Positions 1 to 64,000 of a DNA stretch of 64,000 nucleotides are shown piece by piece. The position numbers were made by a program, and so were the translations under genes. The stretch's first letter is position 1, and the number at the start of each line of letters is the position of its first letter. Source of the stretch: Tunicatimonas pelagia (GTDB lineage: Bacteria; Bacteroidota; Bacteroidia; Cytophagales; Cyclobacteriaceae). The notes below the pieces were generated by a model that was not told where the DNA came from, ran no database searches, and was given only the letters and a program-made list of their open reading frames with translations. The stretch covers positions 3,485,001-3,549,000 of the forward strand of contig NZ_CP120683.1 of the NCBI RefSeq assembly GCF_030506325.1, in the 5' to 3' direction.

Positions 1-1
1 G

Positions 2-1930
2 CTTCCCGCGGTGTTTACTTCGGTAATGACGACGATCATTGCCTTTATTCCACTGATGTTGCTAGATAACCAAGGCTTTACAACCGAAATGTCTATTGTG
101 GTGATTGCTTGTCTGGCCTTCTCGCTGGTGGAAGCGTTTTTTGTACTACCTTCTCACTTGGCAACTGGTAAAGCTGAAGATGCTGATCACAAACCCAAGA
201 AAGACCGTATCCGGGGTGGGTTAGATAAGGGAATTAAGTATCTGCGAGATAATATTTACGGTGGGGTGCTTCGGTTGCTAATTCAGTGGCGATGGGTTTC
301 ATTTGCTGTTCCTCTCTTCATCATCATGGTCGTATGGGGTATGATTAAGGGTGGGTTAATTATGTATACCATTTTTCCTTCTATTCCCTTCGATGACTTT
401 GAAGTATCGCTGGTGCTGAACCCCGGAACCCGGGAGAGTATTACCGAAGATTATCTGCGCCGCTTTGAAAACGCTATCTGGGAAGTAAACGAAGAGATTA
501 AAGAAGATCGGGGCGATGATCAATCTTTGATTGAGATTGTAAGTCTGAATGTGGGCAGTAGTGGCGGACGAGGTGCAGCTGAGCGGGGTAGTCATGCCGG
601 TCATTTACGAGTAGACTTAGCTAATTTAGAGCGGGTAGAAGACATCTCCAGCTTTGAGATTGCTAACCGCGTACGTCAGAAAATTGGTGCCGTACCCGAA
701 GCTCAGAAGTTTAGCGTAGGCGGACAAAACCGCTTCGGAACGCCATTTTCATTGGCACTACTAGGTAACGATTTTGAAAGTTTGATGGCGGCCAAAGAAG
801 AGGCTAAAGCGGAAATTATGGCATTGGCCTCACTAAAGGATATTAAAGACAATACTGCTACTGGACAGCGGGAAATCCAGCTAGAATTACGTCCACAGGC
901 GTACTTCTTAGGGTTTTCTCAGCAAGATATTACCAGCCAAATTCGTCAGGCATTTTTTGGTGAAGAAGCTCAGCGGTTGATTATTGGTACCGACGAAGTG
1001 CGGGTATGGGTACGCTACCCGGAAGAAGACCGCCTGACTATATCCCAGATGGAAGCTATGCGGATTAAAGACGGTCAAGGTAATGAATATCCTCTGCGAG
1101 AGCTGGCCGACTACAACATTGAGCGAGGTGTAATGAATATTAACCACTTCAACGGCAAGCGAGAAGTTCGTCTCGAGGCAGATTTGGTTGATCCCTACGA
1201 GCCGGTTCCACCCATTATTGAGAAGGTGCAGACCGAAATTCTTCCGCCTATTTTGGCGAAATACCCTAGCGTCACCTATTCGTTCGAGGGGCAATCTCGG
1301 CGTTCGGCGCGCACATTCGACTCGTTTATTAAGGTATTTCCCACGGCCTTCATTATGATGATTCTAGTGATTACCCTTTCGTTTCGCTCACTTTACCAAG
1401 CTATTTTAGTGCTATTACTCATTCCCCTGGGTTTGGTTTGTGCGGCTATTGGCCACGGTATTCACGGGCAGCCTATTTCTACGCTTAGTATGTACGGTAT
1501 GATTGCCCTGTCGGGAGTAATTATCAACGATGCGGTAGTAATGCTGGATAAGTATAATCAGAACCTTCGGGATGGTATGCGAGTGGAAGAAGCTGCTTTT
1601 GGAGCAGGTATTGCTCGTTTTAGGGCGATTTTACTCACATCAATTACCACCGTAGTCGGGTTGTATCCGTTGATTCTGGAGAAGAGTTTTCAGGCGCAAT
1701 TCCTGGTTCCGATGGCTATCTCGGTAGCCTACGGAGTTATGCTCGGTACACTCATGATTCTACTTTTCTTCCCTGTGATTATTCTGGTTTTTAACGACGT
1801 TAAGCTGTACATCAACAAAGGCTTCCGAAAGGTGAAACACTTCATGAGTCCGGATGAGCCTTACGAATCTCCTGACCACGAAGATGTAGAACCCGCCATT
1901 CGCGAACAACGCCGCTTGCAACAAGCCTGA
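2..1930 (+). CDS. RND efflux transporter permease, C-terminal part (5' truncated)
   Basis: The reading frame is open from base 2 and has no start in the window, so this is the C-terminal ~640 residues of a protein normally ~1000-1100 long. It shows the AcrB/HAE1-type pattern: a membrane segment at the start, a large periplasmic porter domain, then a second cluster of hydrophobic helices near residues 445-610 containing the typical SGVIINDAVVMLD helix. RND permeases use proton flux to export drugs, lipids or metals in a tripartite pump. A TolC-type gene follows 280 bases downstream, which fits one pump operon; the adaptor gene would lie upstream of the window. The substrate cannot be read from the sequence. 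Confidence 0.93.
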   Translation, partial: LPAVFTSVMTTIIAFIPLMLLDNQGFTTEMSIVVIACLAFSLVEAFFVLPSHLATGKAEDADHKPKKDRIRGGLDKGIKYLRDNIYGGVLRLLIQWRWVSFAVPLFIIMVVWGMIKGGLIMYTIFPSIPFDDFEVSLVLNPGTRESITEDYLRRFENAIWEVNEEIKEDRGDDQSLIEIVSLNVGSSGGRGAAERGSHAGHLRVDLANLERVEDISSFEIANRVRQKIGAVPEAQKFSVGGQNRFGTPFSLALLGNDFESLMAAKEEAKAEIMALASLKDIKDNTATGQREIQLELRPQAYFLGFSQQDITSQIRQAFFGEEAQRLIIGTDEVRVWVRYPEEDRLTISQMEAMRIKDGQGNEYPLRELADYNIERGVMNINHFNGKREVRLEADLVDPYEPVPPIIEKVQTEILPPILAKYPSVTYSFEGQSRRSARTFDSFIKVFPTAFIMMILVITLSFRSLYQAILVLLLIPLGLVCAAIGHGIHGQPISTLSMYGMIALSGVIINDAVVMLDKYNQNLRDGMRVEEAAFGAGIARFRAILLTSITTVVGLYPLILEKSFQAQFLVPMAISVAYGVMLGTLMILLFFPVIILVFNDVKLYINKGFRKVKHFMSPDEPYESPDHEDVEPAIREQRRLQQA

Positions 1931-1984
1931 TGGAAATGTGGAATATGAAATGAGCAATGTGAAATTTGCGCTGAAATAAAAAAT

Positions 1985-2197
1985 GTGGAAAACCAAGATA
2001 GGTTACAAGCAGACATTGCCCGTTTATTAGAACTAATACGCGGCACTAACCTGATGCTGTCTCAATTGAAAGAAGCAGGTAACGACGAACGTAGTCTGGT
2101 ATGTCGTCAGGAGATTCGCCTAAGAGAAAAGTATGCTACCGAATTAGATAAAATTTTAAATCGGTACCAACTTACTGTACAGCCTTTGGAAATATAG
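1985..2197 (+). CDS. small hypothetical protein, charged helical
   Basis: A 70-residue frame starting at GTG, lying between the RND permease and the TolC gene with only 16 bases before the latter. The product is rich in Glu, Arg, Leu and Gln and looks wholly helical, perhaps a short coiled coil, with no signal peptide or membrane segment. An ATG two bases earlier (1983) is in another frame and does not support this protein. Its position suggests co-transcription with the pump. I do not recognise a family; it could be a spurious frame, but codon use resembles the neighbours. Confidence 0.55.
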   Translation: MENQDRLQADIARLLELIRGTNLMLSQLKEAGNDERSLVCRQEIRLREKYATELDKILNRYQLTVQPLEI

Positions 2198-2213
2198 TTT
2201 TCAACCTTAATAT

Positions 2214-3560
2214 ATGAAACACCTAACATTTACTTTTCTAAGTCTTTTTATTGTGCTTTCAGCGCAAGCTCAAGAAGACCTCTCACTTTTTGAGGCCGTT
2301 CAAATTGGGCTAGAAAACAACTTCGATATTCAGATTGAAGAACTGAATATAGATGTTGCCCAAAATAATAACAATTGGGGCGCGGCGGGGCGATGGCCAA
2401 CCATCACTTTTGATATTACCCAAAACAATAATTTTCGAGACGTAGATAATCCTGCGGGCTTTCAACAAGGTTTAACGATCTCTAATGATATTACGCCCGG
2501 AGTAAATGTAAACTGGACTCTATTTAACGGATTTAGCGTGCAAATCCAGCGATCGCGACTACAGGAGCTGGAAAACCTAACGCGGGGTAATGCGCTAGTC
2601 GTGATCGAAAATGCTGTTCAGGCCATCATCAACCAGTACTATCTGGCTCAGTTAGAACAGGAGCGGTTAGACGTGCAGAAAACGGTATTTTCACTATCTA
2701 AAGACCGTTACGAATACGTGCGCCTCAAAGGCGAGCTCGGTAGCGCGGTTACCTTTGATATTTTGCAGGAGCAAAATGCCTTCCTGACAGATTCTTCCAA
2801 TCTAGTGACCCAAGAAATAAACTATCTGAATACGCGTCGAACCCTTAATCTGTTGATGGGACGAGATGTAACGTTGGAATATAGCCTCACCGACAGTTTA
2901 GCTGTATCCCCTACTGACTATGCCTTAGAAGATTTGTATGAGCGCATGATTGCTAGCAACAGCAATCTGCAAAATCAGTATTTGAATCTGGAAATTGCTA
3001 AACTGGATACCCGACTAGCCAAAACTGAACTTTACCCTCAACTTCGGCTGAACGCTGGGGCAGCTTATACCTTGCAGAGACAAGATATTTCTAACGCCCG
3101 GTTTGCCTTTCCCGACCCCGATCGTCCGGAAGTCGTCCGCCCGAGAACACTTAGCTACGCCGCTGGCTTCACTTTAAGCTACTTATTATTTGATGGAGGG
3201 CGGGTGCGTCAAGCCATTGAAAATACTTACACCCAAGAACGCATCAGTCAGGTGCAGATTGAGCAGCAAAAAATAACGCTCCGCAATAATTTGATGGCCA
3301 CTTACGATCTGTACAATGTTCGTAAAAAGCTTCTATCAATTTCGGAAGAAAATATCCGGGCAGCCCAGTTAAATTTAGATTTATCGGAAGAACGCTTCCG
3401 CAATGGCACCATTAACTCCTTTGACTACCGCGATATTCAGGTAAACTACCTCAACACCGCGCTCACCAATATTCAAGCGAAGTATGATCTGATTGAGTCA
3501 GAAACTGAGCTACTTCGCTTGACCGGAGGAATTTTGAGTGAATACGAGAATGTGAACTAA
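2214..3560 (+). CDS. TolC family outer membrane efflux protein
   Basis: A 448-residue protein with a signal peptide (cleavage likely after residues 17-19, at the SAQAQ stretch) and the two repeated outer-membrane-efflux domains typical of TolC. Each has long amphipathic helices with Asn/Gln-rich turns and a short strand pair; the NVNWTLFNGF and LSYLLFDGG strands mark the start of each half. TolC forms the trimeric channel that carries substrates from the RND pump across the outer membrane. Its position just behind the RND permease supports that role. Length is normal for the family. A hairpin (AAGCTTGT/ACAAGCTT arms) follows the stop at about 3559-3590. Confidence 0.93.
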   Translation: MKHLTFTFLSLFIVLSAQAQEDLSLFEAVQIGLENNFDIQIEELNIDVAQNNNNWGAAGRWPTITFDITQNNNFRDVDNPAGFQQGLTISNDITPGVNVNWTLFNGFSVQIQRSRLQELENLTRGNALVVIENAVQAIINQYYLAQLEQERLDVQKTVFSLSKDRYEYVRLKGELGSAVTFDILQEQNAFLTDSSNLVTQEINYLNTRRTLNLLMGRDVTLEYSLTDSLAVSPTDYALEDLYERMIASNSNLQNQYLNLEIAKLDTRLAKTELYPQLRLNAGAAYTLQRQDISNARFAFPDPDRPEVVRPRTLSYAAGFTLSYLLFDGGRVRQAIENTYTQERISQVQIEQQKITLRNNLMATYDLYNVRKKLLSISEENIRAAQLNLDLSEERFRNGTINSFDYRDIQVNYLNTALTNIQAKYDLIESETELLRLTGGILSEYENVN

Positions 3561-3590
3561 GCTTGTGCTGACAGATTTCTGACAAGCTTG
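3559..3590 (+). terminator. possible hairpin after tolC-like gene
   Basis: Perfect 8-base arms AAGCTTGT and ACAAGCTT separated by 15 bases directly follow the TolC-type stop codon. No U-run follows, so this is either a weak or factor-dependent terminator or just an mRNA 3'-end hairpin. Confidence 0.35.
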
Positions 3591-3617
3591 CTTGATCTGA
3601 AAAACGTATTATTTTTG
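3588..3617 (+). promoter_or_regulatory. putative Bacteroidota-type promoter
   Basis: A TATTTTTG box (3610-3617) matches the Bacteroidota -7 consensus TAnnTTTG. A TTG at 3588-3590 lies 19 bases upstream, the expected spacing to the -33 element. The ATG of the next gene is 21 bases downstream of the -7 box. Sequence match only. Confidence 0.5.
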
Positions 3618-3638
3618 GCATAAATACGTACCTGCCAA

Positions 3639-4328
3639 ATGATTAAGCAAATTAAAGCCTATCGTCAAAAAATCAAGATTACTATTGATTGGAAGTCTAA
3701 GCTCATTGACTTTTTTATTGTCATCTTGGGCATCAGTCTAGCCTTTCAACTAAATAGCTGGAACGAATCCCGGAAAGATAAACAACGGCTAAGCAACTAC
3801 CTGGAGAGCTTTCGGCTGGAAACCCAGGAAAATGTTGAAAACCTACAGCGCGTACTGAACGCTGTCCGCTCCCAGAGAGAAGTTGCAGACACTATAAAAG
3901 TGCTGATTGCTTCAAAGAGGTTCATGGATCCGCGATTGGGCAGTACTTCGCCCGAAATGACCAGTTTTATAGCCTACCAGCCTCTGGCAACCACCATAGA
4001 AAATATCAAAGAATCAGGTGACTTTGATTTGATCAAAAACTATACACTACGTAAGCAATTGGTTGATACGTATGAATCTATGGAGGGAACAGAGATTACA
4101 GAACGGGCCACCGAAGAATACATCAGAAACTTTATCAGTCCCTATTTTTTCAATAAGGTACGGTACAGTACCAACTATCCGATAGACCCCGAAGACTTCA
4201 TCACCGATCACCGCTTCGAGAACATTGCCATTGCCTACAGTAACCTAATGACTAATCAGATTATTAGATACGAAGGCGTACTAGAAAAATTACAAGATCT
4301 TGAGAAGAGTCTAGACAGTATCGAGTAA
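3639..4328 (+). CDS. membrane-anchored hypothetical protein (DUF6090-like)
   Basis: A 229-residue protein with a basic N terminus, one strong membrane helix at about residues 23-42 ending in FQLNSWNE, then a long charged helical domain. This layout (short basic start, a single helix followed by N-x-W-N-E, then a helical periplasmic domain) is common in the Bacteroidota families annotated DUF6090. The function of those families is unknown. It has its own plausible promoter just upstream and is followed by small membrane-protein genes. Family assignment is by pattern and moderately sure. Confidence 0.7.
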   Translation: MIKQIKAYRQKIKITIDWKSKLIDFFIVILGISLAFQLNSWNESRKDKQRLSNYLESFRLETQENVENLQRVLNAVRSQREVADTIKVLIASKRFMDPRLGSTSPEMTSFIAYQPLATTIENIKESGDFDLIKNYTLRKQLVDTYESMEGTEITERATEEYIRNFISPYFFNKVRYSTNYPIDPEDFITDHRFENIAIAYSNLMTNQIIRYEGVLEKLQDLEKSLDSIE

Positions 4329-4372
4329 TGACAAAATTGACGTAAATTTATAACATTACTAACCTAGCAATT

Positions 4373-4603
4373 ATGGATACTCTGCTTTTGTTTCTTGGTG
4401 GCCTCGGCGGCTGGGAAATCTTGGTTATTGTAGCTGCCCTCTTATTGGGAGGGATTTTATGGCTCTACGCTCTAATTGATGTGCTACGCAGTCGTTTTCG
4501 CAACGACAGTGACTAAATCGTTTGGTTGCTGGTAGTAATCCTTTTGCAATTTCTGGGAGCGATTATCTATCTTGTTGTCGGACGAAATCAGAAGATCGCT
4601 TAA
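4373..4603 (+). pseudogene. PLDc_N-type two-helix membrane protein split by in-frame TAA
   Basis: From ATG 4373 the frame encodes 47 residues with one membrane helix ending LWLYALIDVLRS, then meets TAA at 4514-4516. The same frame continues after the stop with a second helix (VWLLVVILLQFLGAIIYLVV) and GR-NQKIA before a TAA at 4601-4603. Together these give the complete two-helix layout of the PLDc_N family (phospholipase D/nuclease N-terminal-like small proteins), with the stop sitting where a charged residue such as Lys (AAA) would be expected. It is a recent nonsense mutation, a base error in the sequence, or, much less likely, readthrough. The DoxX gene starts 4 bases after the second stop, so the intact form was probably co-transcribed with it. 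Confidence 0.75.
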
Positions 4604-4606
4604 TTT

Positions 4607-5020
4607 ATGCTCCGTACATCTACCTCATCTACCAACAATGTCCACTTAGGGCTGCTTATTCTGCGACTAGGAATGGGAGTATCATTCATTGCCCACGGTG
4701 TACCCAAGCTCATGGATGGCCCCGAACGCTGGGAGCAGTTAGGCGGCACAATGGCAAACTTAGGTATTACGTTTCTTCCCACCATTTGGGGCTTTATGGG
4801 TAGCTTTGCCGAGTGTGTGGGTGGTCTTTGTCTGGTACTGGGCATCCTCTGGGTTCCCGCCCTCCTATTGCTTACTTTCACTATGATCGTCGCTACGGCT
4901 ATGCATATCAGTAACGGTGATAGCTACTCTGGCATATCGCATCCGCTAGAAGCAGGTATTGTATTTATTGGCCTGCTGGTCACCGGTCCGGGAAAGCACC
5001 GCGTTAGTAAAAAGTTATGA
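4607..5020 (+). CDS. DoxX family membrane protein
   Basis: A 137-residue protein with four predicted membrane helices and the DoxX signature: an LLILRLGMGVSFIAHGVPKL first helix, a central GFMGSFAECVGGLCLVLG helix, and a final short helix before the basic tail. DoxX proteins are small inner-membrane proteins linked to quinone or thiosulfate redox chemistry in some organisms, but most bacterial members have no proven role. It begins 4 bases after the interrupted PLDc_N frame, so they were likely one transcript. The ATG at 4607 fits the usual start of the family, shortly before the first helix. Confidence 0.88.
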   Translation: MLRTSTSSTNNVHLGLLILRLGMGVSFIAHGVPKLMDGPERWEQLGGTMANLGITFLPTIWGFMGSFAECVGGLCLVLGILWVPALLLLTFTMIVATAMHISNGDSYSGISHPLEAGIVFIGLLVTGPGKHRVSKKL

Positions 5021-5054
5021 TCTATGCGCTTACTTGCCCTCTTGATCTTTCTAA

Positions 5055-5214
5055 GAGCATGTTTAAGTTTTGTTTTTGATGGCGAAAATTCAAGATTTGG
5101 TTGCTGAACGAGTCAATTTTTGAGGGAATAGCCTGAGCTATGGCCGATAAAATTGGTGAAGTGCAGCGATTAAAGATGAATTTGCAGCCCAAAGGATAAA
5201 ATTTAAACATGCTC
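5055..5214. mobile_element. 160-bp MITE-like element, copy 1
   Basis: A 160-base element bounded by terminal inverted repeats that read GAGCATGTTTAARTTTTRT from both ends. TAA flanks both ends and is a plausible 3-base target duplication. A second copy in opposite orientation occurs at 27030-27189 and differs at only two bases. No transposase is encoded; the interior holds a small ATAGC/GCTAT hairpin. The short size, terminal repeats and 2-3 base duplication fit a MITE mobilised by an IS5-type transposase, but the parent IS is not in the window. A 62-codon open frame across it on the minus strand is not a gene. Confidence 0.85.
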
Positions 5215-5253
5215 TAATAGTAGTAGGCTGCACCCAAACCACACCTACTGAAT

Positions 5254-5469
5254 TTAAAGATTTTTTAAGCCAACAGCCAGAAGAAAAGTATTCGTTATTG
5301 ATTCCGGTTTCTTCGTTAGCCCGTCACTAGAAGGCGGACGATTGCTGTTACCACTTTTCTGTGACAGGTGTGCTTTCAAAGCAGCAATCTTGCTCAGAGT
5401 AGCCTGCAAACTGGCTTGTAGTTCGGCAATCAGCCCAGCCTGTCGTACTATGATCTCGTACTTGCTCAT
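5254..5469 (-). pseudogene. IS66-type transposase, N-terminal fragment
   Basis: A 71-codon frame whose first ~55 residues have the hallmark IS66 TnpC N terminus: a leucine-rich coiled coil (IAELQASLQATLSKIAALKAHL) followed by SQKSGNSNRPPSSDGLTKKP. In intact IS66 transposases this leads to a zinc-binding stretch and a ~300-residue DDE domain, all missing here; the frame ends in unrelated residues at 5254. No IS66 end was identified. With the adjacent MITE, the 5.05-5.47 kb gap is mobile-element debris with no other gene. Confidence 0.8.
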
Positions 5470-5566
5470 TGATGCTATTTCCTAAGCTCTTTCCTATTTT
5501 GCAAATTCACCTAAATAGTTATCTCTTTTCTGTAATAAAAGAACAAGTTATGTATCTAAAGAGCAA

Positions 5567-6079
5567 ATGAAACCAGAGATACAGCAAATCATCAATCAAT
5601 ACCAGACCAAGGTTTACCGAACTTGTTTGGGGTTTGTTGGGGACGAACAAGAGGTGAAAGATGTAGTCCAGGAAGTATGGATAAATATCTGGAAGGGATT
5701 AAAGACGTTTCGGGGCGATGCTCAATTGAGTACTTGGATATATCGGATTACGGTGAACACTTGCCTATTTCATGTCCGTACCCAAAAACGTTCACCCGAA
5801 ACCACCTTACAAGTGCTACCAGAAGTGGCTCCTGAAACCGTGGACGACCAGGAGGAAACTATGGCTAAACAGCTAGTATTACTCCAAAGATTCCTTCGCG
5901 AACTTCCTGAAAAGGATCGGCTAATCATGATTCTTTATCTAGAAAAATCCTCATATCAACAGATTAGCGAAGTACTCGGAGTATCCGTCAATTATATCGG
6001 CGTAAAAATTAATCGAATAAAAAAATCACTCGCCCAAAAATTTAACTGTCATGGACAATCTACGGCAAATCTGGACTAA
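5567..6079 (+). CDS. RNA polymerase sigma factor, ECF subfamily
   Basis: A 170-residue sigma-70 family protein with only regions 2 and 4. Region 2 covers about residues 8-75 (DVVQEVWINIWKGL, then STWIYRITVN); region 4 covers about 112-160 (LPEKDRLIMILYLE, then the helix-turn-helix SYQQISEVLGVSVNYIGVKINRIK). Such factors direct RNA polymerase to a small stress or envelope regulon and are held by an anti-sigma factor. The next gene overlaps it by 29 bases and encodes a membrane protein that may be that partner. No SusC/FecR gene is beside it, unlike the second sigma factor at 44.8 kb. Confidence 0.92.
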   Translation: MKPEIQQIINQYQTKVYRTCLGFVGDEQEVKDVVQEVWINIWKGLKTFRGDAQLSTWIYRITVNTCLFHVRTQKRSPETTLQVLPEVAPETVDDQEETMAKQLVLLQRFLRELPEKDRLIMILYLEKSSYQQISEVLGVSVNYIGVKINRIKKSLAQKFNCHGQSTANLD

Positions 6080-6662
6080 ACTGCACGAAGCACAGATGGG
6101 TATTGAGGCGCTCATGACACCTCAGTCTACGGAATCCTTAATCCAGCAGGTAAAACAAGAAGAGCAAAAGCGCAAACGCTACACCAAATGGATGATCCCT
6201 ACTACCGTTCTGATAGTTATTGGGATATCAAGTATTGTACTATTTTCTAAGCAGTTGAGCAATACAAGTATTGATAGCTGGCAGCTTTCCGGATTAATTC
6301 TTATAGTATTAGGCGTAGTCTGGATGATTGGGCAATTTGTCTATACACAAATTCCGTTTCAAGAATCTAATTACGAACAGCAGTCAACTACATTTCTTCA
6401 GTTGGCTTATCAAAAGCTACAATTACGAAAGCAGCTAACCGTATGGGGTTCTATTATCTATCTACTGCTTTTAATCCCCGGCATATTGATGGTAGCTTGG
6501 GTTAATCTCCAGAAGATTCCAGGTTACTTAGGTATTATAGGACTTACCATTGGAATAATGTTTGGCCTAGCAGGATATATCATTTGGGTAGAACAGAAAA
6601 AATTTAACCGTACTTACGGAAATATTTTACAGAAAATAAAGCGATTCTTAAGTCACGAGTAG
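6051..6662 (+). CDS. four-helix membrane protein, candidate anti-sigma factor
   Basis: A 203-residue protein with a soluble N-terminal ~45 residues and four predicted membrane helices (about 46-66, 78-98, 130-150, 158-178). Its start lies inside the end of the ECF sigma gene (29-base overlap), which implies translational coupling and a joint function. Many membrane anti-sigma factors have a short cytoplasmic N-terminal sigma-binding segment and are encoded right after their sigma factor, so that role is inferred from position. No zinc anti-sigma motif (HxxxCxxC) is present, so it would be a non-ZAS type. The ISAs1-type element begins 19 bases after its stop. Confidence 0.72.
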   Translation: MDNLRQIWTKLHEAQMGIEALMTPQSTESLIQQVKQEEQKRKRYTKWMIPTTVLIVIGISSIVLFSKQLSNTSIDSWQLSGLILIVLGVVWMIGQFVYTQIPFQESNYEQQSTTFLQLAYQKLQLRKQLTVWGSIIYLLLLIPGILMVAWVNLQKIPGYLGIIGLTIGIMFGLAGYIIWVEQKKFNRTYGNILQKIKRFLSHE

Positions 6663-6680
6663 CACCTCATACTCAATATT

Positions 6681-7851
6681 TAGGTTAAACGCACTAACCA
6701 GAGCAGTAGAGGCGTATAATCTGTCTGAGGTAGTTATCATCCCACCCAGCTTTTTTTCTTCTGACCTTAATGCTGTGTTTATCATTCATCTGTTTGAGCA
6801 GTTGCAAAGAGAGCTTTCTGAGGATATTTCTGTTTTCCGCCCCGTTTTTGGTATGGGTTCGGCAAGTATCTTCGGAAAAGCTCACATCCAAGTGCCAGTG
6901 CAGATGGTTTTCTATGCTCCAATGTTCTCTGACGCGATGGTTGAAGTAGGCAGCAGATTCAGCCTTATCACTGAGATAAAAGCGATACTCTTCTTGTCGT
7001 TTGTTGCCCGTTTCTCGTACCGCGTGCACCATGATGATGGCTTGAATGTTCTTCCAGGCTAACGTTGCTTCCATTAAGTCAGTAGCTTCACTTACATAGC
7101 AGGTGCGAGTTTCTATACGTCCCGAACCAAAGTCAACGTTTTTGTCACAGGCCAACCCTTGGTGGTGGGCCATCATGTAGTCATGAACCTGCTCAAAGGT
7201 GCTTTTTTGGTTCTTTTTCAAAGAGAGTAAATAGTGGCCCTGCTGCTCTACAATCCGCTCAGCAATGGCCGGCCCATTGGCAATAGCATCAATACTTACT
7301 AACGCGCCTGTCAAGTCAAGTTCTTCTAAAAGAGCAGGAATCGCAGTTTTTTCATTGCTTTTCCTTTCGGTCTTGGCCTGTCCCAAGACTACCTGCTGCT
7401 CACAGGCCCAAGCTGTTACTACACAAATACCACTATTGCGCTGACCCTGCTGGGCGGTGGCCCGTAACACCTTCCCATCTACACTGATGTGGTGTTCTTC
7501 TGCAAAGTCACACAGATAGCGCGAGTGCCGGTACAGACAAGCCGAAAACTTACTCGTATCAATAGCATTCAGCACTCGGGTGATGGTATCGTGGGACGGA
7601 ATGCCGTTAGGCAAGCTGAGAAACTCTCCCAGAAAGGCTCGCTTATTCTTGCCATATTCCTCAATCTCTTCATCCGAATCGCAACCCGACAGCGTAGCAA
7701 ACAAACTCAACAACAGAATGTCAGACAATAAGTGCCGCTTCAGCAGCGTAGCCCGACGAGGATCTGGCATCTCATCAAATACCGTAGAGAGTTCCATAAC
7801 TTCTTTTTCCTAAATATAGCCCTATCTTGCCCTATTAGTGCGTTCAACCTA
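6681..7851 (-). mobile_element. complete ISAs1-family insertion sequence
   Basis: 1171 bases bounded by inverted repeats that read TAGGTTAAACGCACTAA on the left and TAGGTTGAACGCACTAA on the right (one mismatch), carrying one transposase gene on the minus strand and flanked by an exact direct repeat. All parts needed for movement appear intact. It sits between the sigma/membrane-protein pair and the promoter of thrB. Confidence 0.92.
6694..7797 (-). CDS. ISAs1 family transposase
   Basis: A 367-residue transposase that fills its IS. The DDE catalytic residues are visible: Asp107 in SVDGKVLRAT, Asp170 in LVSIDAIANG, and the Glu in EHWSIENHLHWHLDV near residue 293, a C-terminal signature of the ISAs1 group. 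The N terminus (FDEMPDPRR then HLLSDILLLSLFATLSGCD) is the standard ISAs1 start. There is no frameshift or stop, so the enzyme should be functional. It catalyses cut-and-paste movement of the element through its terminal repeats. Confidence 0.95.
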   Translation of the reverse strand: MELSTVFDEMPDPRRATLLKRHLLSDILLLSLFATLSGCDSDEEIEEYGKNKRAFLGEFLSLPNGIPSHDTITRVLNAIDTSKFSACLYRHSRYLCDFAEEHHISVDGKVLRATAQQGQRNSGICVVTAWACEQQVVLGQAKTERKSNEKTAIPALLEELDLTGALVSIDAIANGPAIAERIVEQQGHYLLSLKKNQKSTFEQVHDYMMAHHQGLACDKNVDFGSGRIETRTCYVSEATDLMEATLAWKNIQAIIMVHAVRETGNKRQEEYRFYLSDKAESAAYFNHRVREHWSIENHLHWHLDVSFSEDTCRTHTKNGAENRNILRKLSLQLLKQMNDKHSIKVRRKKAGWDDNYLRQIIRLYCSG

Positions 7852-7892
7852 CTCAATATTAATCATCCACTCCCTTTTCTAATAGATTCTCG

Positions 7893-7900
7893 TATTTTTG
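7893..7900 (+). promoter_or_regulatory. putative -7 box of the thrB promoter
   Basis: TATTTTTG matches the Bacteroidota -7 consensus TAnnTTTG and lies 26 bases before the thrB start. It is only about 30 bases outside the target repeat of the ISAs1 element, so the insertion may have replaced the upstream promoter region or stopped just short of it. No convincing -33 TTTG was seen. Confidence 0.45.
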
Positions 7901-7925
7901 CGCTTTAGTAGAAAGGACTAACCTC

Positions 7926-8897
7926 TTGGATAAGACAATTCGGGTATTTGCTCCGGCCACGGTGGCCAACGTTGCCTGCGGCTTCGATATTATGGGATTT
8001 GCCATTGGCAATCCCGGTGATGAGGTGGTGATGCAACTGTGTGAGAAACCCGGTCTCGCCAGACCCGGAGTGGTAATTAAGAGAATTATTGGCGACGAAG
8101 GCAAACTGCCGCTTAATCCCGATAAGAACACCGTCAGTATTGTGGTGAAACAATTGCTGGAGCAAGTGCAGTCGGACTACGGAGTGGAGATTACGCTCTA
8201 CAAAAATATGCCGCTCGGTAGTGGATTAGGCTCCAGTGCGGCCAGTGCCGTAGCCGGTCTGTATGCCGTGAATGAGCTACTGTTGCGCTACGAGCCGGAA
8301 AAAGCAATTCGTAAGCGAGAAGATTTGCTTCCGTTTGCGATGGAGGGGGAACGATTAGCCTGCGGTTCAGCCCACGCTGATAATGTGGCTCCGGCATTGT
8401 TAGGTGGATTTGTACTGGTTCGTAGTTATGACCCACTGGATGTTATCCGGATACCTACACCGGAGGGCTTGTTCGCTACCGTCATCCATCCGCACGTAGA
8501 GGTACAAACCCGCGATGCGCGTAGTATTTTGCGGAAGCGTATTTCCTTAGAAGACGCCACCATTCAGTGGGGTAACACTGCCGGGCTGATTGCCGGACTA
8601 TGGCAGGGTGATTTTGAGTTGATCGGTCGCTCAATGCAGGATGTAATCATTGAACCCATTCGCTCGTTGCTTATCCCCGGTTTCGATAGCGTGAAAGCCA
8701 GTGCCATGAACGCCGGAGCGCTAGGCTGTGGTATCTCCGGCTCCGGTCCATCCATCTTTGCTCTGAGTAAAAGCCAAGAAGTAGCCGAAGAAGTTGGTCG
8801 GAAAATGCAAAACACCTTTGGTGCTCTCAATATCGATAGCGACCTTTACATTTCCGGTATCAACCAACAGGGGCCAAGGATAGTCAATGAGCAGTGA
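7926..8897 (+). CDS. thrB: homoserine kinase
   Basis: A 323-residue GHMP kinase that phosphorylates L-homoserine, the step before threonine synthase. The N terminus (IRVFAPATVANVACGFD) and the ATP-binding loop PLGSGLGSSAASAVAG (residues ~96-110) are diagnostic, and GCGISGSGPSIFAL near residue 262 is the third GHMP motif. Translation most likely starts at TTG 7926, since no ATG or GTG lies in frame close upstream and related proteins begin a few residues before VFAPATVANV. Threonine synthase follows 116 bases downstream. In many Bacteroidota thrA lies just upstream; here that place is taken by the ISAs1 element. Confidence 0.95.
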   Translation: MDKTIRVFAPATVANVACGFDIMGFAIGNPGDEVVMQLCEKPGLARPGVVIKRIIGDEGKLPLNPDKNTVSIVVKQLLEQVQSDYGVEITLYKNMPLGSGLGSSAASAVAGLYAVNELLLRYEPEKAIRKREDLLPFAMEGERLACGSAHADNVAPALLGGFVLVRSYDPLDVIRIPTPEGLFATVIHPHVEVQTRDARSILRKRISLEDATIQWGNTAGLIAGLWQGDFELIGRSMQDVIIEPIRSLLIPGFDSVKASAMNAGALGCGISGSGPSIFALSKSQEVAEEVGRKMQNTFGALNIDSDLYISGINQQGPRIVNEQ

Positions 8898-9013
8898 ACA
8901 ATGCCTCCGTGGCGCGGTACAATTAGCAATGAAAGGTGAATAATGATTGATGACATATGCATCATTTGTTCATTACTGTGGACTATCGACCGTTGACTAT
9001 TGACTAGAAAATT

Positions 9014-10363
9014 ATGCAACTTTACAGTACTAACGATACATCCCGATCACAGACGGTTTCTTTTCAGGAGGCAGTCTTTCAGAGTTTACCAGCGGATAAT
9101 GGGTTGTATATGCCTACCGAATTACCGCAGTTAGATGATGCCTTTTTCAACGAGATAGAGAAGTTTACCTTTCCTGAAATTGCGTTTCAGGTAGCTACAG
9201 CGCTACTCGATGATGAGATTCCGGCTTTGAAACTTCGTGATCTGATTGAAGATGCGATTGACTTTCCGGCTCCGGTAGTAGCCCTCGACGAGGAAGTTCA
9301 CGTACTGGAATTGTTTCACGGGCCTACGTTGGCATTTAAAGATTTTGGGGCGCGGTTTATGGCTCGAACCATGTCTTGGTTTTTGCAACAATCGCCCGCC
9401 GAACAAGAACGAACGATTCTGGTCGCTACTTCCGGCGATACGGGCAGTGCTGTAGCCCAAGGTTTCCTAAATGTACCGGGTATTAACGTAGTGCTGCTGT
9501 ACCCCAGCGGAAAGGTGAGTGAGATTCAGGAAAAGCAACTGACGACCGTTGGTAATAATGTGGCAGCATTAGAAGTTTCCGGCACATTCGATGATTGCCA
9601 GCGAATGGTGAAGGAGGCTTTTTTAGATCAAGAGTTACGAAAAGAGGTAGCTCTCTCTTCAGCTAATTCCATCAACATCAGCCGACTAATTCCTCAGTCA
9701 TTTTATTACTTCAACGCCTACGCTCAGCTTAAGCGAGATTTAGCGTACAATCCTGATTGGCGGTTAGTATTTTCGGTACCCAGTGGTAACTTTGGCAATC
9801 TCTGTGGCGGACTTATCGCCCAACAAATGGGCTTACCAATTGATCATATTGTTGCGGCTACCAATACCAATGATGTAGTACCCAAATACTTAGAAACTGG
9901 TAAATTTACCCCGCGTCCGTCGGTGCAAACCATTTCTAATGCAATGGATGTGGGTAATCCAAGTAACTTCGCCCGCTTACAGGCTTTTTACGGCTACGCT
10001 GGTTCAGATGAAGAATTGCTCGATTCCATTCAGGAAGATATTTCAGGTAATCGCTTTTCTGATGATGCCACTAAACAAGCCATCCGGGAAGTGTACGAAA
10101 ACTATTACGGCTACACTATGTGTCCCCACACTGCGGTTGGCTACTTAGGGCTGAAAGATTATCTGGAGAAACAGCCCGGGCGAATGAACGGAGTAGTACT
10201 AGCAACGGCTCACCCCGCCAAGTTTAAAGATACGGTGGAGGAAGCCGTTGGCGAATCTATTTTCCTGCCCGAAACCCTACAAGCCGCCCTCAATCAGCCC
10301 AAGCAGGTTACGTCAATCTCTCCCGATTATGAAGCTCTGAAAGCGTATCTGATGGATCGCTAA
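9014..10363 (+). CDS. thrC: threonine synthase
   Basis: A 449-residue PLP-dependent enzyme converting O-phosphohomoserine to threonine. The N terminus (MQLYSTND, then ADNGLYMPTELP) is typical of the E. coli/yeast-type enzyme. The PLP lysine is Lys109 in GPTLAFKDFGARF; ATSGDTGSAVAQGF and VPSGNFGNL are the phosphate-binding and glycine-rich loops. Full length for the family. It follows thrB in the same direction; the 116-base gap holds AT-rich repeat-like text (AATGA, GAATAATGA) rather than a gene. Convergent with the carbonic anhydrase gene, leaving only 14 bases between stops. Confidence 0.96.
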   Translation: MQLYSTNDTSRSQTVSFQEAVFQSLPADNGLYMPTELPQLDDAFFNEIEKFTFPEIAFQVATALLDDEIPALKLRDLIEDAIDFPAPVVALDEEVHVLELFHGPTLAFKDFGARFMARTMSWFLQQSPAEQERTILVATSGDTGSAVAQGFLNVPGINVVLLYPSGKVSEIQEKQLTTVGNNVAALEVSGTFDDCQRMVKEAFLDQELRKEVALSSANSINISRLIPQSFYYFNAYAQLKRDLAYNPDWRLVFSVPSGNFGNLCGGLIAQQMGLPIDHIVAATNTNDVVPKYLETGKFTPRPSVQTISNAMDVGNPSNFARLQAFYGYAGSDEELLDSIQEDISGNRFSDDATKQAIREVYENYYGYTMCPHTAVGYLGLKDYLEKQPGRMNGVVLATAHPAKFKDTVEEAVGESIFLPETLQAALNQPKQVTSISPDYEALKAYLMDR

Positions 10364-10377
10364 TCTCGCCTGTTTCC

Positions 10378-11004
10378 TTAGTTCAACGTATAGATTTCCA
10401 TAATACCGGCTAGGATTTTATCGAAGTCCAGTTCAAGGTCAATGAGTTGCCCGGTGCTAATGTCAAACACCCAGCCGTGTACTTGAAGTGTGTTTTTTCG
10501 GTAGGCTACTTGTACTTCGGCGGTTTTTAGCACATTTACGCATTGTTCTCGCACGTTCAGCCTTATCAGTTGGTTGTAACGGGCGTCTTCGTCTTCTATC
10601 GCGTTGAGTTCGTCTTTGTGAAGTCGATATACGTCCCGAATGCTTCTGAGCCAGGGATTTAAAATTCCTAGATCCTGGGCTTGCATGGCGGCTTTCACTC
10701 CACCACAGTAGTAGTGACCACAAACCACAATATGCTTCACTTTCAGATGATTAACGGCGTAGTTGATGACTGACATTGCGCTCAGATCCAGACCGGAAAC
10801 CATATTGGCAATGTTCCGGTAAACGAATACTTGACCTAAACTGGCACCCATCATTTCCTCGGCGGTTACCCGACTATCGGAGCAACCAATGTACAGAATC
10901 TCAGGTTGTTGTCCTTTGGATAAGTCTTCAAAGTAGGTACTGTCAACATTTAGTTTTTCTTGTACCCACTGCTGATTGTACTTAAAAATAGCTTCTAATT
11001 TCAT
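10378..11004 (-). CDS. beta-class carbonic anhydrase
   Basis: A 208-residue zinc enzyme interconverting CO2 and bicarbonate. The zinc ligands are visible as Cys41 and Asp43 in YIGCSDSRV and His97/Cys100 in VCGHYYCGG; Asp43-Arg45 form the catalytic dyad of the beta class. No signal peptide, so cytoplasmic. It lies back-to-back with PEP carboxylase (divergent, 258 bases apart), which consumes bicarbonate, so the pairing makes metabolic sense: hydration of CO2 feeds oxaloacetate synthesis. Length and motifs are normal. Confidence 0.95.
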   Translation of the reverse strand: MKLEAIFKYNQQWVQEKLNVDSTYFEDLSKGQQPEILYIGCSDSRVTAEEMMGASLGQVFVYRNIANMVSGLDLSAMSVINYAVNHLKVKHIVVCGHYYCGGVKAAMQAQDLGILNPWLRSIRDVYRLHKDELNAIEDEDARYNQLIRLNVREQCVNVLKTAEVQVAYRKNTLQVHGWVFDISTGQLIDLELDFDKILAGIMEIYTLN

Positions 11005-11262
11005 AATTATCCGTTTATAGAGGGTTAAAAAAAATTCTTAATATCCTTGTTCAGTTATCTTGAAAAATCGTACCTTCAAAGTAAGGTATTACAATTAAAT
11101 ATAATAGTAAAACTATTACAAATTGATTTTAAAAATGAGTCTCAAGGCCATTTCAGACTATCCCTTATTATCAGTCTAGAATCATAAACTGTTATTAACT
11201 TTTTACCATCAATTTTCAACCTTCAATTTTTCATATTTCTCATCTCATATTTCTTATTTCCT
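11005..11262. promoter_or_regulatory. divergent intergenic region between carbonic anhydrase and ppc
   Basis: 258 AT-rich bases that must hold the promoters for both divergent genes. No exact TAnnTTTG box was picked out. The last ~60 bases before the PEP carboxylase gene are pyrimidine-rich, repetitive text (TTTTCAACCTTCAATTTTTCATATTTCTCATC is paraphrased here as CAATTTTYA/CATATTTC repeats) resembling the degenerate spacer repeats elsewhere in the window. Confidence 0.3.
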
Positions 11263-14004
11263 ATGCTTGTTACCGATGCCTCCATTGATGTAGAAAAAGT
11301 AGAAAATGATGCCCAATTTCTGAGCGAGTGCCTCCGCGAAGTACTAGAGTCGCTGGGTGAGCATCAATTAGCCGATACGCTCCAACAAGAACCCGCGACG
11401 ATGAACCGCAGCATGGTTCGCTTGTACGCTACTTATTTTCAGTGGCTGAACTTAGTAGAAGAAAATGCTACGGCTCAGTATCGTAGAAAGCTAGAGACTG
11501 AAGCTGGACTAGACCGCATTTCAGGATTGTGGGCCAAGGCGTTCCGTCAGTTATCCGAAGAGGGTTTTTCGGAAGAAGAGATTGCTCAATTACTACCCAA
11601 AATACGCATTGAACCCGTACTTACGGCTCACCCAACCGAAGCCAAGCGAGCTACGGTACTACGCCACTTACGCGATATGTACTTATTGCTAGTGAAGCGA
11701 GAGAACCCGGTGTGGACCCCGCAAGAGCAACAAGGTATCCGCAAGGCAATCAAGAATCAGTTGGAGATATTGTGGCGCACGGGTGAAATCTATTTGGAAA
11801 AACCGGCTGTATCCGACGAGCTGCGGAATATGATGTACTATCTTACCCACGTTTTTCCCCAGAGCTTAGCCTGGGCCGACCAACGATTGCGCGATGCTTG
11901 GAGCTACTCCGGCTTTGATCCTAAACAGCTTGATGGTTACCAGGCTCTGCCCCGAATTAGCTTTGGCGATTGGGTAGGGGGCGACCGTGATGGGCACCCT
12001 TTTGTAACCGCCAAGGTAACCCAGAGAACCCTGCTAGAACTTCGTCGGCAGGCATTACAACTCCATGCGAAAGATTTGGAGGGATTGGCGGCTAAGCTCA
12101 GCTTTACCAATATTCGTAATACAATACCCGATCGGCTGAACCAGAAAATTGAAAAGATGCAAGAGCTGATTGGCGAAGCGACTGAACTACCCCTGGCTCG
12201 TAATCAGAATGAACCGTGGCGCCAACTAGTTAATTTGATGCGCCTTCGCATACCGCTAGACGTGTATGATAACTTAGACGAAAAACCGTATTCCTACCAA
12301 CGTAGTACCGAGTTATCCGATGATCTGACTCTACTGCTGGAAACACTGAATGAAATAAATGCCCAGTCGGTAGCCCGTAACGAGGTAGAACCTTTGTTAC
12401 GAAAAGTACAAACGTTTGGCTTTCACCTTGCTGCGCTGGATATTCGTCAGAATAGTGCTTTTCACGATAAGGCGGTCACCCAGTTACTAGAAGCTGCTGC
12501 TCTTTCTTCGAATGATTTGCCTGACACTGATTATGCTAACTGGTCAGAAGAGCAGCGTATTGCTTTCCTCGAGCAGGAATTACAGTCAGCTCGCCCGTTT
12601 ACTCAGGTTGCCGCTTCACTGCCGCAAGAAGCTCAGGCAGTGCTAGATTGCTATCGGGTGGTGCATCAGTTTATTCAAAACTACGGTGCCAATGGGTTAG
12701 GCTCACTGATTATTAGTATGACCCGTAGTGTGTCGGATTTACTGACGGTTTATTTGTTAGGCCGGGAGGTTGGTTTGGTTTTCTGGCGAGAAGATGGGTT
12801 AGTCAGTGAACTTCCGGTGGTGCCATTGTTTGAGACGATTGATGATTTGAAGGGAAGCTCGGCAATTTTAGACAAGTTTCTTCAGCATCCCATCACCCAG
12901 CGAAGTTTGGCTTATCAACAAAAGCAAAAAGGGGAGGCTAATCCAGTACAGCAAGTGATGGTCGGCTACAGCGACAGTAACAAAGACGGGGGTATTTTAG
13001 CCAGTCTCTGGAACGTAAACCGAGGGCAACGCAACCTTACCGAAGTTGGAAAAAGACATGGGGTACGCATTCGCTACTTCCATGGTCGGGGCGGTACGGT
13101 CAGTCGGGGTGGTGGGCCCACTCATCGCTTTTTAGAATCGTTACCCCACCAAAGCCTACAGGGTGACTTCCGTCTGACCGAGCAGGGAGAAACCATTGCC
13201 CAAAAGTACGCCAACCTGATTACTAGCACCTACCATCTGGAACTGATGTTGGCTGGAACGACCAAGGCTACCATTCGCCAGCAGAGTGCAAACTCTTCCG
13301 ATCATCCGTTGGAGCCAATTATGGATTATCTGTCAGAAGTGAGCAGCGAATACTACGGAAAACTGCTGAAAGCTGAAGGCTTTATGGATTTTTATGCTCA
13401 GGCTACGCCCATTGATGTGATCGAGGCCAGTCGCATTGGCTCTCGTCCTGCCCGCCGTACCGGACAACGAACGCTGAATGATCTACGAGCTATTCCTTGG
13501 GTGTTTAGCTGGAGTCAAGCCCGGTTCTCTCTTACGGCCTGGTACGGAGTAGGTGCTGCTCTGGAGCAACTACAAAACGAACGCCCTGACGATTTTACCT
13601 TACTCTGCGAGCAAGCCATGAGCTACGCCCCGCTGCGGTACATCCTGACCAACTCAAGCTCGGGCGTACTGATTGCTGATGAATCTATTATGCACGAGTA
13701 CGCCGCTCTAGTAGAAGACAGTGAACTTCGCGATCGGTTTATGGAGCAGATTCTGGCGGAACTGCACCGAACCCAACGGGTTATTGAAACGATCTACGGC
13801 AGTAGCATTGAGGAGCGGCGCCCCCGCATTGCCAAAATGATTGCCATGCGTCAACCCAAGCTAGCTGCCCTACATCGGCATCAGATCTCCCAAATCAAAA
13901 CCTGGCGTAGCAATAAAGCCGCTGGTAATAGTGACGAAGCCATTCTGCTAGATTTGCTACTAACTGTGAACGCTATTTCGGGGGGGATTCGGGCTACGGG
14001 GTAG
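11263..14004 (+). CDS. ppc: phosphoenolpyruvate carboxylase
   Basis: A 913-residue enzyme that carboxylates PEP with bicarbonate to oxaloacetate, refilling the TCA cycle. The catalytic His123 sits in VLTAHPTEAKRA; the second signature VGYSDSNKDGGILAS and the glycine-rich FHGRGGTVSRGGGPTH loop are intact, and the protein ends GGIRATG, matching the conserved C-terminal (M/I)RxTG that reaches the active site. Length is normal for bacterial PEPC. Divergent from carbonic anhydrase, which supplies bicarbonate. Aspartate made from oxaloacetate feeds threonine synthesis, encoded nearby by thrBC. Confidence 0.97.
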   Translation: MLVTDASIDVEKVENDAQFLSECLREVLESLGEHQLADTLQQEPATMNRSMVRLYATYFQWLNLVEENATAQYRRKLETEAGLDRISGLWAKAFRQLSEEGFSEEEIAQLLPKIRIEPVLTAHPTEAKRATVLRHLRDMYLLLVKRENPVWTPQEQQGIRKAIKNQLEILWRTGEIYLEKPAVSDELRNMMYYLTHVFPQSLAWADQRLRDAWSYSGFDPKQLDGYQALPRISFGDWVGGDRDGHPFVTAKVTQRTLLELRRQALQLHAKDLEGLAAKLSFTNIRNTIPDRLNQKIEKMQELIGEATELPLARNQNEPWRQLVNLMRLRIPLDVYDNLDEKPYSYQRSTELSDDLTLLLETLNEINAQSVARNEVEPLLRKVQTFGFHLAALDIRQNSAFHDKAVTQLLEAAALSSNDLPDTDYANWSEEQRIAFLEQELQSARPFTQVAASLPQEAQAVLDCYRVVHQFIQNYGANGLGSLIISMTRSVSDLLTVYLLGREVGLVFWREDGLVSELPVVPLFETIDDLKGSSAILDKFLQHPITQRSLAYQQKQKGEANPVQQVMVGYSDSNKDGGILASLWNVNRGQRNLTEVGKRHGVRIRYFHGRGGTVSRGGGPTHRFLESLPHQSLQGDFRLTEQGETIAQKYANLITSTYHLELMLAGTTKATIRQQSANSSDHPLEPIMDYLSEVSSEYYGKLLKAEGFMDFYAQATPIDVIEASRIGSRPARRTGQRTLNDLRAIPWVFSWSQARFSLTAWYGVGAALEQLQNERPDDFTLLCEQAMSYAPLRYILTNSSSGVLIADESIMHEYAALVEDSELRDRFMEQILAELHRTQRVIETIYGSSIEERRPRIAKMIAMRQPKLAALHRHQISQIKTWRSNKAAGNSDEAILLDLLLTVNAISGGIRATG

Positions 14005-14051
14005 ACTAGTTGAGAGACTTTCTCTGACTTAAGATTTTATGTCAAGCTTGC

Positions 14052-14822
14052 TTATTGAAGGGTATTGTAATCTATTCTCTCAAATCGCCTCTCCTCATTA
14101 CTCAACTCTGACCAATTAAAATCGTACTGTTCATCTTCAGTCCAAGTTGTGGGGAAGTTAACAACTAAATAGTCACCTATACCACAATCGTTGCCTTCTA
14201 GTGCCATTAAAGCTGGACCAGGCTGAAAACTTATTGTTCTAAATTGTGATGACAGGAGAGCAGCGAGACCGGCAAATGCATCTAATAACGTCGAGAAATT
14301 AGCTTCTTGAAATGCATTTAATCGATCATGTTTAGCTCTGTTATATACCTGATACCAATCAATTGATTCGTTGCTATTCCAATTGGCGAAAGGTGCTCTA
14401 ATTCTTTGCTCTCCTCTCCATATTGGATATTCTATTGAGTAATCACTCAGTCGGTGAGTCTTATTTATTATTTCGTAATCATTCATATTCCAGGTTCGTT
14501 CAGATCTTTCTTGTCTATTCCTCGATACTGGATTAAATATGTTCTCTTTTAGAATTGCTTTAAAATTGGCTTCAACCTCGATACATATTCTCATTAAAAG
14601 TTCATGAGTTCGAAATGAGTATGTGTTACTATTAATGTCAGCTGGCTCAATTGCTTGAAATAGCTTTAAGAGATCTTGTTGAATTATGATGAAAGCTCTT
14701 ACGTAATGTTCCGGGTTTTGGCAATAATTCGGATCTGTAATATAAGCCCAGTCGCTATATCCAGAATTCGGGCCTTCTTTTACTGGTCTATAATTTCTAT
14801 GAAATGGCCTAATGAAACTCAC
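14052..14822 (-). CDS. hypothetical protein, AT-rich gene
   Basis: A 256-residue soluble protein of no family I recognise. It starts MSFIRPFHRNYRPVKEG, has a helical stretch around residues 40-100 (RAFIIIQQDLLKLFQAIEPA, ELLMRICIEVEANFKAIL) and an acidic Trp-rich end (TWTEDEQYDFNWSEL). No signal peptide or membrane helix. The gene is visibly more AT-rich than ppc and the other neighbours, with more AAA/ATT/TTA codons, which suggests acquisition. It stands alone on the minus strand between ppc and a Uma2 gene. The AYITDPNYC and WNMNDYEIINKTH stretches may help a profile search. Confidence 0.7.
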   Translation of the reverse strand: MSFIRPFHRNYRPVKEGPNSGYSDWAYITDPNYCQNPEHYVRAFIIIQQDLLKLFQAIEPADINSNTYSFRTHELLMRICIEVEANFKAILKENIFNPVSRNRQERSERTWNMNDYEIINKTHRLSDYSIEYPIWRGEQRIRAPFANWNSNESIDWYQVYNRAKHDRLNAFQEANFSTLLDAFAGLAALLSSQFRTISFQPGPALMALEGNDCGIGDYLVVNFPTTWTEDEQYDFNWSELSNEERRFERIDYNTLQ

Positions 14823-14936
14823 AACTCTTTTATGTTTATATTTAACTGCTCTATATTACATAGGTAGTGGTTTGCTCAAATGGAATATCTTTAACAATCA
14901 CTTTTACGTATCTCTCAATATACCACTCTATTTGTT

Positions 14937-15506
14937 ATGATTGCTGAAGCCGAAACTAAAATCACTCGCCGCTTATTTACGGTGGAAGAATACCACCAGA
15001 TGGCTGAAGTGGGTATTTTACACGAAGACGACCGTATTGAATTAATTCACGGAGAAATTATCCAAATGAGTCCAATTGGGAAAAATCACTCAGCCATTGT
15101 ACGTCGCTTGAATAACCTTTTAAAGAATTACTTAGAGTCAAACATACTTGTTGATGTACAAAATCCGGTACTTATCAATGAGCACTCAGAACCTGAGCCG
15201 GATATTGTGATTCTGCCGTTTCGGGAGGATTATTACGCTGAAACCGGAGTTACTCCAAGAGATGTACTGCTATTGATCGAGGTGTCAGATAGTACATTGA
15301 AATATGATAGGAATACCAAACTACCGCTTTACGCCACAGCAGGTATTCCTGAAGTGTGGATTATAGACGTTAATAAGAAACAGCTTGAAGCGTACCGTCA
15401 ACCGAGCGGAGATCGTTACCAATCAGTAACTACCCTCACTCGGGAAGATAATATTTCAGCCACTCAGCTATCACTGAATGCGCTGGTAAAAGAACTTATC
15501 GGATGA
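14937..15506 (+). CDS. Uma2 family endonuclease-fold protein
   Basis: A 189-residue Uma2 (DUF820) protein with a PD-(D/E)XK nuclease core. Visible are LFTVEEYHQMAEVGILHEDDRIELIHGEII at the N terminus (quoted in part; residues ~12-42), the SEPEPDIVILP strand with a candidate metal Asp near residue 85, LLLIEVSDST with a candidate Glu near 107, and KLPLYATAGIPEVWIID. Uma2 proteins are abundant in cyanobacteria and Cytophagales and their biological role is mostly unknown. It is a single gene, not part of an obvious toxin or restriction locus. Length is typical. Confidence 0.9.
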   Translation: MIAEAETKITRRLFTVEEYHQMAEVGILHEDDRIELIHGEIIQMSPIGKNHSAIVRRLNNLLKNYLESNILVDVQNPVLINEHSEPEPDIVILPFREDYYAETGVTPRDVLLLIEVSDSTLKYDRNTKLPLYATAGIPEVWIIDVNKKQLEAYRQPSGDRYQSVTTLTREDNISATQLSLNALVKELIG

Positions 15507-15549
15507 TTAATGAGTAATGACGAATGATTGACATAGTTTCCATTATTCA

Positions 15550-16617
15550 TTAAGCGTTAGACCCTACTGCATTCAAATCTTCAAAAGCGGCAGTTAGGCG
15601 TTTTACAAAGCTTTTCTCAGCTTCGCGTAGCCACACGCGGGGATCGTAGGTTTTCTTGTTGGGCTTATCATCGCCTTCGGGGTTACCGATCTGAGCTTGT
15701 AGATAATCTTTCTTATTTTCGTAGTAGCCCCGCACTCCATCCCAGAAAGCCCACTGCAAGTCAGTATCAATATTCATTTTAATTACTCCGTAGCCAATTG
15801 CTTCCCGGATCTCCTCTTGGGTAGAACCCGAGCCACCGTGAAACACGAAGTAAACTGGCTTAGCGGCGGTACTGTGCTTCTCTTCAATATGCTTTTGCGA
15901 ATCGCGCAGAATGGTAGGCGTTAACTTCACATTACCTGGCTTATATACCCCGTGTACGTTGCCAAATGCCGCCGCTACGGTAAATCGTTCGCCCACTTGC
16001 TTCAACTGTTCGTAGGTGTAAGCCACTTCTTCGGGCTGAGTGTATAGCTTAGAAGCATCAACATCAGTATTATCTACTCCATCTTCCTCCCCACCCGTTA
16101 CACCAAGCTCTACTTCAATTCCCATCCCTAGTGGGTTCATTCGCTCGAAGTACTTCTTGCTGATCTCTACATTTTCTTCTAACGGCTCTTCCGAAAGATC
16201 AAGCATGTGGGAGCTGAACAACGGGCGACTGTGCTGCTCGTAGTATTTTTCTCCGGCATCCAGCATTCCGTCAATCCAGGGTAATAGTTTCTTAGCTGCG
16301 TGATCGGTATGAAGAATGACAGGTACGCCGTAGTGCTTGGCCATGATATGCACGTGTTGAGCTCCAGCAACGGCTCCGGCAATAGAAGCCTGCTGACCGT
16401 CGTTACTAAATCCTTTGCCAGCATTAAAGGCTGCTCCCGAGTTAGAGAACTGAACAATCACGGCTGATTGCACATCGCGGGCGGTTTCCAGCACTGCATT
16501 AATAGAGTTACTACCGATGACATTAGCAGCAGGTAAGGCAAACTGTTTTTTCTGGGCGTATTCAAAAAATTCTATGAGTTGATCGCCGTAGAGTACGCCG
16601 GGTTCAAACTTTTTCAT
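15550..16617 (-). CDS. fbaA: fructose-bisphosphate aldolase, class II
   Basis: A 355-residue zinc aldolase of the class IIA (E. coli FbaA) type, cleaving fructose 1,6-bisphosphate to DHAP and glyceraldehyde 3-phosphate. It shows the N-terminal GVLYGDQLIEFFEYA, the zinc/active-site region VILHTDHAAKKLLPW (His ligand and catalytic Asp near residues 105-110), EVELGVTGGEEDG with the second metal region, and VFHGGSGSTQEEI. Class IIA length is usual. The lacI-type gene lies 46 bases upstream on the same strand, so the two are probably co-transcribed. DHAP made by the neighbouring acid-sugar pathway could enter gluconeogenesis here. Confidence 0.95.
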   Translation of the reverse strand: MKKFEPGVLYGDQLIEFFEYAQKKQFALPAANVIGSNSINAVLETARDVQSAVIVQFSNSGAAFNAGKGFSNDGQQASIAGAVAGAQHVHIMAKHYGVPVILHTDHAAKKLLPWIDGMLDAGEKYYEQHSRPLFSSHMLDLSEEPLEENVEISKKYFERMNPLGMGIEVELGVTGGEEDGVDNTDVDASKLYTQPEEVAYTYEQLKQVGERFTVAAAFGNVHGVYKPGNVKLTPTILRDSQKHIEEKHSTAAKPVYFVFHGGSGSTQEEIREAIGYGVIKMNIDTDLQWAFWDGVRGYYENKKDYLQAQIGNPEGDDKPNKKTYDPRVWLREAEKSFVKRLTAAFEDLNAVGSNA

Positions 16618-16663
16618 AAGAGATTAGGTAAAGTGGTTCAAAAATATTGGGAAGCGCAAACTA

Positions 16664-17671
16664 CTATTTTTTTACGGAATTTCGTTCCAATAGCCGAGTT
16701 TTTAGCACTACCTGTTCAATATCAGTTTTAGCATCACGCAACTGCTGAAACAGCAAGTGGGCTGCGGTTTCGCCCATTTGTTCCGGGTTTTGATCGATAG
16801 TAGTTAAAGACGGACTCACTACAGCGGTTACTGGATCATTATTGAAACCGACTAGCGCCATATCTTGAGGAATTCGTATACCGTAATCGCGTAAGGCTTG
16901 TAAGGCAGCAATGGCAAGTCGGTCACTCACGGCAAAAATAGCATCGGGTGGATTGGATAGTTGAAGCAGACGAACCGTTTGGTCGTAACCATCGGCCTCA
17001 CTGTAGTCGCAGTGCGCTACCAAGTTGGGGTCAAACGGTAGTTGGTGCTGTGCTAGCGTTTGTTGATAACCCCGAAGACGTTCATTACTGATCTCAACAG
17101 AAGATGGGCCAGCCAGTAGTCCAATACGTTGGCATCCGTGCTGAATTAGAAAAGATACAGCCTGCGCTGCCGCTAAAAAATTATCAATAATTACCTGTGA
17201 TACTGATAGCTCGGGACACACTCGGTTGAAAAAAACTAAAGGAACACCTCGGTTCAGTACTTCTTGAAAGTGGTCGTACTGCTTAGTTTCCCCCGCCAAG
17301 GATACGATGATTCCATCAACCCGACTTAGCAGTAACGATTTGATGTTAGCTACTTCTTGTTCATACGATTCATTAGACTGGCAGATGACAATATTGTACC
17401 CTTCTCCAATCGCAACTGCTTCAATTCCAGTAATTGCCGAAGCATAAAACGCATAGCTGATTTTAGGGACAATCACTCCGATAGTCTGGGTACGCTGCAT
17501 CCGCAGATTCATAGCCAGCGGATTGGGCTGAAAGTCTAGTTCCTTGGCTAATGCTTGTACGGCCTGCTTCGTAGTTCGGGAAATACGGGGGTGGTCGCGT
17601 AGTGCGCGGGAAACTGTAGAAATGGAAATATTCAGTTGCTCTGCGATTTCTTTTAGCGTAATAGGCTTCAT
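16664..17671 (-). CDS. LacI family transcriptional regulator
   Basis: A 335-residue repressor. The N-terminal helix-turn-helix and hinge (ITLKEIAEQLNISISTVSRALRDHPRIS, quoted in part, residues 4-30; hinge near 45-60) are classic LacI; residues ~60-330 form a periplasmic-binding-protein-like effector domain (TIGVIVPKISYAFYASAITGIE start). It is divergent from the lipoprotein/dehydrogenase/kinase cluster and upstream of fbaA on its own strand. A perfect palindrome at 17861-17876 in the intergenic region is a good operator candidate. The ligand is unknown; a sugar, sugar acid or phosphorylated intermediate of the adjacent pathway is likely. Confidence 0.95.
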   Translation of the reverse strand: MKPITLKEIAEQLNISISTVSRALRDHPRISRTTKQAVQALAKELDFQPNPLAMNLRMQRTQTIGVIVPKISYAFYASAITGIEAVAIGEGYNIVICQSNESYEQEVANIKSLLLSRVDGIIVSLAGETKQYDHFQEVLNRGVPLVFFNRVCPELSVSQVIIDNFLAAAQAVSFLIQHGCQRIGLLAGPSSVEISNERLRGYQQTLAQHQLPFDPNLVAHCDYSEADGYDQTVRLLQLSNPPDAIFAVSDRLAIAALQALRDYGIRIPQDMALVGFNNDPVTAVVSPSLTTIDQNPEQMGETAAHLLFQQLRDAKTDIEQVVLKTRLLERNSVKK

Positions 17672-18026
17672 ATCTGAAGACTAAAATAGAAAAATAATTA
17701 TACTGTCTAGCTCCCCCTTGATCTTGCACTTTTCTAATAGCATTTCTCTGTGGTGCTTTCTAAACAAGGGTCATTTTCAAGTTGCAACTTTCCGGAGTAG
17801 AAGCAAGCTTTTACGACTGATACCAAAAAAAATAGCCTGTTAGCATTTACTATTTGTAGTGTGCAAACCTTTGCACAAAATAGATTACTGATAATGTAAT
17901 TAATTCGAATTGTTCCTTTAAGAAAAGATCATAACTTCATCGCTGAGCTTTAAAACGAAAATGGCTTTCGCTTACACAATCAAAGGCTGATAATTAAACT
18001 TTTCTAAGAAAATCTTACTACAACCT
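17672..18026. promoter_or_regulatory. divergent control region of the LacI/acid-sugar locus
   Basis: 355 AT-rich bases without a gene. It must contain the promoters for the lacI-fbaA unit and for the rightward catabolic run. The only clear signal is the 16-base palindrome at 17861-17876. Confidence 0.55.
17861..17876. promoter_or_regulatory. candidate LacI-family operator palindrome
   Basis: GTGCAAACCTTTGCAC: 7-base arms GTGCAAA/TTTGCAC are exact inverted repeats around a 2-base centre. The size, symmetry and GCAAA..TTTGC core are like operators of LacI/GalR regulators. It lies 185 bases above the regulator start and 150 bases above the first lipoprotein gene. No experimental support. Confidence 0.6.
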
Positions 18027-19862
18027 ATGCGTAATTACTCACTTTTGAATTTATTACTGCTAATCAGCTGGATTACTGCCTGCCAACCGGCCGAAGAACC
18101 GGAATCGCTCCCTACCTACCAGCAATGGCATAAAGTAACCCTATCATTTGAAGGACTTGAGACCAGCGAAGACGCTGAAGACAACCCCTTTACCAACTAT
18201 CGGCTGATCGTCACCTTCTCTAATGGAGATCAATCTTATGAAATACCAGGTTTTTATGCTGCCGATGGTAATGCTGCGGAAAGTAGTGCCACCAGTGGAA
18301 ATATCTGGCAGGTTCGGTTTGCGCCCAATACGGAGGGAGAGTGGACTTATTCCGCATCTTTCCGAAAAGGCGACAACATCGCCATTAGCACCGATGCTAA
18401 TGCGGGTGAGCCAATAGCTTTTGATGGTGAGCAAGGCTCGTTTCAGGTAGTAGCTTCCGATAAGCAAGGGAAAGACTTTCGAGCAAAAGGTCGATTGCAG
18501 TATGCAGGAGAACGCTACCTGAAATTTGCGGGTACAGATGAGTACTACCTAAAAGGCGGAGCGGGCAGCCCTGAGAACTTACTAGGATACGTAGATTTTG
18601 ATGGTACTGAGTTTGGCGGGGAAGAAGGGCATAAAGATGGCGAAGCCCCGGTAGATAAGCAGTTACACGTTTACGAAGATCATATAAAAGATTGGAATGA
18701 AGGCGACCCCAGCTGGCAGGGCGGCAAGGGAAAAGGTATCATTGGCGGACTTAATTATTTGGCCGGAAAGGGTATGAACTCCCTTTATTTTCTGACCATG
18801 AATATTAAAGGCGATGGCGAAGATGTGTGGCCCTACACCGGCTACGATGAGCGCTACCGCTTTGATTGTAGTAAACTAGATCAGTGGGAAACAGTGTTTA
18901 CTCACGCCGACAGTTTGGGCATCTTGCTACACTTCTTCACCCAAGAAACTGAAAATGAACTATTGTTGGATAATGGGGACTTGGGCCCACAGCGTAAGCT
19001 TTATTACCGCGAGCTCATCGCCCGTTTCGCTCATCACTTGGGAGTAGCCTGGAACATGGGAGAAGAAAACGGTTATGCTGAGTTTACCCCCGATTCTCAG
19101 AATGACGATCAACGCCGGGCGATGATTAGCTACTTTAAAGAAACCGATCCTTATCAAAACTTTGTAGCACTGCACACTCACGCTGCCCAGAAAGAACGCG
19201 ATGAGGTTCTAGAGCCATTATTAGGTTATGAAGATCTGGACGGGCCTTCCTTGCAAATTGGTAGACCTGCAAAGGTACACGATGAAACTAAGCACTGGAT
19301 AAGCGAATCGGGAGAAGCAGGAAAACAGTGGGTAGTCAACCTGGATGAAATTGGCCCATACTACCACGGTGTGTTCCCCGACGATATTGATCCTGAGCAC
19401 GATACTATCCGCTATGAAGTGCTGTGGGGTAACTTGATGGCGGGTGGCGGTGGTGCCGAATGGTACTTTGGCTACCTCTACGGCGACAGCGATTTAGGAC
19501 TAGAGACCTGGCGTACCCGCAACAATATGTGGGATCAAACCCGCTACGCTGTGTCTTTCTTTCATGATAACTTGCCGTTCTGGGAAATGGAGTCGGCGGA
19601 TGAACTAGTAGATGCTGAAGAAACGTACTGTTTTGCCAAACCCGGCGAGGTCTATGCTATCTATTTGCATAGTGTTATCACCACCAATCTTAACCTGGAA
19701 GAAGGAAATTATTCCGTACAGTGGTTCGATCCTGAGAACGGAGGTGATTTGCAAAGTGGTAGCGTTACCGAAATCAGCGGGGGAAGTAATGTCTCAGTCG
19801 GTAACGCTCCATCCGGTGGTGATGAAGATTGGGTGGTGCTGATACGTAACCAGAATGGATAG
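18027..19862 (+). CDS. DUF5060/collagen-binding-domain lipoprotein, putative glycoside hydrolase
   Basis: A 611-residue lipoprotein: signal peptide with lipobox ITAC (Cys19), an N-terminal beta-sandwich DUF5060 (about residues 35-140, IWQVRFAPNTEGEWTYSASF), a central TIM-barrel-like catalytic region (about 160-500, LNYLAGKGMNSLYFLTMNIKG and HHLGVAWNMGEENG), and a C-terminal sandwich like the putative collagen-binding domain (VYAIYLHSV...YSVQWFDPENGG). The same order occurs in DUF5060/DUF4038 (GH140-like) glycosidases that act on plant or algal polysaccharide side chains. WNMGEENG offers a candidate acid/base Glu. First gene of the rightward catabolic run, so likely the outer-surface or periplasmic enzyme feeding it. 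Confidence 0.85.
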   Translation: MRNYSLLNLLLLISWITACQPAEEPESLPTYQQWHKVTLSFEGLETSEDAEDNPFTNYRLIVTFSNGDQSYEIPGFYAADGNAAESSATSGNIWQVRFAPNTEGEWTYSASFRKGDNIAISTDANAGEPIAFDGEQGSFQVVASDKQGKDFRAKGRLQYAGERYLKFAGTDEYYLKGGAGSPENLLGYVDFDGTEFGGEEGHKDGEAPVDKQLHVYEDHIKDWNEGDPSWQGGKGKGIIGGLNYLAGKGMNSLYFLTMNIKGDGEDVWPYTGYDERYRFDCSKLDQWETVFTHADSLGILLHFFTQETENELLLDNGDLGPQRKLYYRELIARFAHHLGVAWNMGEENGYAEFTPDSQNDDQRRAMISYFKETDPYQNFVALHTHAAQKERDEVLEPLLGYEDLDGPSLQIGRPAKVHDETKHWISESGEAGKQWVVNLDEIGPYYHGVFPDDIDPEHDTIRYEVLWGNLMAGGGGAEWYFGYLYGDSDLGLETWRTRNNMWDQTRYAVSFFHDNLPFWEMESADELVDAEETYCFAKPGEVYAIYLHSVITTNLNLEEGNYSVQWFDPENGGDLQSGSVTEISGGSNVSVGNAPSGGDEDWVVLIRNQNG

Positions 19863-19886
19863 TTAGCTTAATCATTGGCCAAGCAG

Positions 19887-20390
19887 ATGCCGATTACGTT
19901 ACGTACGGCTACTATTGACGATTTAGCACTCTTGCAGCATTGGGATAAACAACCCCACGTCAAAGCATCGGACAGTGATGAGGACTGGAATTGGCAATAC
20001 GAGCTGCAACGCTTTCCCAAGTGGCGGGAGCAGTTGATCGCTGAGTTAGACGGCAGACCTCTTGGCTGTATACAAATTATTGATCCGGCCGAAGAAGAGT
20101 CGCACTACTGGGGCAATGTGGAAGCGAACCTACGAGCTATTGATATCTGGATTGGCGAAGCCGAAGACCTGAGTAAAGGCTACGGAACCGTTATGATAAA
20201 CCTCGCACTAAAACGCTGCTTTGACGATGAAAAGGTCACGTCAGTGCTGATTGATCCGCTGGAGACCAACCACGGGGCTATTCGCTTCTACGAGCGCATT
20301 GGATTCCAGTTTGTGGAGCGAAGAACCTTTGAGGATAGTCAATGCATAGTGTATAGACTCGCCCGAACAGACTGGGAAATGAGGAATTAA
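19887..20390 (+). CDS. GNAT acetyltransferase, AAC(6')-like
   Basis: A ~167-residue acetyltransferase. The frame can start at TTG 19875, but ATG 19887 (MPITLRTATIDDLALLQHWD) places the first strand at the usual distance, so I prefer it. GNAT motif A is visible as IDIWIGEAEDLSKGYGTVMINLAL, quoted in part (residues ~88-112, acetyl-CoA loop SKGYGT), and motif B as NHGAIRFYERIGFQFVERR. The pattern LRxATxDDLxLLxxWDxxPHV with IDIWIG is close to aminoglycoside 6'-N-acetyltransferases, but many such homologues are not resistance genes. It lies inside the acid-sugar locus; its substrate is unknown. Confidence 0.85.
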   Translation: MPITLRTATIDDLALLQHWDKQPHVKASDSDEDWNWQYELQRFPKWREQLIAELDGRPLGCIQIIDPAEEESHYWGNVEANLRAIDIWIGEAEDLSKGYGTVMINLALKRCFDDEKVTSVLIDPLETNHGAIRFYERIGFQFVERRTFEDSQCIVYRLARTDWEMRN

Positions 20391-20427
20391 TTCATTTAGG
20401 AAATTACAACTTAAACAGCAACTAAAC

Positions 20428-21183
20428 ATGATCTCAATCATCAAGAAAACACCTTACTACCCCTTTACCATCTTACTGAGCTTGCTAGTATATGGTGCCT
20501 GTCAACCAGCTTCTACCACTGAAGCTGTTCAGCAGGAGGAACCCCAACCTAAAGTAGAAGAGCCATCAATATTTGAAGAAGTAGATGGCGTATTAGCCGT
20601 AGAAGCTGAACACTTCGTTGACCAAACCGATACGCTCGTTCGAAAGTGGTACATCGTAGAGAAAGAAACATCCTCTCTGCCTACTCCTGATCCTGACGAA
20701 AACCATGCAGCAACTGCCAGCGGTGGGGTGTACCTGGAAGCTTTGCCCGATACTCGAACCACCCATGACGACGGGCTAACCGAGGGGGAAAACTTTTTTC
20801 CCGAACCTAATCAGGCTGGCATTCTGAATTACCGGGTCTATTTTAATACTCCGGGTAAATACTACGTATGGGCGCGTACGCACTCTACGGGTACTGAAGA
20901 CAACGGTATTCACGTAGGACTGGACGGCGAATGGCCCGAAAATGGCAAACGAATGCAGTTCCACGCCCACAACGATAAGTGGACGTGGGAAAGTCGGCAG
21001 CGTACCGAAGAGGTTCACTCGGGAGTGCCCGAGCAAATTTATCTTATGATTGAAGAACCCGGGGAGCATACCGTCTCATTTTCTATGCGAGAGGATGGCT
21101 TCGAGTTTGATAAGTGGGCCATGACACTAGCTTATGAAGCTCCCGAAGGCATCGGGCCCGAAGCCAATATTTACAATAAATAG
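20428..21183 (+). CDS. lipoprotein with GH115 C-terminal-like carbohydrate-binding domain
   Basis: A 251-residue lipoprotein (signal peptide, lipobox YGAC near residue 25, then a Gln/Glu/Pro-rich linker) carrying a single beta-sandwich domain. Features such as VLAVEAEHFV, GGVYLEALPDT, LNYRVYFNTPGKYYVWARTHSTG and DGFEFDKWAMTL resemble the C-terminal module of GH115 glucuronidases and related carbohydrate-binding domains. No catalytic module is attached, so it may be a surface glycan-binding protein. It sits 38 bases after the acetyltransferase gene and 18 bases before the dehydrogenase gene, in one apparent operon. Confidence 0.78.
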   Translation: MISIIKKTPYYPFTILLSLLVYGACQPASTTEAVQQEEPQPKVEEPSIFEEVDGVLAVEAEHFVDQTDTLVRKWYIVEKETSSLPTPDPDENHAATASGGVYLEALPDTRTTHDDGLTEGENFFPEPNQAGILNYRVYFNTPGKYYVWARTHSTGTEDNGIHVGLDGEWPENGKRMQFHAHNDKWTWESRQRTEEVHSGVPEQIYLMIEEPGEHTVSFSMREDGFEFDKWAMTLAYEAPEGIGPEANIYNK

Positions 21184-21201
21184 AATAAGCGAACACATTT
21201 T

Positions 21202-22254
21202 ATGAAGAATTACAAAATTGCGGTGGTTCCTGGCGACGGAATCGGAAACGAGATTGTTCCCGCCGGCTTGAGCGTTCTAGAGGCCGCCGCTAAAAAGCAC
21301 CAGTTTACCTTAGAAACCGAGCAATTTCCTTTCGGGGCGGGTTACTACAAACAGCACGGAGTTTTTATGCCGGATGATGGGCTGGAAACCCTCAAACAAT
21401 TTGATGCCGTATATTTTGGTGCGGTGGGTGACCCCGAGGTAGACGATACTTTACCCGCTATGCTATATACCTTTCGGGTTCGCACAGCATTTCAGCAGTA
21501 CGTAAACTACCGTCCGGTAAAATTGCTACCCGGCATTGATAGCCCCTTGCGCTATAAATCACATCAGGATATTGATTTTGTGGTGGTTCGGGAGAATAAC
21601 GAAGGTGAGTTTGTGCAAAACGGGAAAATCATCCACCCTGACCAGCCCTACGGATTAGCCACTGACACCAGTGTATTTACCCGGGCAGGCATTGAGCGTA
21701 TCGCCCACTATTCTTTTAAGCTAGCGCAAAAGCGCCGAAAGAAGGTTACCAATGTTACCAAATCCAACACGCTTATCAATAGCTTAGCTTACTGGGATCG
21801 AGTGATTGAAGAAGTATCAGTGCAGTACCCTGATGTAACTTACCACAAAATGTACGTGGATAATGCCTCAGCTAGCTTTGTTCTAAAGCCGGAAGTGTTC
21901 GACGTAATCGTCACTACCAATATGATCGGCGATATTTTGAGTGATTTGGGTGGAGCAATTATGGGTAGCTTAGGTCTGGGACCGAGCGGAAATATCAATC
22001 CCGAAAAAGAGTTTCCTTCCATGTTCGAGCCCATTCACGGCTCCGCTCCCGATATTGCCGGACAAGGCATTGCCAACCCGGTAGGTTCTATCTGGTCGGG
22101 TGCCCTGATGCTAGAGCACTTGGGAGAAACTGAAGCGGCCCAGGACATTGTAAAGGGTATTGAGGCTACCACCCAAAAAGGAATTGTCACCGTAGATTTA
22201 GGAGGTACCGCCAAAACTACCGAGATTGCCGATAGTGTAATTGAAAATATGTAG
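21202..22254 (+). CDS. tartrate dehydrogenase-like isocitrate/isopropylmalate dehydrogenase family enzyme
   Basis: A 350-residue NAD-dependent beta-decarboxylating dehydrogenase. Start VVPGDGIGNEIVP, substrate loop LYTFRVRTAFQQYVNYRPVKLLPG, DFVVVRENNEGEF, TNVTKSNTLI with the catalytic Lys, and NMIGDILSDLGGAIMGSLGL with metal Asps are all intact. The VRENNEGEF form is that of the tartrate/D-malate dehydrogenase group rather than LeuB (VRELTGG). The family oxidises 2-hydroxy-3-carboxy acids with loss of CO2. A DUF1537 kinase lies downstream in the same run, so a four-carbon hydroxy acid or its 4-phosphate is a plausible substrate. Confidence 0.9.
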   Translation: MKNYKIAVVPGDGIGNEIVPAGLSVLEAAAKKHQFTLETEQFPFGAGYYKQHGVFMPDDGLETLKQFDAVYFGAVGDPEVDDTLPAMLYTFRVRTAFQQYVNYRPVKLLPGIDSPLRYKSHQDIDFVVVRENNEGEFVQNGKIIHPDQPYGLATDTSVFTRAGIERIAHYSFKLAQKRRKKVTNVTKSNTLINSLAYWDRVIEEVSVQYPDVTYHKMYVDNASASFVLKPEVFDVIVTTNMIGDILSDLGGAIMGSLGLGPSGNINPEKEFPSMFEPIHGSAPDIAGQGIANPVGSIWSGALMLEHLGETEAAQDIVKGIEATTQKGIVTVDLGGTAKTTEIADSVIENM

Positions 22255-22302
22255 GAACACGACGGTTCGTCGCGCAATTAATCAAGTTCCTACCATAGAA
22301 TT

Positions 22303-22935
22303 ATGAAAACACCCATTGACCTAACCTTGCCCTACGACTCCGATATGCCGGGAGTCACCATTGAGATTGCCAAGACGCTGGAGAGCGACGGCTGGAACGC
22401 CCGCACGCTGCACCTTTACTCTCATGTGGGCACTCATATGGATGCCCCTCTTCATTTTGGGGTCACCGATCAAAGCATTGACCAAATTCCGCTGACTGAT
22501 TGTATGGGCCCCGCTTGGGTAGTGCACCTGCCTGACTTGCCTGAGCAGTACCTGATCGAAATAAAGGATTTAGGCGATGTAGTCGAAAAAGTAGAAGCGG
22601 GTGATAGCCTACTGTTACGTACCGGCTGGAGTCAATACCTGCGTCAATCGAAGTACCGCGATGGGCTGCCCCGCATTAGTGAAGAACTGGCCGAATGGTG
22701 CGTAGCGAAGAAAATAAAGATGCTGGGCGTGGAAGCTCCATCGGTGGCGGATGTCAACAACCTGCCGGAGGTAACCAAAATCCATCAAATTCTGCTAGGC
22801 GGAGAAATCGTGATTATTGAAGGGCTAACCAATTTGGATAAAATCCAGCAAGAAAAAGTGCAACTCATTGCTCTTCCCCTAAAAATCCAGGGTGGTGACG
22901 GTTCTCCCGCTAGGGTTATTGCTTTGGAAGAGTAG
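22303..22935 (+). CDS. cyclase family protein (kynurenine formamidase-like hydrolase)
   Basis: A 210-residue metal-dependent hydrolase of the cyclase family (PF04199). The signature HVGTHMDAPLHFG (residues ~45-57) supplies the metal ligands; GDSLLLRTGWSQYL and GVEAPSVAD follow in the expected order. Members hydrolyse N-formylkynurenine, lactones or cyclic amides. In this locus a sugar-acid lactone is a reasonable guess, but no sequence feature proves it. It follows the dehydrogenase gene by 48 bases and the next frame is open straight after its stop, so it belongs to the same transcript. Confidence 0.88.
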   Translation: MKTPIDLTLPYDSDMPGVTIEIAKTLESDGWNARTLHLYSHVGTHMDAPLHFGVTDQSIDQIPLTDCMGPAWVVHLPDLPEQYLIEIKDLGDVVEKVEAGDSLLLRTGWSQYLRQSKYRDGLPRISEELAEWCVAKKIKMLGVEAPSVADVNNLPEVTKIHQILLGGEIVIIEGLTNLDKIQQEKVQLIALPLKIQGGDGSPARVIALEE

Positions 22936-23047
22936 TTGAAGCAGAAATCTATGGAAGAAATTCATAAACCATTAATGATACGAATCGTGCGTTGGTCTGA
23001 AAGCTTATATAGCTCAGGGGCTGTATACGGACATACAACTACGTATC

Positions 23048-23118
23048 AATCCCCCCTCCCCCCCTTCGCCAAGGGGGAATACGCTTCTCCCCCTTTTCTA
23101 AAGGGGGCTAGGGGGATT
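23048..23118. repeat. GC-rich double-hairpin REP-like repeat
   Basis: A ~70-base palindromic unit: outer arms AATCCCCC and GGGGGATT, with two inner hairpins CCCCTTCGCCAAGGGG and CCCCCTTTTCTAAAGGGGG. This runs-of-C/runs-of-G arrangement resembles dispersed intergenic repeats of several Bacteroidota and cyanobacteria. It lies in the 5' part of the open frame that leads to the serine hydrolase and argues that this part is not coding. Confidence 0.7.
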
Positions 23119-23136
23119 TATTCAGTAGTATTACAG

Positions 23137-24306
23137 TTGCTCTTAATATACCGTCTATCGCTGAGGTACATCAGGTACAAACACCTAACTTACTTTGTTG
23201 GCATCATTATTATTCTGAGCAGCTGCTCCCCACCCCAACCTCAAGAAAACGCTACTGAAACTACTCCAGCTACATCCGAAATGATCTTTCCTGACGAGGA
23301 TTGGCAAACGGCTACTCCCGAAAGTCAGGGAATAGATGCTGAAAAGTTGGAAGAATCGGTACAATATCTAGCAGATCATTGCTTCGATGACAAAGTAGAA
23401 GAGTTGATGATTATCCGTAATGGCTACGTCATCTATCAGGGCGATAGCATTGATAAGGTGCATAATATCTGGTCGTGTTCTAAATCATTTACAAGCACCG
23501 CGCTAGGTTTAATGATTGAAGACGGCTTATGCCAGCTTGATGATAAAGCCGCTACTCACGAACCCCTGCTTACTGAACTATACCCTGAAGTAACACTCCG
23601 ACAATTCGCCACCATGACTTCCGGTTACAACGCCGTAGGTGACACTCGCTGGGAAGGCGACAGCAGCGCCGACTGGTCGTGGACACCTTACCAACCGGGT
23701 GAGCCGAATTTTGCTCCCGGTACGGCATATGCCTACTGGGATGAAGCCATGATGATGAAGGGACGAACACTAACTCAAATCCTCCAGAGTGATCTACACG
23801 AATACCTAACCCAAAACCTAACCGAACCCATTGGGATGGGCAAGTGGTCGTGGGGACAGGAGGGTGAACTAAATGGCATTCCTATCCGGAACGGTTGCAC
23901 CAACGTACATGTATCGGCTCGTCAACTCGCTCGCGTTGGTCATCTGTTTCTGAATAAAGGTAATTGGAACGGCCAACAAGTCGTGCCAGAAGAGTGGGCT
24001 ATGGCGGCTATTCAAACCCAAGTACCCGCCAGCATTCCGGTGGCTGATACGGATCGGAAGAGTGCCAACGGCAGTGGTTCCTACGGCTACAACTGGTGGA
24101 CGAATGGAATGACTGACGAAGGACGATTCATGCCAGATTCTCCCGAAGGCACCGCCTACATGAGCGGCTTAAATCATAATGTTTGCTTTGTTATTCCTGA
24201 ATGGGATATGGTGTACGTCCGTATGGGTGTCGATGGCAATCCTCCTGAAGGGAAACATGTGATACACAATGAATTTATTAAACGATTAGAGCAAGCCTTC
24301 CTTTAG
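23137..24306 (+). CDS. serine hydrolase (beta-lactamase/class C fold), lipoprotein
   Basis: The frame is open from TTG 22936, but its first 67 codons cover a REP-like hairpin and would place the lipobox LSSC at residue 97, far too deep. Starting at TTG 23137 gives a 29-residue lipoprotein signal (basic start, hydrophobic YFVGIIIILSSC), so I use that start; ATGs at 22951 and 22975 are alternatives. The mature part is a beta-lactamase-related serine hydrolase: WSCSKSFTS contains the SxxK nucleophile, a Tyr-x-Asn-like element follows in the AYWDEAMMM region, and an (H/K)xG box is less clear. Such enzymes hydrolyse esters or peptides. It stands between the cyclase and kinase genes. Confidence 0.83.
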   Translation: MLLIYRLSLRYIRYKHLTYFVGIIIILSSCSPPQPQENATETTPATSEMIFPDEDWQTATPESQGIDAEKLEESVQYLADHCFDDKVEELMIIRNGYVIYQGDSIDKVHNIWSCSKSFTSTALGLMIEDGLCQLDDKAATHEPLLTELYPEVTLRQFATMTSGYNAVGDTRWEGDSSADWSWTPYQPGEPNFAPGTAYAYWDEAMMMKGRTLTQILQSDLHEYLTQNLTEPIGMGKWSWGQEGELNGIPIRNGCTNVHVSARQLARVGHLFLNKGNWNGQQVVPEEWAMAAIQTQVPASIPVADTDRKSANGSGSYGYNWWTNGMTDEGRFMPDSPEGTAYMSGLNHNVCFVIPEWDMVYVRMGVDGNPPEGKHVIHNEFIKRLEQAFL

Positions 24307-24308
24307 TA

Positions 24309-25709
24309 ATGCCTACCACCTTACAACAGCTACTACAAAATGTTCCTCCTGCACCTAAAGAAAGCTTACTGCCAGAGATTCGGCAGAAACTTTCTTCTAT
24401 GCAACAAACGATTGTGGTGTTAGATGATGATCCCACTGGCACCCAAACGGTGTACGATGTTCCCGTACTCACCGAGTGGTCTACCGAGGTAATTGAAGCT
24501 GAGTTTCGGCAGGCTACGCCACTATTTTTTATTCTGACCAATTCGCGTAGTCTTCCTATCCGAAAGGCCAATCAGTTGGCGGCTACTATTGGTCAAAACT
24601 TGAATAAAGCTGCTCAGAAAGCCGGACGAAACTTTTTCGTCATCAGCCGTAGCGATTCCACATTACGAGGACACTACCCTAACGAAGTAAATGCCTTGTT
24701 AGTCGGGATGCAGCAAACAGAAGCAATCCGAATTTTAATTCCCGCCTTTCTAGAGGGAGGACGCTATACGATCAATGATACGCACTACGTGCAAGAAGGC
24801 AATGATCTGATCCCCGTAGGCAAAACGCCCTTCGCTCAGGATAAATCTTTCGGATTTTCCGCTTCCAACCTGAAAGATTGGATAGAGGAAAAAACCGAAG
24901 GAGGGGTAAAAGCTAAAGACGTAGTTTCATTAAGCTTAAGTGATCTTCGCCAAAAAGGGGCGGGCTACGCTACTGAAACCCTAAATGCTGCTGCTTCCAA
25001 CGCTACCTGCATCGTCAACGCTGTCCATAGGTTCGACTTGGAGATTTTTGCTTTAGGCTTACTGAATGCTGATGTTCCGGTAATTTGTCGTACGGCGGCT
25101 TCTATTGTCCCGGTGCTGGCGGGGTTGGCTCCTAAACCATTACTCACGTGCGATCAGCTTTTACCCCAAGGTTCCGCTAACGGTGGGTTAATTGTAGTAG
25201 GCTCCTACGTTCCTAAATCTACTGCCCAACTGGAACATTTGCTGGAACACGCTTCAGTTCAACCGATCAAATTAGACGTAAACCAAATTCTAGAACATTC
25301 CGACCCAGAAGATTTTGCTCAGCAGGCGGCGCAGCAAATAGACCAGCTTCTTACTGATCAGCAAGATACCGTAGTCTATACTAGCCGCGATTTAGTTTCG
25401 GGGCAGGATAAAGAAGAAAATCTAAAAATCGGGCAGCGGGTTTCGTCTTTTTTGACCAATGTTATTAAACAGATTAGTATTAAGCCCCGCTACATTCTCG
25501 CCAAGGGTGGAATTACTTCCAGTGATACGGCTACGAAGGGACTAGGAGTAAAAAAAGCCAATGTACTCGGGCAGATTCTCCCGGGAGTTCCGGTCTGGAA
25601 ATTAGGTGAGGAAAGTAAATTTCCCGAACTCACGTATATCGTATTTCCGGGTAACGTGGGCGAAGCTGATTCTATTACTAAAGTGATTAACCAACTAAAA
25701 ACGAACTAA
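24309..25709 (+). CDS. four-carbon acid sugar kinase (DUF1537, OtnK/DtnK-like)
   Basis: A 466-residue kinase of the DUF1537 family, which phosphorylates threonate, erythronate or related four-carbon acids at C4 with ATP. The N-terminal acid-sugar-binding domain opens with VLDDDPTGTQT (residues ~38-47) and contains FVISRSDSTLRGHYPNEV; the C-terminal nucleotide-binding domain contains RYILAKGGITSSDTATKGL and FPGNVGEADSI. It overlaps the MFS gene by one base (TAATG) and starts 2 bases after the serine hydrolase stop, so translation is coupled. Usual partners are PdxA2 or OtnC aldolase; neither is here, whereas an isopropylmalate-type dehydrogenase is. Confidence 0.93.
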   Translation: MPTTLQQLLQNVPPAPKESLLPEIRQKLSSMQQTIVVLDDDPTGTQTVYDVPVLTEWSTEVIEAEFRQATPLFFILTNSRSLPIRKANQLAATIGQNLNKAAQKAGRNFFVISRSDSTLRGHYPNEVNALLVGMQQTEAIRILIPAFLEGGRYTINDTHYVQEGNDLIPVGKTPFAQDKSFGFSASNLKDWIEEKTEGGVKAKDVVSLSLSDLRQKGAGYATETLNAAASNATCIVNAVHRFDLEIFALGLLNADVPVICRTAASIVPVLAGLAPKPLLTCDQLLPQGSANGGLIVVGSYVPKSTAQLEHLLEHASVQPIKLDVNQILEHSDPEDFAQQAAQQIDQLLTDQQDTVVYTSRDLVSGQDKEENLKIGQRVSSFLTNVIKQISIKPRYILAKGGITSSDTATKGLGVKKANVLGQILPGVPVWKLGEESKFPELTYIVFPGNVGEADSITKVINQLKTN

Positions 25710-26959
25710 TGGCCAGACGTTACTGGATGGTGGTCGGCACCTTTTTACTGACCCTGCTGCTGTACATCGACCGAATTTGTATTTCGGTAGCCAAGGAACC
25801 TATCGTGCAAGACCTCAACCTGAGCGATGAGCAGATGGGCTGGGTACTATCAGTCTTTGCATTGGGCTACGCGCTATTTCAGACTCCGGCAGGCATCTTA
25901 GCTGATCGCCTCGGCCCTCGGCGGGTGCTTACCGCCGTGGTGACCTTCTGGTCGCTGTTCACCGCACTGACCGGAGCCGCCTGGAATTTTACATCCATGC
26001 TGGTAGTTCGCTTGTTGTTTGGAGCCGGTGAGGCGGGAGCCTTTCCGGGCATATCTCGTGCCGTGTTCTCCTGGATTCCCTTGCAAGAACGGGGCTTGGT
26101 TACGGGTATTAATTTCTCTGGCTCTAGGTTAGGAGCGGCGTTTGCACTGCCATTTGTCGCTTGGCTCATTCTCACGCTGGGCTGGAGAATGAGTTTTGTA
26201 GTATTAGGAGCTATTGGAGTAGTATGGGCCGTGGTATGGTACCTGATTTTCCGCGATGATCCCACCGAACATTCCGGCTTATCGGTGACTGAACAGGATT
26301 TTATTCGAGCCAATCGGCAGCAGGTTGACCCGGCGGTAGCTAAAGAACCGCTCAGGGCGGGTAGCCTAATTGGCTCTAAGAATATGTGGTTGGCAATGGG
26401 ACAGTACTTTTGTAGTAACTTCACCTTTTTCTTCTGCCTCACTTGGCTATTCCCCCATCTGAAAGAAAAATACGCCCTAGAAACGCTGGAAGCCGGATTT
26501 TATGCCTCAGCCCCTTTAGTACTCGGAGCACTGGGTAACTGGTTCGGGGGTTGGTGGATTGACCGTATTTACCGTCAGGGAAACTGGACACTCTCCCGCC
26601 GTCTACCTGCCGTCGTCGGCTTTGGATTGGCCGCTATCGGCTTAGTCGTGAGCGTATACATGCAAACCCCGCTCACGGCAATTATCTTTCTGAGTATCGC
26701 CATCTTCGGAGCCGATATGACCCTTAGCCCGTCCTGGTCGTTTGCGGTGGATATTGGGCGGCAGCACGCCGGAGCGGTATCGGGTACCATGAATATGGCC
26801 GGGAATATTGGAGCGTTTATTACGGCTCTGGCTTTTCCCTACATGCAATCGTGGACGGGTTCGGAAGTTCCCTTTTTCTTTGTAGGGGCTGGGCTAAATG
26901 TTGTGGCTATCTTCTTGTGGCTATTTATGCAACCGGATAAACAACTGGAAGAGTACTGA
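25709..26959 (+). CDS. MFS transporter, anion:cation symporter (hexuronate/acid-sugar type)
   Basis: A 416-residue twelve-helix importer. YIDRICISVAKEPIVQDLNLSDEQMGWVLS at the N terminus (quoted in part, residues 20-45) and GILADRLGPRR between helices 2 and 3 are typical of the ACS branch of MFS, which takes up organic acids such as hexuronates, galactonate and tartrate with a cation. It is the last gene of the run and overlaps the DUF1537 kinase gene by one base. This makes import of a sugar acid, followed by oxidation and phosphorylation, the natural reading of the locus. Confidence 0.92.
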   Translation: MARRYWMVVGTFLLTLLLYIDRICISVAKEPIVQDLNLSDEQMGWVLSVFALGYALFQTPAGILADRLGPRRVLTAVVTFWSLFTALTGAAWNFTSMLVVRLLFGAGEAGAFPGISRAVFSWIPLQERGLVTGINFSGSRLGAAFALPFVAWLILTLGWRMSFVVLGAIGVVWAVVWYLIFRDDPTEHSGLSVTEQDFIRANRQQVDPAVAKEPLRAGSLIGSKNMWLAMGQYFCSNFTFFFCLTWLFPHLKEKYALETLEAGFYASAPLVLGALGNWFGGWWIDRIYRQGNWTLSRRLPAVVGFGLAAIGLVVSVYMQTPLTAIIFLSIAIFGADMTLSPSWSFAVDIGRQHAGAVSGTMNMAGNIGAFITALAFPYMQSWTGSEVPFFFVGAGLNVVAIFLWLFMQPDKQLEEY

Positions 26960-27421
26960 TTAGTGAACACTTTTTCACATTTACGATGAGTTTATTAGAA
27001 CACATAATCAGTCGGTGAGCAAGCTATTAGAGCATGTTTAAATTTTATCCTTTGGGTTGCAAATTCATCTTTAATCGCTGCACTTCACCAATTTTATCGG
27101 CCATAGCTTAGGCTATTCCCTCAAAAATTGACTCGTTCAGCAACCAAATCTTGAATTTTCGCCATCAAAAACAAAACTTAAACATGCTCGTATCTACAGT
27201 AGAGGTAGCGCCTACTCTGCCCATGAACCAGCCAACTGGGCAAAACACCCTTTGATGTAGGAGAAAAAGAGGGGCACGCAGACTGTTCACCTACGCACAA
27301 CTTCTGTACGAAATCGAACATCGGTCGAAATGCATACTATTGTAGCGATCTGATATTCAGCATATTGAGGTTGGGTATATTTTTTGAAATAAAGAAGTGA
27401 ACCTACTAATCACTACCTGCT
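26960..27421. other. gap before permease genes: MITE copy plus unexplained sequence
   Basis: 462 bases with no gene. 27030-27189 is the second MITE; the ~230 bases after it contain no long open frame or strong repeat. A TATATTTTTTG run near 27377-27386 could belong to the promoter of the next gene but does not match the -7 box exactly. Confidence 0.5.
27030..27189. mobile_element. 160-bp MITE-like element, copy 2 (inverted)
   Basis: Reverse complement of the element at 5055-5214 with two substitutions over 160 bases, and the same GAGCATGTTTAA...TTAAACATGCTC ends. Flanks are TTA on the left and GTA on the right, so the target duplication is not clear here. It lies in the gap between the acid-sugar MFS gene and the tandem permeases. 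Confidence 0.87.
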
Positions 27422-29815
27422 ATGCTCAAAAATCTGCTCAAAGTTGCTCTTCGTAATATTGGTAAAGACCGCATTTACAGCTTGCTCAACATCCTCGGGC
27501 TAACGCTGGGGATTACGTGCAGCCTCTTCCTGTTTTTGTATCTGCTTAATGAACTGAGCTACGATAAGTTCCACACCAAGAAAGATCGGATTTACCGGGT
27601 AGTAACCCATTTTACCGAAACCGATAATCAGTTTACCTGGCCTTCGGCTCAGCTACCGCTGGCGCAAGAGTTAGAAGAAAAATATTCGCAGATTGAGCAC
27701 GCCGTTCGTTTTATTGGCGCGGGACGAGAACTGTTTGAGAACCCCGAGCGGGACATGCGCTTTTACGAAGAAGATTTTCAATACGTGGATTCTACCGTTT
27801 TTGAGGTGTTTGATTTTCCGCTACTGTCGGGCGACCCGGCTACTGCGCTATTGAAACCTAACACAGCGGTGCTCACTCAGGAAACAGCCCAGAAGTACTT
27901 CGGCAGCGCCGAACCAATTGGACAGACCCTTAAAAACGGAGATGATATTTACGAGATCACTGGACTCGTGGAAGACGTTCCTGAGAACTCAAGTATAGAG
28001 TTTGATGCCCTACTTTCGCGGGCTACCCTGCCCGATGAAATAGGTGGCTGGGGAGGTTGGGGTCGTCCCACGTACCTACTGATGAAAGAAGGTAGTAGTA
28101 TCCAGGATGGTGAGGAAGCTTTGGCGAGTGTCAATAAGGAGCGGGTTGTTCCTATTTTTGAGAATTACGGAGTGACGATTGATTACTGGCTGCAACCACT
28201 GGCCGATATCCATCTCAAATCAGATTTTGGCGAAGGAGAAACGGGAGCGGGCGATATTGCCTACATCTACATATTTGGCGCAGTTGCCTTTTTTATCCTC
28301 ATCATTGCCAGTATCAATTACATGAACCTAGCAACGGCTCGGGCTACCCGCCGAGCCAAAGAAGTAGGCGTTCGCAAAACGATGGGTTCGTTCCGTGGTC
28401 AGCTCATTAGTCAATTTCTGACCGAGTCTACTTTGCTGACGTTTATTGCGCTGGCTATTAGTTTACTTTTAGTGGCTGTGTTGCTGTCGCCTTTTAATAA
28501 TCTAGCGGGTACTGAGATTGCGCTTTCTTTTCTGTTTCAACCTCAAATTATTATAGGCTTTATTCTGATCGCTTTGCTAGTCGGAATTGCCGGAGGCAGC
28601 TACCCAGCTTTTTATCTTTCTAAGTTTAATCCGGCTCTAGTGCTTAAAGGAAATGCCACCCGAGGCACAGGCAACGCGATGTTACGAAAAGTGCTGGTAG
28701 TAGTGCAGTTTGCTATTTCCATCGCCATGCTCATCTGTACCTGGATTGTTTACGATCAGCTTCAATATTTGCGAGATAAAGACTTAGGCTTCAATCAAGA
28801 GCAAGTACTTATTGTTACTATGCCAGATTCAACGATTCGGGCGAACTACGAAGTGCTGCAAAATCGACTCAGGGAAAGTGCCCAAGTGCTTGAAGTATCA
28901 ACTTCTTCCTCCCGACCTGGAACCGGGTACTCGAAAAATCTGATGTTAGTAGAAGGTAACGATGGTAGTGTAGTGGATGGCGGGGTTGGAGTGAACCAGT
29001 ACCGGGCGCACTACGATTACGTAGAAACGATGGGAATTGACATTTTGCAAGGACGAAGCTTTTCGCGAGAATATACTACCGATACCGCTGCGGTGCTCGT
29101 CAATGAATCAATGGTGGCTCGGATGCAGTGGGATGATCCGATTGGTAAAGAGCTTTCCTTTATGGGCGATGAAGATAATCCTGGTCCGACGTACTCAGTA
29201 ATCGGAGTCTTTAAAGATTATCATCAGGAATCGCTGTATAATTCAATTGAGCCACTGGCTGTTCTTTTCGGTGATCCTAACTTCTTTCTCAACATCAAAG
29301 TAGCCCCCAATAGGGTTAACGAAACCCTCGCCTATATTGAAGATACCTGGACGGAAGTAAACGCAGGTAAGCCTTTCTCCTACGAGTTTCTGGACGAGGA
29401 ATTTATGTCGCAGTACGAAACTGACCAGAAGCGGGGTAAAATATTTACGTTATTCTCAGCATTCACCGTCATCATTGCTTGCTTAGGCTTACTAGGACTA
29501 GCCGCCTACACCACCGAGCAACGAGCGAAAGAAATTGGCATTCGCAAGGTAATCGGGGCTACCATTCCCAACATTGTCGGGCTGATTTACAAGGACTTTT
29601 TTATCCTGATTGCCCTGGCTATGCTTGTCGCCTTTCCGCTGGCGTACTGGTTTATGAGTGATTGGCTACAGACATTCGCCTATCAGACCGACATCAAATG
29701 GCTCACATTTGTGGCCTCAGCTTTGCTCACGCTGATCGTCACCCTGGGAGCCATCAGCTTTCATACATTACGAGCTGCCACCGCGAACCCGGTGAAGTCT
29801 TTGAGGAGCGAATAA
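27422..29815 (+). CDS. ABC transporter permease, MacB/FtsX type
   Basis: A 797-residue protein with the duplicated MacB periplasmic-core plus FtsX layout: first helix at ~20-42 (LNILGLTLGITCSLFLFLYL), a soluble domain with ELSYDKFHTKKDRIYRV, three helices near 285-400 ending each FtsX unit with ATRRAKEVGVRKTMG, a second soluble domain, and three last helices with the same EQRAKEIGIRKVIGAT motif. Bacteroidota carry many such fused permeases, which move lipoproteins, peptides or macrolides or transmit force to the envelope. No ABC ATPase gene is adjacent. It is 109 bases before a paralogue of equal length. Confidence 0.92.
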   Translation: MLKNLLKVALRNIGKDRIYSLLNILGLTLGITCSLFLFLYLLNELSYDKFHTKKDRIYRVVTHFTETDNQFTWPSAQLPLAQELEEKYSQIEHAVRFIGAGRELFENPERDMRFYEEDFQYVDSTVFEVFDFPLLSGDPATALLKPNTAVLTQETAQKYFGSAEPIGQTLKNGDDIYEITGLVEDVPENSSIEFDALLSRATLPDEIGGWGGWGRPTYLLMKEGSSIQDGEEALASVNKERVVPIFENYGVTIDYWLQPLADIHLKSDFGEGETGAGDIAYIYIFGAVAFFILIIASINYMNLATARATRRAKEVGVRKTMGSFRGQLISQFLTESTLLTFIALAISLLLVAVLLSPFNNLAGTEIALSFLFQPQIIIGFILIALLVGIAGGSYPAFYLSKFNPALVLKGNATRGTGNAMLRKVLVVVQFAISIAMLICTWIVYDQLQYLRDKDLGFNQEQVLIVTMPDSTIRANYEVLQNRLRESAQVLEVSTSSSRPGTGYSKNLMLVEGNDGSVVDGGVGVNQYRAHYDYVETMGIDILQGRSFSREYTTDTAAVLVNESMVARMQWDDPIGKELSFMGDEDNPGPTYSVIGVFKDYHQESLYNSIEPLAVLFGDPNFFLNIKVAPNRVNETLAYIEDTWTEVNAGKPFSYEFLDEEFMSQYETDQKRGKIFTLFSAFTVIIACLGLLGLAAYTTEQRAKEIGIRKVIGATIPNIVGLIYKDFFILIALAMLVAFPLAYWFMSDWLQTFAYQTDIKWLTFVASALLTLIVTLGAISFHTLRAATANPVKSLRSE

Positions 29816-29924
29816 TTTTTAATGATGAATGAGTAGTGAATAATGATTAATAACTGATCTTATCTACTACTCATTTACGCGACAAGCGCAGTCATTATTC
29901 ATTAATCACCATTCATCAATCATC
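29816..29924. repeat. degenerate inverted AATGATGAATAATGA-type spacer repeat
   Basis: The 109 bases between the two permease genes are built of imperfect ATGAATAATGATTAAT-like units on the left and their complements (ATTATTCATTAATCA) on the right, which can fold into a long imperfect hairpin. Similar text lies at 8898-9013 and 15507-15549. Confidence 0.55.
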
Positions 29925-32318
29925 ATGATAAAGAACTATCTATCCATCGCCCTGCGGAATTTTCGTAAACAGAAAACGTTTACGCTGCTCAACGTGGGTG
30001 GCCTAGCCATTGCCTTGACAGCAGCTACGCTAGCGTTAGCATTTATCCAGCATGAGCTTAGCTACGACCAGTGGCTTACTAACAAAGAGAATATCTATCG
30101 GGTATACCGAGAGTGGGACCCGGGGCGAGGCACGTTGTATACTCCTCATGTACTATCAGAAACATTACGAGAGGAATTTCCGGAAATCGTTAGTGCGGTT
30201 CCGGTTACTGAAGGGAACGACCTACTGGTGAGTACCGAAGAAAAGCCCGAGGACGGAATATACGTTGAGACAATGGCCTTAGCTGATAGCACCTTTCTTA
30301 AGGTATTACCTTTCCCTCTGAAGTACGGTAATCCTGAGAATGCTTTAGAGAACAATCATTCTATGTTGATCAGCGAGTCGCTAGCCAAACAATTCTACGG
30401 CGATGAGAATCCGGTGGGAAAAGTACTGCGGTTCAATGATCAAGATGATTACCTGATTACGGGTGTTATGGCGAAATTTCCCGGAAATACTCACTTTGAT
30501 GTAGATTTGGTAGGGCGCGATACTACTTATTTTTATAAATCGTGGACAGGTAATAATCCGGCTACCTATGTCTCGCTACATCCTAAGACCGACGTTGCTC
30601 AATTAGAGAAAAAAATAACCGCAGCCATTAATCCCCGACTTAAGAAAGAATTGGAAAATATGGGTTCGGTCTGGGAGAAATTTCCCGAATGGAAACTACA
30701 GCCCGTTAGCGATGCTCACCTGAATGCTACTGCTCAACTAAGCGGCCCCTTCGCCATCGAATCCGGCGGTATCCGACGGGTATACATCATTGGGATTGTT
30801 GGGCTATTGGTACTGATAGTGGCGAGTATCAATTATATGAATCTAACCACGGCTCAGGCAACTCGTCGGGCTCGCGAAGTGGGGGTTCGTAAAGTGAACG
30901 GAGCCTCTCGCCAGCAACTGATTTTTCAATTCTTGTCTGAAGCGGTTCTCCAGTGCTTGGTAGCCCTGCCCATTGCCATCTTCTTGGCCGAGCTGGCCTT
31001 ACCCGCTTTTGAACAAATCACCAATCGGGATCTTTCCTTAGGTTTGGCGGAATTGAGTTTCATTATTCCGCTGTTACTTGGCTTAGTATTATTGTTAGGA
31101 GTACTGTCCGGCAGCTATCCGGCGTTCTTTCTAGCCGCTTATCGTCCTACCGAAGTACTAAAAGGTAAATGGCTGCGCCGTGATAAGGGTAAATTGTTAC
31201 GCCAGGGAATGGTGGTGGTTCAGTTTACCGGAGCGATTGTGGCGGCGGTAGTTATGACTTTCATTTATCGACAAGTGCAGTATATGCAGAATCAGGAACT
31301 GGGTTTTCAGTCCGAGCAGGTGATGGTCATCAAAGCGAATGCTCAAGACACTTACCAAAAGATTCAGGCGCTACGAGGCAGGTTGTTACAGAATCCGCAA
31401 GTAAAAGCAATTACAGCTTCGGTGAGTATGCCCGGAAGCGGTCATCCCGATAACGGCCTGCGTATTGGTGGTATAGAAAAAAGCCATTCTGAGAATATTT
31501 TCTTCACCGATGCTTACTATACTCAAGCCCTTAATCTGGAAGTGATAGAAGGAAGATTTCTGTCACCAGCAGATACTGCCCCGCAATCCTTCGTAGTGAA
31601 TGAAGCTTTTGTAAAGGAGTTTGACATAGAGAATCCGGTCGGCCACCCGATGAACTTCAGTTGGATAAAAGAAGCCGGACAGATTGTGGGGGTAGTAAAG
31701 GACTTTCACTACAGTGGCTTAGGGCAGCGTATTAAACCACTAGTGTTTTCGGGTGCTATTCATAAAATGCGAAGTGGCTGGGTGAACCATGTGGCGGTTC
31801 GCCTATCAACTTCTGATCTGAGAAGTACGATTGCTGATGTGGAAAAATTCTGGAAACAGATTGAACCCGCGCACCCTATCCGTTACTCATTTCTGGATGA
31901 TGACTTCGCTCAACTGTACGCTGATCAAGAGCGATTAGGTCAAACCATACTGTGGGCTACCTTACTTACATTATTTGTAGCGTTGCTAGGCTTGTTCGGA
32001 TTAGCGGCCTACATGGCGGAGCAGCGTACCAAAGAGGTGGGCGTTCGCAAAGTGCTGGGGGCGACTGTGACTCAAATTGTTACCTTACTCAGTACGGACT
32101 TTCTGAAGGTGGTGCTGATTGCTGGGCTGGTGGCTGTACCAATAGCATTCTGGTTAGCGCAACAGTGGCTCAGTGATTTTGCTTATCGCACTCCCGTATC
32201 GGTTCTTCCGTTTGTGCTGGCTATTGTGGGAGCATTAGTCACGGCGATTGTTACCGTCGGTAGCCGGGCTATCCGAGCGGCTCAGGCTAACCCTGCCGAG
32301 AGTTTGAGAAGTGAGTAG
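29925..32318 (+). CDS. ABC transporter permease, MacB/FtsX type (tandem paralogue)
   Basis: A second 797-residue permease with the same architecture: N-terminal helix LLNVGGLAIALTAATLALAFI, ELSYDQWLTNKENIYRVYRE, TTAQATRRAREVGVRKVNGA before the third helix of the first FtsX unit, and AEQRTKEVGVRKVLGAT near residue 700. It differs widely from the upstream copy in residues, so the duplication is old. Both end in NP-x-x-SLRSE, the usual C terminus of these proteins. The pair may form a heterodimer needing an ATPase encoded elsewhere. Substrate unknown. Confidence 0.92.
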   Translation: MIKNYLSIALRNFRKQKTFTLLNVGGLAIALTAATLALAFIQHELSYDQWLTNKENIYRVYREWDPGRGTLYTPHVLSETLREEFPEIVSAVPVTEGNDLLVSTEEKPEDGIYVETMALADSTFLKVLPFPLKYGNPENALENNHSMLISESLAKQFYGDENPVGKVLRFNDQDDYLITGVMAKFPGNTHFDVDLVGRDTTYFYKSWTGNNPATYVSLHPKTDVAQLEKKITAAINPRLKKELENMGSVWEKFPEWKLQPVSDAHLNATAQLSGPFAIESGGIRRVYIIGIVGLLVLIVASINYMNLTTAQATRRAREVGVRKVNGASRQQLIFQFLSEAVLQCLVALPIAIFLAELALPAFEQITNRDLSLGLAELSFIIPLLLGLVLLLGVLSGSYPAFFLAAYRPTEVLKGKWLRRDKGKLLRQGMVVVQFTGAIVAAVVMTFIYRQVQYMQNQELGFQSEQVMVIKANAQDTYQKIQALRGRLLQNPQVKAITASVSMPGSGHPDNGLRIGGIEKSHSENIFFTDAYYTQALNLEVIEGRFLSPADTAPQSFVVNEAFVKEFDIENPVGHPMNFSWIKEAGQIVGVVKDFHYSGLGQRIKPLVFSGAIHKMRSGWVNHVAVRLSTSDLRSTIADVEKFWKQIEPAHPIRYSFLDDDFAQLYADQERLGQTILWATLLTLFVALLGLFGLAAYMAEQRTKEVGVRKVLGATVTQIVTLLSTDFLKVVLIAGLVAVPIAFWLAQQWLSDFAYRTPVSVLPFVLAIVGALVTAIVTVGSRAIRAAQANPAESLRSE

Positions 32319-32361
32319 TAGCCTTTGCTATAATAATCTGAAAGGTCAGTTAGTACCTGTC

Positions 32362-32781
32362 TCAGTCATGAGGTAGGTTGGTATAGATGAGAGAACCCTC
32401 TTCTATACTTTGAAGAAATGCCTCTACCTCGTCAGGGTTATCTTTGCTAAAATTAATTTGGCTACCGTCGCAACGATAAAAATATCCGTACAGTCCTCCG
32501 CTTCCCATCGCCATACGAACAAAAATCACGTAATCGTTTTGGTAGGTGCCTTGGTAAATTCTTCCTGTAAAGTTTCCCTGGTGAACTTGGCTCTGTTTGT
32601 CTTCTTCAGCTCTTTCAACAATTTCTTGCAACCAGGTTAGTTCAGTGGTATTGCAGATTGTTTCTGCCTTATTAATGGCGACCGAAAGAGCAGACTCTGG
32701 TTCAACCAGTTGAGTATCTTTTTCCTGACAACTAGTAAATATTAGTAGCAGAGGCAGTCCAAATGCCGAAAATCTCATCAT
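32362..32781 (-). CDS. small lipoprotein, unknown function (DUF6970-like)
   Basis: A 139-residue lipoprotein with signal peptide and lipobox FTSC (Cys18). The mature part has TWLQEIVERAEED, GRIYQGTYQNDYVIFVRM, LYGYFYRCDG and SQINFSKDNPDEVEAFLQS. This pattern is that of small Bacteroidota proteins annotated DUF6970; no function is known for them. Two internal Cys (in ETICNT and YRCDG) could form a disulfide. Single gene on the minus strand, facing the permease pair. Confidence 0.75.
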   Translation of the reverse strand: MMRFSAFGLPLLLIFTSCQEKDTQLVEPESALSVAINKAETICNTTELTWLQEIVERAEEDKQSQVHQGNFTGRIYQGTYQNDYVIFVRMAMGSGGLYGYFYRCDGSQINFSKDNPDEVEAFLQSIEEGSLIYTNLPHD

Positions 32782-33121
32782 AGTGTTTTTGTAAAATGCG
32801 CTTACTACTGAGACAAGAAAAATTACTTAAAGGTTGAAATCATCAACAAGGAATTTATGATACCAGCAGATTGGCTCGTAGTGATTTTATAGTCAAGTAA
32901 TGACCCCAATTTTATCTAAGGAACGATAACATAATAAAGGTATCAGTTTGCACTTGCTCTTTTGGGGCGATACGGCGTTACGAAAAGCCTCATATAGCTA
33001 GGCTATCACTAGGCGTGCCCGCTCAGTTTTCGTGTCCCGGCGGAGAACCGCTTGTCTTGCCCTAAAATCCCGGCGTTCAATGCGGACGGCTAGTCCTAGA
33101 TACTTTATTACCTTATCGTTC
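32782..33121. other. gap holding a long inverted-repeat element
   Basis: 340 bases without a gene. The left ~135 bases are plain AT-rich sequence with no signal seen; the rest, 32917-33124, is the inverted-repeat element listed separately. Confidence 0.5.
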
Positions 33122-33124
33122 CTA
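32917..33124. repeat. ~208-bp element with 26-bp imperfect terminal inverted repeats
   Basis: The left end (AAGGAACGATAAC then ATAATAAAGGTATC) and the complement of the right end (TAGGAACGATAAGG then TAATAAAGTATC) match except for a few bases and a one-base gap. The inner ~150 bases are much richer in GC than the ends and include an ATAGCTAGGCTAT hairpin. No coding capacity. It resembles a MITE or a structured intergenic repeat. The right repeat overlaps the stop codon of the TspO-like gene. Confidence 0.65.
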
Positions 33125-33898
33125 AGCCAACGCCTGCTTTGATTTTCGCCAAAGAATGAAGCATACCAAATCAGAAATTAAGATAATAGCGGCCCAGCCT
33201 AAGGCAGCGGTAAAAATCAGCTGATTATCAGGTTGAGCTACCGCAATAGCTACGTAAGCCCAAACAAATACCAGTGGGTACACCAAGTTGCGGGTGGCAA
33301 ATAACACCATTATCGCTAAAGCCGCTCCCACCGAAGTCATAATTACTACCCAATTTGATTCGCTTACGCCAGGCACATCCCACCCGGTATATTTAGCCAT
33401 TAGGCTAAAGTTTACAATTGTAGCTACCGAGATCCAACCCAGATAAATACTAAAGGGAATACGCATCAGTAGTCGTTGCTTTTCGGGTAGGCTATGGTCA
33501 TTGGTCCAGAGAATAACCACTTGAATAAGGGTAACCAAGATAGTAACCATTAGTATAGAGCTTAAGGCGATTTGCTCTAATTGAAAAATAACCAGCCACC
33601 CACTATTAGCAATAAAATTAAGTATCAGGGGAAAGGCTATGCGATCGTAGAAAGGTTCCTCTGGTTCTGCCTGAAAAGTTTGATAATAAATATATGCTCC
33701 CACCATCAAGTAGATGAGCCCCCAAATAGCAAAAGCATACCCAGCGGGGGTAATTAGGGTACTGTATTTGTCCGAGACTGTTCCAATGGTTTTTCCTTCA
33801 AATAATATGCCCTGAGAGAGATAGTTCATCAGTAAAGTAAATACGAAGAGACCGAATGCCACCCAGCGGATAATTGGTACAGATATTAGTTTATTCAT
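33122..33898 (-). CDS. TspO/MBR-like tryptophan-rich sensory protein
   Basis: A ~258-residue membrane protein with about seven to eight helices. The frame extends to 33964, but ATG 33898 (MNKLISVPIIRWVAFG) leads directly into the first helix and is preferred. Motifs such as PAGYAFAIWGLIYLMVGAYIYYQ, in part (residues ~47-65), IANSGWLVIF and YLGWISVATIVN match the long TspO-related family of Bacteroidota and actinobacteria, which have extra helices compared with the five-helix TspO. TspO proteins bind porphyrins and lipids; the role of this branch is unknown. The stop overlaps an inverted repeat. Confidence 0.8.
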   Translation of the reverse strand: MNKLISVPIIRWVAFGLFVFTLLMNYLSQGILFEGKTIGTVSDKYSTLITPAGYAFAIWGLIYLMVGAYIYYQTFQAEPEEPFYDRIAFPLILNFIANSGWLVIFQLEQIALSSILMVTILVTLIQVVILWTNDHSLPEKQRLLMRIPFSIYLGWISVATIVNFSLMAKYTGWDVPGVSESNWVVIMTSVGAALAIMVLFATRNLVYPLVFVWAYVAIAVAQPDNQLIFTAALGWAAIILISDLVCFILWRKSKQALA

Positions 33899-34084
33899 AG
33901 TTTTTAGTATTAGCGTGTTCCGGAGTGTAAGTTTTGAACTATCCTGTTGATTGCTTATGCTCAAAAGTATCGCGCAGCAATTGGGCTAAATTTCCCTGAT
34001 GTAATACGTTAATTTAACCGTCTCGGCTAGTAAAAGTTGTGCGCGATAACAGAACTTCCTTTCACCCCCTGAGTTAATAGCAGT

Positions 34085-35908
34085 ATGCAGCAAGACAATA
34101 ATAACCTGAAAATAACAAAGAAAATCATCAATAGTGAACCCATTCAGCAGGAACTTCAAAAAGGGTATTGGCTTCAGTTAGATTTACCACTTCCGGTGCT
34201 AGTTGTGTTCCATCAACCAGAAGCCCGTTTAGAACTGAACAGTTTGGTGCGGGGGGAATCTTCCTACCTGATTGTACCCGATAAGCCTGATGCTTTAGTA
34301 CCAGTGCAGGATTTACTGAAGAAGATAATTACGCTGAGAGCCGGGCAATACGGGGCTTTTCTCTTGTTAGATATTCGATTTGATGCCGCTACCCGCTCCG
34401 ATCTCAAAATCTCGTATCACCACCAAAAAAGTCAGGCTACCGTAGCTACCTTGGTAGAAGAACTAAACGCTCTTAAAGCACTGAATAACGCCCTTACCAT
34501 TGTTGAAAATCAGCGAGCCCTTCCCGACGGAAGTATTGATGAATTACTTGATATGCACGGTGGTACTCGAATTCAGGTGTCACTTCCCCGAATGTTCGCG
34601 CATCCCGGGCAGGACGAGTCATATCCGGTATTGCTACGCAACTTTCGTGACTCCTTTTCTAAGGCATTGCGACAGGCATTGTATACTTTTTTACGGGTGC
34701 AAACCAACTACAAAATTACCCACCCTCGCACCTTAGGTCGCACCACCGTAGATGATGCTTTTTGGCAAGCCGACCGTCAACTTTACAAGTTGGAGTCATC
34801 GTTCCGCTTTTTAATGCTGGTTTCGGCCATCAATATGGATGCTGCCTGGCAAGATTTTCAAGCCGGAAACTATCAGAAAGAACCTGCGTTTTATTACCCT
34901 ATTTTACCTATCGATCCTGAAGAACGCAAGCATGTGCTGTACGGTATCGATATTGATGCGGTACATGATCCGGGACTGGCTTTTCTGTTGCGCGATAAGC
35001 GAAAAGAACTGGATATTCAACTAGATATGCTCAGTGAGCGCGGTACCGAAAGTTTTCTCTACAGTAGCATCCGATTGTACAAAACAATTGATGAAGAACT
35101 ACTGCAACTGGCTCAGCTTCTGCTGGAAGAAATACCCGTGCAAAAGGTAGATGCGGGCACTCATTCGGCCGAGCAGTTTGCCCAGCGGGTGAAGGAAGAG
35201 TTTGCTTTTTATCGTCAGCAAGACCCTGGGTTTGGCACCAAGGTTCATTTAGGGAGTACTATTCCGGGTTTAATGGTTTCGCACGGCGAGCTGTACATTC
35301 CCAACTCCATTATGCTGCGCCAAAGTCGTGTAGAGGCGTTGATTCAGCACGAAGTGGGTACCCACGTACTCACGTACTACAACGGCTCGCAACAACCCAT
35401 ACGGTTAATGCGGCTCGGATTGGCTGATTATGATGAACTACAAGAAGGGTTAGCCGTGCTCACGGAGTATCTTATTGGTGGACTAGACCCACTGCGAATG
35501 CGTTTACTTGCTGCCCGGGTAGTGGTCGCTTACGAACGGATGCGGCACACGTCTTTTCAGGATGTGTTCGCATTGCTCACCGAGCAGCATGGCTTTCGGC
35601 CCCACACCGCTTTCAGTACCGTAGCGCGTATTTATCAGGCCGGTGGCTTTACTAAAGATCTTATTTACCTACGGGGATTTATCCGGGTTTGGCAACATTT
35701 ACAGCAGGGGAATAGTTTAGAACCCTTACTGATGGGTAAAATTGCGGTAAAGCATATTGATACTGTTGAAGCACTGCGGGAACGAGGAATTTTACAACCT
35801 CCAGCCATCAGACCTCGCTATTGGTTCGACGTCAATGCCCAGCAGCAGCTAAACGAATTCAGGAATACTACAGAAATTACCGACATTGTTAAGAGAATTG
35901 TTAACTGA
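34085..35908 (+). CDS. flavohemoglobin expression-modulating QEGLA motif protein (DUF1704)
   Basis: A 607-residue protein of the DUF1704/KIAA0895-like family. The zinc-peptidase-like motif HEVGTH (His422, Glu423, His427) and the name-giving QEGLA (Gln453 onward, YDELQEGLAVLTEYL) are present, with the third-ligand Glu probably in the QEGLA helix. This is the gluzincin arrangement; eukaryotic relatives are tubulin C-terminal tyrosine carboxypeptidases (MATCAP type), so a carboxypeptidase role is plausible. In other bacteria it clusters with glutathione synthetase-like ATP-grasp and amidohydrolase genes, and an ATP-grasp gene is two genes downstream here. Confidence 0.92.
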   Translation: MQQDNNNLKITKKIINSEPIQQELQKGYWLQLDLPLPVLVVFHQPEARLELNSLVRGESSYLIVPDKPDALVPVQDLLKKIITLRAGQYGAFLLLDIRFDAATRSDLKISYHHQKSQATVATLVEELNALKALNNALTIVENQRALPDGSIDELLDMHGGTRIQVSLPRMFAHPGQDESYPVLLRNFRDSFSKALRQALYTFLRVQTNYKITHPRTLGRTTVDDAFWQADRQLYKLESSFRFLMLVSAINMDAAWQDFQAGNYQKEPAFYYPILPIDPEERKHVLYGIDIDAVHDPGLAFLLRDKRKELDIQLDMLSERGTESFLYSSIRLYKTIDEELLQLAQLLLEEIPVQKVDAGTHSAEQFAQRVKEEFAFYRQQDPGFGTKVHLGSTIPGLMVSHGELYIPNSIMLRQSRVEALIQHEVGTHVLTYYNGSQQPIRLMRLGLADYDELQEGLAVLTEYLIGGLDPLRMRLLAARVVVAYERMRHTSFQDVFALLTEQHGFRPHTAFSTVARIYQAGGFTKDLIYLRGFIRVWQHLQQGNSLEPLLMGKIAVKHIDTVEALRERGILQPPAIRPRYWFDVNAQQQLNEFRNTTEITDIVKRIVN

Positions 35909-35967
35909 GAAAATACAGCTTCTGACAAGCCTTTATCACGTAGTTGCAAAGTATTGATGAAAAAACG

Positions 35968-36195
35968 ATGAATGAGCACGTAAAAATGTTGATAGGTAGT
36001 TCAATTGTTATTAATCGAGCTGCCTCTCTTTTAGATGAAAATAATATTCCGACCTTAATTAAGGACAATGTTGAGTCAGCAAGATTGGCTGGTTTTGGAA
36101 CATTACAAAATGAAGTAGAATTATATATTTACAAGTCCGACCTCAAACGTGCTCAATTAATCATTGAAGAGTTCAGAAAAGACAATCAAATCTAA
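35968..36195 (+). CDS. DUF2007 domain protein (putative signal-transducing protein)
   Basis: A ~75-residue protein of the DUF2007 fold: MLIGSSIVINRAASLLDENNIPTLIKDN, in part (residues ~6-30), then ELYIYKSDLKRAQLIIEEF. It is a two-strand/helix repeat like the PII/ACT-type small domains. The frame is open from TTG 35944, but ATG 35968 starts just before the first strand and is preferred. Members are thought to be regulatory or to be metal/ligand binding; none is well studied. It lies between the QEGLA gene and the glutathione synthetase-like gene. Confidence 0.82.
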   Translation: MNEHVKMLIGSSIVINRAASLLDENNIPTLIKDNVESARLAGFGTLQNEVELYIYKSDLKRAQLIIEEFRKDNQI

Positions 36196-36343
36196 AGATA
36201 AATAGCATTTTACCACAATGTGTAAAACTAGTAGCGACACATGAATTAGGGAGTTGGGATTTTCAAAGAAAGTTACCTTGTTTTTTACACTTGACCGATA
36301 GTTTTTAACCACTACACCAATTACTTTTTAACCTGTTATAATT

Positions 36344-37423
36344 ATGAAAATAGCGTTTATTGTAAACGACATCGCCACCGAAATACATACCTATACCACG
36401 ATCAACCTGGCCTACCAAGCGATGCAAATGGGGCACGAAGCGTATATTGCCGGCGTAGGCGACCTTATGTACCTAGCCAATGGCCACATGGGTGCCAGCG
36501 CCTTTCGGGTAGAAGAAGGCGTAAAGTCTACCGAAGTGATGCTAGGCGAAATGCAAACTGCCTACGAAAACTCTAGTGTCAGCCTGATTGAATCTGACAT
36601 GAAACCTGTTAAAATTACGTCCGAAGATTTGGATGTCATGTTCATCCGCAATGATCCGTCCGACGACCGGGAAAACCGCCCTTGGGCACAAAGTGCCGGA
36701 GTAATTTTTGGAAAAATAGCTGTGCGTAACGGTGTAATTGTTCTCAATGATCCCGAGGCACTACACAATGCGCTCAATAAAATGTACTTCCAGCATTTTC
36801 CCGAGTTGGTTCGGCCCCGCACCATTATTACTCGCAACGTAGATGACGTACGGCGATTCTACGACGAGTGCGAGCAGAAAATTGTGTTGAAGCCGCTGCA
36901 AGGCTCAGGAGGAAAAGACGTATTTATGGTGAAGGGAAAAGAGGCGGCCAACCTCGACCAAATTGTAGAAGCCATCAGCCGGAATGGATTTGTCATTGTG
37001 CAGGAGTACCTACCCGCCGCTAAGGATGGCGATACCCGCATGTTCGTGGTCAACGGTCGTCCGCTAGAGAACGATGGAAAGATTGCCTGCTTTCAGCGTG
37101 TAAACGAAGGGGATGACTTCCGAAGTAATTTGCATGCCGGAGGCCGTCCGCAAAAAGCGGAAGTCACCGATGATATGCTTAGGTTAGCTGAAGCCCTTCG
37201 CCCTAAGATTATTCAGGATGGATTGTTTATGATCGGATTAGATATTGTGGGCGATAAGCTGATGGAAATCAATGTGTTTAGTCCGGGCGGCATGATGTCG
37301 GCCGGAATGCAGCAAGGCACAGAGTTTTTTCCTACGGTAATTGAAGCCATTGAGAAGAAAGTCTACTACCGAAAAATCTACGACGGTCACTTAGACAATG
37401 CTACGTTGGCCATCATGGAATGA
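36344..37423 (+). CDS. glutathione synthetase-like ATP-grasp enzyme
   Basis: A 359-residue ATP-grasp ligase in the GshB group. N-terminal domain: MKIAFIVNDIATEIHTYTTI; MFIRNDPSDDRENRPWAQSAG corresponds to the GshB R-x-DPP region (quoted within limit). ATP-grasp part: KIVLKPLQGSGGKDVFMV with the ATP-binding Lys and Gly-rich loop, FVIVQEYLPAAKDGDTRMFVV, and metal-binding EINVFSPGG near residue 305. It joins gamma-glutamylcysteine and glycine in the known family; with a QEGLA partner it may make a different peptide-like product. No gshA-type gene is in the window. Confidence 0.88.
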   Translation: MKIAFIVNDIATEIHTYTTINLAYQAMQMGHEAYIAGVGDLMYLANGHMGASAFRVEEGVKSTEVMLGEMQTAYENSSVSLIESDMKPVKITSEDLDVMFIRNDPSDDRENRPWAQSAGVIFGKIAVRNGVIVLNDPEALHNALNKMYFQHFPELVRPRTIITRNVDDVRRFYDECEQKIVLKPLQGSGGKDVFMVKGKEAANLDQIVEAISRNGFVIVQEYLPAAKDGDTRMFVVNGRPLENDGKIACFQRVNEGDDFRSNLHAGGRPQKAEVTDDMLRLAEALRPKIIQDGLFMIGLDIVGDKLMEINVFSPGGMMSAGMQQGTEFFPTVIEAIEKKVYYRKIYDGHLDNATLAIME

Positions 37424-37436
37424 CCATTATGGAGTA

Positions 37437-37913
37437 ATGCCCGACGAGATAAAGATACGGCTCGCCACCACCCACGATCTGCCGGAGATACTGCGCCTGT
37501 TCACTGGAACGGTTGAGCACGTTGCCCGGCAAGATTATGCGTCGAAGCAGCTAACAGTTTGGGTTGCATCAGCACATAATCAGAAACGGTGGCATCAGGC
37601 AATTGATAATCAGTACTTTATAGTGGCCACAGTAGACGAAACTATTGCTGGCTTTGGTTCGCTAGACCAAAACGGCTACCTAGATTTTCTCTATGTACAT
37701 AAAGATTATCAGCGCCAAGGTATTGCCTATCTACTTTACGGTGCATTGGAGCAAGAAGCAATTCGGGCTGGATACCCTCAAATTACCACAGATGCTAGTA
37801 AAACGATCCAGAACTTTTTTGTCCGCCAAGGATTTAGTTTGGTAAGGGAAAACCAAAAGCAGATAAAAGGAGTAGAACTGATCAATTATCGGATGAGCAA
37901 AGATCTGATATAG
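37437..37913 (+). CDS. GNAT family acetyltransferase
   Basis: A ~158-residue N-acetyltransferase. The frame extends upstream to 37398 inside the GshB-like gene, but ATG 37437 (MPDEIKIRLATTHDLPEIL) gives the standard GNAT N terminus and a 13-base spacer, so I use it. Motif A is LDFLYVHKDYQRQGIAYLLYG (in part; Q/RxxGxA acetyl-CoA loop near residue 95), and IQNFFVRQGFSLVRENQ near 125 is motif B. It resembles the YafP/ElaA-like small-molecule group. Likely co-transcribed with the ATP-grasp gene. Substrate unknown. Confidence 0.88.
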   Translation: MPDEIKIRLATTHDLPEILRLFTGTVEHVARQDYASKQLTVWVASAHNQKRWHQAIDNQYFIVATVDETIAGFGSLDQNGYLDFLYVHKDYQRQGIAYLLYGALEQEAIRAGYPQITTDASKTIQNFFVRQGFSLVRENQKQIKGVELINYRMSKDLI

Positions 37914-38096
37914 TCTTCAACTGTTACTTTCACTCTTAAATAATAAGCCTCTTATTTCCAGTCACTCACGAAGGTAGATCAGCCGGATAAGTCAAATGGA
38001 CTGAAGCATTTATTTAGAAACGGGTGGCATAAATGCACTACTCCGCGTATCTTTCGTGTTACTAGAACTGATAAATAAGCAAACGAACGTCTGCCG

Positions 38097-41000
38097 ATGT
38101 ACCTAATATTTGACACCGAAACCACCGGTCTGCCCCGCGACTATAATGCTCCCATCTCTGATCTGGACAACTGGCCCCGGTTAGTACAACTTTCTTGGCA
38201 ATTGCATAATGCCGACGGTAGCTTACAGTCCGCACACGACTACATTGTAAAGCCCGAAGGGTTTACGATTCCCTTCAACTCTGAGAAAGTACACGGTATT
38301 TCTACCCAACGGGCGTTGGCGGAGGGGCATCCGTTGGCGGAAGTACTAACTAAATTCAATGAAGACCTTCAGCATACCCGGCAAACCATTGGTCACAATG
38401 TCGATTTTGATCTAAATGTGACCGGAGCCGAGTTTTTGCGAGCGCAGATAGAAACTACGCTGCTCAACATCGAAAAAGTAGATACTAAGGATGCTTCCAC
38501 GGATTACTGTAAAATTCCCGGGGGGCGAGGCGGGAAATACAAGTGGCCTACTCTATCTGAGCTACACGAAAAACTGTTCGGTGTGCCATTCAGCGGAGCA
38601 CATAATTCAGCCTTTGATGTAGACGCTACTGCCCGTTGCTTTTTCGGATTATTGAAAGAGCAGGTTATTGCTCCGTTTGATAGTACGCCGTTAACGGAAA
38701 TTACCTACGAGCGACCTGATTTAGAAAAGGCATTGCGGGATATGCCGCAGAATGCTCCTCAGAAGTCTAAAGTAGCTGGGCCACCCCAGCGGAAGAAGGT
38801 CGATGTTAACAAAATTGAAACCGCTCCATTCAGCCACTTGCACGTTCATTCGCAGTACTCTATTCTGCAAAGTACGGCCAGTATCAAGCAGCTAGTCAGT
38901 GCGGCGAAGGAGCGCAATATGCCCGCCATTGCTGTTACCGACTTGGGTAATCTGTTTGGGGCGTTCAAAGCTGTAGCCGAAGGAAAAAAACAAGGTGTAA
39001 AGGTTATCATCGGTTGCGATGTCTATATGACAAAGGATCGGCATCAGAAGAAGTTTACCAAAGATTTTAAAGACCAGCGCTCCGTACAGCTATTATTAGC
39101 TAAAAATCAGAACGGTTATCAGAACCTGTCGAAACTTTGTTCGCTGGGCTACATTGAAGGTTACTACGGTGGTTTTCCTCGGGTAGATAAAGATCTGATT
39201 CAAGAATATGCCATAGACTTAATTGCTACTACCGGTGGCATCTCGGGTGAAATTCCCGATCTGATTCTCAATACCGGTGAGCACCAGGCGGAAGAAGCGT
39301 TTCGCTGGTGGCTAGAAGTATTCGGTAATGATTTTTATGTAGAGTTACAGCGACACGGCCTAGAGGAAGAAGACCGGGTGAACGAAGTGCTGCTCCGTAT
39401 GGCTGATAAGTACGGCGTAAAAGTCATTGCGACCAATAACGTTTACTACGCTAATCAGAAAGAGGCTAATGCCCACGATACGCTGCTTTGCGTAAAAAAT
39501 AACGAAGTACTCTCTACTCCCATCGGTCGGGGGCGGAATTTTCGCTTCGGGATGCCTAACCATGAGTTTTATCTCAAGACCGAAGAGGAGATGAAGCAAC
39601 TCTTTGCCGATCGACCTGATGCCATTACCAACACTTTTGAGATAGCGGAGAAAGCCGAAGAGCTAACTTTACAGCGGGATATTCTACTGCCTAAGTTCGC
39701 GCTTCCCGACGGCTTTACCGACCAAAACGATTATTTGCGCCATCTTTCTTACGAAGGTGCAAAGCCTCGCTACGGCGAAATCACCCCCGAAATTCAGGAT
39801 CGGCTTGACCATGAGTTGAAGATCATCAAAGACATGGGTTTTCCGGGGTACTTCCTGATTGTGCAGGATTTCATCAATGCTGCCCGAGATATGGGAGTAT
39901 CAGTAGGCCCGGGTCGGGGTTCGGCAGCGGGTTCAGTAGTGGCTTACTGTACCGGAATTACCAATATTGATCCCATTGAGTACGATTTGCTCTTTGAGCG
40001 TTTCCTCAATCCTGAGCGGATCAGTATGCCCGATATTGATATTGATTTTGACGACGACGGTCGCCAGGAAGTAATTAATTATGTAATTGACAAATACGGG
40101 CGAAACCAAGTAGCCCAGATTGTAACCTTCGGTACAATGGCTCCCCGAATGTCAATTAAAGACGTATCTAGAGTAAGTGAGTTACCGCTGGTAGATGCGA
40201 ACCGACTGGCGAAACTGGTGCCAGAGAAACCCGGAACCACCTTCGACCAAGCCCTCGCAGAAGTACCCGAATTGCAGCAAATCAAGCGAGGCTCCGACAA
40301 GCAAGCTGAAGTAATTAATTTAGCACATACGCTGGTAGGCTCAGTACGGAACACCGGAATTCATGCGGCTGGGGTTATCATCGCTCCTGATGATTTGCTC
40401 GAGTACATCCCGGTGAAAACAGATAAGGATTCTGACTTATTTGTTACTCAGTTCGACGGTTCAGTGGTAGAATCAGCCGGAATGCTGAAGATGGATTTCT
40501 TGGGTTTGAAAACCCTTACCATCATCAAAACCGCACTGCGAAAGATTAAAAAGAACCATGGTGTGGATATTGATATCGATGCCATTCCGCTGGATGATGA
40601 AAAAACATTCCAACTGTACCAGCGGGGTGATACCATCGGCACCTTCCAGTTTGAGTCGGACGGAATGAGACAGTGGCTCCGCAAACTCAAACCCACCGAT
40701 ATTGAAGACCTGATTGCCATGAACGCCTTGTACCGTCCGGGGCCGATGCAGTTCATCCCTAACTTTATTGATCGTAAGCACGGGAAGGAAAATATAGAGT
40801 ACCCGCATGAGTTGCTTGAGCCTATTTTAAAAAATTCTTATGGCATTTGTTTATCGGGTGACACACGAATTTTTGATGCTGAAACAGGGGCTCCCCACCG
40901 ATTAGACGAACTAAAGGATAGAGCAGGAAACTTTGTAGTGCAGGGAATTGATGCCCAAGGACAAGCCACTACAGCTCGGGTTACTCACTGGCTAGATAAT

Positions 41001-43556
41001 GGTACTCATCCGGTATTTCGACTCACGCTACGCAACGGAGCCACGATAAAAGCTACAGCAAATCATCTTTTTTATACCGAGCAGGGATGGAAGCCATTAG
41101 AAGCACTAAATAGTGGTGATTATGTAGGTACTCCACCTCAATTATTTTCTCCAACCACCCCTTCTTCGTACAATCGCTGCCGCTTGCGAGTGTTGGCTTT
41201 CCTGACGGCTGATGGGAGCTTAGCAAGTGGCACTTCGGTAGACTTTGTTAATCATGATCCGCAACTTATTGAGGCGTACATTGAAGCACTACAGGCCTTT
41301 GACGATGTACAACCCGTAGTGGTGAAGCAGGTAAGAAACGTAAAGCGAGTTGGTATCAGAAGCAAAGTAAGTGGTCGGGCTACCACTAGCTTGCTGGCCT
41401 GGATGCGGGAGCTTGGGTTGAAAAGCTCGGCTGATCACAGAAAGTACCCTTGTGGAGTACGTAGCCACGAAAAAGCAGTGCCATCCTTTATTTATACAAT
41501 GGCTGATGAAGACATTGCTTATTTCTTAGCTGGGTTGTGGGATTGTGACGGCTACGTAGGTAAGAAGCTTTGTCACTACAAAACTATTTCGTCGCAGTTG
41601 GCGCAAGATGTACAGACCCTTTTGCTACGTTTGGGCATTCCTTCAGTCATCTATGAGGCATCCTATAAGAATGATGTTTGTCCTGATCAGACTTCATACC
41701 AAGTTACCACCTACGAGCTAAACCGATTTTCTGGTGCTATTCAGCCATTTATGGTTTCTCACAAAGGGCATATATCTATTAAAGGAACTGCGTTTCGACA
41801 TAACTCTGTTGAGCGGCAACCTTTTCTTCAAGAAATAAAGGAAACTACGGGCAAATCAGCTCGTGGTCTAATGAAAGCGTACGGTATTGATCGGCAACAT
41901 TTTCAGCGTAAAGATCCTCGCATCAGTACAACTGTTGTAGAAGGGGTAGCTCAGCAAATTTCTCTGCCTGCTACTCAGCGGTTGCTACCGATCAACTGGC
42001 AGCAAATTGTATCAATAGAGGCTTGTGGTAGTGAAGCCGTCTACGATCTCACTGTAGACAAGATACATAATTTTGTAGCCAATAATATTATTGTCCACAA
42101 CTGTGTTTACCAGGAGCAAATTATGCAGACCGCGCAAATTCTGGGCGGTTACTCTCTGGGTGGTGCGGATTTGTTGCGTCGGGCGATGGGTAAAAAGAAG
42201 ATTGAGGAGATGAATAAACAGCGAGTCATCTTCGTAGAAGGAGCTAAGGAAAAACACGGGATTGATAAGAAAAAAGCGGAAGAGGTCTTTTCTATCATGG
42301 AGAAATTCGCTCAGTACGGATTCAACCGTTCGCATTCGGCAGCTTACTCAGTAGTGGCTTACCAAACTGGCTATTTAAAAGCGAATTATCCCGAAGAATA
42401 CATGGCGGCGGTGCTTACCCACAATATGAGTAATTCCGATAAGGTAACGCTGTTTATGGACGAGTGCAAGCAGATGAAAATTAAGGTGCTCGGCCCGGAT
42501 GTCAATGAAAGTGATTTTGACTTTGGAGTAAATAAGGAGCGGCAAATTCGCTTTGGGCTGGGAGCTATTAAGGGCGCCGGCGAAAGTGCGGTAGCTTCTA
42601 TTATTGAAGAGCGAGATGAGCAAGGGACATACTCCGATATTTTTGAGTTTACTAAACGGGCTAACCTACGAGCAGTTAATAAAAAAACGCTGGAGTGCAT
42701 GGCCATGGCCGGAGCCTTCGACTGTTTCCCTAATATGCACCGTCGGCAGTATCTGCACGCGTCCCCGGGCGATTCATCGTTATTAGAGAAAGCGGCCAAA
42801 TACGCTCAAAACCTTCAGCAAGAAGAAGAAGCTGCTCAGGTTTCTTTGTTTGGCGGAGTGGGCGGTTTGGAAGTACCTAAACCTCGGGTAACCGACTGTG
42901 AACCTTACAGTGATCTGGAAAAGCTTAAACTCGAGAAGGAGGTTACTGGATTCTATATTTCGGGGCATCCGCTCGATCAGTTTAAGTTGGAAATAGAGAG
43001 CTTCTGCACCTGCACCTTGGATAAGGTAATGGGCTACCAAAATCGGGAAGTTTCGGTAGCCGGAATTATCACTAAAAGTGCTGAGCGTCAAACGAATAGC
43101 GGTAAACCCTTCGCCTTGGTCACCATAGAAGATTACCAAACCTCGGTCGATCTGGCCTTCTTCGGTGAGGATTATCTAAGCAACCGTCACCGCCTATCGC
43201 TAGGTGAGTTTGTGTATATGAAGGGGCGGGTAGAGGAGCGTTATAATAAACCCGGGGTATGGGAGCTTCGTCCCCAAACCGTTCAACTACTTACCGAAGT
43301 TCGGGAAAAGATGACCGGAGGCATTCAACTCAGTATTTCTGCCGAGCAACTCACCCAAAATCTGATTGAGCGCTTGGAGACACTATCGGCTGAGTACCGA
43401 GGAAACTGTCCGGTAAAAGTAACCGTACACGATGAACAGGAAAGCATGAGCGTAGAAATGCTGTCGCGCAAGTACCGCTGGCAACCCGACGGACAACTTT
43501 TCGGTGCCCTCGAACAGCTAGACGGAGTTTCGTATCAGCTTACCGGGGTGCGATGA
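38097..43556 (+). CDS. dnaE: DNA polymerase III subunit alpha with exonuclease domain and intein
   Basis: An 1819-residue precursor. Residues 1-~190 form a DEDDh exonuclease (DTETTG at 6-11, GHNVDFDLN, HNSAFDVDAT), a built-in proofreader like DnaQ. PHP domain starts at HLHVHSQYS (His247/His249). The polymerase catalytic Asps are 646 and 648 in PDIDIDFDDDGR. A 418-residue intein (918-1335) interrupts the palm/fingers at YGI/CVYQEQ. C-terminal helix-hairpin-helix and OB-fold (REVSVAGIITKSAERQTNSG) follow. After splicing the product is 1401 residues, which fits DnaE (~1160) plus the exonuclease. It is the replicative polymerase, so intein splicing must be efficient for viability. Confidence 0.96.
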   Translation: MYLIFDTETTGLPRDYNAPISDLDNWPRLVQLSWQLHNADGSLQSAHDYIVKPEGFTIPFNSEKVHGISTQRALAEGHPLAEVLTKFNEDLQHTRQTIGHNVDFDLNVTGAEFLRAQIETTLLNIEKVDTKDASTDYCKIPGGRGGKYKWPTLSELHEKLFGVPFSGAHNSAFDVDATARCFFGLLKEQVIAPFDSTPLTEITYERPDLEKALRDMPQNAPQKSKVAGPPQRKKVDVNKIETAPFSHLHVHSQYSILQSTASIKQLVSAAKERNMPAIAVTDLGNLFGAFKAVAEGKKQGVKVIIGCDVYMTKDRHQKKFTKDFKDQRSVQLLLAKNQNGYQNLSKLCSLGYIEGYYGGFPRVDKDLIQEYAIDLIATTGGISGEIPDLILNTGEHQAEEAFRWWLEVFGNDFYVELQRHGLEEEDRVNEVLLRMADKYGVKVIATNNVYYANQKEANAHDTLLCVKNNEVLSTPIGRGRNFRFGMPNHEFYLKTEEEMKQLFADRPDAITNTFEIAEKAEELTLQRDILLPKFALPDGFTDQNDYLRHLSYEGAKPRYGEITPEIQDRLDHELKIIKDMGFPGYFLIVQDFINAARDMGVSVGPGRGSAAGSVVAYCTGITNIDPIEYDLLFERFLNPERISMPDIDIDFDDDGRQEVINYVIDKYGRNQVAQIVTFGTMAPRMSIKDVSRVSELPLVDANRLAKLVPEKPGTTFDQALAEVPELQQIKRGSDKQAEVINLAHTLVGSVRNTGIHAAGVIIAPDDLLEYIPVKTDKDSDLFVTQFDGSVVESAGMLKMDFLGLKTLTIIKTALRKIKKNHGVDIDIDAIPLDDEKTFQLYQRGDTIGTFQFESDGMRQWLRKLKPTDIEDLIAMNALYRPGPMQFIPNFIDRKHGKENIEYPHELLEPILKNSYGICLSGDTRIFDAETGAPHRLDELKDRAGNFVVQGIDAQGQATTARVTHWLDNGTHPVFRLTLRNGATIKATANHLFYTEQGWKPLEALNSGDYVGTPPQLFSPTTPSSYNRCRLRVLAFLTADGSLASGTSVDFVNHDPQLIEAYIEALQAFDDVQPVVVKQVRNVKRVGIRSKVSGRATTSLLAWMRELGLKSSADHRKYPCGVRSHEKAVPSFIYTMADEDIAYFLAGLWDCDGYVGKKLCHYKTISSQLAQDVQTLLLRLGIPSVIYEASYKNDVCPDQTSYQVTTYELNRFSGAIQPFMVSHKGHISIKGTAFRHNSVERQPFLQEIKETTGKSARGLMKAYGIDRQHFQRKDPRISTTVVEGVAQQISLPATQRLLPINWQQIVSIEACGSEAVYDLTVDKIHNFVANNIIVHNCVYQEQIMQTAQILGGYSLGGADLLRRAMGKKKIEEMNKQRVIFVEGAKEKHGIDKKKAEEVFSIMEKFAQYGFNRSHSAAYSVVAYQTGYLKANYPEEYMAAVLTHNMSNSDKVTLFMDECKQMKIKVLGPDVNESDFDFGVNKERQIRFGLGAIKGAGESAVASIIEERDEQGTYSDIFEFTKRANLRAVNKKTLECMAMAGAFDCFPNMHRRQYLHASPGDSSLLEKAAKYAQNLQQEEEAAQVSLFGGVGGLEVPKPRVTDCEPYSDLEKLKLEKEVTGFYISGHPLDQFKLEIESFCTCTLDKVMGYQNREVSVAGIITKSAERQTNSGKPFALVTIEDYQTSVDLAFFGEDYLSNRHRLSLGEFVYMKGRVEERYNKPGVWELRPQTVQLLTEVREKMTGGIQLSISAEQLTQNLIERLETLSAEYRGNCPVKVTVHDEQESMSVEMLSRKYRWQPDGQLFGALEQLDGVSYQLTGVR
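40848..42101 (+). mobile_element. DnaE intein with LAGLIDADG homing endonuclease
   Basis: A 418-codon in-frame insertion. It begins with Cys918 (CLSGDTRIF, block A) and ends IIVHN followed by Cys (block G: His-Asn then +1 Cys of the extein), exactly the residues for class 1 splicing. Block B is ATANHLFYTEQGWKPLEAL; block F is VYDLTVDKIHNFVANN. Two dodecapeptide motifs of a homing endonuclease are present, RVLAFLTADGSLASG and YFLAGLWDCDGYVGKK, with acidic residues kept. The removed host sequence joins as GI-CVYQEQIMQ, a conserved active-site stretch of DnaE and a known intein site. All splicing residues are intact. Confidence 0.95.
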
Positions 43557-43604
43557 TGTGTAAATTAACGTCAGTTATTCAGGTTATCTAACGATAATGC
43601 AAAA

Positions 43605-43710
43605 TCATGCTGCGTTTAGGATTCGGTTTCTATCATCAAAAGTAATAATTCTAGAATGTTGATCAGCGAAGGTGTAGGCTGATAGCGCAGCAAAGACATT
43701 GCATAAGTAG
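43605..43710 (-). pseudogene. IS982-type transposase, C-terminal fragment
   Basis: Reading back from the stop at 43605, the frame gives NYLCNVFAALSAYTFAD...RNRILNAA, which resembles the NFLVNLLxALIAYxF end of IS982 transposases. It is separated from the N-terminal fragment by a deletion. Confidence 0.65.
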
Positions 43711-43766
43711 TTGATTGGTGCAGGTGCGGTTCCCCGCTGGAACGCGTATGTTCTAAATCAATAAGT

Positions 43767-44037
43767 CTAACACATCGGGTCTAGTACATTCTGACAGTAA
43801 AAGTATTTAAGTGTCTTTCTTCCGGAATGATGATAGGCAATCAGGGCAGTCATCATTTCACTGCGGGAAAAGCGTGAATGCCAATGTGGCTCTGCGATTC
43901 CTTCGTCGGCTAAACAGAGGCGTAACTCTTGGAGGAAATCGGCGGCTACTGTAGCGCGGTTTCTACGAAAATTTCGGTTAATTTTGTCGCCGTCAAGATT
44001 TGCATATTCTTTCTGTTGTACAGCAGAGATTTTATTC
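43767..44037 (-). pseudogene. IS982-type transposase, N-terminal fragment
   Basis: An open stretch of ~90 codons without a proper start: ATVAADFLQEL, then HWHSRFSRSEMMTALIAYHH, SGRKTLKYFY and a stop. SRSEMMTALIAYHHSGRKTLKYFY corresponds to the LSDSEIMTILIxFHxSGxRxFKHFY motif of the IS982 family. The start, DDE residues and middle are missing, so it cannot be functional. Confidence 0.75.
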
Positions 44038-44173
44038 TATTGCAGACCTTGACTTTTTTGCGCTTCCAGACAACATAAAACCTTATTTATCAACCACTTC
44101 CTGAATAACTGACGTTAAGATACTAATTAATACGAAGATTAATCCGTAAGGCTTCGGGCAGATGCAGGAACTT

Positions 44174-44551
44174 TCAAGGCTTAATTAAGATGTGGCGAGA
44201 AGTAAACGTGGTCTCGTTTCTACCTAGTAGCTCGATCAAGTGGTAGCCAAACTTAGTCCGAAATGGCTCAGAGATTTTGCCAACTTCGAGGGCTAGGACG
44301 GTTGAATCGTACTCCGGTACAAATTGACCAAATTGAACGCGCCCCATTTCCCCACCAACAGACCCAGAACCTGGATCATCGGAGTATTTTCTGGCCAATT
44401 GATTAAAATCTGCGCCTTTAAGCAATCGTTTCCGTAGCTTTTTTGCTTGCTTTAGAGCTTTCTTCTCACTTTTTGGTAAGCTATTGGTGGTTTGAGCGAA
44501 TGTGTTTACTGCGGTAAGCAAAAAAATTAATGAAGCGATTATTATTCTCAT
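44174..44551 (-). CDS. parvulin-type peptidylprolyl isomerase, exported
   Basis: A 125-residue protein with signal peptide (IIASLIFLLTAVNTFAQ) and a single rotamase domain: KKLRKRLLKGADFNQLARKYSDDPGSGSVGGEMGRV (in part), GQFVPEYDSTVLAL, VGKISEPFRTKFGYHLIELL, then SRHILIKP at the very end. The RHIL strand that normally begins a parvulin domain is at the C terminus, so either the domain is circularly arranged or the protein is a shortened member that lost a second repeat. It would help fold periplasmic or outer-membrane proteins. Downstream edge lies beside the IS982 relic. Confidence 0.82.
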   Translation of the reverse strand: MRIIIASLIFLLTAVNTFAQTTNSLPKSEKKALKQAKKLRKRLLKGADFNQLARKYSDDPGSGSVGGEMGRVQFGQFVPEYDSTVLALEVGKISEPFRTKFGYHLIELLGRNETTFTSRHILIKP

Positions 44552-44773
44552 AGTGCAGGAAGATAATAAAGAGTTAGCCGAAATATCACTAAAGAGCTAC
44601 AATATTTATTCGGTAGTTCAAAATATCTTTAAGTTACTTCGGTCGGTTTAACATCATCATTAGTCTAGAACATCATAGGCTGTCTATACTATATTTCCTA
44701 AAAAGAGATTAAAATATTTAGTGGTATTGCTTGCTTTTTAACAAAGTAGCAGGGAAATTACCATAACCTCAAA

Positions 44774-44781
44774 TACTTTTG
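44774..44781 (+). promoter_or_regulatory. TAnnTTTG box at the start of the sigma gene
   Basis: TACTTTTG is an exact -7 match but ends 3 bases before the first ATG (44784). A transcript from it would start near 44788, after that ATG. If real, translation must begin at ATG 44802. No clear -33 element was seen. Confidence 0.35.
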
Positions 44782-44783
44782 TA

Positions 44784-45347
44784 ATGGTGTCCAGTGAGAT
44801 CATGTTGTATCAGCGACTAGCTAAAGGAGATACCAAAGCTTTTACAAAAATATATCAACAATATTGGGAACAGCTGTACGCTTCGGCTCTTCACTTGACT
44901 AGCGACGAAGCAGTAGCGGAAGAAATAACCCAAGACATCTTTACGGAGCTGTGGCAAAAGCGATCTGACTTGCGTATTCGTACCTCGTTACGCTCGTATT
45001 TATTCGGAATACTAAAGCACAAAGTGTACAATCACTGGGACGCTCAGGCTGTTCGGTATCGGTACCGAAAGCGAATTTTGCCCGCCGAGCCTTGCTATAC
45101 GACCGAAGAAGAAGTTGCCTACCATGAAACCTCCGACTTACTCGAGGAGGCGTTAGCGACACTGCCGCAGAAATCCCGCTCAATCTTCTTGCTAAGCCGA
45201 CGGGAGAACCAGTCGCTAAAGGAAATTGCTTCACACATGAACCTCTCTACCAAAGCGGTAGAATATCACATTACCAAGGCGTTGCGACATTTACGCTTTC
45301 ACTTGCGGGAAGTGCTCTTTGTAATGCTAGGTTGTTTTTTATCGTAA
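44784..45347 (+). CDS. ECF sigma factor of the SusCD type
   Basis: A 187-residue sigma-70 family protein, regions 2 (about 20-85: ITQDIFTELWQKRSDL, RTSLRSYLFGILKHKVYNHW) and 4 (about 125-175: LPQKSRSIFLLSRRENQSLKEIA, then LSTKAVEYHITKALRHLR). The ENQSLKEIAxxMNLSxKAVEYH helix-turn-helix is that of the Bacteroides-expansion ECF group. It drives its own SusCD operon when released by the FecR protein encoded next. ATG 44784 gives MVSSEIMLYQRL; ATG 44802 (MLYQRLAKGD) is equally credible because of a promoter box just before the first ATG. Confidence 0.93.
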   Translation: MVSSEIMLYQRLAKGDTKAFTKIYQQYWEQLYASALHLTSDEAVAEEITQDIFTELWQKRSDLRIRTSLRSYLFGILKHKVYNHWDAQAVRYRYRKRILPAEPCYTTEEEVAYHETSDLLEEALATLPQKSRSIFLLSRRENQSLKEIASHMNLSTKAVEYHITKALRHLRFHLREVLFVMLGCFLS

Positions 45348-45442
45348 CTGCTGCTATAGTCCGTAAAGTTTTTCAAAAAATTTAGTCAGCCGTTTAGGGA
45401 ATTACGGGTGCTAGCTTACTCCTTAGTAAAGCACCATACTCT

Positions 45443-46375
45443 GTGAGCAATTCTTTACTGCGCCAACTAGTTGAGAAATACATAAGCGGACGGGCTACCA
45501 GAGCCGAGCAAGAGCAGCTCGAGCAGTATCTGGATAAACAGGCCCAAAACCCTCCGCAGCTAGATTATCTGTCAGAAAAGGAGAAGCGGCTGTTAGAAAA
45601 AAGGATACTGCAAAAAGTTCAGCGTAATATTCAGCCCACTCGGCCAGGAGCTTATCATACACAAAAACTAGCCCCTACTCTAGTAGCAGCATCAGTGCTG
45701 TTGGTGCTTTTAGTGGGCGGTTATTTTTGGCTAAGCCGCCCCTCTGCTTGGCAACAGTACCAAACCAACTACAACGAGACTTTACCGATTACATTACCCG
45801 ACCAGTCGGTAGTTACTCTCAATGCCCACTCGCGCCTCTGGTACCGAACCTACTGGTCGGACTCGCTACGGGAAGTATGGGTTGAGGGCGAGGCTTTTTT
45901 TGATGTAAAACCCAATACTGAACTTCCGTTTGTGGTACACGCCCGAGAAGCGGACATTCGGGTGCTAGGAACTCAGTTTAATGTACACGACCGGCGAGGG
46001 ACAACGGAAGTGGTGCTAAGCGAAGGGGCGGTTCAGTTAGAAACCGAAGCTCAGCGGTTGAGTCTGGCTCCCGGTGATTTAGTGGCGGTATCGGAGCAAA
46101 AGCCTATTGTACGCAAGCGGGTAGTGCCCGAACGGTATACTGCCTGGCGTAACCGACAGCTTGTCTTCGATGACGTGCCACTGGAAGAAATCGGTAAGCG
46201 CCTAGAAGATATTTACGGCTATCAAATCACCATCACTGATTTAACCCTGCATAAACGGCGGTTTACGGGTTCTGCACCTATGGATAGTGTAGAAGTGTTG
46301 CTTGAGAAGTTCCAATTCGTCTTTGGAGTTAGCATTCAGCAAGAAGGTCAGCGTATTCGTATCAGCTCAGAATAA
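45443..46375 (+). CDS. FecR family anti-sigma/sensor protein
   Basis: A 310-residue protein starting at GTG 45443 (VSNSLLRQLVEKYISG). A cytoplasmic N-terminal region (~1-75) binds sigma; a single membrane helix follows at ~78-97 (LVAASVLLVLLVGGYFWL); the FecR domain is periplasmic: ITLPDQSVVTLNAHSRL, VWVEGEAFFDVKPN, FVVHAREADIRVLGTQFNV. The C terminus, with LEEIGKRLEDIYGYQITI and RRFTGSAPMDSVEVLLEKFQ, is the DUF4974 domain common in Bacteroidota FecR. It relays substrate binding by the SusC receptor to the sigma factor upstream. Confidence 0.95.
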   Translation: MSNSLLRQLVEKYISGRATRAEQEQLEQYLDKQAQNPPQLDYLSEKEKRLLEKRILQKVQRNIQPTRPGAYHTQKLAPTLVAASVLLVLLVGGYFWLSRPSAWQQYQTNYNETLPITLPDQSVVTLNAHSRLWYRTYWSDSLREVWVEGEAFFDVKPNTELPFVVHAREADIRVLGTQFNVHDRRGTTEVVLSEGAVQLETEAQRLSLAPGDLVAVSEQKPIVRKRVVPERYTAWRNRQLVFDDVPLEEIGKRLEDIYGYQITITDLTLHKRRFTGSAPMDSVEVLLEKFQFVFGVSIQQEGQRIRISSE

Positions 46376-46404
46376 ACAATCATACAACACAAAAACTTTT
46401 TATT

Positions 46405-49400
46405 ATGCCACCCAGATTTACGAAATTAGCGACTCTGTACTTGGGAATAATTCTCCTGGGCAGTCACCTCGCCTTCAGTCAATCGTTAGCTTTTTTTCAA
46501 AAAAGCACCGTAGCAAACACTAAAACGCAGCCATTAATTGAGGTGTTAACTGAGGTTGAGCACAAACATTCCGTGCGCTTCGACTACGAAAAATTAGCAC
46601 TACAGGACAAGTATGTAGATGCAGAAATTTGGCAACAGTCCACTCAGGATGTGGAACAGGCTCTACAAACCCTACTTCCGCCACTGGGCCTCACCTACAA
46701 AAAGTACCCAGACAATACTTACGTAATCTACTCCCCTCCGGCCACAAAGAAAACACAGGTTACCCCTCTACCAAATCATCGGCCTGACACGAATGCATCA
46801 GTCTCTTTACCTACGCATCAGTCTGCAGTGAGGGCGGTAACGAATACGGTTTTCTCTCGAGCCAAAATTGACAAGGAAATTCGGGGTAAGGTTACCGATT
46901 TGGCTACTGACGAACCACTACCCGGAGTAAATGTTGTAGTAAAAGGTACGGTCATTGGCACCGTTACCGATGTTGATGGTAACTACGGCTTAGTTGTTCC
47001 CGACGATGCGGAAGTATTAGTATTTACTTATGTAGGGTTTGAGCGTGAAGAAATAGCTATCGGTAATCAGACAGTGATTGATGTGTCATTGGCTCCCGAT
47101 CTTCAATCGCTGCAAGAGGTAGTCGTCGTAGGTTACGGCACCCAAGAAAAAAGTAGTATTACTGGTTCTATATCGTCTATCAAGGGGGAAAGTTTACGCC
47201 AAACGGTGGCGGCCCAACCGGATGCTATGCTACAGGGTAAAGTAGCAGGGGTACAAGTAGTACAGAATACCGGAGCACCGGGAGCGGAAGTGTTTTTACG
47301 GGTACGGGGTACCGCTTCGCTTCGGGCGGATACCCGTCCGCTGTATGTTATTGATGGCGTACCCATGAACAATATCAACCAAGCTAATTTCAGTGCCGGA
47401 CAGCGAGCTTCAGCACTAGCTAACTTAAACCCGAACGATATTGAGTCAATTGAAATTTTGAAGGATGCTGCCGCTACAGCCATTTACGGTTCGCGAGGTT
47501 CAAACGGGGTAGTGCTAATTACTACGAAACGCGGTAGCGATGGTAAGGCTACTTTTTCATTTGATGGTTATCATGGCGTGCAGTCGGTCTGGAAAACGTT
47601 AGATCTACTCGATGGCCAAGGGTTCTCCAATACCTTACGCGAGGCTGTTGAAAATCGTAATGCTGTGGCGGGCTCTACCATCGCCGACCTGAGCGATGAT
47701 GAGTATGTACAAGCCCTCACTGTCACTGGCGAGAATACCGACTGGCAAGACGAGGTATTTCGGCTCGCACCCATATCAAATTATAACCTTTCGGTAAGTG
47801 GTGGCGAAGGGCGGATACGATCGTTCGCCTCACTAGGAGTATTCAGCCAAGAGGGAATCATCATCGGGCAAGACTTTGATCGGATTACCGGGCGGTTGAA
47901 CTTAGACTATCAAGCTACCGATAAGCTAAAAATCAATACCAGCATTACCTACAGTAATACCCAAAAGGATGAAGTAGCCAATGACTTTAGTAGTATATCG
48001 GTGCTGGGAAATGCCCTACTGAGCAATCCTAACCTTCCAGTTTACAACCCCGATGGTACCTACACTGTGGATCCGTTAGGACGAAATGGAGCGGAAAATC
48101 CGGTAATGTTGGCTAACGAGATTACGTTTGATAATCTACAGCGACGATTAATCGCCAACGTGCAGGCCGAGTACGAGATCATGCCCAACCTAACGTTTCG
48201 TTCTGTATTGGGTATCGACAATCTGAGCGAACGTATTGAGCGGTTCTTACCCAGTTTCATTCTCAGCACCGGGGGTTCAGCAGATGCTGAGGCTATTAAC
48301 GCTCAAACCTCAACCTGGCTCAACGATAATACCCTTACGTACCAGAGAGAGATGGGCGAACATAACATTTCAGCCTTGGCTGGATTTGGAGTGCAACGTA
48401 CCGACGAGTCGTTTCTGCGGGCGGGTGGACGAGTGGCTGGCTCCGATATTATTACCACTGTGGCCATTGCTAACCCTGACTTACCTCAGCATTATCTAAC
48501 TGCTTGGAGTTTATTGTCGTACTTCGGCCGGGTAAACTATACATTCCGAGACCGCTACGTTTTAGAAGCAAGCTTCCGGGCTGATGGTTCGTCGCGTTTT
48601 GGGGAGAACAATCGCTTTGGCTACTTTCCCGCTATCTCAGGAGCTTGGCGAGCTATCGAAGAGCCGTTTTTACAGAATGTAGACTGGCTGAGTAACTTAA
48701 AAGTGCGAGCCGCGTACGGCATTACCGGTAACCAAGAAGGGTTAGATAACTTTGGTTCGCTTACCCGTTACGGAACGGGACGTAACTACGATGGTAATCC
48801 GGGTATCTCACAAGTAAACGTGCCTAACCCTGATTTAAGCTGGGAGTCTACCGAATCTATCAATCTCGGAGTAGATATTGGCTTGCTACAGGAACGTATT
48901 TCGCTGAGCGTAGATGCCTATAATCGTGATACCCGGGATTTGCTCTTTACCCGGCAACTACCTTGGACTTCTGGTTTCAGCTCATTAATCAACGAGAATG
49001 TGGGTAATATGCGTAACCAAGGAATAGAGCTAGCGCTCACCACGCGCAATTTTAATGGGGCTTTCCGGTGGACAACTGATTTCAACATCTCATTCAACCG
49101 CAACGAAATCACCTCACTGCCAAGTAATGGCGTGGCAGGTTCCGATTTTATATTTCAACTGCCGAGTGCTTACAGCGCGGAAGGGCCCTACAGCATTTAC
49201 CGTGTGGGGCAGCCAATTGGTAGCTTCTACGGGTTCGAATATCAGGGAATATACCGTACCGACGAAGATGTGCCGGAAAACCTGCGCGACGATGGAGCTA
49301 ACAACAACTTTGCCGGAGGCTTCCCTATTTTTCGTGATACCGATGGGAATGGAATATACCAGCGGGAGTTTGACCGGGTAATTATTGGTAACGCCTTGCC

Positions 49401-49914
49401 CTTACACACCGGGGGAATGACCAACACCTTTGGCTACAAGAATTTTGAGCTAAGCGTGGTTTTGAACTGGTCTTACGGTAACGATGTCTATAACATGACC
49501 CGGGCGGCGCTTACTAGTATGGCCGATGATTTTAATCAGTTGGCCGAAGTAGAAGGACGATGGCAGCAACCCGGCGACGAGGCAATCCATCCCATTGCCA
49601 TGTACAGTGCCTCTTCGTTTCAAGGAATTTCTTTTTCAGATGCTTCTAGTCGCTATATTGAAGATGGCTCTTTCTTGCGGGTGCGTAACATAAGTTTAGG
49701 CTACTCGTTGGCTAATAGTCTGCTAGAAAATACCCCCATCAGTGCAGCTCGGGTGTACGTGACCGGGCAGAACCTGTTCACATTTACGAATTATTCTGGG
49801 CTTGACCCCGAAAGCCAAAATACCGGCGGTGGTCTTATTCCGACTCTAGGGGTAGATTATTTAACTCAACCCCAACCGCGCACGGTATTAGTCGGCGTAA
49901 ACATTAGCTTCTAA
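46405..49914 (+). CDS. SusC/RagA family TonB-linked outer membrane receptor with STN domain
   Basis: An 1169-residue outer-membrane transporter. Order: signal peptide; STN signalling domain (~45-105, PLIEVLTEVEHKHSVRFDYE), which contacts FecR; carboxypeptidase-like beta-sandwich (~160-235, GKVTDLATDEPLPGVNVVVKG); TonB-dependent plug with EVVVVGYGTQEKSSITGS as TonB box and IESIEILKDAAATAIYGSRG; then a 22-strand barrel ending VLVGVNISF. The STN domain shows that this receptor signals through the FecR/sigma pair upstream. It imports glycan or peptide fragments with the SusD partner encoded 11 bases downstream. The ligand is unknown because no degradative enzyme gene is adjacent. Confidence 0.96.
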   Translation: MPPRFTKLATLYLGIILLGSHLAFSQSLAFFQKSTVANTKTQPLIEVLTEVEHKHSVRFDYEKLALQDKYVDAEIWQQSTQDVEQALQTLLPPLGLTYKKYPDNTYVIYSPPATKKTQVTPLPNHRPDTNASVSLPTHQSAVRAVTNTVFSRAKIDKEIRGKVTDLATDEPLPGVNVVVKGTVIGTVTDVDGNYGLVVPDDAEVLVFTYVGFEREEIAIGNQTVIDVSLAPDLQSLQEVVVVGYGTQEKSSITGSISSIKGESLRQTVAAQPDAMLQGKVAGVQVVQNTGAPGAEVFLRVRGTASLRADTRPLYVIDGVPMNNINQANFSAGQRASALANLNPNDIESIEILKDAAATAIYGSRGSNGVVLITTKRGSDGKATFSFDGYHGVQSVWKTLDLLDGQGFSNTLREAVENRNAVAGSTIADLSDDEYVQALTVTGENTDWQDEVFRLAPISNYNLSVSGGEGRIRSFASLGVFSQEGIIIGQDFDRITGRLNLDYQATDKLKINTSITYSNTQKDEVANDFSSISVLGNALLSNPNLPVYNPDGTYTVDPLGRNGAENPVMLANEITFDNLQRRLIANVQAEYEIMPNLTFRSVLGIDNLSERIERFLPSFILSTGGSADAEAINAQTSTWLNDNTLTYQREMGEHNISALAGFGVQRTDESFLRAGGRVAGSDIITTVAIANPDLPQHYLTAWSLLSYFGRVNYTFRDRYVLEASFRADGSSRFGENNRFGYFPAISGAWRAIEEPFLQNVDWLSNLKVRAAYGITGNQEGLDNFGSLTRYGTGRNYDGNPGISQVNVPNPDLSWESTESINLGVDIGLLQERISLSVDAYNRDTRDLLFTRQLPWTSGFSSLINENVGNMRNQGIELALTTRNFNGAFRWTTDFNISFNRNEITSLPSNGVAGSDFIFQLPSAYSAEGPYSIYRVGQPIGSFYGFEYQGIYRTDEDVPENLRDDGANNNFAGGFPIFRDTDGNGIYQREFDRVIIGNALPLHTGGMTNTFGYKNFELSVVLNWSYGNDVYNMTRAALTSMADDFNQLAEVEGRWQQPGDEAIHPIAMYSASSFQGISFSDASSRYIEDGSFLRVRNISLGYSLANSLLENTPISAARVYVTGQNLFTFTNYSGLDPESQNTGGGLIPTLGVDYLTQPQPRTVLVGVNISF

Positions 49915-49925
49915 ACTCAACCATC

Positions 49926-51308
49926 ATGAAAAATATTATGTATCGTATAAGCCTTATTTTCTTGTTGTTCGGTGGGATCACTGCCTGCGAGTTTCTAGAA
50001 ATAGAACCCGTCAGTGAGATTACCTCAGCCAACTTCTTTCAAACCGAAGGAGATGCCGAAGCCGCTTTAATTGCCTGCTACGACGCTCTACAAAGTTTTA
50101 CTTACGCTCGGGATATTATCATCGTTAGCGGGGTAGTATCCGACGAAGCGTTTGCCGCCCGAGGTGGAAACTACACCCGGCACGAGGGATTTGTCCACCA
50201 CGGGAACCACGGGAATATCCGGCAGTTTTGGCAAGAGTCTTACGAGACCATTCAGCGGACGTTAGATGTAACTGAGCAAGTGCCTACTATAACCGACCCT
50301 GCTCTTACTCAAGCGGATAAAGACCGTATTGCGGGTGAAGCACTGTTCATTCGGGCATTATCCTATTTTAATCTAACCCGTTGGTTCGGAAGAATTCCAA
50401 TAGTACCCCGCACCACCAAAAGTCCTGAGCAAGAGTTGCAGTTGTCTCGGAGTGAGGTGAGCGAGGTGCTGGCACTGGTGATTAGCGAACTTCAGCAAGC
50501 CGAAACTTTATTACCTGAAGAGAATGGGGACCGCTCCCGAGCTGAGCGAGGGGCCGCTCAAGCATTGCTGGCGCGGGTATATCTGTGGCGCAACAATCCT
50601 GGCGATTATGACCTTGCCCTCGCCGAGTGCGATAAAGTGTTAAATAACGATCGCTACCGCTTGATTGATGGCACTGATTACGCTTCCATGTTTGCGGTGG
50701 GTGAGCAAAATGCGGCTGAATCTATTTTTGAAATTTCATATCGTCCCGATCGCACTCAAGAAGGACATGCTTTGGATAGTGAGACCATTCCGGCGCAAGG
50801 AACTCGTTACCGGGTGCGCCCTGATACGGTTAGTACCCTGCGATTTACGGAAAATGATATTCGCCGCACGGTTTGCGTAGATAGCTTTGAGAACAATTAC
50901 TATATCAAGAAGTATGAGTCGGGTCCCCCCGAGCTAAATACCAACCGTAATCTTCAAGATGCTAACATCATTGTGCTTCGTCTAGCCGATATTATCCTCA
51001 TGAAAGCAGAATGCCTGAATGAGCTGGGGCGAACCGGAGAGGCAATACCACTAATCAACCAAATTCGTGAACGGGCTGGCCTTGCTCCTACCACTGCTGC
51101 TTCAGCTGATGCGGTGCGACAAGCCATTCTGGACGAACGCTTTTTGGAGCTATATTTTGAAGGGCAACGTTGGTTTGATTTGGTACGCACTGGTTTGGTA
51201 GACGATGTGATTGAAAATCTACCGGATATGGATAGAGTACTATGGCCGGTTCCTACCCGGGAAATTGATATTAACCCTAATTTACTACCGCAAAATTCTG
51301 GGTTTTAA
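49926..51308 (+). CDS. SusD/RagB family nutrient-binding lipoprotein
   Basis: A 460-residue surface lipoprotein with lipobox ITAC (Cys20) and the SusD alpha-helical/TPR-like fold. N-terminal LEIEPVSEITSANFFQTEGDAEAALIACYDAL (in part), ALFIRALSYFNLTRWFGRIPIV near residue 140, GAAQALLARVYLWRN near 210, and the C-terminal ILDERFLELYFEGQRWFDLVRTG followed by LWPVPTREIDINPNLLPQNSGF (in part) are diagnostic. It caps the SusC barrel and captures substrate. It completes the sigma-FecR-SusC-SusD unit. Confidence 0.96.
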   Translation: MKNIMYRISLIFLLFGGITACEFLEIEPVSEITSANFFQTEGDAEAALIACYDALQSFTYARDIIIVSGVVSDEAFAARGGNYTRHEGFVHHGNHGNIRQFWQESYETIQRTLDVTEQVPTITDPALTQADKDRIAGEALFIRALSYFNLTRWFGRIPIVPRTTKSPEQELQLSRSEVSEVLALVISELQQAETLLPEENGDRSRAERGAAQALLARVYLWRNNPGDYDLALAECDKVLNNDRYRLIDGTDYASMFAVGEQNAAESIFEISYRPDRTQEGHALDSETIPAQGTRYRVRPDTVSTLRFTENDIRRTVCVDSFENNYYIKKYESGPPELNTNRNLQDANIIVLRLADIILMKAECLNELGRTGEAIPLINQIRERAGLAPTTAASADAVRQAILDERFLELYFEGQRWFDLVRTGLVDDVIENLPDMDRVLWPVPTREIDINPNLLPQNSGF

Positions 51309-51726
51309 CCATATAGCTATTTGATGATTAGGGTGTACAACAATTTTGCAAAAAGTGAGGTATCCCCGGATGAGCGAATCGGACTGCCGACACAGCGAAT
51401 TCCGGTGGACGCTACGCGGGGTCTCCTTCCTATGCTGTGGGAGATGCTGCGCCACGGTGGCCGGAATTCATTGGGCATCGGGCGCAAAGCCTCATCCGGT
51501 AAGGCAATACGCAAAATTATAGCACACCCAATAATTACCCTATTATTTAACCATTCGGTTTCTTTGTATTTTACGAAAATCGGATGGTTAAAATCACCCC
51601 TTTTTCTAATCGCACTTGCCTGGTTTCCTGTAACAAAGACAACTTTTGATCGAGGGTAAAAAGGTCGGCTAGTACAAAGAAACAGTTTTCGCAGCGGCTA
51701 AAACTCTGTACAGTGCGGTTTGCCTA
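51309..51726. other. gap after susD: structured inverted repeat, no gene
   Basis: 418 bases between the SusD gene and the AraC gene (stops face each other). 51342-51518 is a GC-rich inverted repeat described separately; the remaining ~200 bases are AT-rich with several short open frames that have no start context or recognisable product. Confidence 0.5.
51342..51518. repeat. ~177-bp inverted-repeat element with nested palindromes
   Basis: Outer AATTTTGC/GCAAAATT, middle CCGGATGAG/CTCATCCGG and inner GAATTCCGG/CCGGAATTC arms are paired in order around a GC-rich core (about 51430). The stretch could fold into one long, interrupted stem. It is far richer in GC than its surroundings and has no open frame of note. 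It could act as a 3' end structure for the SusCD transcript or be a dispersed repeat. Confidence 0.65.
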
Positions 51727-52641
51727 TTATCGGTTTGCCTGCGTGGCTCTATGCTGAAATTCGCCGGGAGATAGCTGTTTTTTTCGTTTGAATAAGCGGT
51801 TGAAGTAGGAGCGGTTCTCGAAACCACATTCTAGGTAGACTTCCTTAATTTTCCGGTGAGGGTCTCGTAGCATGTTAGCCGCCTGGTTAATACGTTCGTC
51901 GTTAACAAAATCAATGGGGGAAGCACCTACCTCATTTTTAAATACCCGGTAAAAGTGCGATTTGCTCATACACGCTTTCTCACTTAGTGTATCAATGCTT
52001 AGTGATTCATCCAGGTGATTGCGAATGTACTGAATAACGTAGGCGAGACGATTATTGCCCGACGCCTCATCTGCTGACTCGGTATAGGTCTTTTTAGTAT
52101 TGGCCTGTAAAATCCGAATAATCAGCTCCTGGAGCATATTGTTGACGAAGAAGTCTTTGGCTGGGTGGTTTTCGGTGAACAAGAAAATCAATCGCTGCAA
52201 AATCTGGTAAATGCCTGCATCATTGGTAAAGTAGAAATTGTAATCCATCAAATTCCACTCCTGCTCATCAGCCTTCGGCATGGTTTCGTTCATCAGGGTT
52301 ATGATTTCTCCTACGCGATCCTCAGCAATCGCGATAGCTAAACAACGGGTAGGGTCATTTTGCTGAGCTTCTGGAAAGTTAATTTGCATTATCTCCTTGG
52401 CAGGAAGAATAAGTGATTCACCCGGTAGGAAATCAAAAGGTTGATGGTCGCGCAGATGCATAATTTTTTTCCCCCGCAGCATACTGGCTAGTACCGGCTG
52501 GTCAAACTGTAAGTGAACCCGCTCAGCCTGCTGCTGGGTCTCAAACACGTGCAGGGCAGCCTGACCTAGTGTGTAGGTAGTCTGATTTTCTACTAGAGTT
52601 TCTAGCTTTCTTTTCTCAAAGAAGTGATTTGGTAACTGCAT
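51727..52641 (-). CDS. AraC family transcriptional regulator
   Basis: A 304-residue regulator. The C-terminal ~100 residues contain the two AraC helix-turn-helix units: IDTLSEKACMSKSHFYRVFKNE (in part, ~225-245) and VYLECGFENRSYFNRLFKRK (~273-292). The N-terminal ~180 residues form a cupin-like sensing domain (RVHLQFDQPVLASMLRGKK; LPGESLILPAKEIMQINFP). It is divergent from aldehyde dehydrogenase, with 231 bases between starts, and this AraC/aldehyde dehydrogenase/DUF779 grouping recurs in other bacteria, so it probably controls the dehydrogenase. Confidence 0.93.
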   Translation of the reverse strand: MQLPNHFFEKRKLETLVENQTTYTLGQAALHVFETQQQAERVHLQFDQPVLASMLRGKKIMHLRDHQPFDFLPGESLILPAKEIMQINFPEAQQNDPTRCLAIAIAEDRVGEIITLMNETMPKADEQEWNLMDYNFYFTNDAGIYQILQRLIFLFTENHPAKDFFVNNMLQELIIRILQANTKKTYTESADEASGNNRLAYVIQYIRNHLDESLSIDTLSEKACMSKSHFYRVFKNEVGASPIDFVNDERINQAANMLRDPHRKIKEVYLECGFENRSYFNRLFKRKKQLSPGEFQHRATQANR

Positions 52642-52872
52642 AATAGATAGGCAAGACTTTACTAACTAACAAATAATAGTACTTTATTTTTAGCAAATAT
52701 GCAATTTGTTTAGATGAAATGATTTTAAGATTATCAAAATATTAGTTTTAAGAGAATTGTTCACGTGAATGATAGAATCCGTCAGCACTTTTCTCCTTCA
52801 ATTCTTTAACTTGAGTACCCGATAAAAAATTTGATTTATTATCTGATTTCATAACCTAAAATCCCTACAACT
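52642..52872. promoter_or_regulatory. divergent control region of araC-like and aldehyde dehydrogenase genes
   Basis: 231 AT-rich bases holding the promoters of both genes. An AAATTTG near 52828 resembles a -7 core but lacks the TA at the right distance. No clear palindromic operator was seen. Confidence 0.3.
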
Positions 52873-54396
52873 ATGAGTGATACGCTCACTACTACCCGCA
52901 GTCAGGTAGAAAAACCTAAGTTCAAAGATCAGTACGACAACTACATCGGTGGAAAATGGACACCTCCGATCAAAGGTCAGTACTTCGATAACGTTTCTCC
53001 AGTTGACGGTGCCAATTTTACCCGGATTCCCCGATCCACCAAAGAAGACGTAGATGCCGCGATTGACGCTGCTTGGGCGGCAGCTCCTGCCTGGAATAAT
53101 TCTTCGGCCACTGAACGTAGCAACATGCTACTAAAGATTGCTGATGTGATGGAACAAAACCTGGAAGACTTGGCTCGAGCCGAAACCTGGGACAATGGAA
53201 AAGCCCTACGAGAAACCCGCGCGGCTGATTTACCCTTAGCAGTGGATCATTTTCGCTACTTTGCTGGAGTTATTCGGGCGGAAGAAGGTTCCGTAAGCGA
53301 ACTGGATGCCAATACTGTCTGCATGAACGTTCTTGAGCCACTGGGTGTAGTAGGTCAGATTATTCCCTGGAACTTCCCTATTCTGATGGCTACCTGGAAG
53401 CTAGCTCCAGCCTTGGCGGCAGGAAACTGTGTGGTACTAAAGCCCGCTGAGCAAACCCCGGTAGGCATTCTAATTCTAATGGAATTGATTGAGGACATAC
53501 TACCCGCTGGAGTACTCAATATCGTAAACGGATTTGGTGCCGAAGCCGGTAAGCCACTAGCCTCTAGCCCGCGCATTAACAAAGTAGCCTTTACCGGAGA
53601 GACGACTACTGGTCAGCTGATTATGCAATACGCGTCTAAGAATATCACTCCGGTTACCTTAGAACTGGGCGGGAAGTCGCCTAACATTTTCTTTGAGAAC
53701 GTAATGGACGCTGACGATGAGTTCTTTGACAAGTGCTTGGAAGGTGCAGTAATGTTTGCCCTTAACCAAGGTGAGGTATGTACCTGTCCATCCCGACTAC
53801 TGGTGCAGGAAAGCATCTACGACAAATTTATAGAGCGCGTGATTGAACGAACTGAAGCTATTCAACTAGGGCATCCACTTGATCCCGATACTATGATGGG
53901 TGCCCAAGCTTCTAACGATCAGTACGAGAAAATTCTCAACTACATCAACATTGGTAAAGAAGAAGGCTGCGAAGTATTGACCGGAGGCGAAGCCGCTTAC
54001 AATGAAGGACTCGAGGGCGGCTACTATATTAAGCCTACCATCTTAAAAGGAAATAACAAAATGCGGGTATTCCAGGAGGAAATCTTCGGGCCAGTAGTTT
54101 GTGTAACCACTTTCAAAGATGAAGCCGAAGCGATTGAAATTGCCAACGATACGCTCTACGGCTTAGGCGCGGGAGTTTGGACGCGAGATATGCACCAAGC
54201 CTACCAAATTTCCCGAGCGGTAAAAGCCGGTCGGGTTTGGGTGAACAACTATCATAACTACCCAGCACACGCTCCGTTTGGTGGCTACAAAAAGTCAGGT
54301 ATTGGTCGGGAAAATCATAAGATGATGCTGGCTCACTACCGCCAGACGAAGAATATGCTGATTTCTTACGATAAAAAAGCAATGGGCTTCTTCTAA
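52873..54396 (+). CDS. NAD-dependent aldehyde dehydrogenase (ExaC/AldB type)
   Basis: A 507-residue aldehyde dehydrogenase. NAD-binding [20 protein letters not shown], in part (~155-175), the Glu in [16 protein letters not shown] (~268), and catalytic Cys303 in [11 protein letters not shown] are all present; [19 protein letters not shown] is the usual C-terminal signature. The CTCPSR form is that of the acetaldehyde/ethanol-inducible ExaC/AldB group. It oxidises short aliphatic aldehydes to acids. Preceded by a divergent AraC gene and followed 82 bases later by DUF779, its frequent partner. Confidence 0.95.
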
Positions 54397-54478
54397 ACTA
54401 GGTTTTGGGGATTAGGGGTTAGGAATTAGAATAACCCGAAGCTTCTAATCCCCAATCCCAAAAACCCAATACCCAATA
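54397..54478. repeat. hairpin spacer repeat GGGGATTAGG/CCTAATCCCC type
   Basis: The 82 bases between the aldehyde dehydrogenase and DUF779 genes hold GGGGATTAGGGGTTAGGAATTAG on one side, described here as GGGGATTAGGGG, and the complementary CTAATCCCCAATCCC on the other, followed by ACCCAATACCCAAT. It can form a stem that might protect or end the upstream mRNA. Confidence 0.5.
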
Positions 54479-54853
54479 ATGACTGAGCGCGTTACCGTTA
54501 CCGAAAAGGCGAAAGAAACGATTGACCAACTGCGGGCAGAACACGGTGAGCTGATGTTCCACCAGAGTGGTGGCTGCTGCGATGGCTCGTCGCCCATGTG
54601 TTTTCCTGATGGTGAGCTTATGCTCAACGAAACTGACGTTTGGTTAGGCAAAATTCACGGCTGTGAATTTTACATGTCGCAAGATCAATTTGAGTACTGG
54701 AAACACACCCAGCTCACGGTAGATGTTACCCCAGGACGCGGCGCAAGTTTTTCGCTGGAGATTCCTCTAGGGCTTCGCTTCGTTATCAAATCCCGCCTAT
54801 TTACCGAAGAAGAGCAAGAGCAGCTTCGGCCAATACAATTAGGGGTTAACTAG
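54479..54853 (+). CDS. DUF779 domain protein
   Basis: A 124-residue protein of the DUF779 family: MFHQSGGCCDGSSPMCFPDGE with paired Cys and a further Cys (near residues 22-34) that look metal- or redox-active, then KIHGCEFYMSQDQFEYWKHTQLTVDV (in part) and RGASFSLEIPLGLRFVIKSRLFT (in part). Function is unknown, but it is nearly always beside an aldehyde dehydrogenase, as here. A decayed fragment of a second copy of its middle part lies at 55046-55091. Confidence 0.92.
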   Translation: MTERVTVTEKAKETIDQLRAEHGELMFHQSGGCCDGSSPMCFPDGELMLNETDVWLGKIHGCEFYMSQDQFEYWKHTQLTVDVTPGRGASFSLEIPLGLRFVIKSRLFTEEEQEQLRPIQLGVN

Positions 54854-55045
54854 GCTTGAAGCACCAGTTCTTTACCGACACATTCGCAGTATTAAAAGCT
54901 TTATAAAGCTCCTGATCGTTTTTAAATGACAGCTGATTTAAATGGTAGATCTCTACTGATAAAGTAATTTCCTCATCATCTCACGGCTAATGACTTAGTG
55001 TATATACTGCATCTTCAACTGCGTAAATTTCAGCCATCTCACCCG
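54854..55045 (-). pseudogene. relic of the DUF3891 gene 3' end
   Basis: These ~190 bases align with 58199-58395, the 3' end of the intact DUF3891 gene, at roughly three-quarters identity with small gaps (shared blocks such as CTTTATAAAGCTCCTGATCGTT versus CTTTATAAAGTTCTTGATCGTT, given as CTTTATAAAG and CTGATCGTTTTT, and CTACTGATAAAGTAA). The frame is broken. It is a partial, decayed duplicate in the same orientation. Confidence 0.8.
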
Positions 55046-55091
55046 ATCCACGGCTGCGATTTTTATATGTCACAAGATCAGTTTGAGTACT
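55046..55091 (+). pseudogene. relic of the DUF779 gene middle part
   Basis: 46 bases that match 54655-54706 in the intact DUF779 gene (coding for HGCEFYMSQDQFEY) with a few substitutions; here they would read HGCDFYMSQDQFEY. It is joined directly to the DUF3891 relic, giving a chimeric scar of two gene fragments. Confidence 0.8.
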
Positions 55092-55166
55092 ATTTAAAAA
55101 TGAAATCCCACATATCAGGTATAATTTCTACACCTGATATTTATGGTGCGAATTCGCGATTAATTT

Positions 55167-55703
55167 TCACTCTTCGATTTCTTTCTTAAAAGTGAAAATA
55201 TAAGTGTTTTCATTAGGTGAATTAGATTGAGAGCCGTTGAATCTAACGAGCTCTAAAAATAAATCTTCATTGTCCTCAAAGTCAAACTCATCTACCAGTG
55301 CACCATTATAGTAAAATGTACTTTTGTAGAGTATAGAACAATCTCTCTCTCCTTGCGTAGTACCACACACTCTAATATGCTCCACTGAGTCTACATCACC
55401 TTCACGAAAGTCAAGCAAGTTAAACTCATGGAAGTCGAGAGGGCCAAAGATGACAGCTGAATCCGTCTCGATATAAGGAATATTTCCTAATAGAGTGAGT
55501 TGTGAATCAATATTCTTTACTAAAAATTGTAAAGAATCAGGGTTGTACATATTGCTACTTAAGAATATATCTTCACCAGTATCAATATTTTCAACAACAA
55601 AATAATCGAAGTATACCGCGGGTTCTCCCCCCGAGGAATCTTCATCCTGGCAGGCTGCCAGAAGGAAGATTCCCATCAAAAATGTTAGTACTTTCATAGC
55701 CAT
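55167..55703 (-). CDS. hypothetical lipoprotein
   Basis: A 178-residue lipoprotein: signal MAMKVLTFLMGIFLLAAC (Cys18) then an acidic, Ser/Gly-rich linker and a domain with VYFDYFVVENIDTGEDIF, LQFLVKNIDSQLTLLGNI and TFYYNGALVDEFDFEDNEDLF. I do not recognise a family. It starts 9 bases downstream of the metalloprotease stop on the same strand and is likely co-transcribed with it; both genes lie in the insertion between DUF779 and DUF3891. An alternative start at ATG two codons in (MKVLTF) is possible. Confidence 0.7.
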   Translation of the reverse strand: MAMKVLTFLMGIFLLAACQDEDSSGGEPAVYFDYFVVENIDTGEDIFLSSNMYNPDSLQFLVKNIDSQLTLLGNIPYIETDSAVIFGPLDFHEFNLLDFREGDVDSVEHIRVCGTTQGERDCSILYKSTFYYNGALVDEFDFEDNEDLFLELVRFNGSQSNSPNENTYIFTFKKEIEE

Positions 55704-55712
55704 AACGTTTAT

Positions 55713-57626
55713 CTACTCAATAAAGACTTTTTTCGTTAATACCGCTGATCCTAAACATATTCGCAAATAGTATAAACCTTCACTCAATGCGGACACGTCA
55801 ATAGATTCTTTGCCATTCATACTCTCTTGTTCAGCTACTACTTGGCCTTGTTTGTCCATCAGTTCTATATGATACGTTCCTTTTTTGTTAAACGACAAGT
55901 TGATCTGCTGGTTACTAGGGTTGGGATATACCAACACATCAAGAACTTGATCAGAAGACTCCGTACGCATCGATTTGGTTGGAACATCCTGTTTCTGTTC
56001 TTCCTCAATGTATTCAAAAGAAATAGAATCGTCAGTTACTAGTGATGAATAACAGTTAGATCCGGAAGAGACGGAAACCCCCCTACCATTAGTGCCCGAA
56101 CAGCTACCAAAATTGACATTTACACTTACATACCCCCCGCTGGAGCCATACGGCACGTAAATTTGTACATTTGATGAACCCTGCCCAGAATGTATTTGCA
56201 AATTACCCATGACCGACCAGGTGTAGCTACCTCCTGTAGCACTCGTGCTATAAGTCACATACTCACCCTCACATACGGTATAAGGGCCGTTCACTGCAAT
56301 ACTTGACAGTTGGTTACTGATACTCTTACTCACTGGAGGACGTCCACAACTTGGTGCAACGCGGATGGTACCCCTACTATTGCTGGAAGCCGTAATGGTT
56401 ACGGTATGGTTACCCTGTCCTGAAATCGTCCACCCACTAGGTATTTCCCATTGATAATCAGATGCTCCCGAAGTAGCTGGTACTGAATAGGTTGCTGATT
56501 GATTAGGGCATAGTTTGGAAGGGCCACTAATAAAATAACCGGGGGAAGAAGTGGCAAATGATGGCAAAAAAAGCACCATCACGGCTGCTTGCTGGGGGGT
56601 AAAAGTAGAGCGACACGTATTACCATTTCCGAAAGAGTAAGACATGATATTTCCTTCATCAGGTTGCCAAGCAGCCCCCCACTTATCATTCCCTAAGGTA
56701 CCATCATAATTACAACTACTAGGATTAAGTCTAATTACTTTATCATAAAATAAATTTGGATCAGCTGGGGTATCACAGAGGAAGTCTCCATTTACCTCGC
56801 ACTTCTTCCAACCTGAAGTTTGGAGGCACCCAATACCTTGTTTTCTAGTTCTACTTACTGATTCTTGATAGCATTTACTACAGTCACGGTTTGAACTATT
56901 ATTTGAACGTCCGCCATCATGCGTATGAAATAGTCCTAAGTTATGCCCTATTTCATGTGTAAGCGTATGATCGGAAGCACCAGACGATATAGCGCAACGA
57001 TAGGGGTTGGACGAACTGGGTAATCTTGCTCGGCCACTTAGAGCAGTACCATCTATGATCATGCTGTTTACAAAATGTACTCGAAGTGTATTGGCAGGCC
57101 CCGGAAAGTCTACCATGTCGTCATAATCGTTGTCTGAACGGACATCATAGTAACTATTATTAGCACCCACTAGAACGCCACACTGTAAATATAAGGTAAT
57201 AGGGACAGCGTTATCCTCAAAAAATTGGTTAACCTGATCTATCTCATTCTCAACTTGTGGTCCTGTGAAAGGTAGTGTGCCTGAAGAATTAGCCCATATA
57301 TAAGCTTTGACCGGAATATAGTAATGCGATGACGATGAGAACGCTTTTGCTTGGGATGATTCAGGAAGTGACTTTTTGTAATCAGCATAAGACTGACCTA
57401 CATTTGAGTTGTTAAGCTTTTGTAAGTAGTCCTTTTCAATTTCAAGGCCTTTCTCGATCGCTTCATCTATAAGATATTGCGCGTTTTTGTAGTAAGGTAA
57501 TTTTTCAATTTGCTTTAATGTAGGGGACAACGTACCGCATTGAGGTGCTTTCTTCTGGATTTCTTGAGCAAAAGAAGAAAGTTGAAAAGCCATGAAAAGC
57601 CAGCAGAAAATACATGAAGTTTTCAT
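55713..57626 (-). CDS. secreted M43 metalloprotease with T9SS sorting domain
   Basis: A 637-residue exported protease. Signal peptide (1-20), propeptide, then a pappalysin-type M43 catalytic domain with HEIGHNLGLFHTH (His224, Glu225, His228, His234) and a Met-turn in GNIMSYSF. Cys pairs (SNRDCSKCYQ, WKKCEVNGDFLC) are typical. Two PKD/Ig-like modules follow (YQWEIPSGWTISGQGNHTVTI, in part, and TYSTSATGGSYTWSV). The last ~80 residues (LVYPNPSNQQINLSF, LSEGLYYLRI, KKVFIE) are a type A sorting signal for type IX secretion, so it is released or anchored at the surface. Confidence 0.95.
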   Translation of the reverse strand: MKTSCIFCWLFMAFQLSSFAQEIQKKAPQCGTLSPTLKQIEKLPYYKNAQYLIDEAIEKGLEIEKDYLQKLNNSNVGQSYADYKKSLPESSQAKAFSSSSHYYIPVKAYIWANSSGTLPFTGPQVENEIDQVNQFFEDNAVPITLYLQCGVLVGANNSYYDVRSDNDYDDMVDFPGPANTLRVHFVNSMIIDGTALSGRARLPSSSNPYRCAISSGASDHTLTHEIGHNLGLFHTHDGGRSNNSSNRDCSKCYQESVSRTRKQGIGCLQTSGWKKCEVNGDFLCDTPADPNLFYDKVIRLNPSSCNYDGTLGNDKWGAAWQPDEGNIMSYSFGNGNTCRSTFTPQQAAVMVLFLPSFATSSPGYFISGPSKLCPNQSATYSVPATSGASDYQWEIPSGWTISGQGNHTVTITASSNSRGTIRVAPSCGRPPVSKSISNQLSSIAVNGPYTVCEGEYVTYSTSATGGSYTWSVMGNLQIHSGQGSSNVQIYVPYGSSGGYVSVNVNFGSCSGTNGRGVSVSSGSNCYSSLVTDDSISFEYIEEEQKQDVPTKSMRTESSDQVLDVLVYPNPSNQQINLSFNKKGTYHIELMDKQGQVVAEQESMNGKESIDVSALSEGLYYLRICLGSAVLTKKVFIE

Positions 57627-58194
57627 AAAAGTTATAGGTTAAATAAGCGAAAAATAGACTTCTAACGAGAGCCGAGCATTCTCGTACCAAGAACGAAGCA
57701 GGGATGTTAGCAAAATTATATAGGCAATTCGGTAGCTATATTGCTTCGTAGTACTGGGGCAATAGATCGCTATTGCTGTATCATTTTCATTTTGTCAGAT
57801 TTGTCAGAAAGTAGACTATTCGTTTGAAATTACGTATAGGACAGCACGCTTCATAGGACTGAAGTATCAAAAAATGACGGTAAGTCTACTAGTTGGTCTG
57901 GTAAGAATTATTGCCCGCGGGAAGGGAATTCATCCTATGCCTAATATAGTGATTAATGACAGAAAATGATACTACCAATTCTGGTAACTTGGTAAGTTTT
58001 TGAATAGAAGTTTCAATAAATTTTTATGCAACCTTTATCCCAGTTGCATAATAATGGATTAGTTATATGAAAACTTCCTTAAAGTAAATGTAAGGTTTCT
58101 CGAGATTTTGCACTTTTTATTTCCTTAATTATTAAGAAGCATTAACCCACTACCAAATCGCCGACTCAGGCTAGATGTCAACACGCCCTAGGGA
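57627..58194. other. 568-bp gap upstream of the metalloprotease, no gene seen
   Basis: AT-rich spacer between two minus-strand genes. It must hold the metalloprotease promoter. Small palindromes are present (CAATAGATCGCTATTG near 57760), but there is no sizeable open frame, no IS end, and no match to the repeats elsewhere in the window. Confidence 0.5.
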
Positions 58195-58923
58195 TTAACT
58201 AGCCCGAAAGCACCATTTTTTCACCGATACATCAGCGGTTTTAAGGGCTTTATAAAGTTCTTGATCGTTTTTGAATGCCAATTGATTTAGGTGGTAGACT
58301 TCTACTGATAAAGTAACTCCTTCATCTTCCCAGGGCCAGGGTTGAAGACCAAATAGATTGTTTTCTACTGCGTAAATCTTCGCCATCTCACCGGAAGGCA
58401 ACGGGGTTACCTCCAAATGAAGACCATCCGGTGGAATTTGATCTTTGCAGAGCACTAACGATAGGGCATCACTAAAATACATGAGCTGATACGTATCCCG
58501 CGCTTGCTGAATAGGTACATCTAAGCCTCGCGCTAATTTTCGCTGGTAATTTTGTTGCTCATCTAAAAATGTATCTAGTTTCTTATCAGTGCCCCGCCAC
58601 GATTCGTAGAGGGCAGTAGTATGCATTGAGGTAAGTAAAGCTATCCAGCGAGAGCGATACCGGGCATTATCTACCATCTGCTTGGCTTGGGCTATATCGG
58701 GTGGTTGCAGCATAAAATTAAGTGGAGCACCCGCATCAGTCAGGTGATTATCCCCTTCCCAATCTCGCTGCCCGTCGTCATGGTCAGCAATAGCGGCTAT
58801 TAGCTCCGTCCAAGGTTCGGGGCGAGTCTCTACTTTCCAGTACATCGCAATTTGAGCGGCCAAAATAGCGTGCGCTCGCTGAAAAATAATATCCCAACCA
58901 TATTCTGCCTGATTAACAATCAT
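58195..58923 (-). CDS. DUF3891 family protein
   Basis: A 242-residue protein of the DUF3891 family: GWDIIFQRAHAILAAQIAMYW near the N terminus, AAIADHDDGQRDWEG (~42-56) with an HD-like His-Asp pair, and YSRW-like LLTSMHTTALYE. The mostly helical fold with conserved H and HDDG suggests a metal-dependent HD-type hydrolase, but no activity is known. Its start overlaps the stop of the upstream flavoprotein gene by 4 bases (ATGA type), so translation is coupled. Its 3' end is duplicated as a relic at 54854-55045. Confidence 0.9.
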   Translation of the reverse strand: MIVNQAEYGWDIIFQRAHAILAAQIAMYWKVETRPEPWTELIAAIADHDDGQRDWEGDNHLTDAGAPLNFMLQPPDIAQAKQMVDNARYRSRWIALLTSMHTTALYESWRGTDKKLDTFLDEQQNYQRKLARGLDVPIQQARDTYQLMYFSDALSLVLCKDQIPPDGLHLEVTPLPSGEMAKIYAVENNLFGLQPWPWEDEGVTLSVEVYHLNQLAFKNDQELYKALKTADVSVKKWCFRAS

Positions 58924-60308
58924 ACTGCTTGACCAAACAAATTGTTCATGGCTTCCATGAGTGTAGGGTGGGCAATAGATGTGCCCGTTATTTGCTCGGC
59001 GGTGAGTTTACCCATCATAGCGAATAGCAGGGCTGAAGCCACTTCGCAGCCTTCCATCCCCAAGATAGACGCGCCTAGTAGGGTGCCATCTTGCTTGCTA
59101 ACTAGCACCTTCATAAAGCCTTTGGTGTTTCCTACCTCCTGGGCCCGGGCCACTTTGCTCATAGGCATTTTTGCTACTTTATAATCTATGCCTTGTTCTT
59201 TAGCTTGTGCTTCATTTAATCCTACGCGTCCTAGTTGAGGGTCGGTAAAAACAGCGTAGGTCGGAATACGATCGTCTACGGAGCGAGTTCCGTTTTCAAA
59301 TAAATTCTTCTTCAAGATTATATGATCGTCGTAGCTCACATTGGTAAATTGGAGGCCACCTTTTACATCGCCAATAGCGTAAATTCCTTCTATGGGCGTT
59401 TCTAGCGTATTATTTACCTGGATGTAACCTTTGTCGTCGGTTTTAATATCGGTATTTTCTAATCCCAGTTCTTCAGTATTGGGGGTGCGGCCTACCGCCA
59501 GTAGCACATGCGAGCAGCGAATATCTTCGGAAAACCCTTTCCCTTCGCCTACGAGAACAACTTCACTTCCCTCCCGCTTAATGCTTTTGATCTTACAGTT
59601 AGTGATAATGCTAAGTCCTTCTTCCTGTAAAATATTCTGCATCTCCTCTGATACATCTTCATCCTCATTCTCTAAAATTCGCCCACCACTATGGAAAACG
59701 GTTACTTTACTACCGAACCGATGAAACATTTGTCCAAACTCTAATCCGATGTATCCTCCACCAATTATAAATAGATGCTCGGGTACTTCATCAATTTCCA
59801 TGATAGTTCGGTTATCGTACCAGTCTACTTGATCTAAACCATCAATAGGAGGCACCAGGGTTTTTGTGCCGGTATCAATAAAAATGCGTTCCGCTTGCAG
59901 AAGTTGTTCGCCGCCCTTGTTCAAATCTACTGCTACCGTCTTGTTATCAGTAAATCGGGCTTTGCCTTCAATAAGATCGAGATTTTCGGTACTGGTAAGA
60001 TTATCGTACTGACTACTTCGGGAAGATTCTACCAGTTTATCTTTTCGGGCGATGACCTCTTTCATGTTTACGGAGACTTCGCCAGCATGAATTCCGTATT
60101 CCTTCGCCCGCCGGGCATCGAACGCCGACTTTGCTGAAGCCACCAATGTTTTGGTGGGAGTGCATCCGGTATTGAGACAGGTGCCGCCTACGTAGTTTTT
60201 TTCAATCAGAGCGGTATGTATTCCCTTTCCGGCCAAATAAGTAGCCAAGGGGTTACCACCCTGGCCTGAGCCGATAATAATAGCATCGTATTGTTTTGCC
60301 TGAGACAT
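58920..60308 (-). CDS. pyridine nucleotide-disulfide oxidoreductase (MerA/Lpd-like)
   Basis: A 462-residue flavoprotein. FAD-binding GSGQGG (13-18), redox-active Cys44/Cys49 in GGTCLNTGCTPTKTL, NAD(P)-binding GGGYIGLEFGQMFHRFG near residue 183, and the C-terminal dimer interface with AHPTLMEAMNNLF. GCTPTKT is the form seen in mercuric reductases and their mercury-independent relatives; no MerA N-terminal metal domain or C-terminal Cys pair is present, so mercury reduction is unlikely. It may be a general NAD(P)H-dependent disulfide or quinone reductase. Coupled to DUF3891. Confidence 0.9.
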   Translation of the reverse strand: MSQAKQYDAIIIGSGQGGNPLATYLAGKGIHTALIEKNYVGGTCLNTGCTPTKTLVASAKSAFDARRAKEYGIHAGEVSVNMKEVIARKDKLVESSRSSQYDNLTSTENLDLIEGKARFTDNKTVAVDLNKGGEQLLQAERIFIDTGTKTLVPPIDGLDQVDWYDNRTIMEIDEVPEHLFIIGGGYIGLEFGQMFHRFGSKVTVFHSGGRILENEDEDVSEEMQNILQEEGLSIITNCKIKSIKREGSEVVLVGEGKGFSEDIRCSHVLLAVGRTPNTEELGLENTDIKTDDKGYIQVNNTLETPIEGIYAIGDVKGGLQFTNVSYDDHIILKKNLFENGTRSVDDRIPTYAVFTDPQLGRVGLNEAQAKEQGIDYKVAKMPMSKVARAQEVGNTKGFMKVLVSKQDGTLLGASILGMEGCEVASALLFAMMGKLTAEQITGTSIAHPTLMEAMNNLFGQAV

Positions 60309-60495
60309 GTATGCAGAGTTTAGTTGAAAAAATTGCGCTGGCGTTATAACCCACTGGGTAGGCTTATGTTAATCTAAAAAGATTGAAAGCAGAAAAAAAT
60401 CTGACAGAAAGGGTGCATTTTATTCATCAGATACTGCTTACTGATAAAAGTGCTGGGCTAAAAAACTGGATAGGTGGTTAGAGCAGAGTACTTAC

Positions 60496-61698
60496 TCAAT
60501 CGCCTCGTCGCATTGATTTCAAATTGTCGCGAGCTTTCTCGTGAGCCCGGCTACTGCGTTTTGCTTCCTTCTTTACCAGTTTGTAGTATTCTTTAGCTCG
60601 GGCGGGATTATCTTGCTTTTCGGCAATCTCACCCAAGTACAGCATAGAATAATGATAATAACCCGACTCGGTAGCATCAATCGACCGAGCGTATTCTATC
60701 GTTTTGTTATAGTATTTTTCTGCTTCGGTTAATTCAGTCCGCATCTGGTAGATTTGACCCAAAAAGAAGGCCGCGTATCGACCACTGGTAGCTTCGTAGC
60801 CTGTCATGCCACTATCAATTTTAGCAATAATATCTAATGATACCCGCTCAGCGTCGCGGTGCTTACCCCGACTGTAGAGCTGGCGAGCGTAGTAGCGATG
60901 AAAATACGCATTGTCGGGAAAGGTTTTGTGCAGATATTCAGCAATGCGAAAAGCTTCTCTTGGATCATTTTGTTCCTCGGATAAGATTCGCATCAAAAAG
61001 TACTGAGCCTCCGTGCGGGTATAAAAAGCATTGTTGGCTACTGTTTTTAGTTGCTTAATTCCTAAACTCTTATCGCCGTTCGGGAAAAATATCATCAGTG
61101 GGCGTAAGATCGGATAGTTGTCTTTAATCCACTCAGCATAGTAATTATAAAGGGCATCTCCGAAAAGCAGTTCTGGGCTAAAATCTTCCTTCCCCTTACA
61201 AATCTCCAAATACTTTAGTGACAACCTTCCGTCGCTCGCTGCTTTTGTAAAATCGCGACGTTCGGAGTGAAGGCGACCTTTAAAAGCATGAGCCGCTGCC
61301 AGGAAAAAAGCGGCTTCGGGGTCTTCTTCGTCTTGGTCAAACATTTGTTCGGCTAGTACGGTAGCCGTGTCCATATAGGCTAAGCAGCGATCATCGTATT
61401 TGGTTTCGTGCGGGTTAGGCACAATCTTCCACCACTGGCTCAGACCCAGTAGAAAGTACGGGAGCGGATGGTTGGGGTGGTCTTGCTTAATCCAGCGAAA
61501 CTGCCGTTCAGCCCGGGCAAACTTAAAGTTGTACATGTCGTTTACTGCCTGGGTCGTCTCAATCTGCATGTTCATATCCAGCAGCAGCGGTTGTTTTTGT
61601 TGGGCGATTTCTGGGGCCTGCGCCTGCCCATACACAGTTAGTCCACCACCGAATCCCAATACCAACACAAGCAACCAAAGAACTCGTAAGCTATTCAT
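60496..61698 (-). CDS. exported tetratricopeptide repeat protein
   Basis: A ~400-residue protein. The frame reaches 61749, but ATG 61698 (MNSLRVLWLLVLVLGFGGGL) opens a proper signal peptide and is preferred. Mature part has an N-terminal helical region (NFKFARAERQFRWIKQDHPNHPLPYFLLGLSQWW, in part) and several TPR-like helix pairs (ISEYLHKTFPDNAYFHRYYARQLYSRGKHRDAERV in part; AEKYYNKTIEYARSI; ARAKEYYKLVKKEAK). It is a periplasmic scaffold of unknown partners. Single gene, divergent from the yceD-rpmF operon. Confidence 0.87.
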   Translation of the reverse strand: MNSLRVLWLLVLVLGFGGGLTVYGQAQAPEIAQQKQPLLLDMNMQIETTQAVNDMYNFKFARAERQFRWIKQDHPNHPLPYFLLGLSQWWKIVPNPHETKYDDRCLAYMDTATVLAEQMFDQDEEDPEAAFFLAAAHAFKGRLHSERRDFTKAASDGRLSLKYLEICKGKEDFSPELLFGDALYNYYAEWIKDNYPILRPLMIFFPNGDKSLGIKQLKTVANNAFYTRTEAQYFLMRILSEEQNDPREAFRIAEYLHKTFPDNAYFHRYYARQLYSRGKHRDAERVSLDIIAKIDSGMTGYEATSGRYAAFFLGQIYQMRTELTEAEKYYNKTIEYARSIDATESGYYHYSMLYLGEIAEKQDNPARAKEYYKLVKKEAKRSSRAHEKARDNLKSMRRGD

Positions 61699-61877
61699 AA
61701 GCGCATTTACTCTAAAAGTACTAACAAAAGTTGTCAGTAAATATTTCATTCCAACAGAAAATTATGAGTTTGGAGGTAGTAAATGTAATTTTTTTCAAAA
61801 AAATTTGTTTACTACTGCGGTACACCCAAGAAAGTGGAATTCAGTTTAATCGCTTTCTTTTATTAGAATTATATACT

Positions 61878-61885
61878 TAAATTTG
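61878..61885 (+). promoter_or_regulatory. -7 box of the yceD-rpmF-plsX-fabH promoter
   Basis: TAAATTTG matches TAnnTTTG exactly, 23 bases before the ATG of the first gene; a purine-rich AAAAAGGGGGG run follows in the leader and could bind the ribosome. No good -33 TTTG was seen. Confidence 0.5.
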
Positions 61886-61908
61886 CAGACTTAACAAAAA
61901 GGGGGGTA

Positions 61909-62448
61909 ATGATGGAAGATTTTACCCGGTTTGATATTAATATATATTCACTATCAGACAAGGTTTACACGTACGAATATCACTTGCAAGATGCTTTCTT
62001 TCATTTGTTTGATAATAAGTTGGTTGAGCGAGGAGACCTTAGAGTAGCAGTAGTTTTAGATAAGCAGCCTACGCTAATTACGGCAAACTTCCGCATTAAT
62101 GGTACTGTGCAGTTAGAGTGCGACCGTAGTTTAGAACCTTTCGACCATCCGTTGGCGATTGAGAAGATGATTATCTACCAGTATGGCGAGGCAGAAGAAG
62201 AAGTTTCTGAAGATATTTATACAATCACTACCGGAACTCAACACATTAATATTGCTCATTTGCTGTACGAGTTTATTGGGTTAGCGTTACCCATGAAGCG
62301 ACTGCACCCTTCGCTAGCTAAAGAAGAGGACCCTTGGGTAGAGGGTGAAATTATATTTAGCTCGGCAGCTGAAAAAGCTAATCAAGAAAATTCTGAAGAG
62401 GAAGTCGATCCTCGCTGGCAGATATTACGTAATTTGAAAAATCAGTAG
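61909..62448 (+). CDS. YceD family protein (DUF177), 23S rRNA accumulation factor type
   Basis: A 179-residue DUF177 protein. RVAVVLDKQPTLITANFRINGTVQLECDRSLEPF (in part) contains the single Cys-Asp-R-(S/C) of the reduced zinc motif, and the C terminus is acidic (EEVDPRWQILRNLKNQ). YceD homologues are required for normal 23S rRNA levels and always precede rpmF, as here with a 24-base gap. ATG 61909 and 61912 are both possible; the first is closer to the purine-rich run. Confidence 0.92.
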   Translation: MMEDFTRFDINIYSLSDKVYTYEYHLQDAFFHLFDNKLVERGDLRVAVVLDKQPTLITANFRINGTVQLECDRSLEPFDHPLAIEKMIIYQYGEAEEEVSEDIYTITTGTQHINIAHLLYEFIGLALPMKRLHPSLAKEEDPWVEGEIIFSSAAEKANQENSEEEVDPRWQILRNLKNQ

Positions 62449-62472
62449 AAATTTGTAAAAACAAAAAATAGT

Positions 62473-62664
62473 ATGGCACATCCCAAACGGAAGATTTCCA
62501 AATCAAGAAGAGATAAACGAAGAACCCACCTAGGTCTTACCCCCCGAAACATTGCAATTGACCCGACTACGGGCGAGCCTCATCTATTTCACCGAGCCCA
62601 CTGGTACGAAGGTAAGCTTTACTACCGGGGCAAAGTAGTAATGGAGAAGGAAGACGTAGCGTAA
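62473..62664 (+). CDS. rpmF: 50S ribosomal protein L32
   Basis: A 63-residue L32: [20 protein letters not shown] at the N terminus, then [30 protein letters not shown]. As in other Bacteroidota the four zinc Cys of classic L32 are lost (no CxxC pair here). It binds 23S rRNA in the large subunit. Only 3 bases separate it from plsX. Confidence 0.97.
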
Positions 62665-62667
62665 TTT

Positions 62668-63627
62668 ATGAGGATTGCGCTTGATGCAATGGGTGGCGAC
62701 TCTGCACCCGAAACCTGTCTGGAAGGAGCTGCTCTCGCTATCCGCGAATTTTCTCAAGACGATTGCTTGGTATTAGTCGGGCAGCAAGAAATCATAAAAG
62801 AACATCTGGCTCAGCACGAATTTCCCGAAGCAATGATAGAGGTTGTTCATGCCGATGAGGTAATCGGTATGCACGAGCACCCTACCAAAGCATTTAGCCA
62901 GAAAAAGAAATCGAGTATCAGCATTGGTTTTCATCTTTTAAAAGAAGAGAAAATTGATGCTTTTTGCAGTGCGGGCAATACCGGGGCTATGTCAGTGGGG
63001 GCTATGTTCTCGGTAAAGCCCTGCGAAGGTGTGATTCGACCGGCACTGGTAGGGTTTGCCCCCCGCGAAGATGGCAGCTTCGGAGTACTGATTGATGTAG
63101 GAGCCAATGCCGATGTGAAGCCCGAAATTTTGGTGCAGTTTGGCGAAATTGGTTCGCTCTACGCTCAGTACGTTTTTGGCATCAATCAACCGAAGGTAGG
63201 CTTACTCAATTTGGGTGAAGAGGAGCAGAAAGGCACCGTGGTTACCCAAGCTGCGTATCAACTATTCAAAGAGAAAAATCAGATTCATTTCATTGGTAAT
63301 ATCGAGGGGCGAGATATTTTTCGCGATAAGGCCGACGTAATGGTCTGCAATGGCTACGTAGGTAATGTTGTGCTGAAAATGGCCGAATCTATCTACGACT
63401 TGTTAAAGCGCCGCAACTACCACGATCCATTTTTTGATAATTTAAATTATGAGGCCATCGGCGGAAGCCCTATTCTAGGCATAAATGGCAACGTAGTAAT
63501 CGGACACGGCTCTTCTAGCGCACTGGCCATAAAAAATATGATTATGCAAGCCTTCAACATGGCGAAGTCAGACATACATCATAAAATCCGAACTGCTTTT
63601 CAGGATCAGCTTTCTGATAAAAAATAA
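62668..63627 (+). CDS. plsX: phosphate acyltransferase PlsX
   Basis: A 319-residue enzyme converting acyl-ACP to acyl-phosphate for phospholipid synthesis. [15 protein letters not shown], the [19 protein letters not shown]-like loop (here [17 protein letters not shown]), [10 protein letters not shown], and [18 protein letters not shown] are diagnostic. Peripheral membrane enzyme. It follows rpmF by 3 bases and precedes fabH by 3 bases, the standard order linking ribosome and lipid synthesis. Confidence 0.97.
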
Positions 63628-63630
63628 CGT

Positions 63631-64000
63631 ATGAGTACACGCAAAGCCGTAATTACGGGAGTCGGCGGATATGTTCCGAAAGACGTTCTATCCAACCATG
63701 ATATTGAAAAAATGGTGGATACTTCTGATGAATGGATTGTAACCCGCACTGGTATTAAAGAACGCCGTATTTTGCGGGGAAAAGACCAGGGAACATCCGT
63801 GATGGGCACAGAAGCAGCAAAAGAGGTGTTGAGAAAAACGGATACTGATCCGGCAGAGGTTGAACTGATTATTTGCGCGACTACTACCCCCGATATGATT
63901 TTTCCGGCTACGGCCAATCTCATTGCCGATAAAATAGGAGCAATCAACTCGTTCGGTTACGATTTGCAGGCTGCCTGTTCAGGGTTTTTATACGCGCTAA
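63631..64000 (+). CDS. fabH: beta-ketoacyl-ACP synthase III, N-terminal part (3' truncated)
   Basis: The first 123 codons of FabH before the window ends. [31 protein letters not shown], and the active-site Cys116 in [12 protein letters not shown] are present. FabH condenses acetyl-CoA with malonyl-ACP to start fatty acid synthesis. It completes the yceD-rpmF-plsX-fabH order. Confidence 0.95.

Follow-up and report, generated by a model that had tools for sequence, protein, structure and literature searches.

Which sugar acid is the probable substrate of a gene set combining a tartrate/isopropylmalate-type dehydrogenase and a DUF1537 kinase, and in what order would the two enzymes act? In Tunicatimonas pelagia these genes lie within the 64,000-nucleotide stretch of DNA analysed here (the window). 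The initial annotation took the set for an acid-sugar route, with the dehydrogenase acting either as a direct replacement of PdxA2 or before phosphorylation. The set does look like such a route, its secreted glycosidase-like protein included, and it probably degrades a sugar acid of plant or algal origin. We lean slightly towards an oxidative sugar-acid route encoded by a cassette under LacI control, with the dehydrogenase acting before phosphorylation. All of the genes named earlier were found in place, and ten proteins from this part of the window were scanned against Pfam and NCBIfam models. The features are as follows:

15550..16617, minus strand: class II fructose-bisphosphate aldolase (FBA; TIGR01520 562 bits, cut-off 347.7)
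16664..17671, minus strand: LacI-family regulator, divergent from the cassette (PF00356, PF13377)
17860..17877, no strand: putative LacI-type operator TGTGCAAACCTTTGCACA (pattern match)
18027..19862, plus strand: secreted glycosidase-like protein (GHx; DUF5060, TIM barrel and Collagen_bind_2, Pfam)
19875..20390, plus strand: GNAT acetyltransferase (PF13523 87.7 bits)
20428..21183, plus strand: secreted protein with a GH115_C-type domain (PF17829 40.1 bits)
21202..22254, plus strand: tartrate/isopropylmalate-type dehydrogenase, Phe variant (TTDH-F; PF00180 321 bits, TIGR02089 490.9 bits)
22303..22935, plus strand: cyclase-family hydrolase, candidate lactonase (CYC; PF04199 106.2 bits)
22936..24306, plus strand: serine hydrolase of the beta-lactamase family (PF00144 75.3 bits)
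24309..25709, plus strand: DUF1537 acid-sugar kinase, distinct subfamily (KIN; PF07005 160.7 bits, PF17042 134.8 bits)
25709..26959, plus strand: MFS importer (PF07690 201.2 bits)

The GNAT gene was absent from the initial annotation; its product, though similar to some NCBIfam acetyltransferase models, scores far under their cut-offs. The serine hydrolase gene, present at 7 of 84 loci, contains a palindromic repeat (23045-23121) within the first part of its reading frame. The start of this frame is probably placed too early. The two secreted proteins had been described as carbohydrate-type lipoproteins, in agreement with the DUF5060 and Collagen_bind_2 domains of GHx, the GH115_C domain of the other, and the lipoprotein-like N-termini of both as judged by eye. 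A GHx-related gene is present at 45/82 loci, and the cluster of the GH115_C-domain protein was found at 17/84. The AlphaFold model of GHx (mean pLDDT 86.8) is a general GH-A-like barrel, with Foldseek matches to 4n0r, the GH5 enzyme ManDH5, and the GH140 apiosidase 8t9w; a profile search with GHx aligned it no more than weakly with 8t9w, over the C-terminal part of that enzyme (22.5 bits). A search for a solved relative of secreted protein c9 found none.

At 82 loci, the genes near the dehydrogenase encode CYC (80), MFS (75), KIN (68), and a Gfo/Idh/MocA dehydrogenase, GFO (67). The corresponding counts at the 61 loci with full flanks are 61, 61, 52, and 57. TTDH-F, CYC, KIN or a transaldolase-like protein, MFS, and GFO form a conserved neighbourhood, which by record titles is found in Flavobacteria, Cytophagales, Saprospiraceae, Balneolales, Planctomycetes, KSB1, and Fibrobacteria. 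Among 296 genomes of the phylum, the Phe-type dehydrogenase is present in four and KIN in the same four, the two genes being no more than about 2.1 kb apart. The kinase-dehydrogenase pairing pointed out at the start is conserved across loci as well as co-occurring across genomes, and it exceeds chance. The T. pelagia GFO orthologue is at C1:2757209-2758228, about 750 kb from the cassette, and is 82% identical to GFO of locus L021. As it lies outside the window, it was out of view of the initial annotation.

The window TTDH-F exceeds the TIGR02089 cut-off (470.4 bits), so automatic annotation would probably misname it under this curated 'tartrate dehydrogenase' model; two other cassette members, L043 (469.0 bits) and G256 (455.7 bits), fall below. 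The residues of the beta-decarboxylating dehydrogenase fold (three Arg, Lys, and the Asp set) are complete, with R94, R104, R130, K187, D220, D244, and D248 each found in 82/82 cassette enzymes. We take the arginines to hold the substrate carboxylate, K187 to be the catalytic Lys, and the three aspartates to bind metal. Because the carboxylate-holding arginines are always kept, the sequences suggest that TTDH-F acts on a free acid. The residue at 137 (window numbering) is Phe in 82/82 loci, whereas the aligned position is Tyr, the TtuC hallmark and presumably the general acid of the fold, in L118-L121 and the PDB sequences 3flk, 1w0d, and 3u1h.

These features bear on use of tartrate or D-malate, in which TTDH-F would convert tartrate to glycerate or hydroxypyruvate and KIN would be a glycerate kinase. 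The TIGR02089 score agrees with such a role, as do two plasmid tartrate loci ordered MFS, tartrate dehydrogenase, glycerate kinase, in parallel to MFS, TTDH-F, and KIN. However, the Tyr is replaced throughout, and a quick dehydrogenase tree separates the cassette clade at full SH-aLRT support from the two tartrate-locus enzymes, which lack an Arg aligned to R94. KIN also had no match to a glycerate kinase model in the Pfam/NCBIfam scan, and the glycosidases, GFO, and CYC are left unexplained, so we regard tartrate or D-malate use as improbable. A TtuC-type tartrate operon, such as L120 on Allorhizobium plasmid pAtS4c, likewise has an MFS gene and a tartrate-dehydrogenase-type enzyme beside a kinase, but the cassette differs in having a DUF1537 kinase rather than a glycerate kinase, Phe in place of Tyr, and additional cyclase and Gfo/Idh genes.

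The Tyr replacement could also reflect different chemistry. TTDH-F may be an oxidoisomerase instead of an oxidative decarboxylase, oxidising a free aldonate at its C2 hydroxyl while the three arginines grip the C1 carboxylate, with a Mg2+-driven acyloin shift to follow, though we judge this unlikely. Protonation of a carbanion would then be unneeded, which would explain the loss of Tyr in all members. Apionate oxidoisomerase is KARI-like, and TTDH-F would, if this were true, provide a second, unrelated fold for that reaction.

KIN belongs to the DUF1537 kinase superfamily by both of its Pfam domains (cut-offs of 25 bits for PF07005 and 28.3 for PF17042), and its profile reaches 4xfm, 1yzy, and 4xfr. 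It passed none of the NCBIfam equivalog models, scoring 83.6 bits for D-threonate kinase (cut-off 450), 45.1 for 3-oxo-tetronate kinase (cut-off 350), and 19.5 for OiaK (cut-off 700). The first two scores lend no support to the assumption that this is a kinase of the known threonate/erythronate type. The D-threonate kinase model matches 21/21 scanned KIN members, far under its cut-off, and relatives of KIN (41-46% identity) are also found without the dehydrogenase.

At eight of the 82 loci a transaldolase-family protein (TAL) is present, and KIN and TAL never occur together (0/82). Their distribution involves three changes on the quick dehydrogenase tree, two of which are forced by starred branches. 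No DUF1537 gene was seen in six of the eight TAL genomes; the TAL genomes are MAGs, and a kinase may have escaped notice in them. The other two have a DUF1537 protein that is distant (26% identity) or unmatched by cassette kinases. TAL has Asn at the Asp position of the aligned transaldolase, which makes plain aldol cleavage doubtful. Since the dehydrogenase is retained where TAL replaces the kinase, including the six genomes in which DUF1537 went unseen, it probably acts before phosphorylation rather than standing in for PdxA2 on a 4-phosphate. Thus, of the two roles offered by the initial annotation, oxidation before phosphorylation fits the TAL loci better and direct PdxA2 replacement fits them less well. 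With a transaldolase-family protein naturally swapped for the kinase, fewer chemistries come into question, and the pathway becomes open to test. Locus L071 lacks both TAL and a nearby KIN, and a 44% identical DUF1537 gene is found in a different context of its genome. In the L084 genome, KIN (44%) and GFO (55%) adjoin in a second locus, where a DUF5060-like protein, a sulfatase, and a kelch gene were seen alongside by eye.

As a direct PdxA2 replacement, TTDH-F would oxidise C3 of a C4 acid 4-phosphate made by KIN, releasing C1 as CO2 to give DHAP. The isopropylmalate/tartrate-type dehydrogenase and PdxA are related in fold, and the DUF1537 membership of KIN and its consistent matches to the D-threonate kinase model are in line with this role. 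PdxA is also unlinked to the cassette. As first reported, neither PdxA2 nor OtnC is seen at the locus, with PdxA and PF00596 (which we take to be the OtnC family) unmatched in the ten scanned proteins; PdxA has a single match in the genome (366 bits), some 2.1 Mb distant and not linked to the kinase. A tblastn search with PdxA over 84 loci gave one match, L064, whose genome shows no DUF1537. Replacement is nevertheless quite unlikely, given that the dehydrogenase persists where the genome shows no DUF1537 kinase, that the arginines are invariant, that KIN scores so far under the D-threonate kinase cut-off, and that GFO and CYC would have no clear job. For acids of the threonate/erythronate class, DtnK-PdxA2 is one DUF1537 route. 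LtnD-OtnI-OtnK-OtnC is another (PMC12540250). The cassette shares with these routes a DUF1537 kinase plus a dehydrogenase, but it lacks a linked PdxA2, KIN is far under the DtnK and OtnK cut-offs, and the dehydrogenase is of the tartrate/isopropylmalate family.

Among solved structures, 5uhw, presumably a D-apiose dehydrogenase, is nearest to GFO both by profile search (231.8 bits, next 98.6) and by Foldseek (6.4e-38, next 4.4e-28). GFO itself matches 5uhw at 166 bits, versus 308.5 bits for another Gfo of the same genome. The latter is part of a separate apiose-type locus with a RuBisCO-like protein, about 1.05 Mb from the cassette, and an ABC importer, and the cassette was therefore rejected as the canonical apiose locus. 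The genome also encodes an OiaK-like kinase, next to a gene whose product is weakly KARI-like.

In a D-apiose route without a RuBisCO-like protein, the roles of apiose dehydrogenase, apionolactonase, apionate oxidoisomerase, and 3-oxo-isoapionate kinase would fall to GFO, CYC, TTDH-F, and KIN, respectively. The relationship of GFO to 5uhw points this way, as does the resemblance of the GHx model to 8t9w, among other GH-A-like folds. We consider such a route rather unlikely because of the separate apiose-type locus and OiaK-like kinase, and because some cassette neighbourhoods hold sulfatases, rhamnosidase or GH88, which are atypical of apiose glycans. In its favour, the same kinds of step occur in a published apiose cluster comprising a lactonase, apiose dehydrogenase, oxidoisomerase, kinase, and decarboxylase (PMC11747546). 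The cassette resembles the oxidative D-apiose pathway in its 5uhw-nearest Gfo/Idh, possible lactone hydrolase, oxidising enzyme, kinase of the DUF1537 family, to which the known kinase of that pathway also belongs, and secreted GH-A-like protein. Unlike that pathway, its oxidising enzyme and presumably its hydrolase come from other families, it uses an MFS instead of an ABC importer, and a RuBisCO-like decarboxylase is present in only 6/35 cassette genomes.

The neighbouring genes were also considered for clues to the substrate. A Pfam survey of 93/212 neighbour proteins, to which 20 hand-picked ones were added, did not yield a single substrate; sulfatases were commonest (5/93). Of 35 cassette genomes selected from the 82, 34 encode UxaC. 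The cassette therefore does not serve as the standard hexuronate route of these genomes, and its reading as a replacement for that route was rejected. A glucuronoyl-esterase-family gene at L014 suggested 4-O-methyl-glucuronate as a candidate, and no demethylating enzyme for it was found among the proteins scanned.

For the favoured route, with oxidation before phosphorylation, the input is most likely an aldose or uronate outside the UxaC and canonical apiose routes. The secreted glycosidase would release a sugar or sugar acid, which would enter through the MFS. By sequence the importer probably carries a sugar-acid anion; it scores 264 bits against the D-galactonate transporter subfamily TIGR00893, below the cut-off of 395. 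GFO could then oxidise C1 to give a lactone for CYC to open. CYC has the His/Asp/Glu set of PF04199, presumably with a metal role, and H41, H45, D47, H51, H161, and E173 are invariant in 21/21 aligned sequences. Its nearest solved relatives are kynurenine formamidases and isatin hydrolases, whose substrates are amides, so the lactonase role is one that we infer. With NAD+ and Mg2+, TTDH-F would convert the free acid to an oxo-acid, or to a ketose after loss of CO2, and KIN would phosphorylate this product for entry into central metabolism as DHAP or a related phosphate. Where TAL stands in for KIN, the unphosphorylated product would go to the transaldolase-family protein. The order of the genes does not set the order of the reactions. 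Searches of open-access literature found no description of a matching sugar-acid breakdown.

The initial annotation had also drawn the LacI-linked aldolase into the pathway. This FBA, the sole class II one (PF01116) that the genome encodes, is hence probably a housekeeping enzyme, and a dedicated role is not supported, although FBA genes are also found next to the cassette in two further lineages (L032/L054 and L089) and near it at 6/82 loci. A LacI gene is within reach of the cassette at 35/82 loci, and the operator pattern was found upstream of the cassette at 25 of these 35 versus 0/47 others; ten LacI loci lack the exact operator. Apart from that at 17860..17877, the 7.29 Mb genome has no exact copy. 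The reversed pattern gave 0 matches and mono-nucleotide shuffles 0.1 per set. A five-gene cassette with its own operator in many lineages points to a widespread sugar acid. At 22/82 loci, a GntR gene is found near the cassette.

The genes at 15550-26959 lie as the initial annotation had placed them, with a GNAT gene in addition. A run of eight genes on the + strand extends from a glycosidase-like protein (18027) to an MFS importer (26959), with LacI and the sole class II FBA of the genome in the opposite orientation. The features discussed here are as follows.

18027-19862, + strand: glycosidase-like secreted protein (GHx)
19875-20390, + strand: GNAT acetyltransferase, flanked by genes for two secreted proteins
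21202-22254, + strand: tartrate/isopropylmalate-type dehydrogenase with Phe (TTDH-F)
22303-22935, + strand: PF04199 cyclase-family hydrolase (CYC)
23045-23121: palindromic repeat in the 5' region of the ORF for the serine hydrolase, with arms of 34 nt that are 76% complementary
24309-25709, + strand: DUF1537 kinase (KIN)
25709-26959, + strand: MFS importer (MFS)

Given the position of the repeat, the true start of the serine hydrolase is probably downstream of the annotated ORF start. The dehydrogenase matches the tartrate dehydrogenase model at 490.9 bits (cut-off 470.4), and KIN, one of two DUF1537 genes in the genome, scores 83.6 bits against the D-threonate kinase model (cut-off 450). PdxA2 is indeed missing from the run, and the genome's one PdxA is ~2.1 Mb away.

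Using a three-row dehydrogenase alignment (A2) against genome contigs, we assembled 82 unique loci: the best 80 of 111 confirmed relatives, the window, and L015, which was found via the kinase. L014 and L016 are duplicates of L024 and L025 and were left out. Within 10.5 kb of the dehydrogenase, tblastn detected CYC in 80/82 loci (best 80 of 111 plus two), MFS in 75, KIN in 68, and the Gfo/Idh/MocA dehydrogenase GFO in 67, along with GHx in 45, LacI in 35, GntR in 22, and FBA in 6. In the 61 of these loci that have 3 kb or more of upstream and 8 kb or more of downstream sequence, the counts were CYC 61, MFS 61, GFO 57, and KIN 52. Going by their record titles, the loci come from Flavobacteria, Cytophagales, Saprospiraceae, Balneolales, Planctomycetes, KSB1, and Fibrobacteria, plus one MAG with an alphaproteobacterial name (L029).

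Since 80 loci were picked by the dehydrogenase itself, co-occurrence called for an independent test. Among 296 genomes of the phylum Bacteroidota, the tartrate dehydrogenase model (E <= 1e-100) gave six matches, four of them with the Phe (own genome, G256, G369, G437) and two of a Tyr type (L118, L119; ~40% identical). The kinase profile (E <= 1e-60) found exactly the four Phe-type genomes, each with both genes on one contig and at most ~2.1 kb apart; in G437 the kinase match falls in two pieces. In 194 genomes of the order (E <= 1e-20), the kinase occurs in seven, with the dehydrogenase close by in four (own, G049, G180, G193). In the fetched stretches of the other three (G069, G082, G109; 41-46% identity; two are short contigs) the dehydrogenase was not found, so the kinase subfamily at large is used in other loci as well. 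The proposed kinase-dehydrogenase pairing is right, and more general than could be told from the window. By eye, a DUF1537 kinase of greater distance (41%) lies in L017 9055-12513 near GntR, MFS, and one Asp/Glu-racemase-like gene, divergent from a split transketolase pair; the cassette dehydrogenase was not found there.

Many loci carry a palindrome between LacI and the cassette. The pattern TGYGCAA-N(1-5)-TTGCRCA gave 35 sites in 25 of the 82 loci (best 80 of 111 plus two), a count not fully independent since the pattern was derived from those very regions. The 25 are among the 35 LacI-bearing loci, ten of which lack an exact site, and none of the other 47 has one; in L038, which carries a site, LacI is absent by called ORFs and present by tblastn. 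The nearest site lies 31-162 bp ahead of the dehydrogenase match in 21 loci and ahead of the glycosidase gene in four (window, L021, L022, L024). The reversed pattern gave no matches and mono-nucleotide shuffles 0.1 per 1.5 Mb set.

R94, R104, R130, K187, D220, D244, and D248 are each kept in 82/82 loci (best 80 of 111 plus two). Position 137 is Phe in all 82, one of the retrieval patterns, ENNEGEF, having included the Phe; ten of the 82 rows, all without this string, were obtained via the other pattern, and Phe also occurs in the profile-found loci of G256, G369, G437, and G486. The aligned residue in 3flk, 1w0d, 3u1h, and L118-L121 is Tyr, which in the isocitrate/isopropylmalate fold serves as general acid. 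The arginines of this fold hold the carboxylate attached to the carbinol carbon. In L120 and L121, enzymes of plasmid tartrate loci with a glycerate kinase gene beside the dehydrogenase, the position aligned to R94 is Cys, so the three arginines are no hallmark of tartrate dehydrogenases as such. A quick tree separates the cassette clade from these two with full SH-aLRT support.

In eight of the 82 loci (best 80 of 111 plus two; L045, L052, L056, L060, L064, L081, L092, L097), KIN was not found and a transaldolase-family protein (TAL) is present, that of L064 matching PF00923 at 85 bits. By tblastn the two never occur together in the 82. The swap takes three changes on the dehydrogenase tree, two forced by starred branches, which in this quick tree are to be taken with some caution. 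DUF1537 was not found in six of the eight TAL genomes, all MAGs with completeness not given; the other two have distant members (L131, 26% identity; L132, no match at 1e-8). Read most simply, TAL in the kinase's place means that the kinase acts after the dehydrogenase. The initial annotation, which had offered direct replacement of PdxA2 or oxidation before phosphorylation, was half right in its chemistry: the swap favors the latter, with a free acid probably oxidized ahead of phosphorylation. In six aligned TALs the IKIPAT/VKIPAT lysine, presumably the Schiff-base Lys, is conserved, and Asn stands where transaldolase 7bbx has Asp, so these proteins may not carry out ordinary aldol cleavage.

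Two full-flank loci lack both KIN and TAL. In the genome of one (L084, a Saprospiraceae MAG), KIN (44%) and GFO (55%) lie together elsewhere (L130 3250-9848), with a DUF5060-like protein, a sulfatase, and a kelch protein by eye, as the second half of a split cassette. The genome of the other (L071) has a 44% identical DUF1537 gene (L129 4837-10714) together with genes that by eye encode an FGGY-kinase-like protein, a DUF5060-like glycosidase, and a GntP-type permease.

By tblastn, GFO was not found near the dehydrogenase in four of the 61 full-flank loci (window, L022, L068, L084), and no Gfo/Idh gene is near the cassette in the window. The own-genome orthologue lies ~750 kb away (C1:2757209-2758228) and shares 82% identity with GFO of L021, a close relative. 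Its downstream gene by eye matches that after GFO in L021, so GFO was probably cut off from the operon by rearrangement. GFO lacks an exact copy of the palindrome pattern, since the one at 17860-17877 in the window is the only one in the 7.29 Mb genome. Among solved structures, GFO comes nearest to 5uhw (profile 231.8 bits, next 98.6; single sequence 166 bits; Foldseek 6.4e-38, next 4.4e-28), which we take to be D-apiose dehydrogenase; the database name is oxidoreductase from Agrobacterium radiobacter, nothing narrower.

A published apiose cluster (PMC11747546) comprises a lactonase, apiose dehydrogenase, apionate oxidoisomerase, 3-oxo-isoapionate kinase, and decarboxylase, and the cassette has the same plan of steps. 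The oxidizing enzyme of the cassette is from another family, and the RuBisCO-like protein of the apiose route was not found in 29/35 cassette genomes. The hydrolase, we assume, likewise differs in family. The own genome has a separate apiose-type locus (L133, C1:4550000-4569900, 10456-17664, - strand) with a RuBisCO-like protein, a Gfo much nearer 5uhw (308.5 bits), and by eye an ABC importer of two substrate-binding proteins, permease, and ATPase. In the same genome, an OiaK-like DUF1537 kinase (L013 8961-11352, + strand; 453.9 bits, cut-off 700) adjoins a protein weakly similar to ketol-acid reductoisomerase, ~1.15 Mb from that locus. D-apiose is thus disfavored, and the cassette substrate is probably another. 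The known threonate route involves LtnD, OtnI, OtnK, and OtnC (PMC12540250); no published description of the cassette pathway was found among the open-access papers searched. That the cassette stands in for the standard hexuronate route is argued against by UxaC in 34/35 cassette genomes. Single-locus neighbors include sulfatases, a rhamnosidase, GH88, and alginate-lyase-family and glucuronoyl-esterase-family proteins, which would fit, without proving, uronate-bearing glycans as the source.
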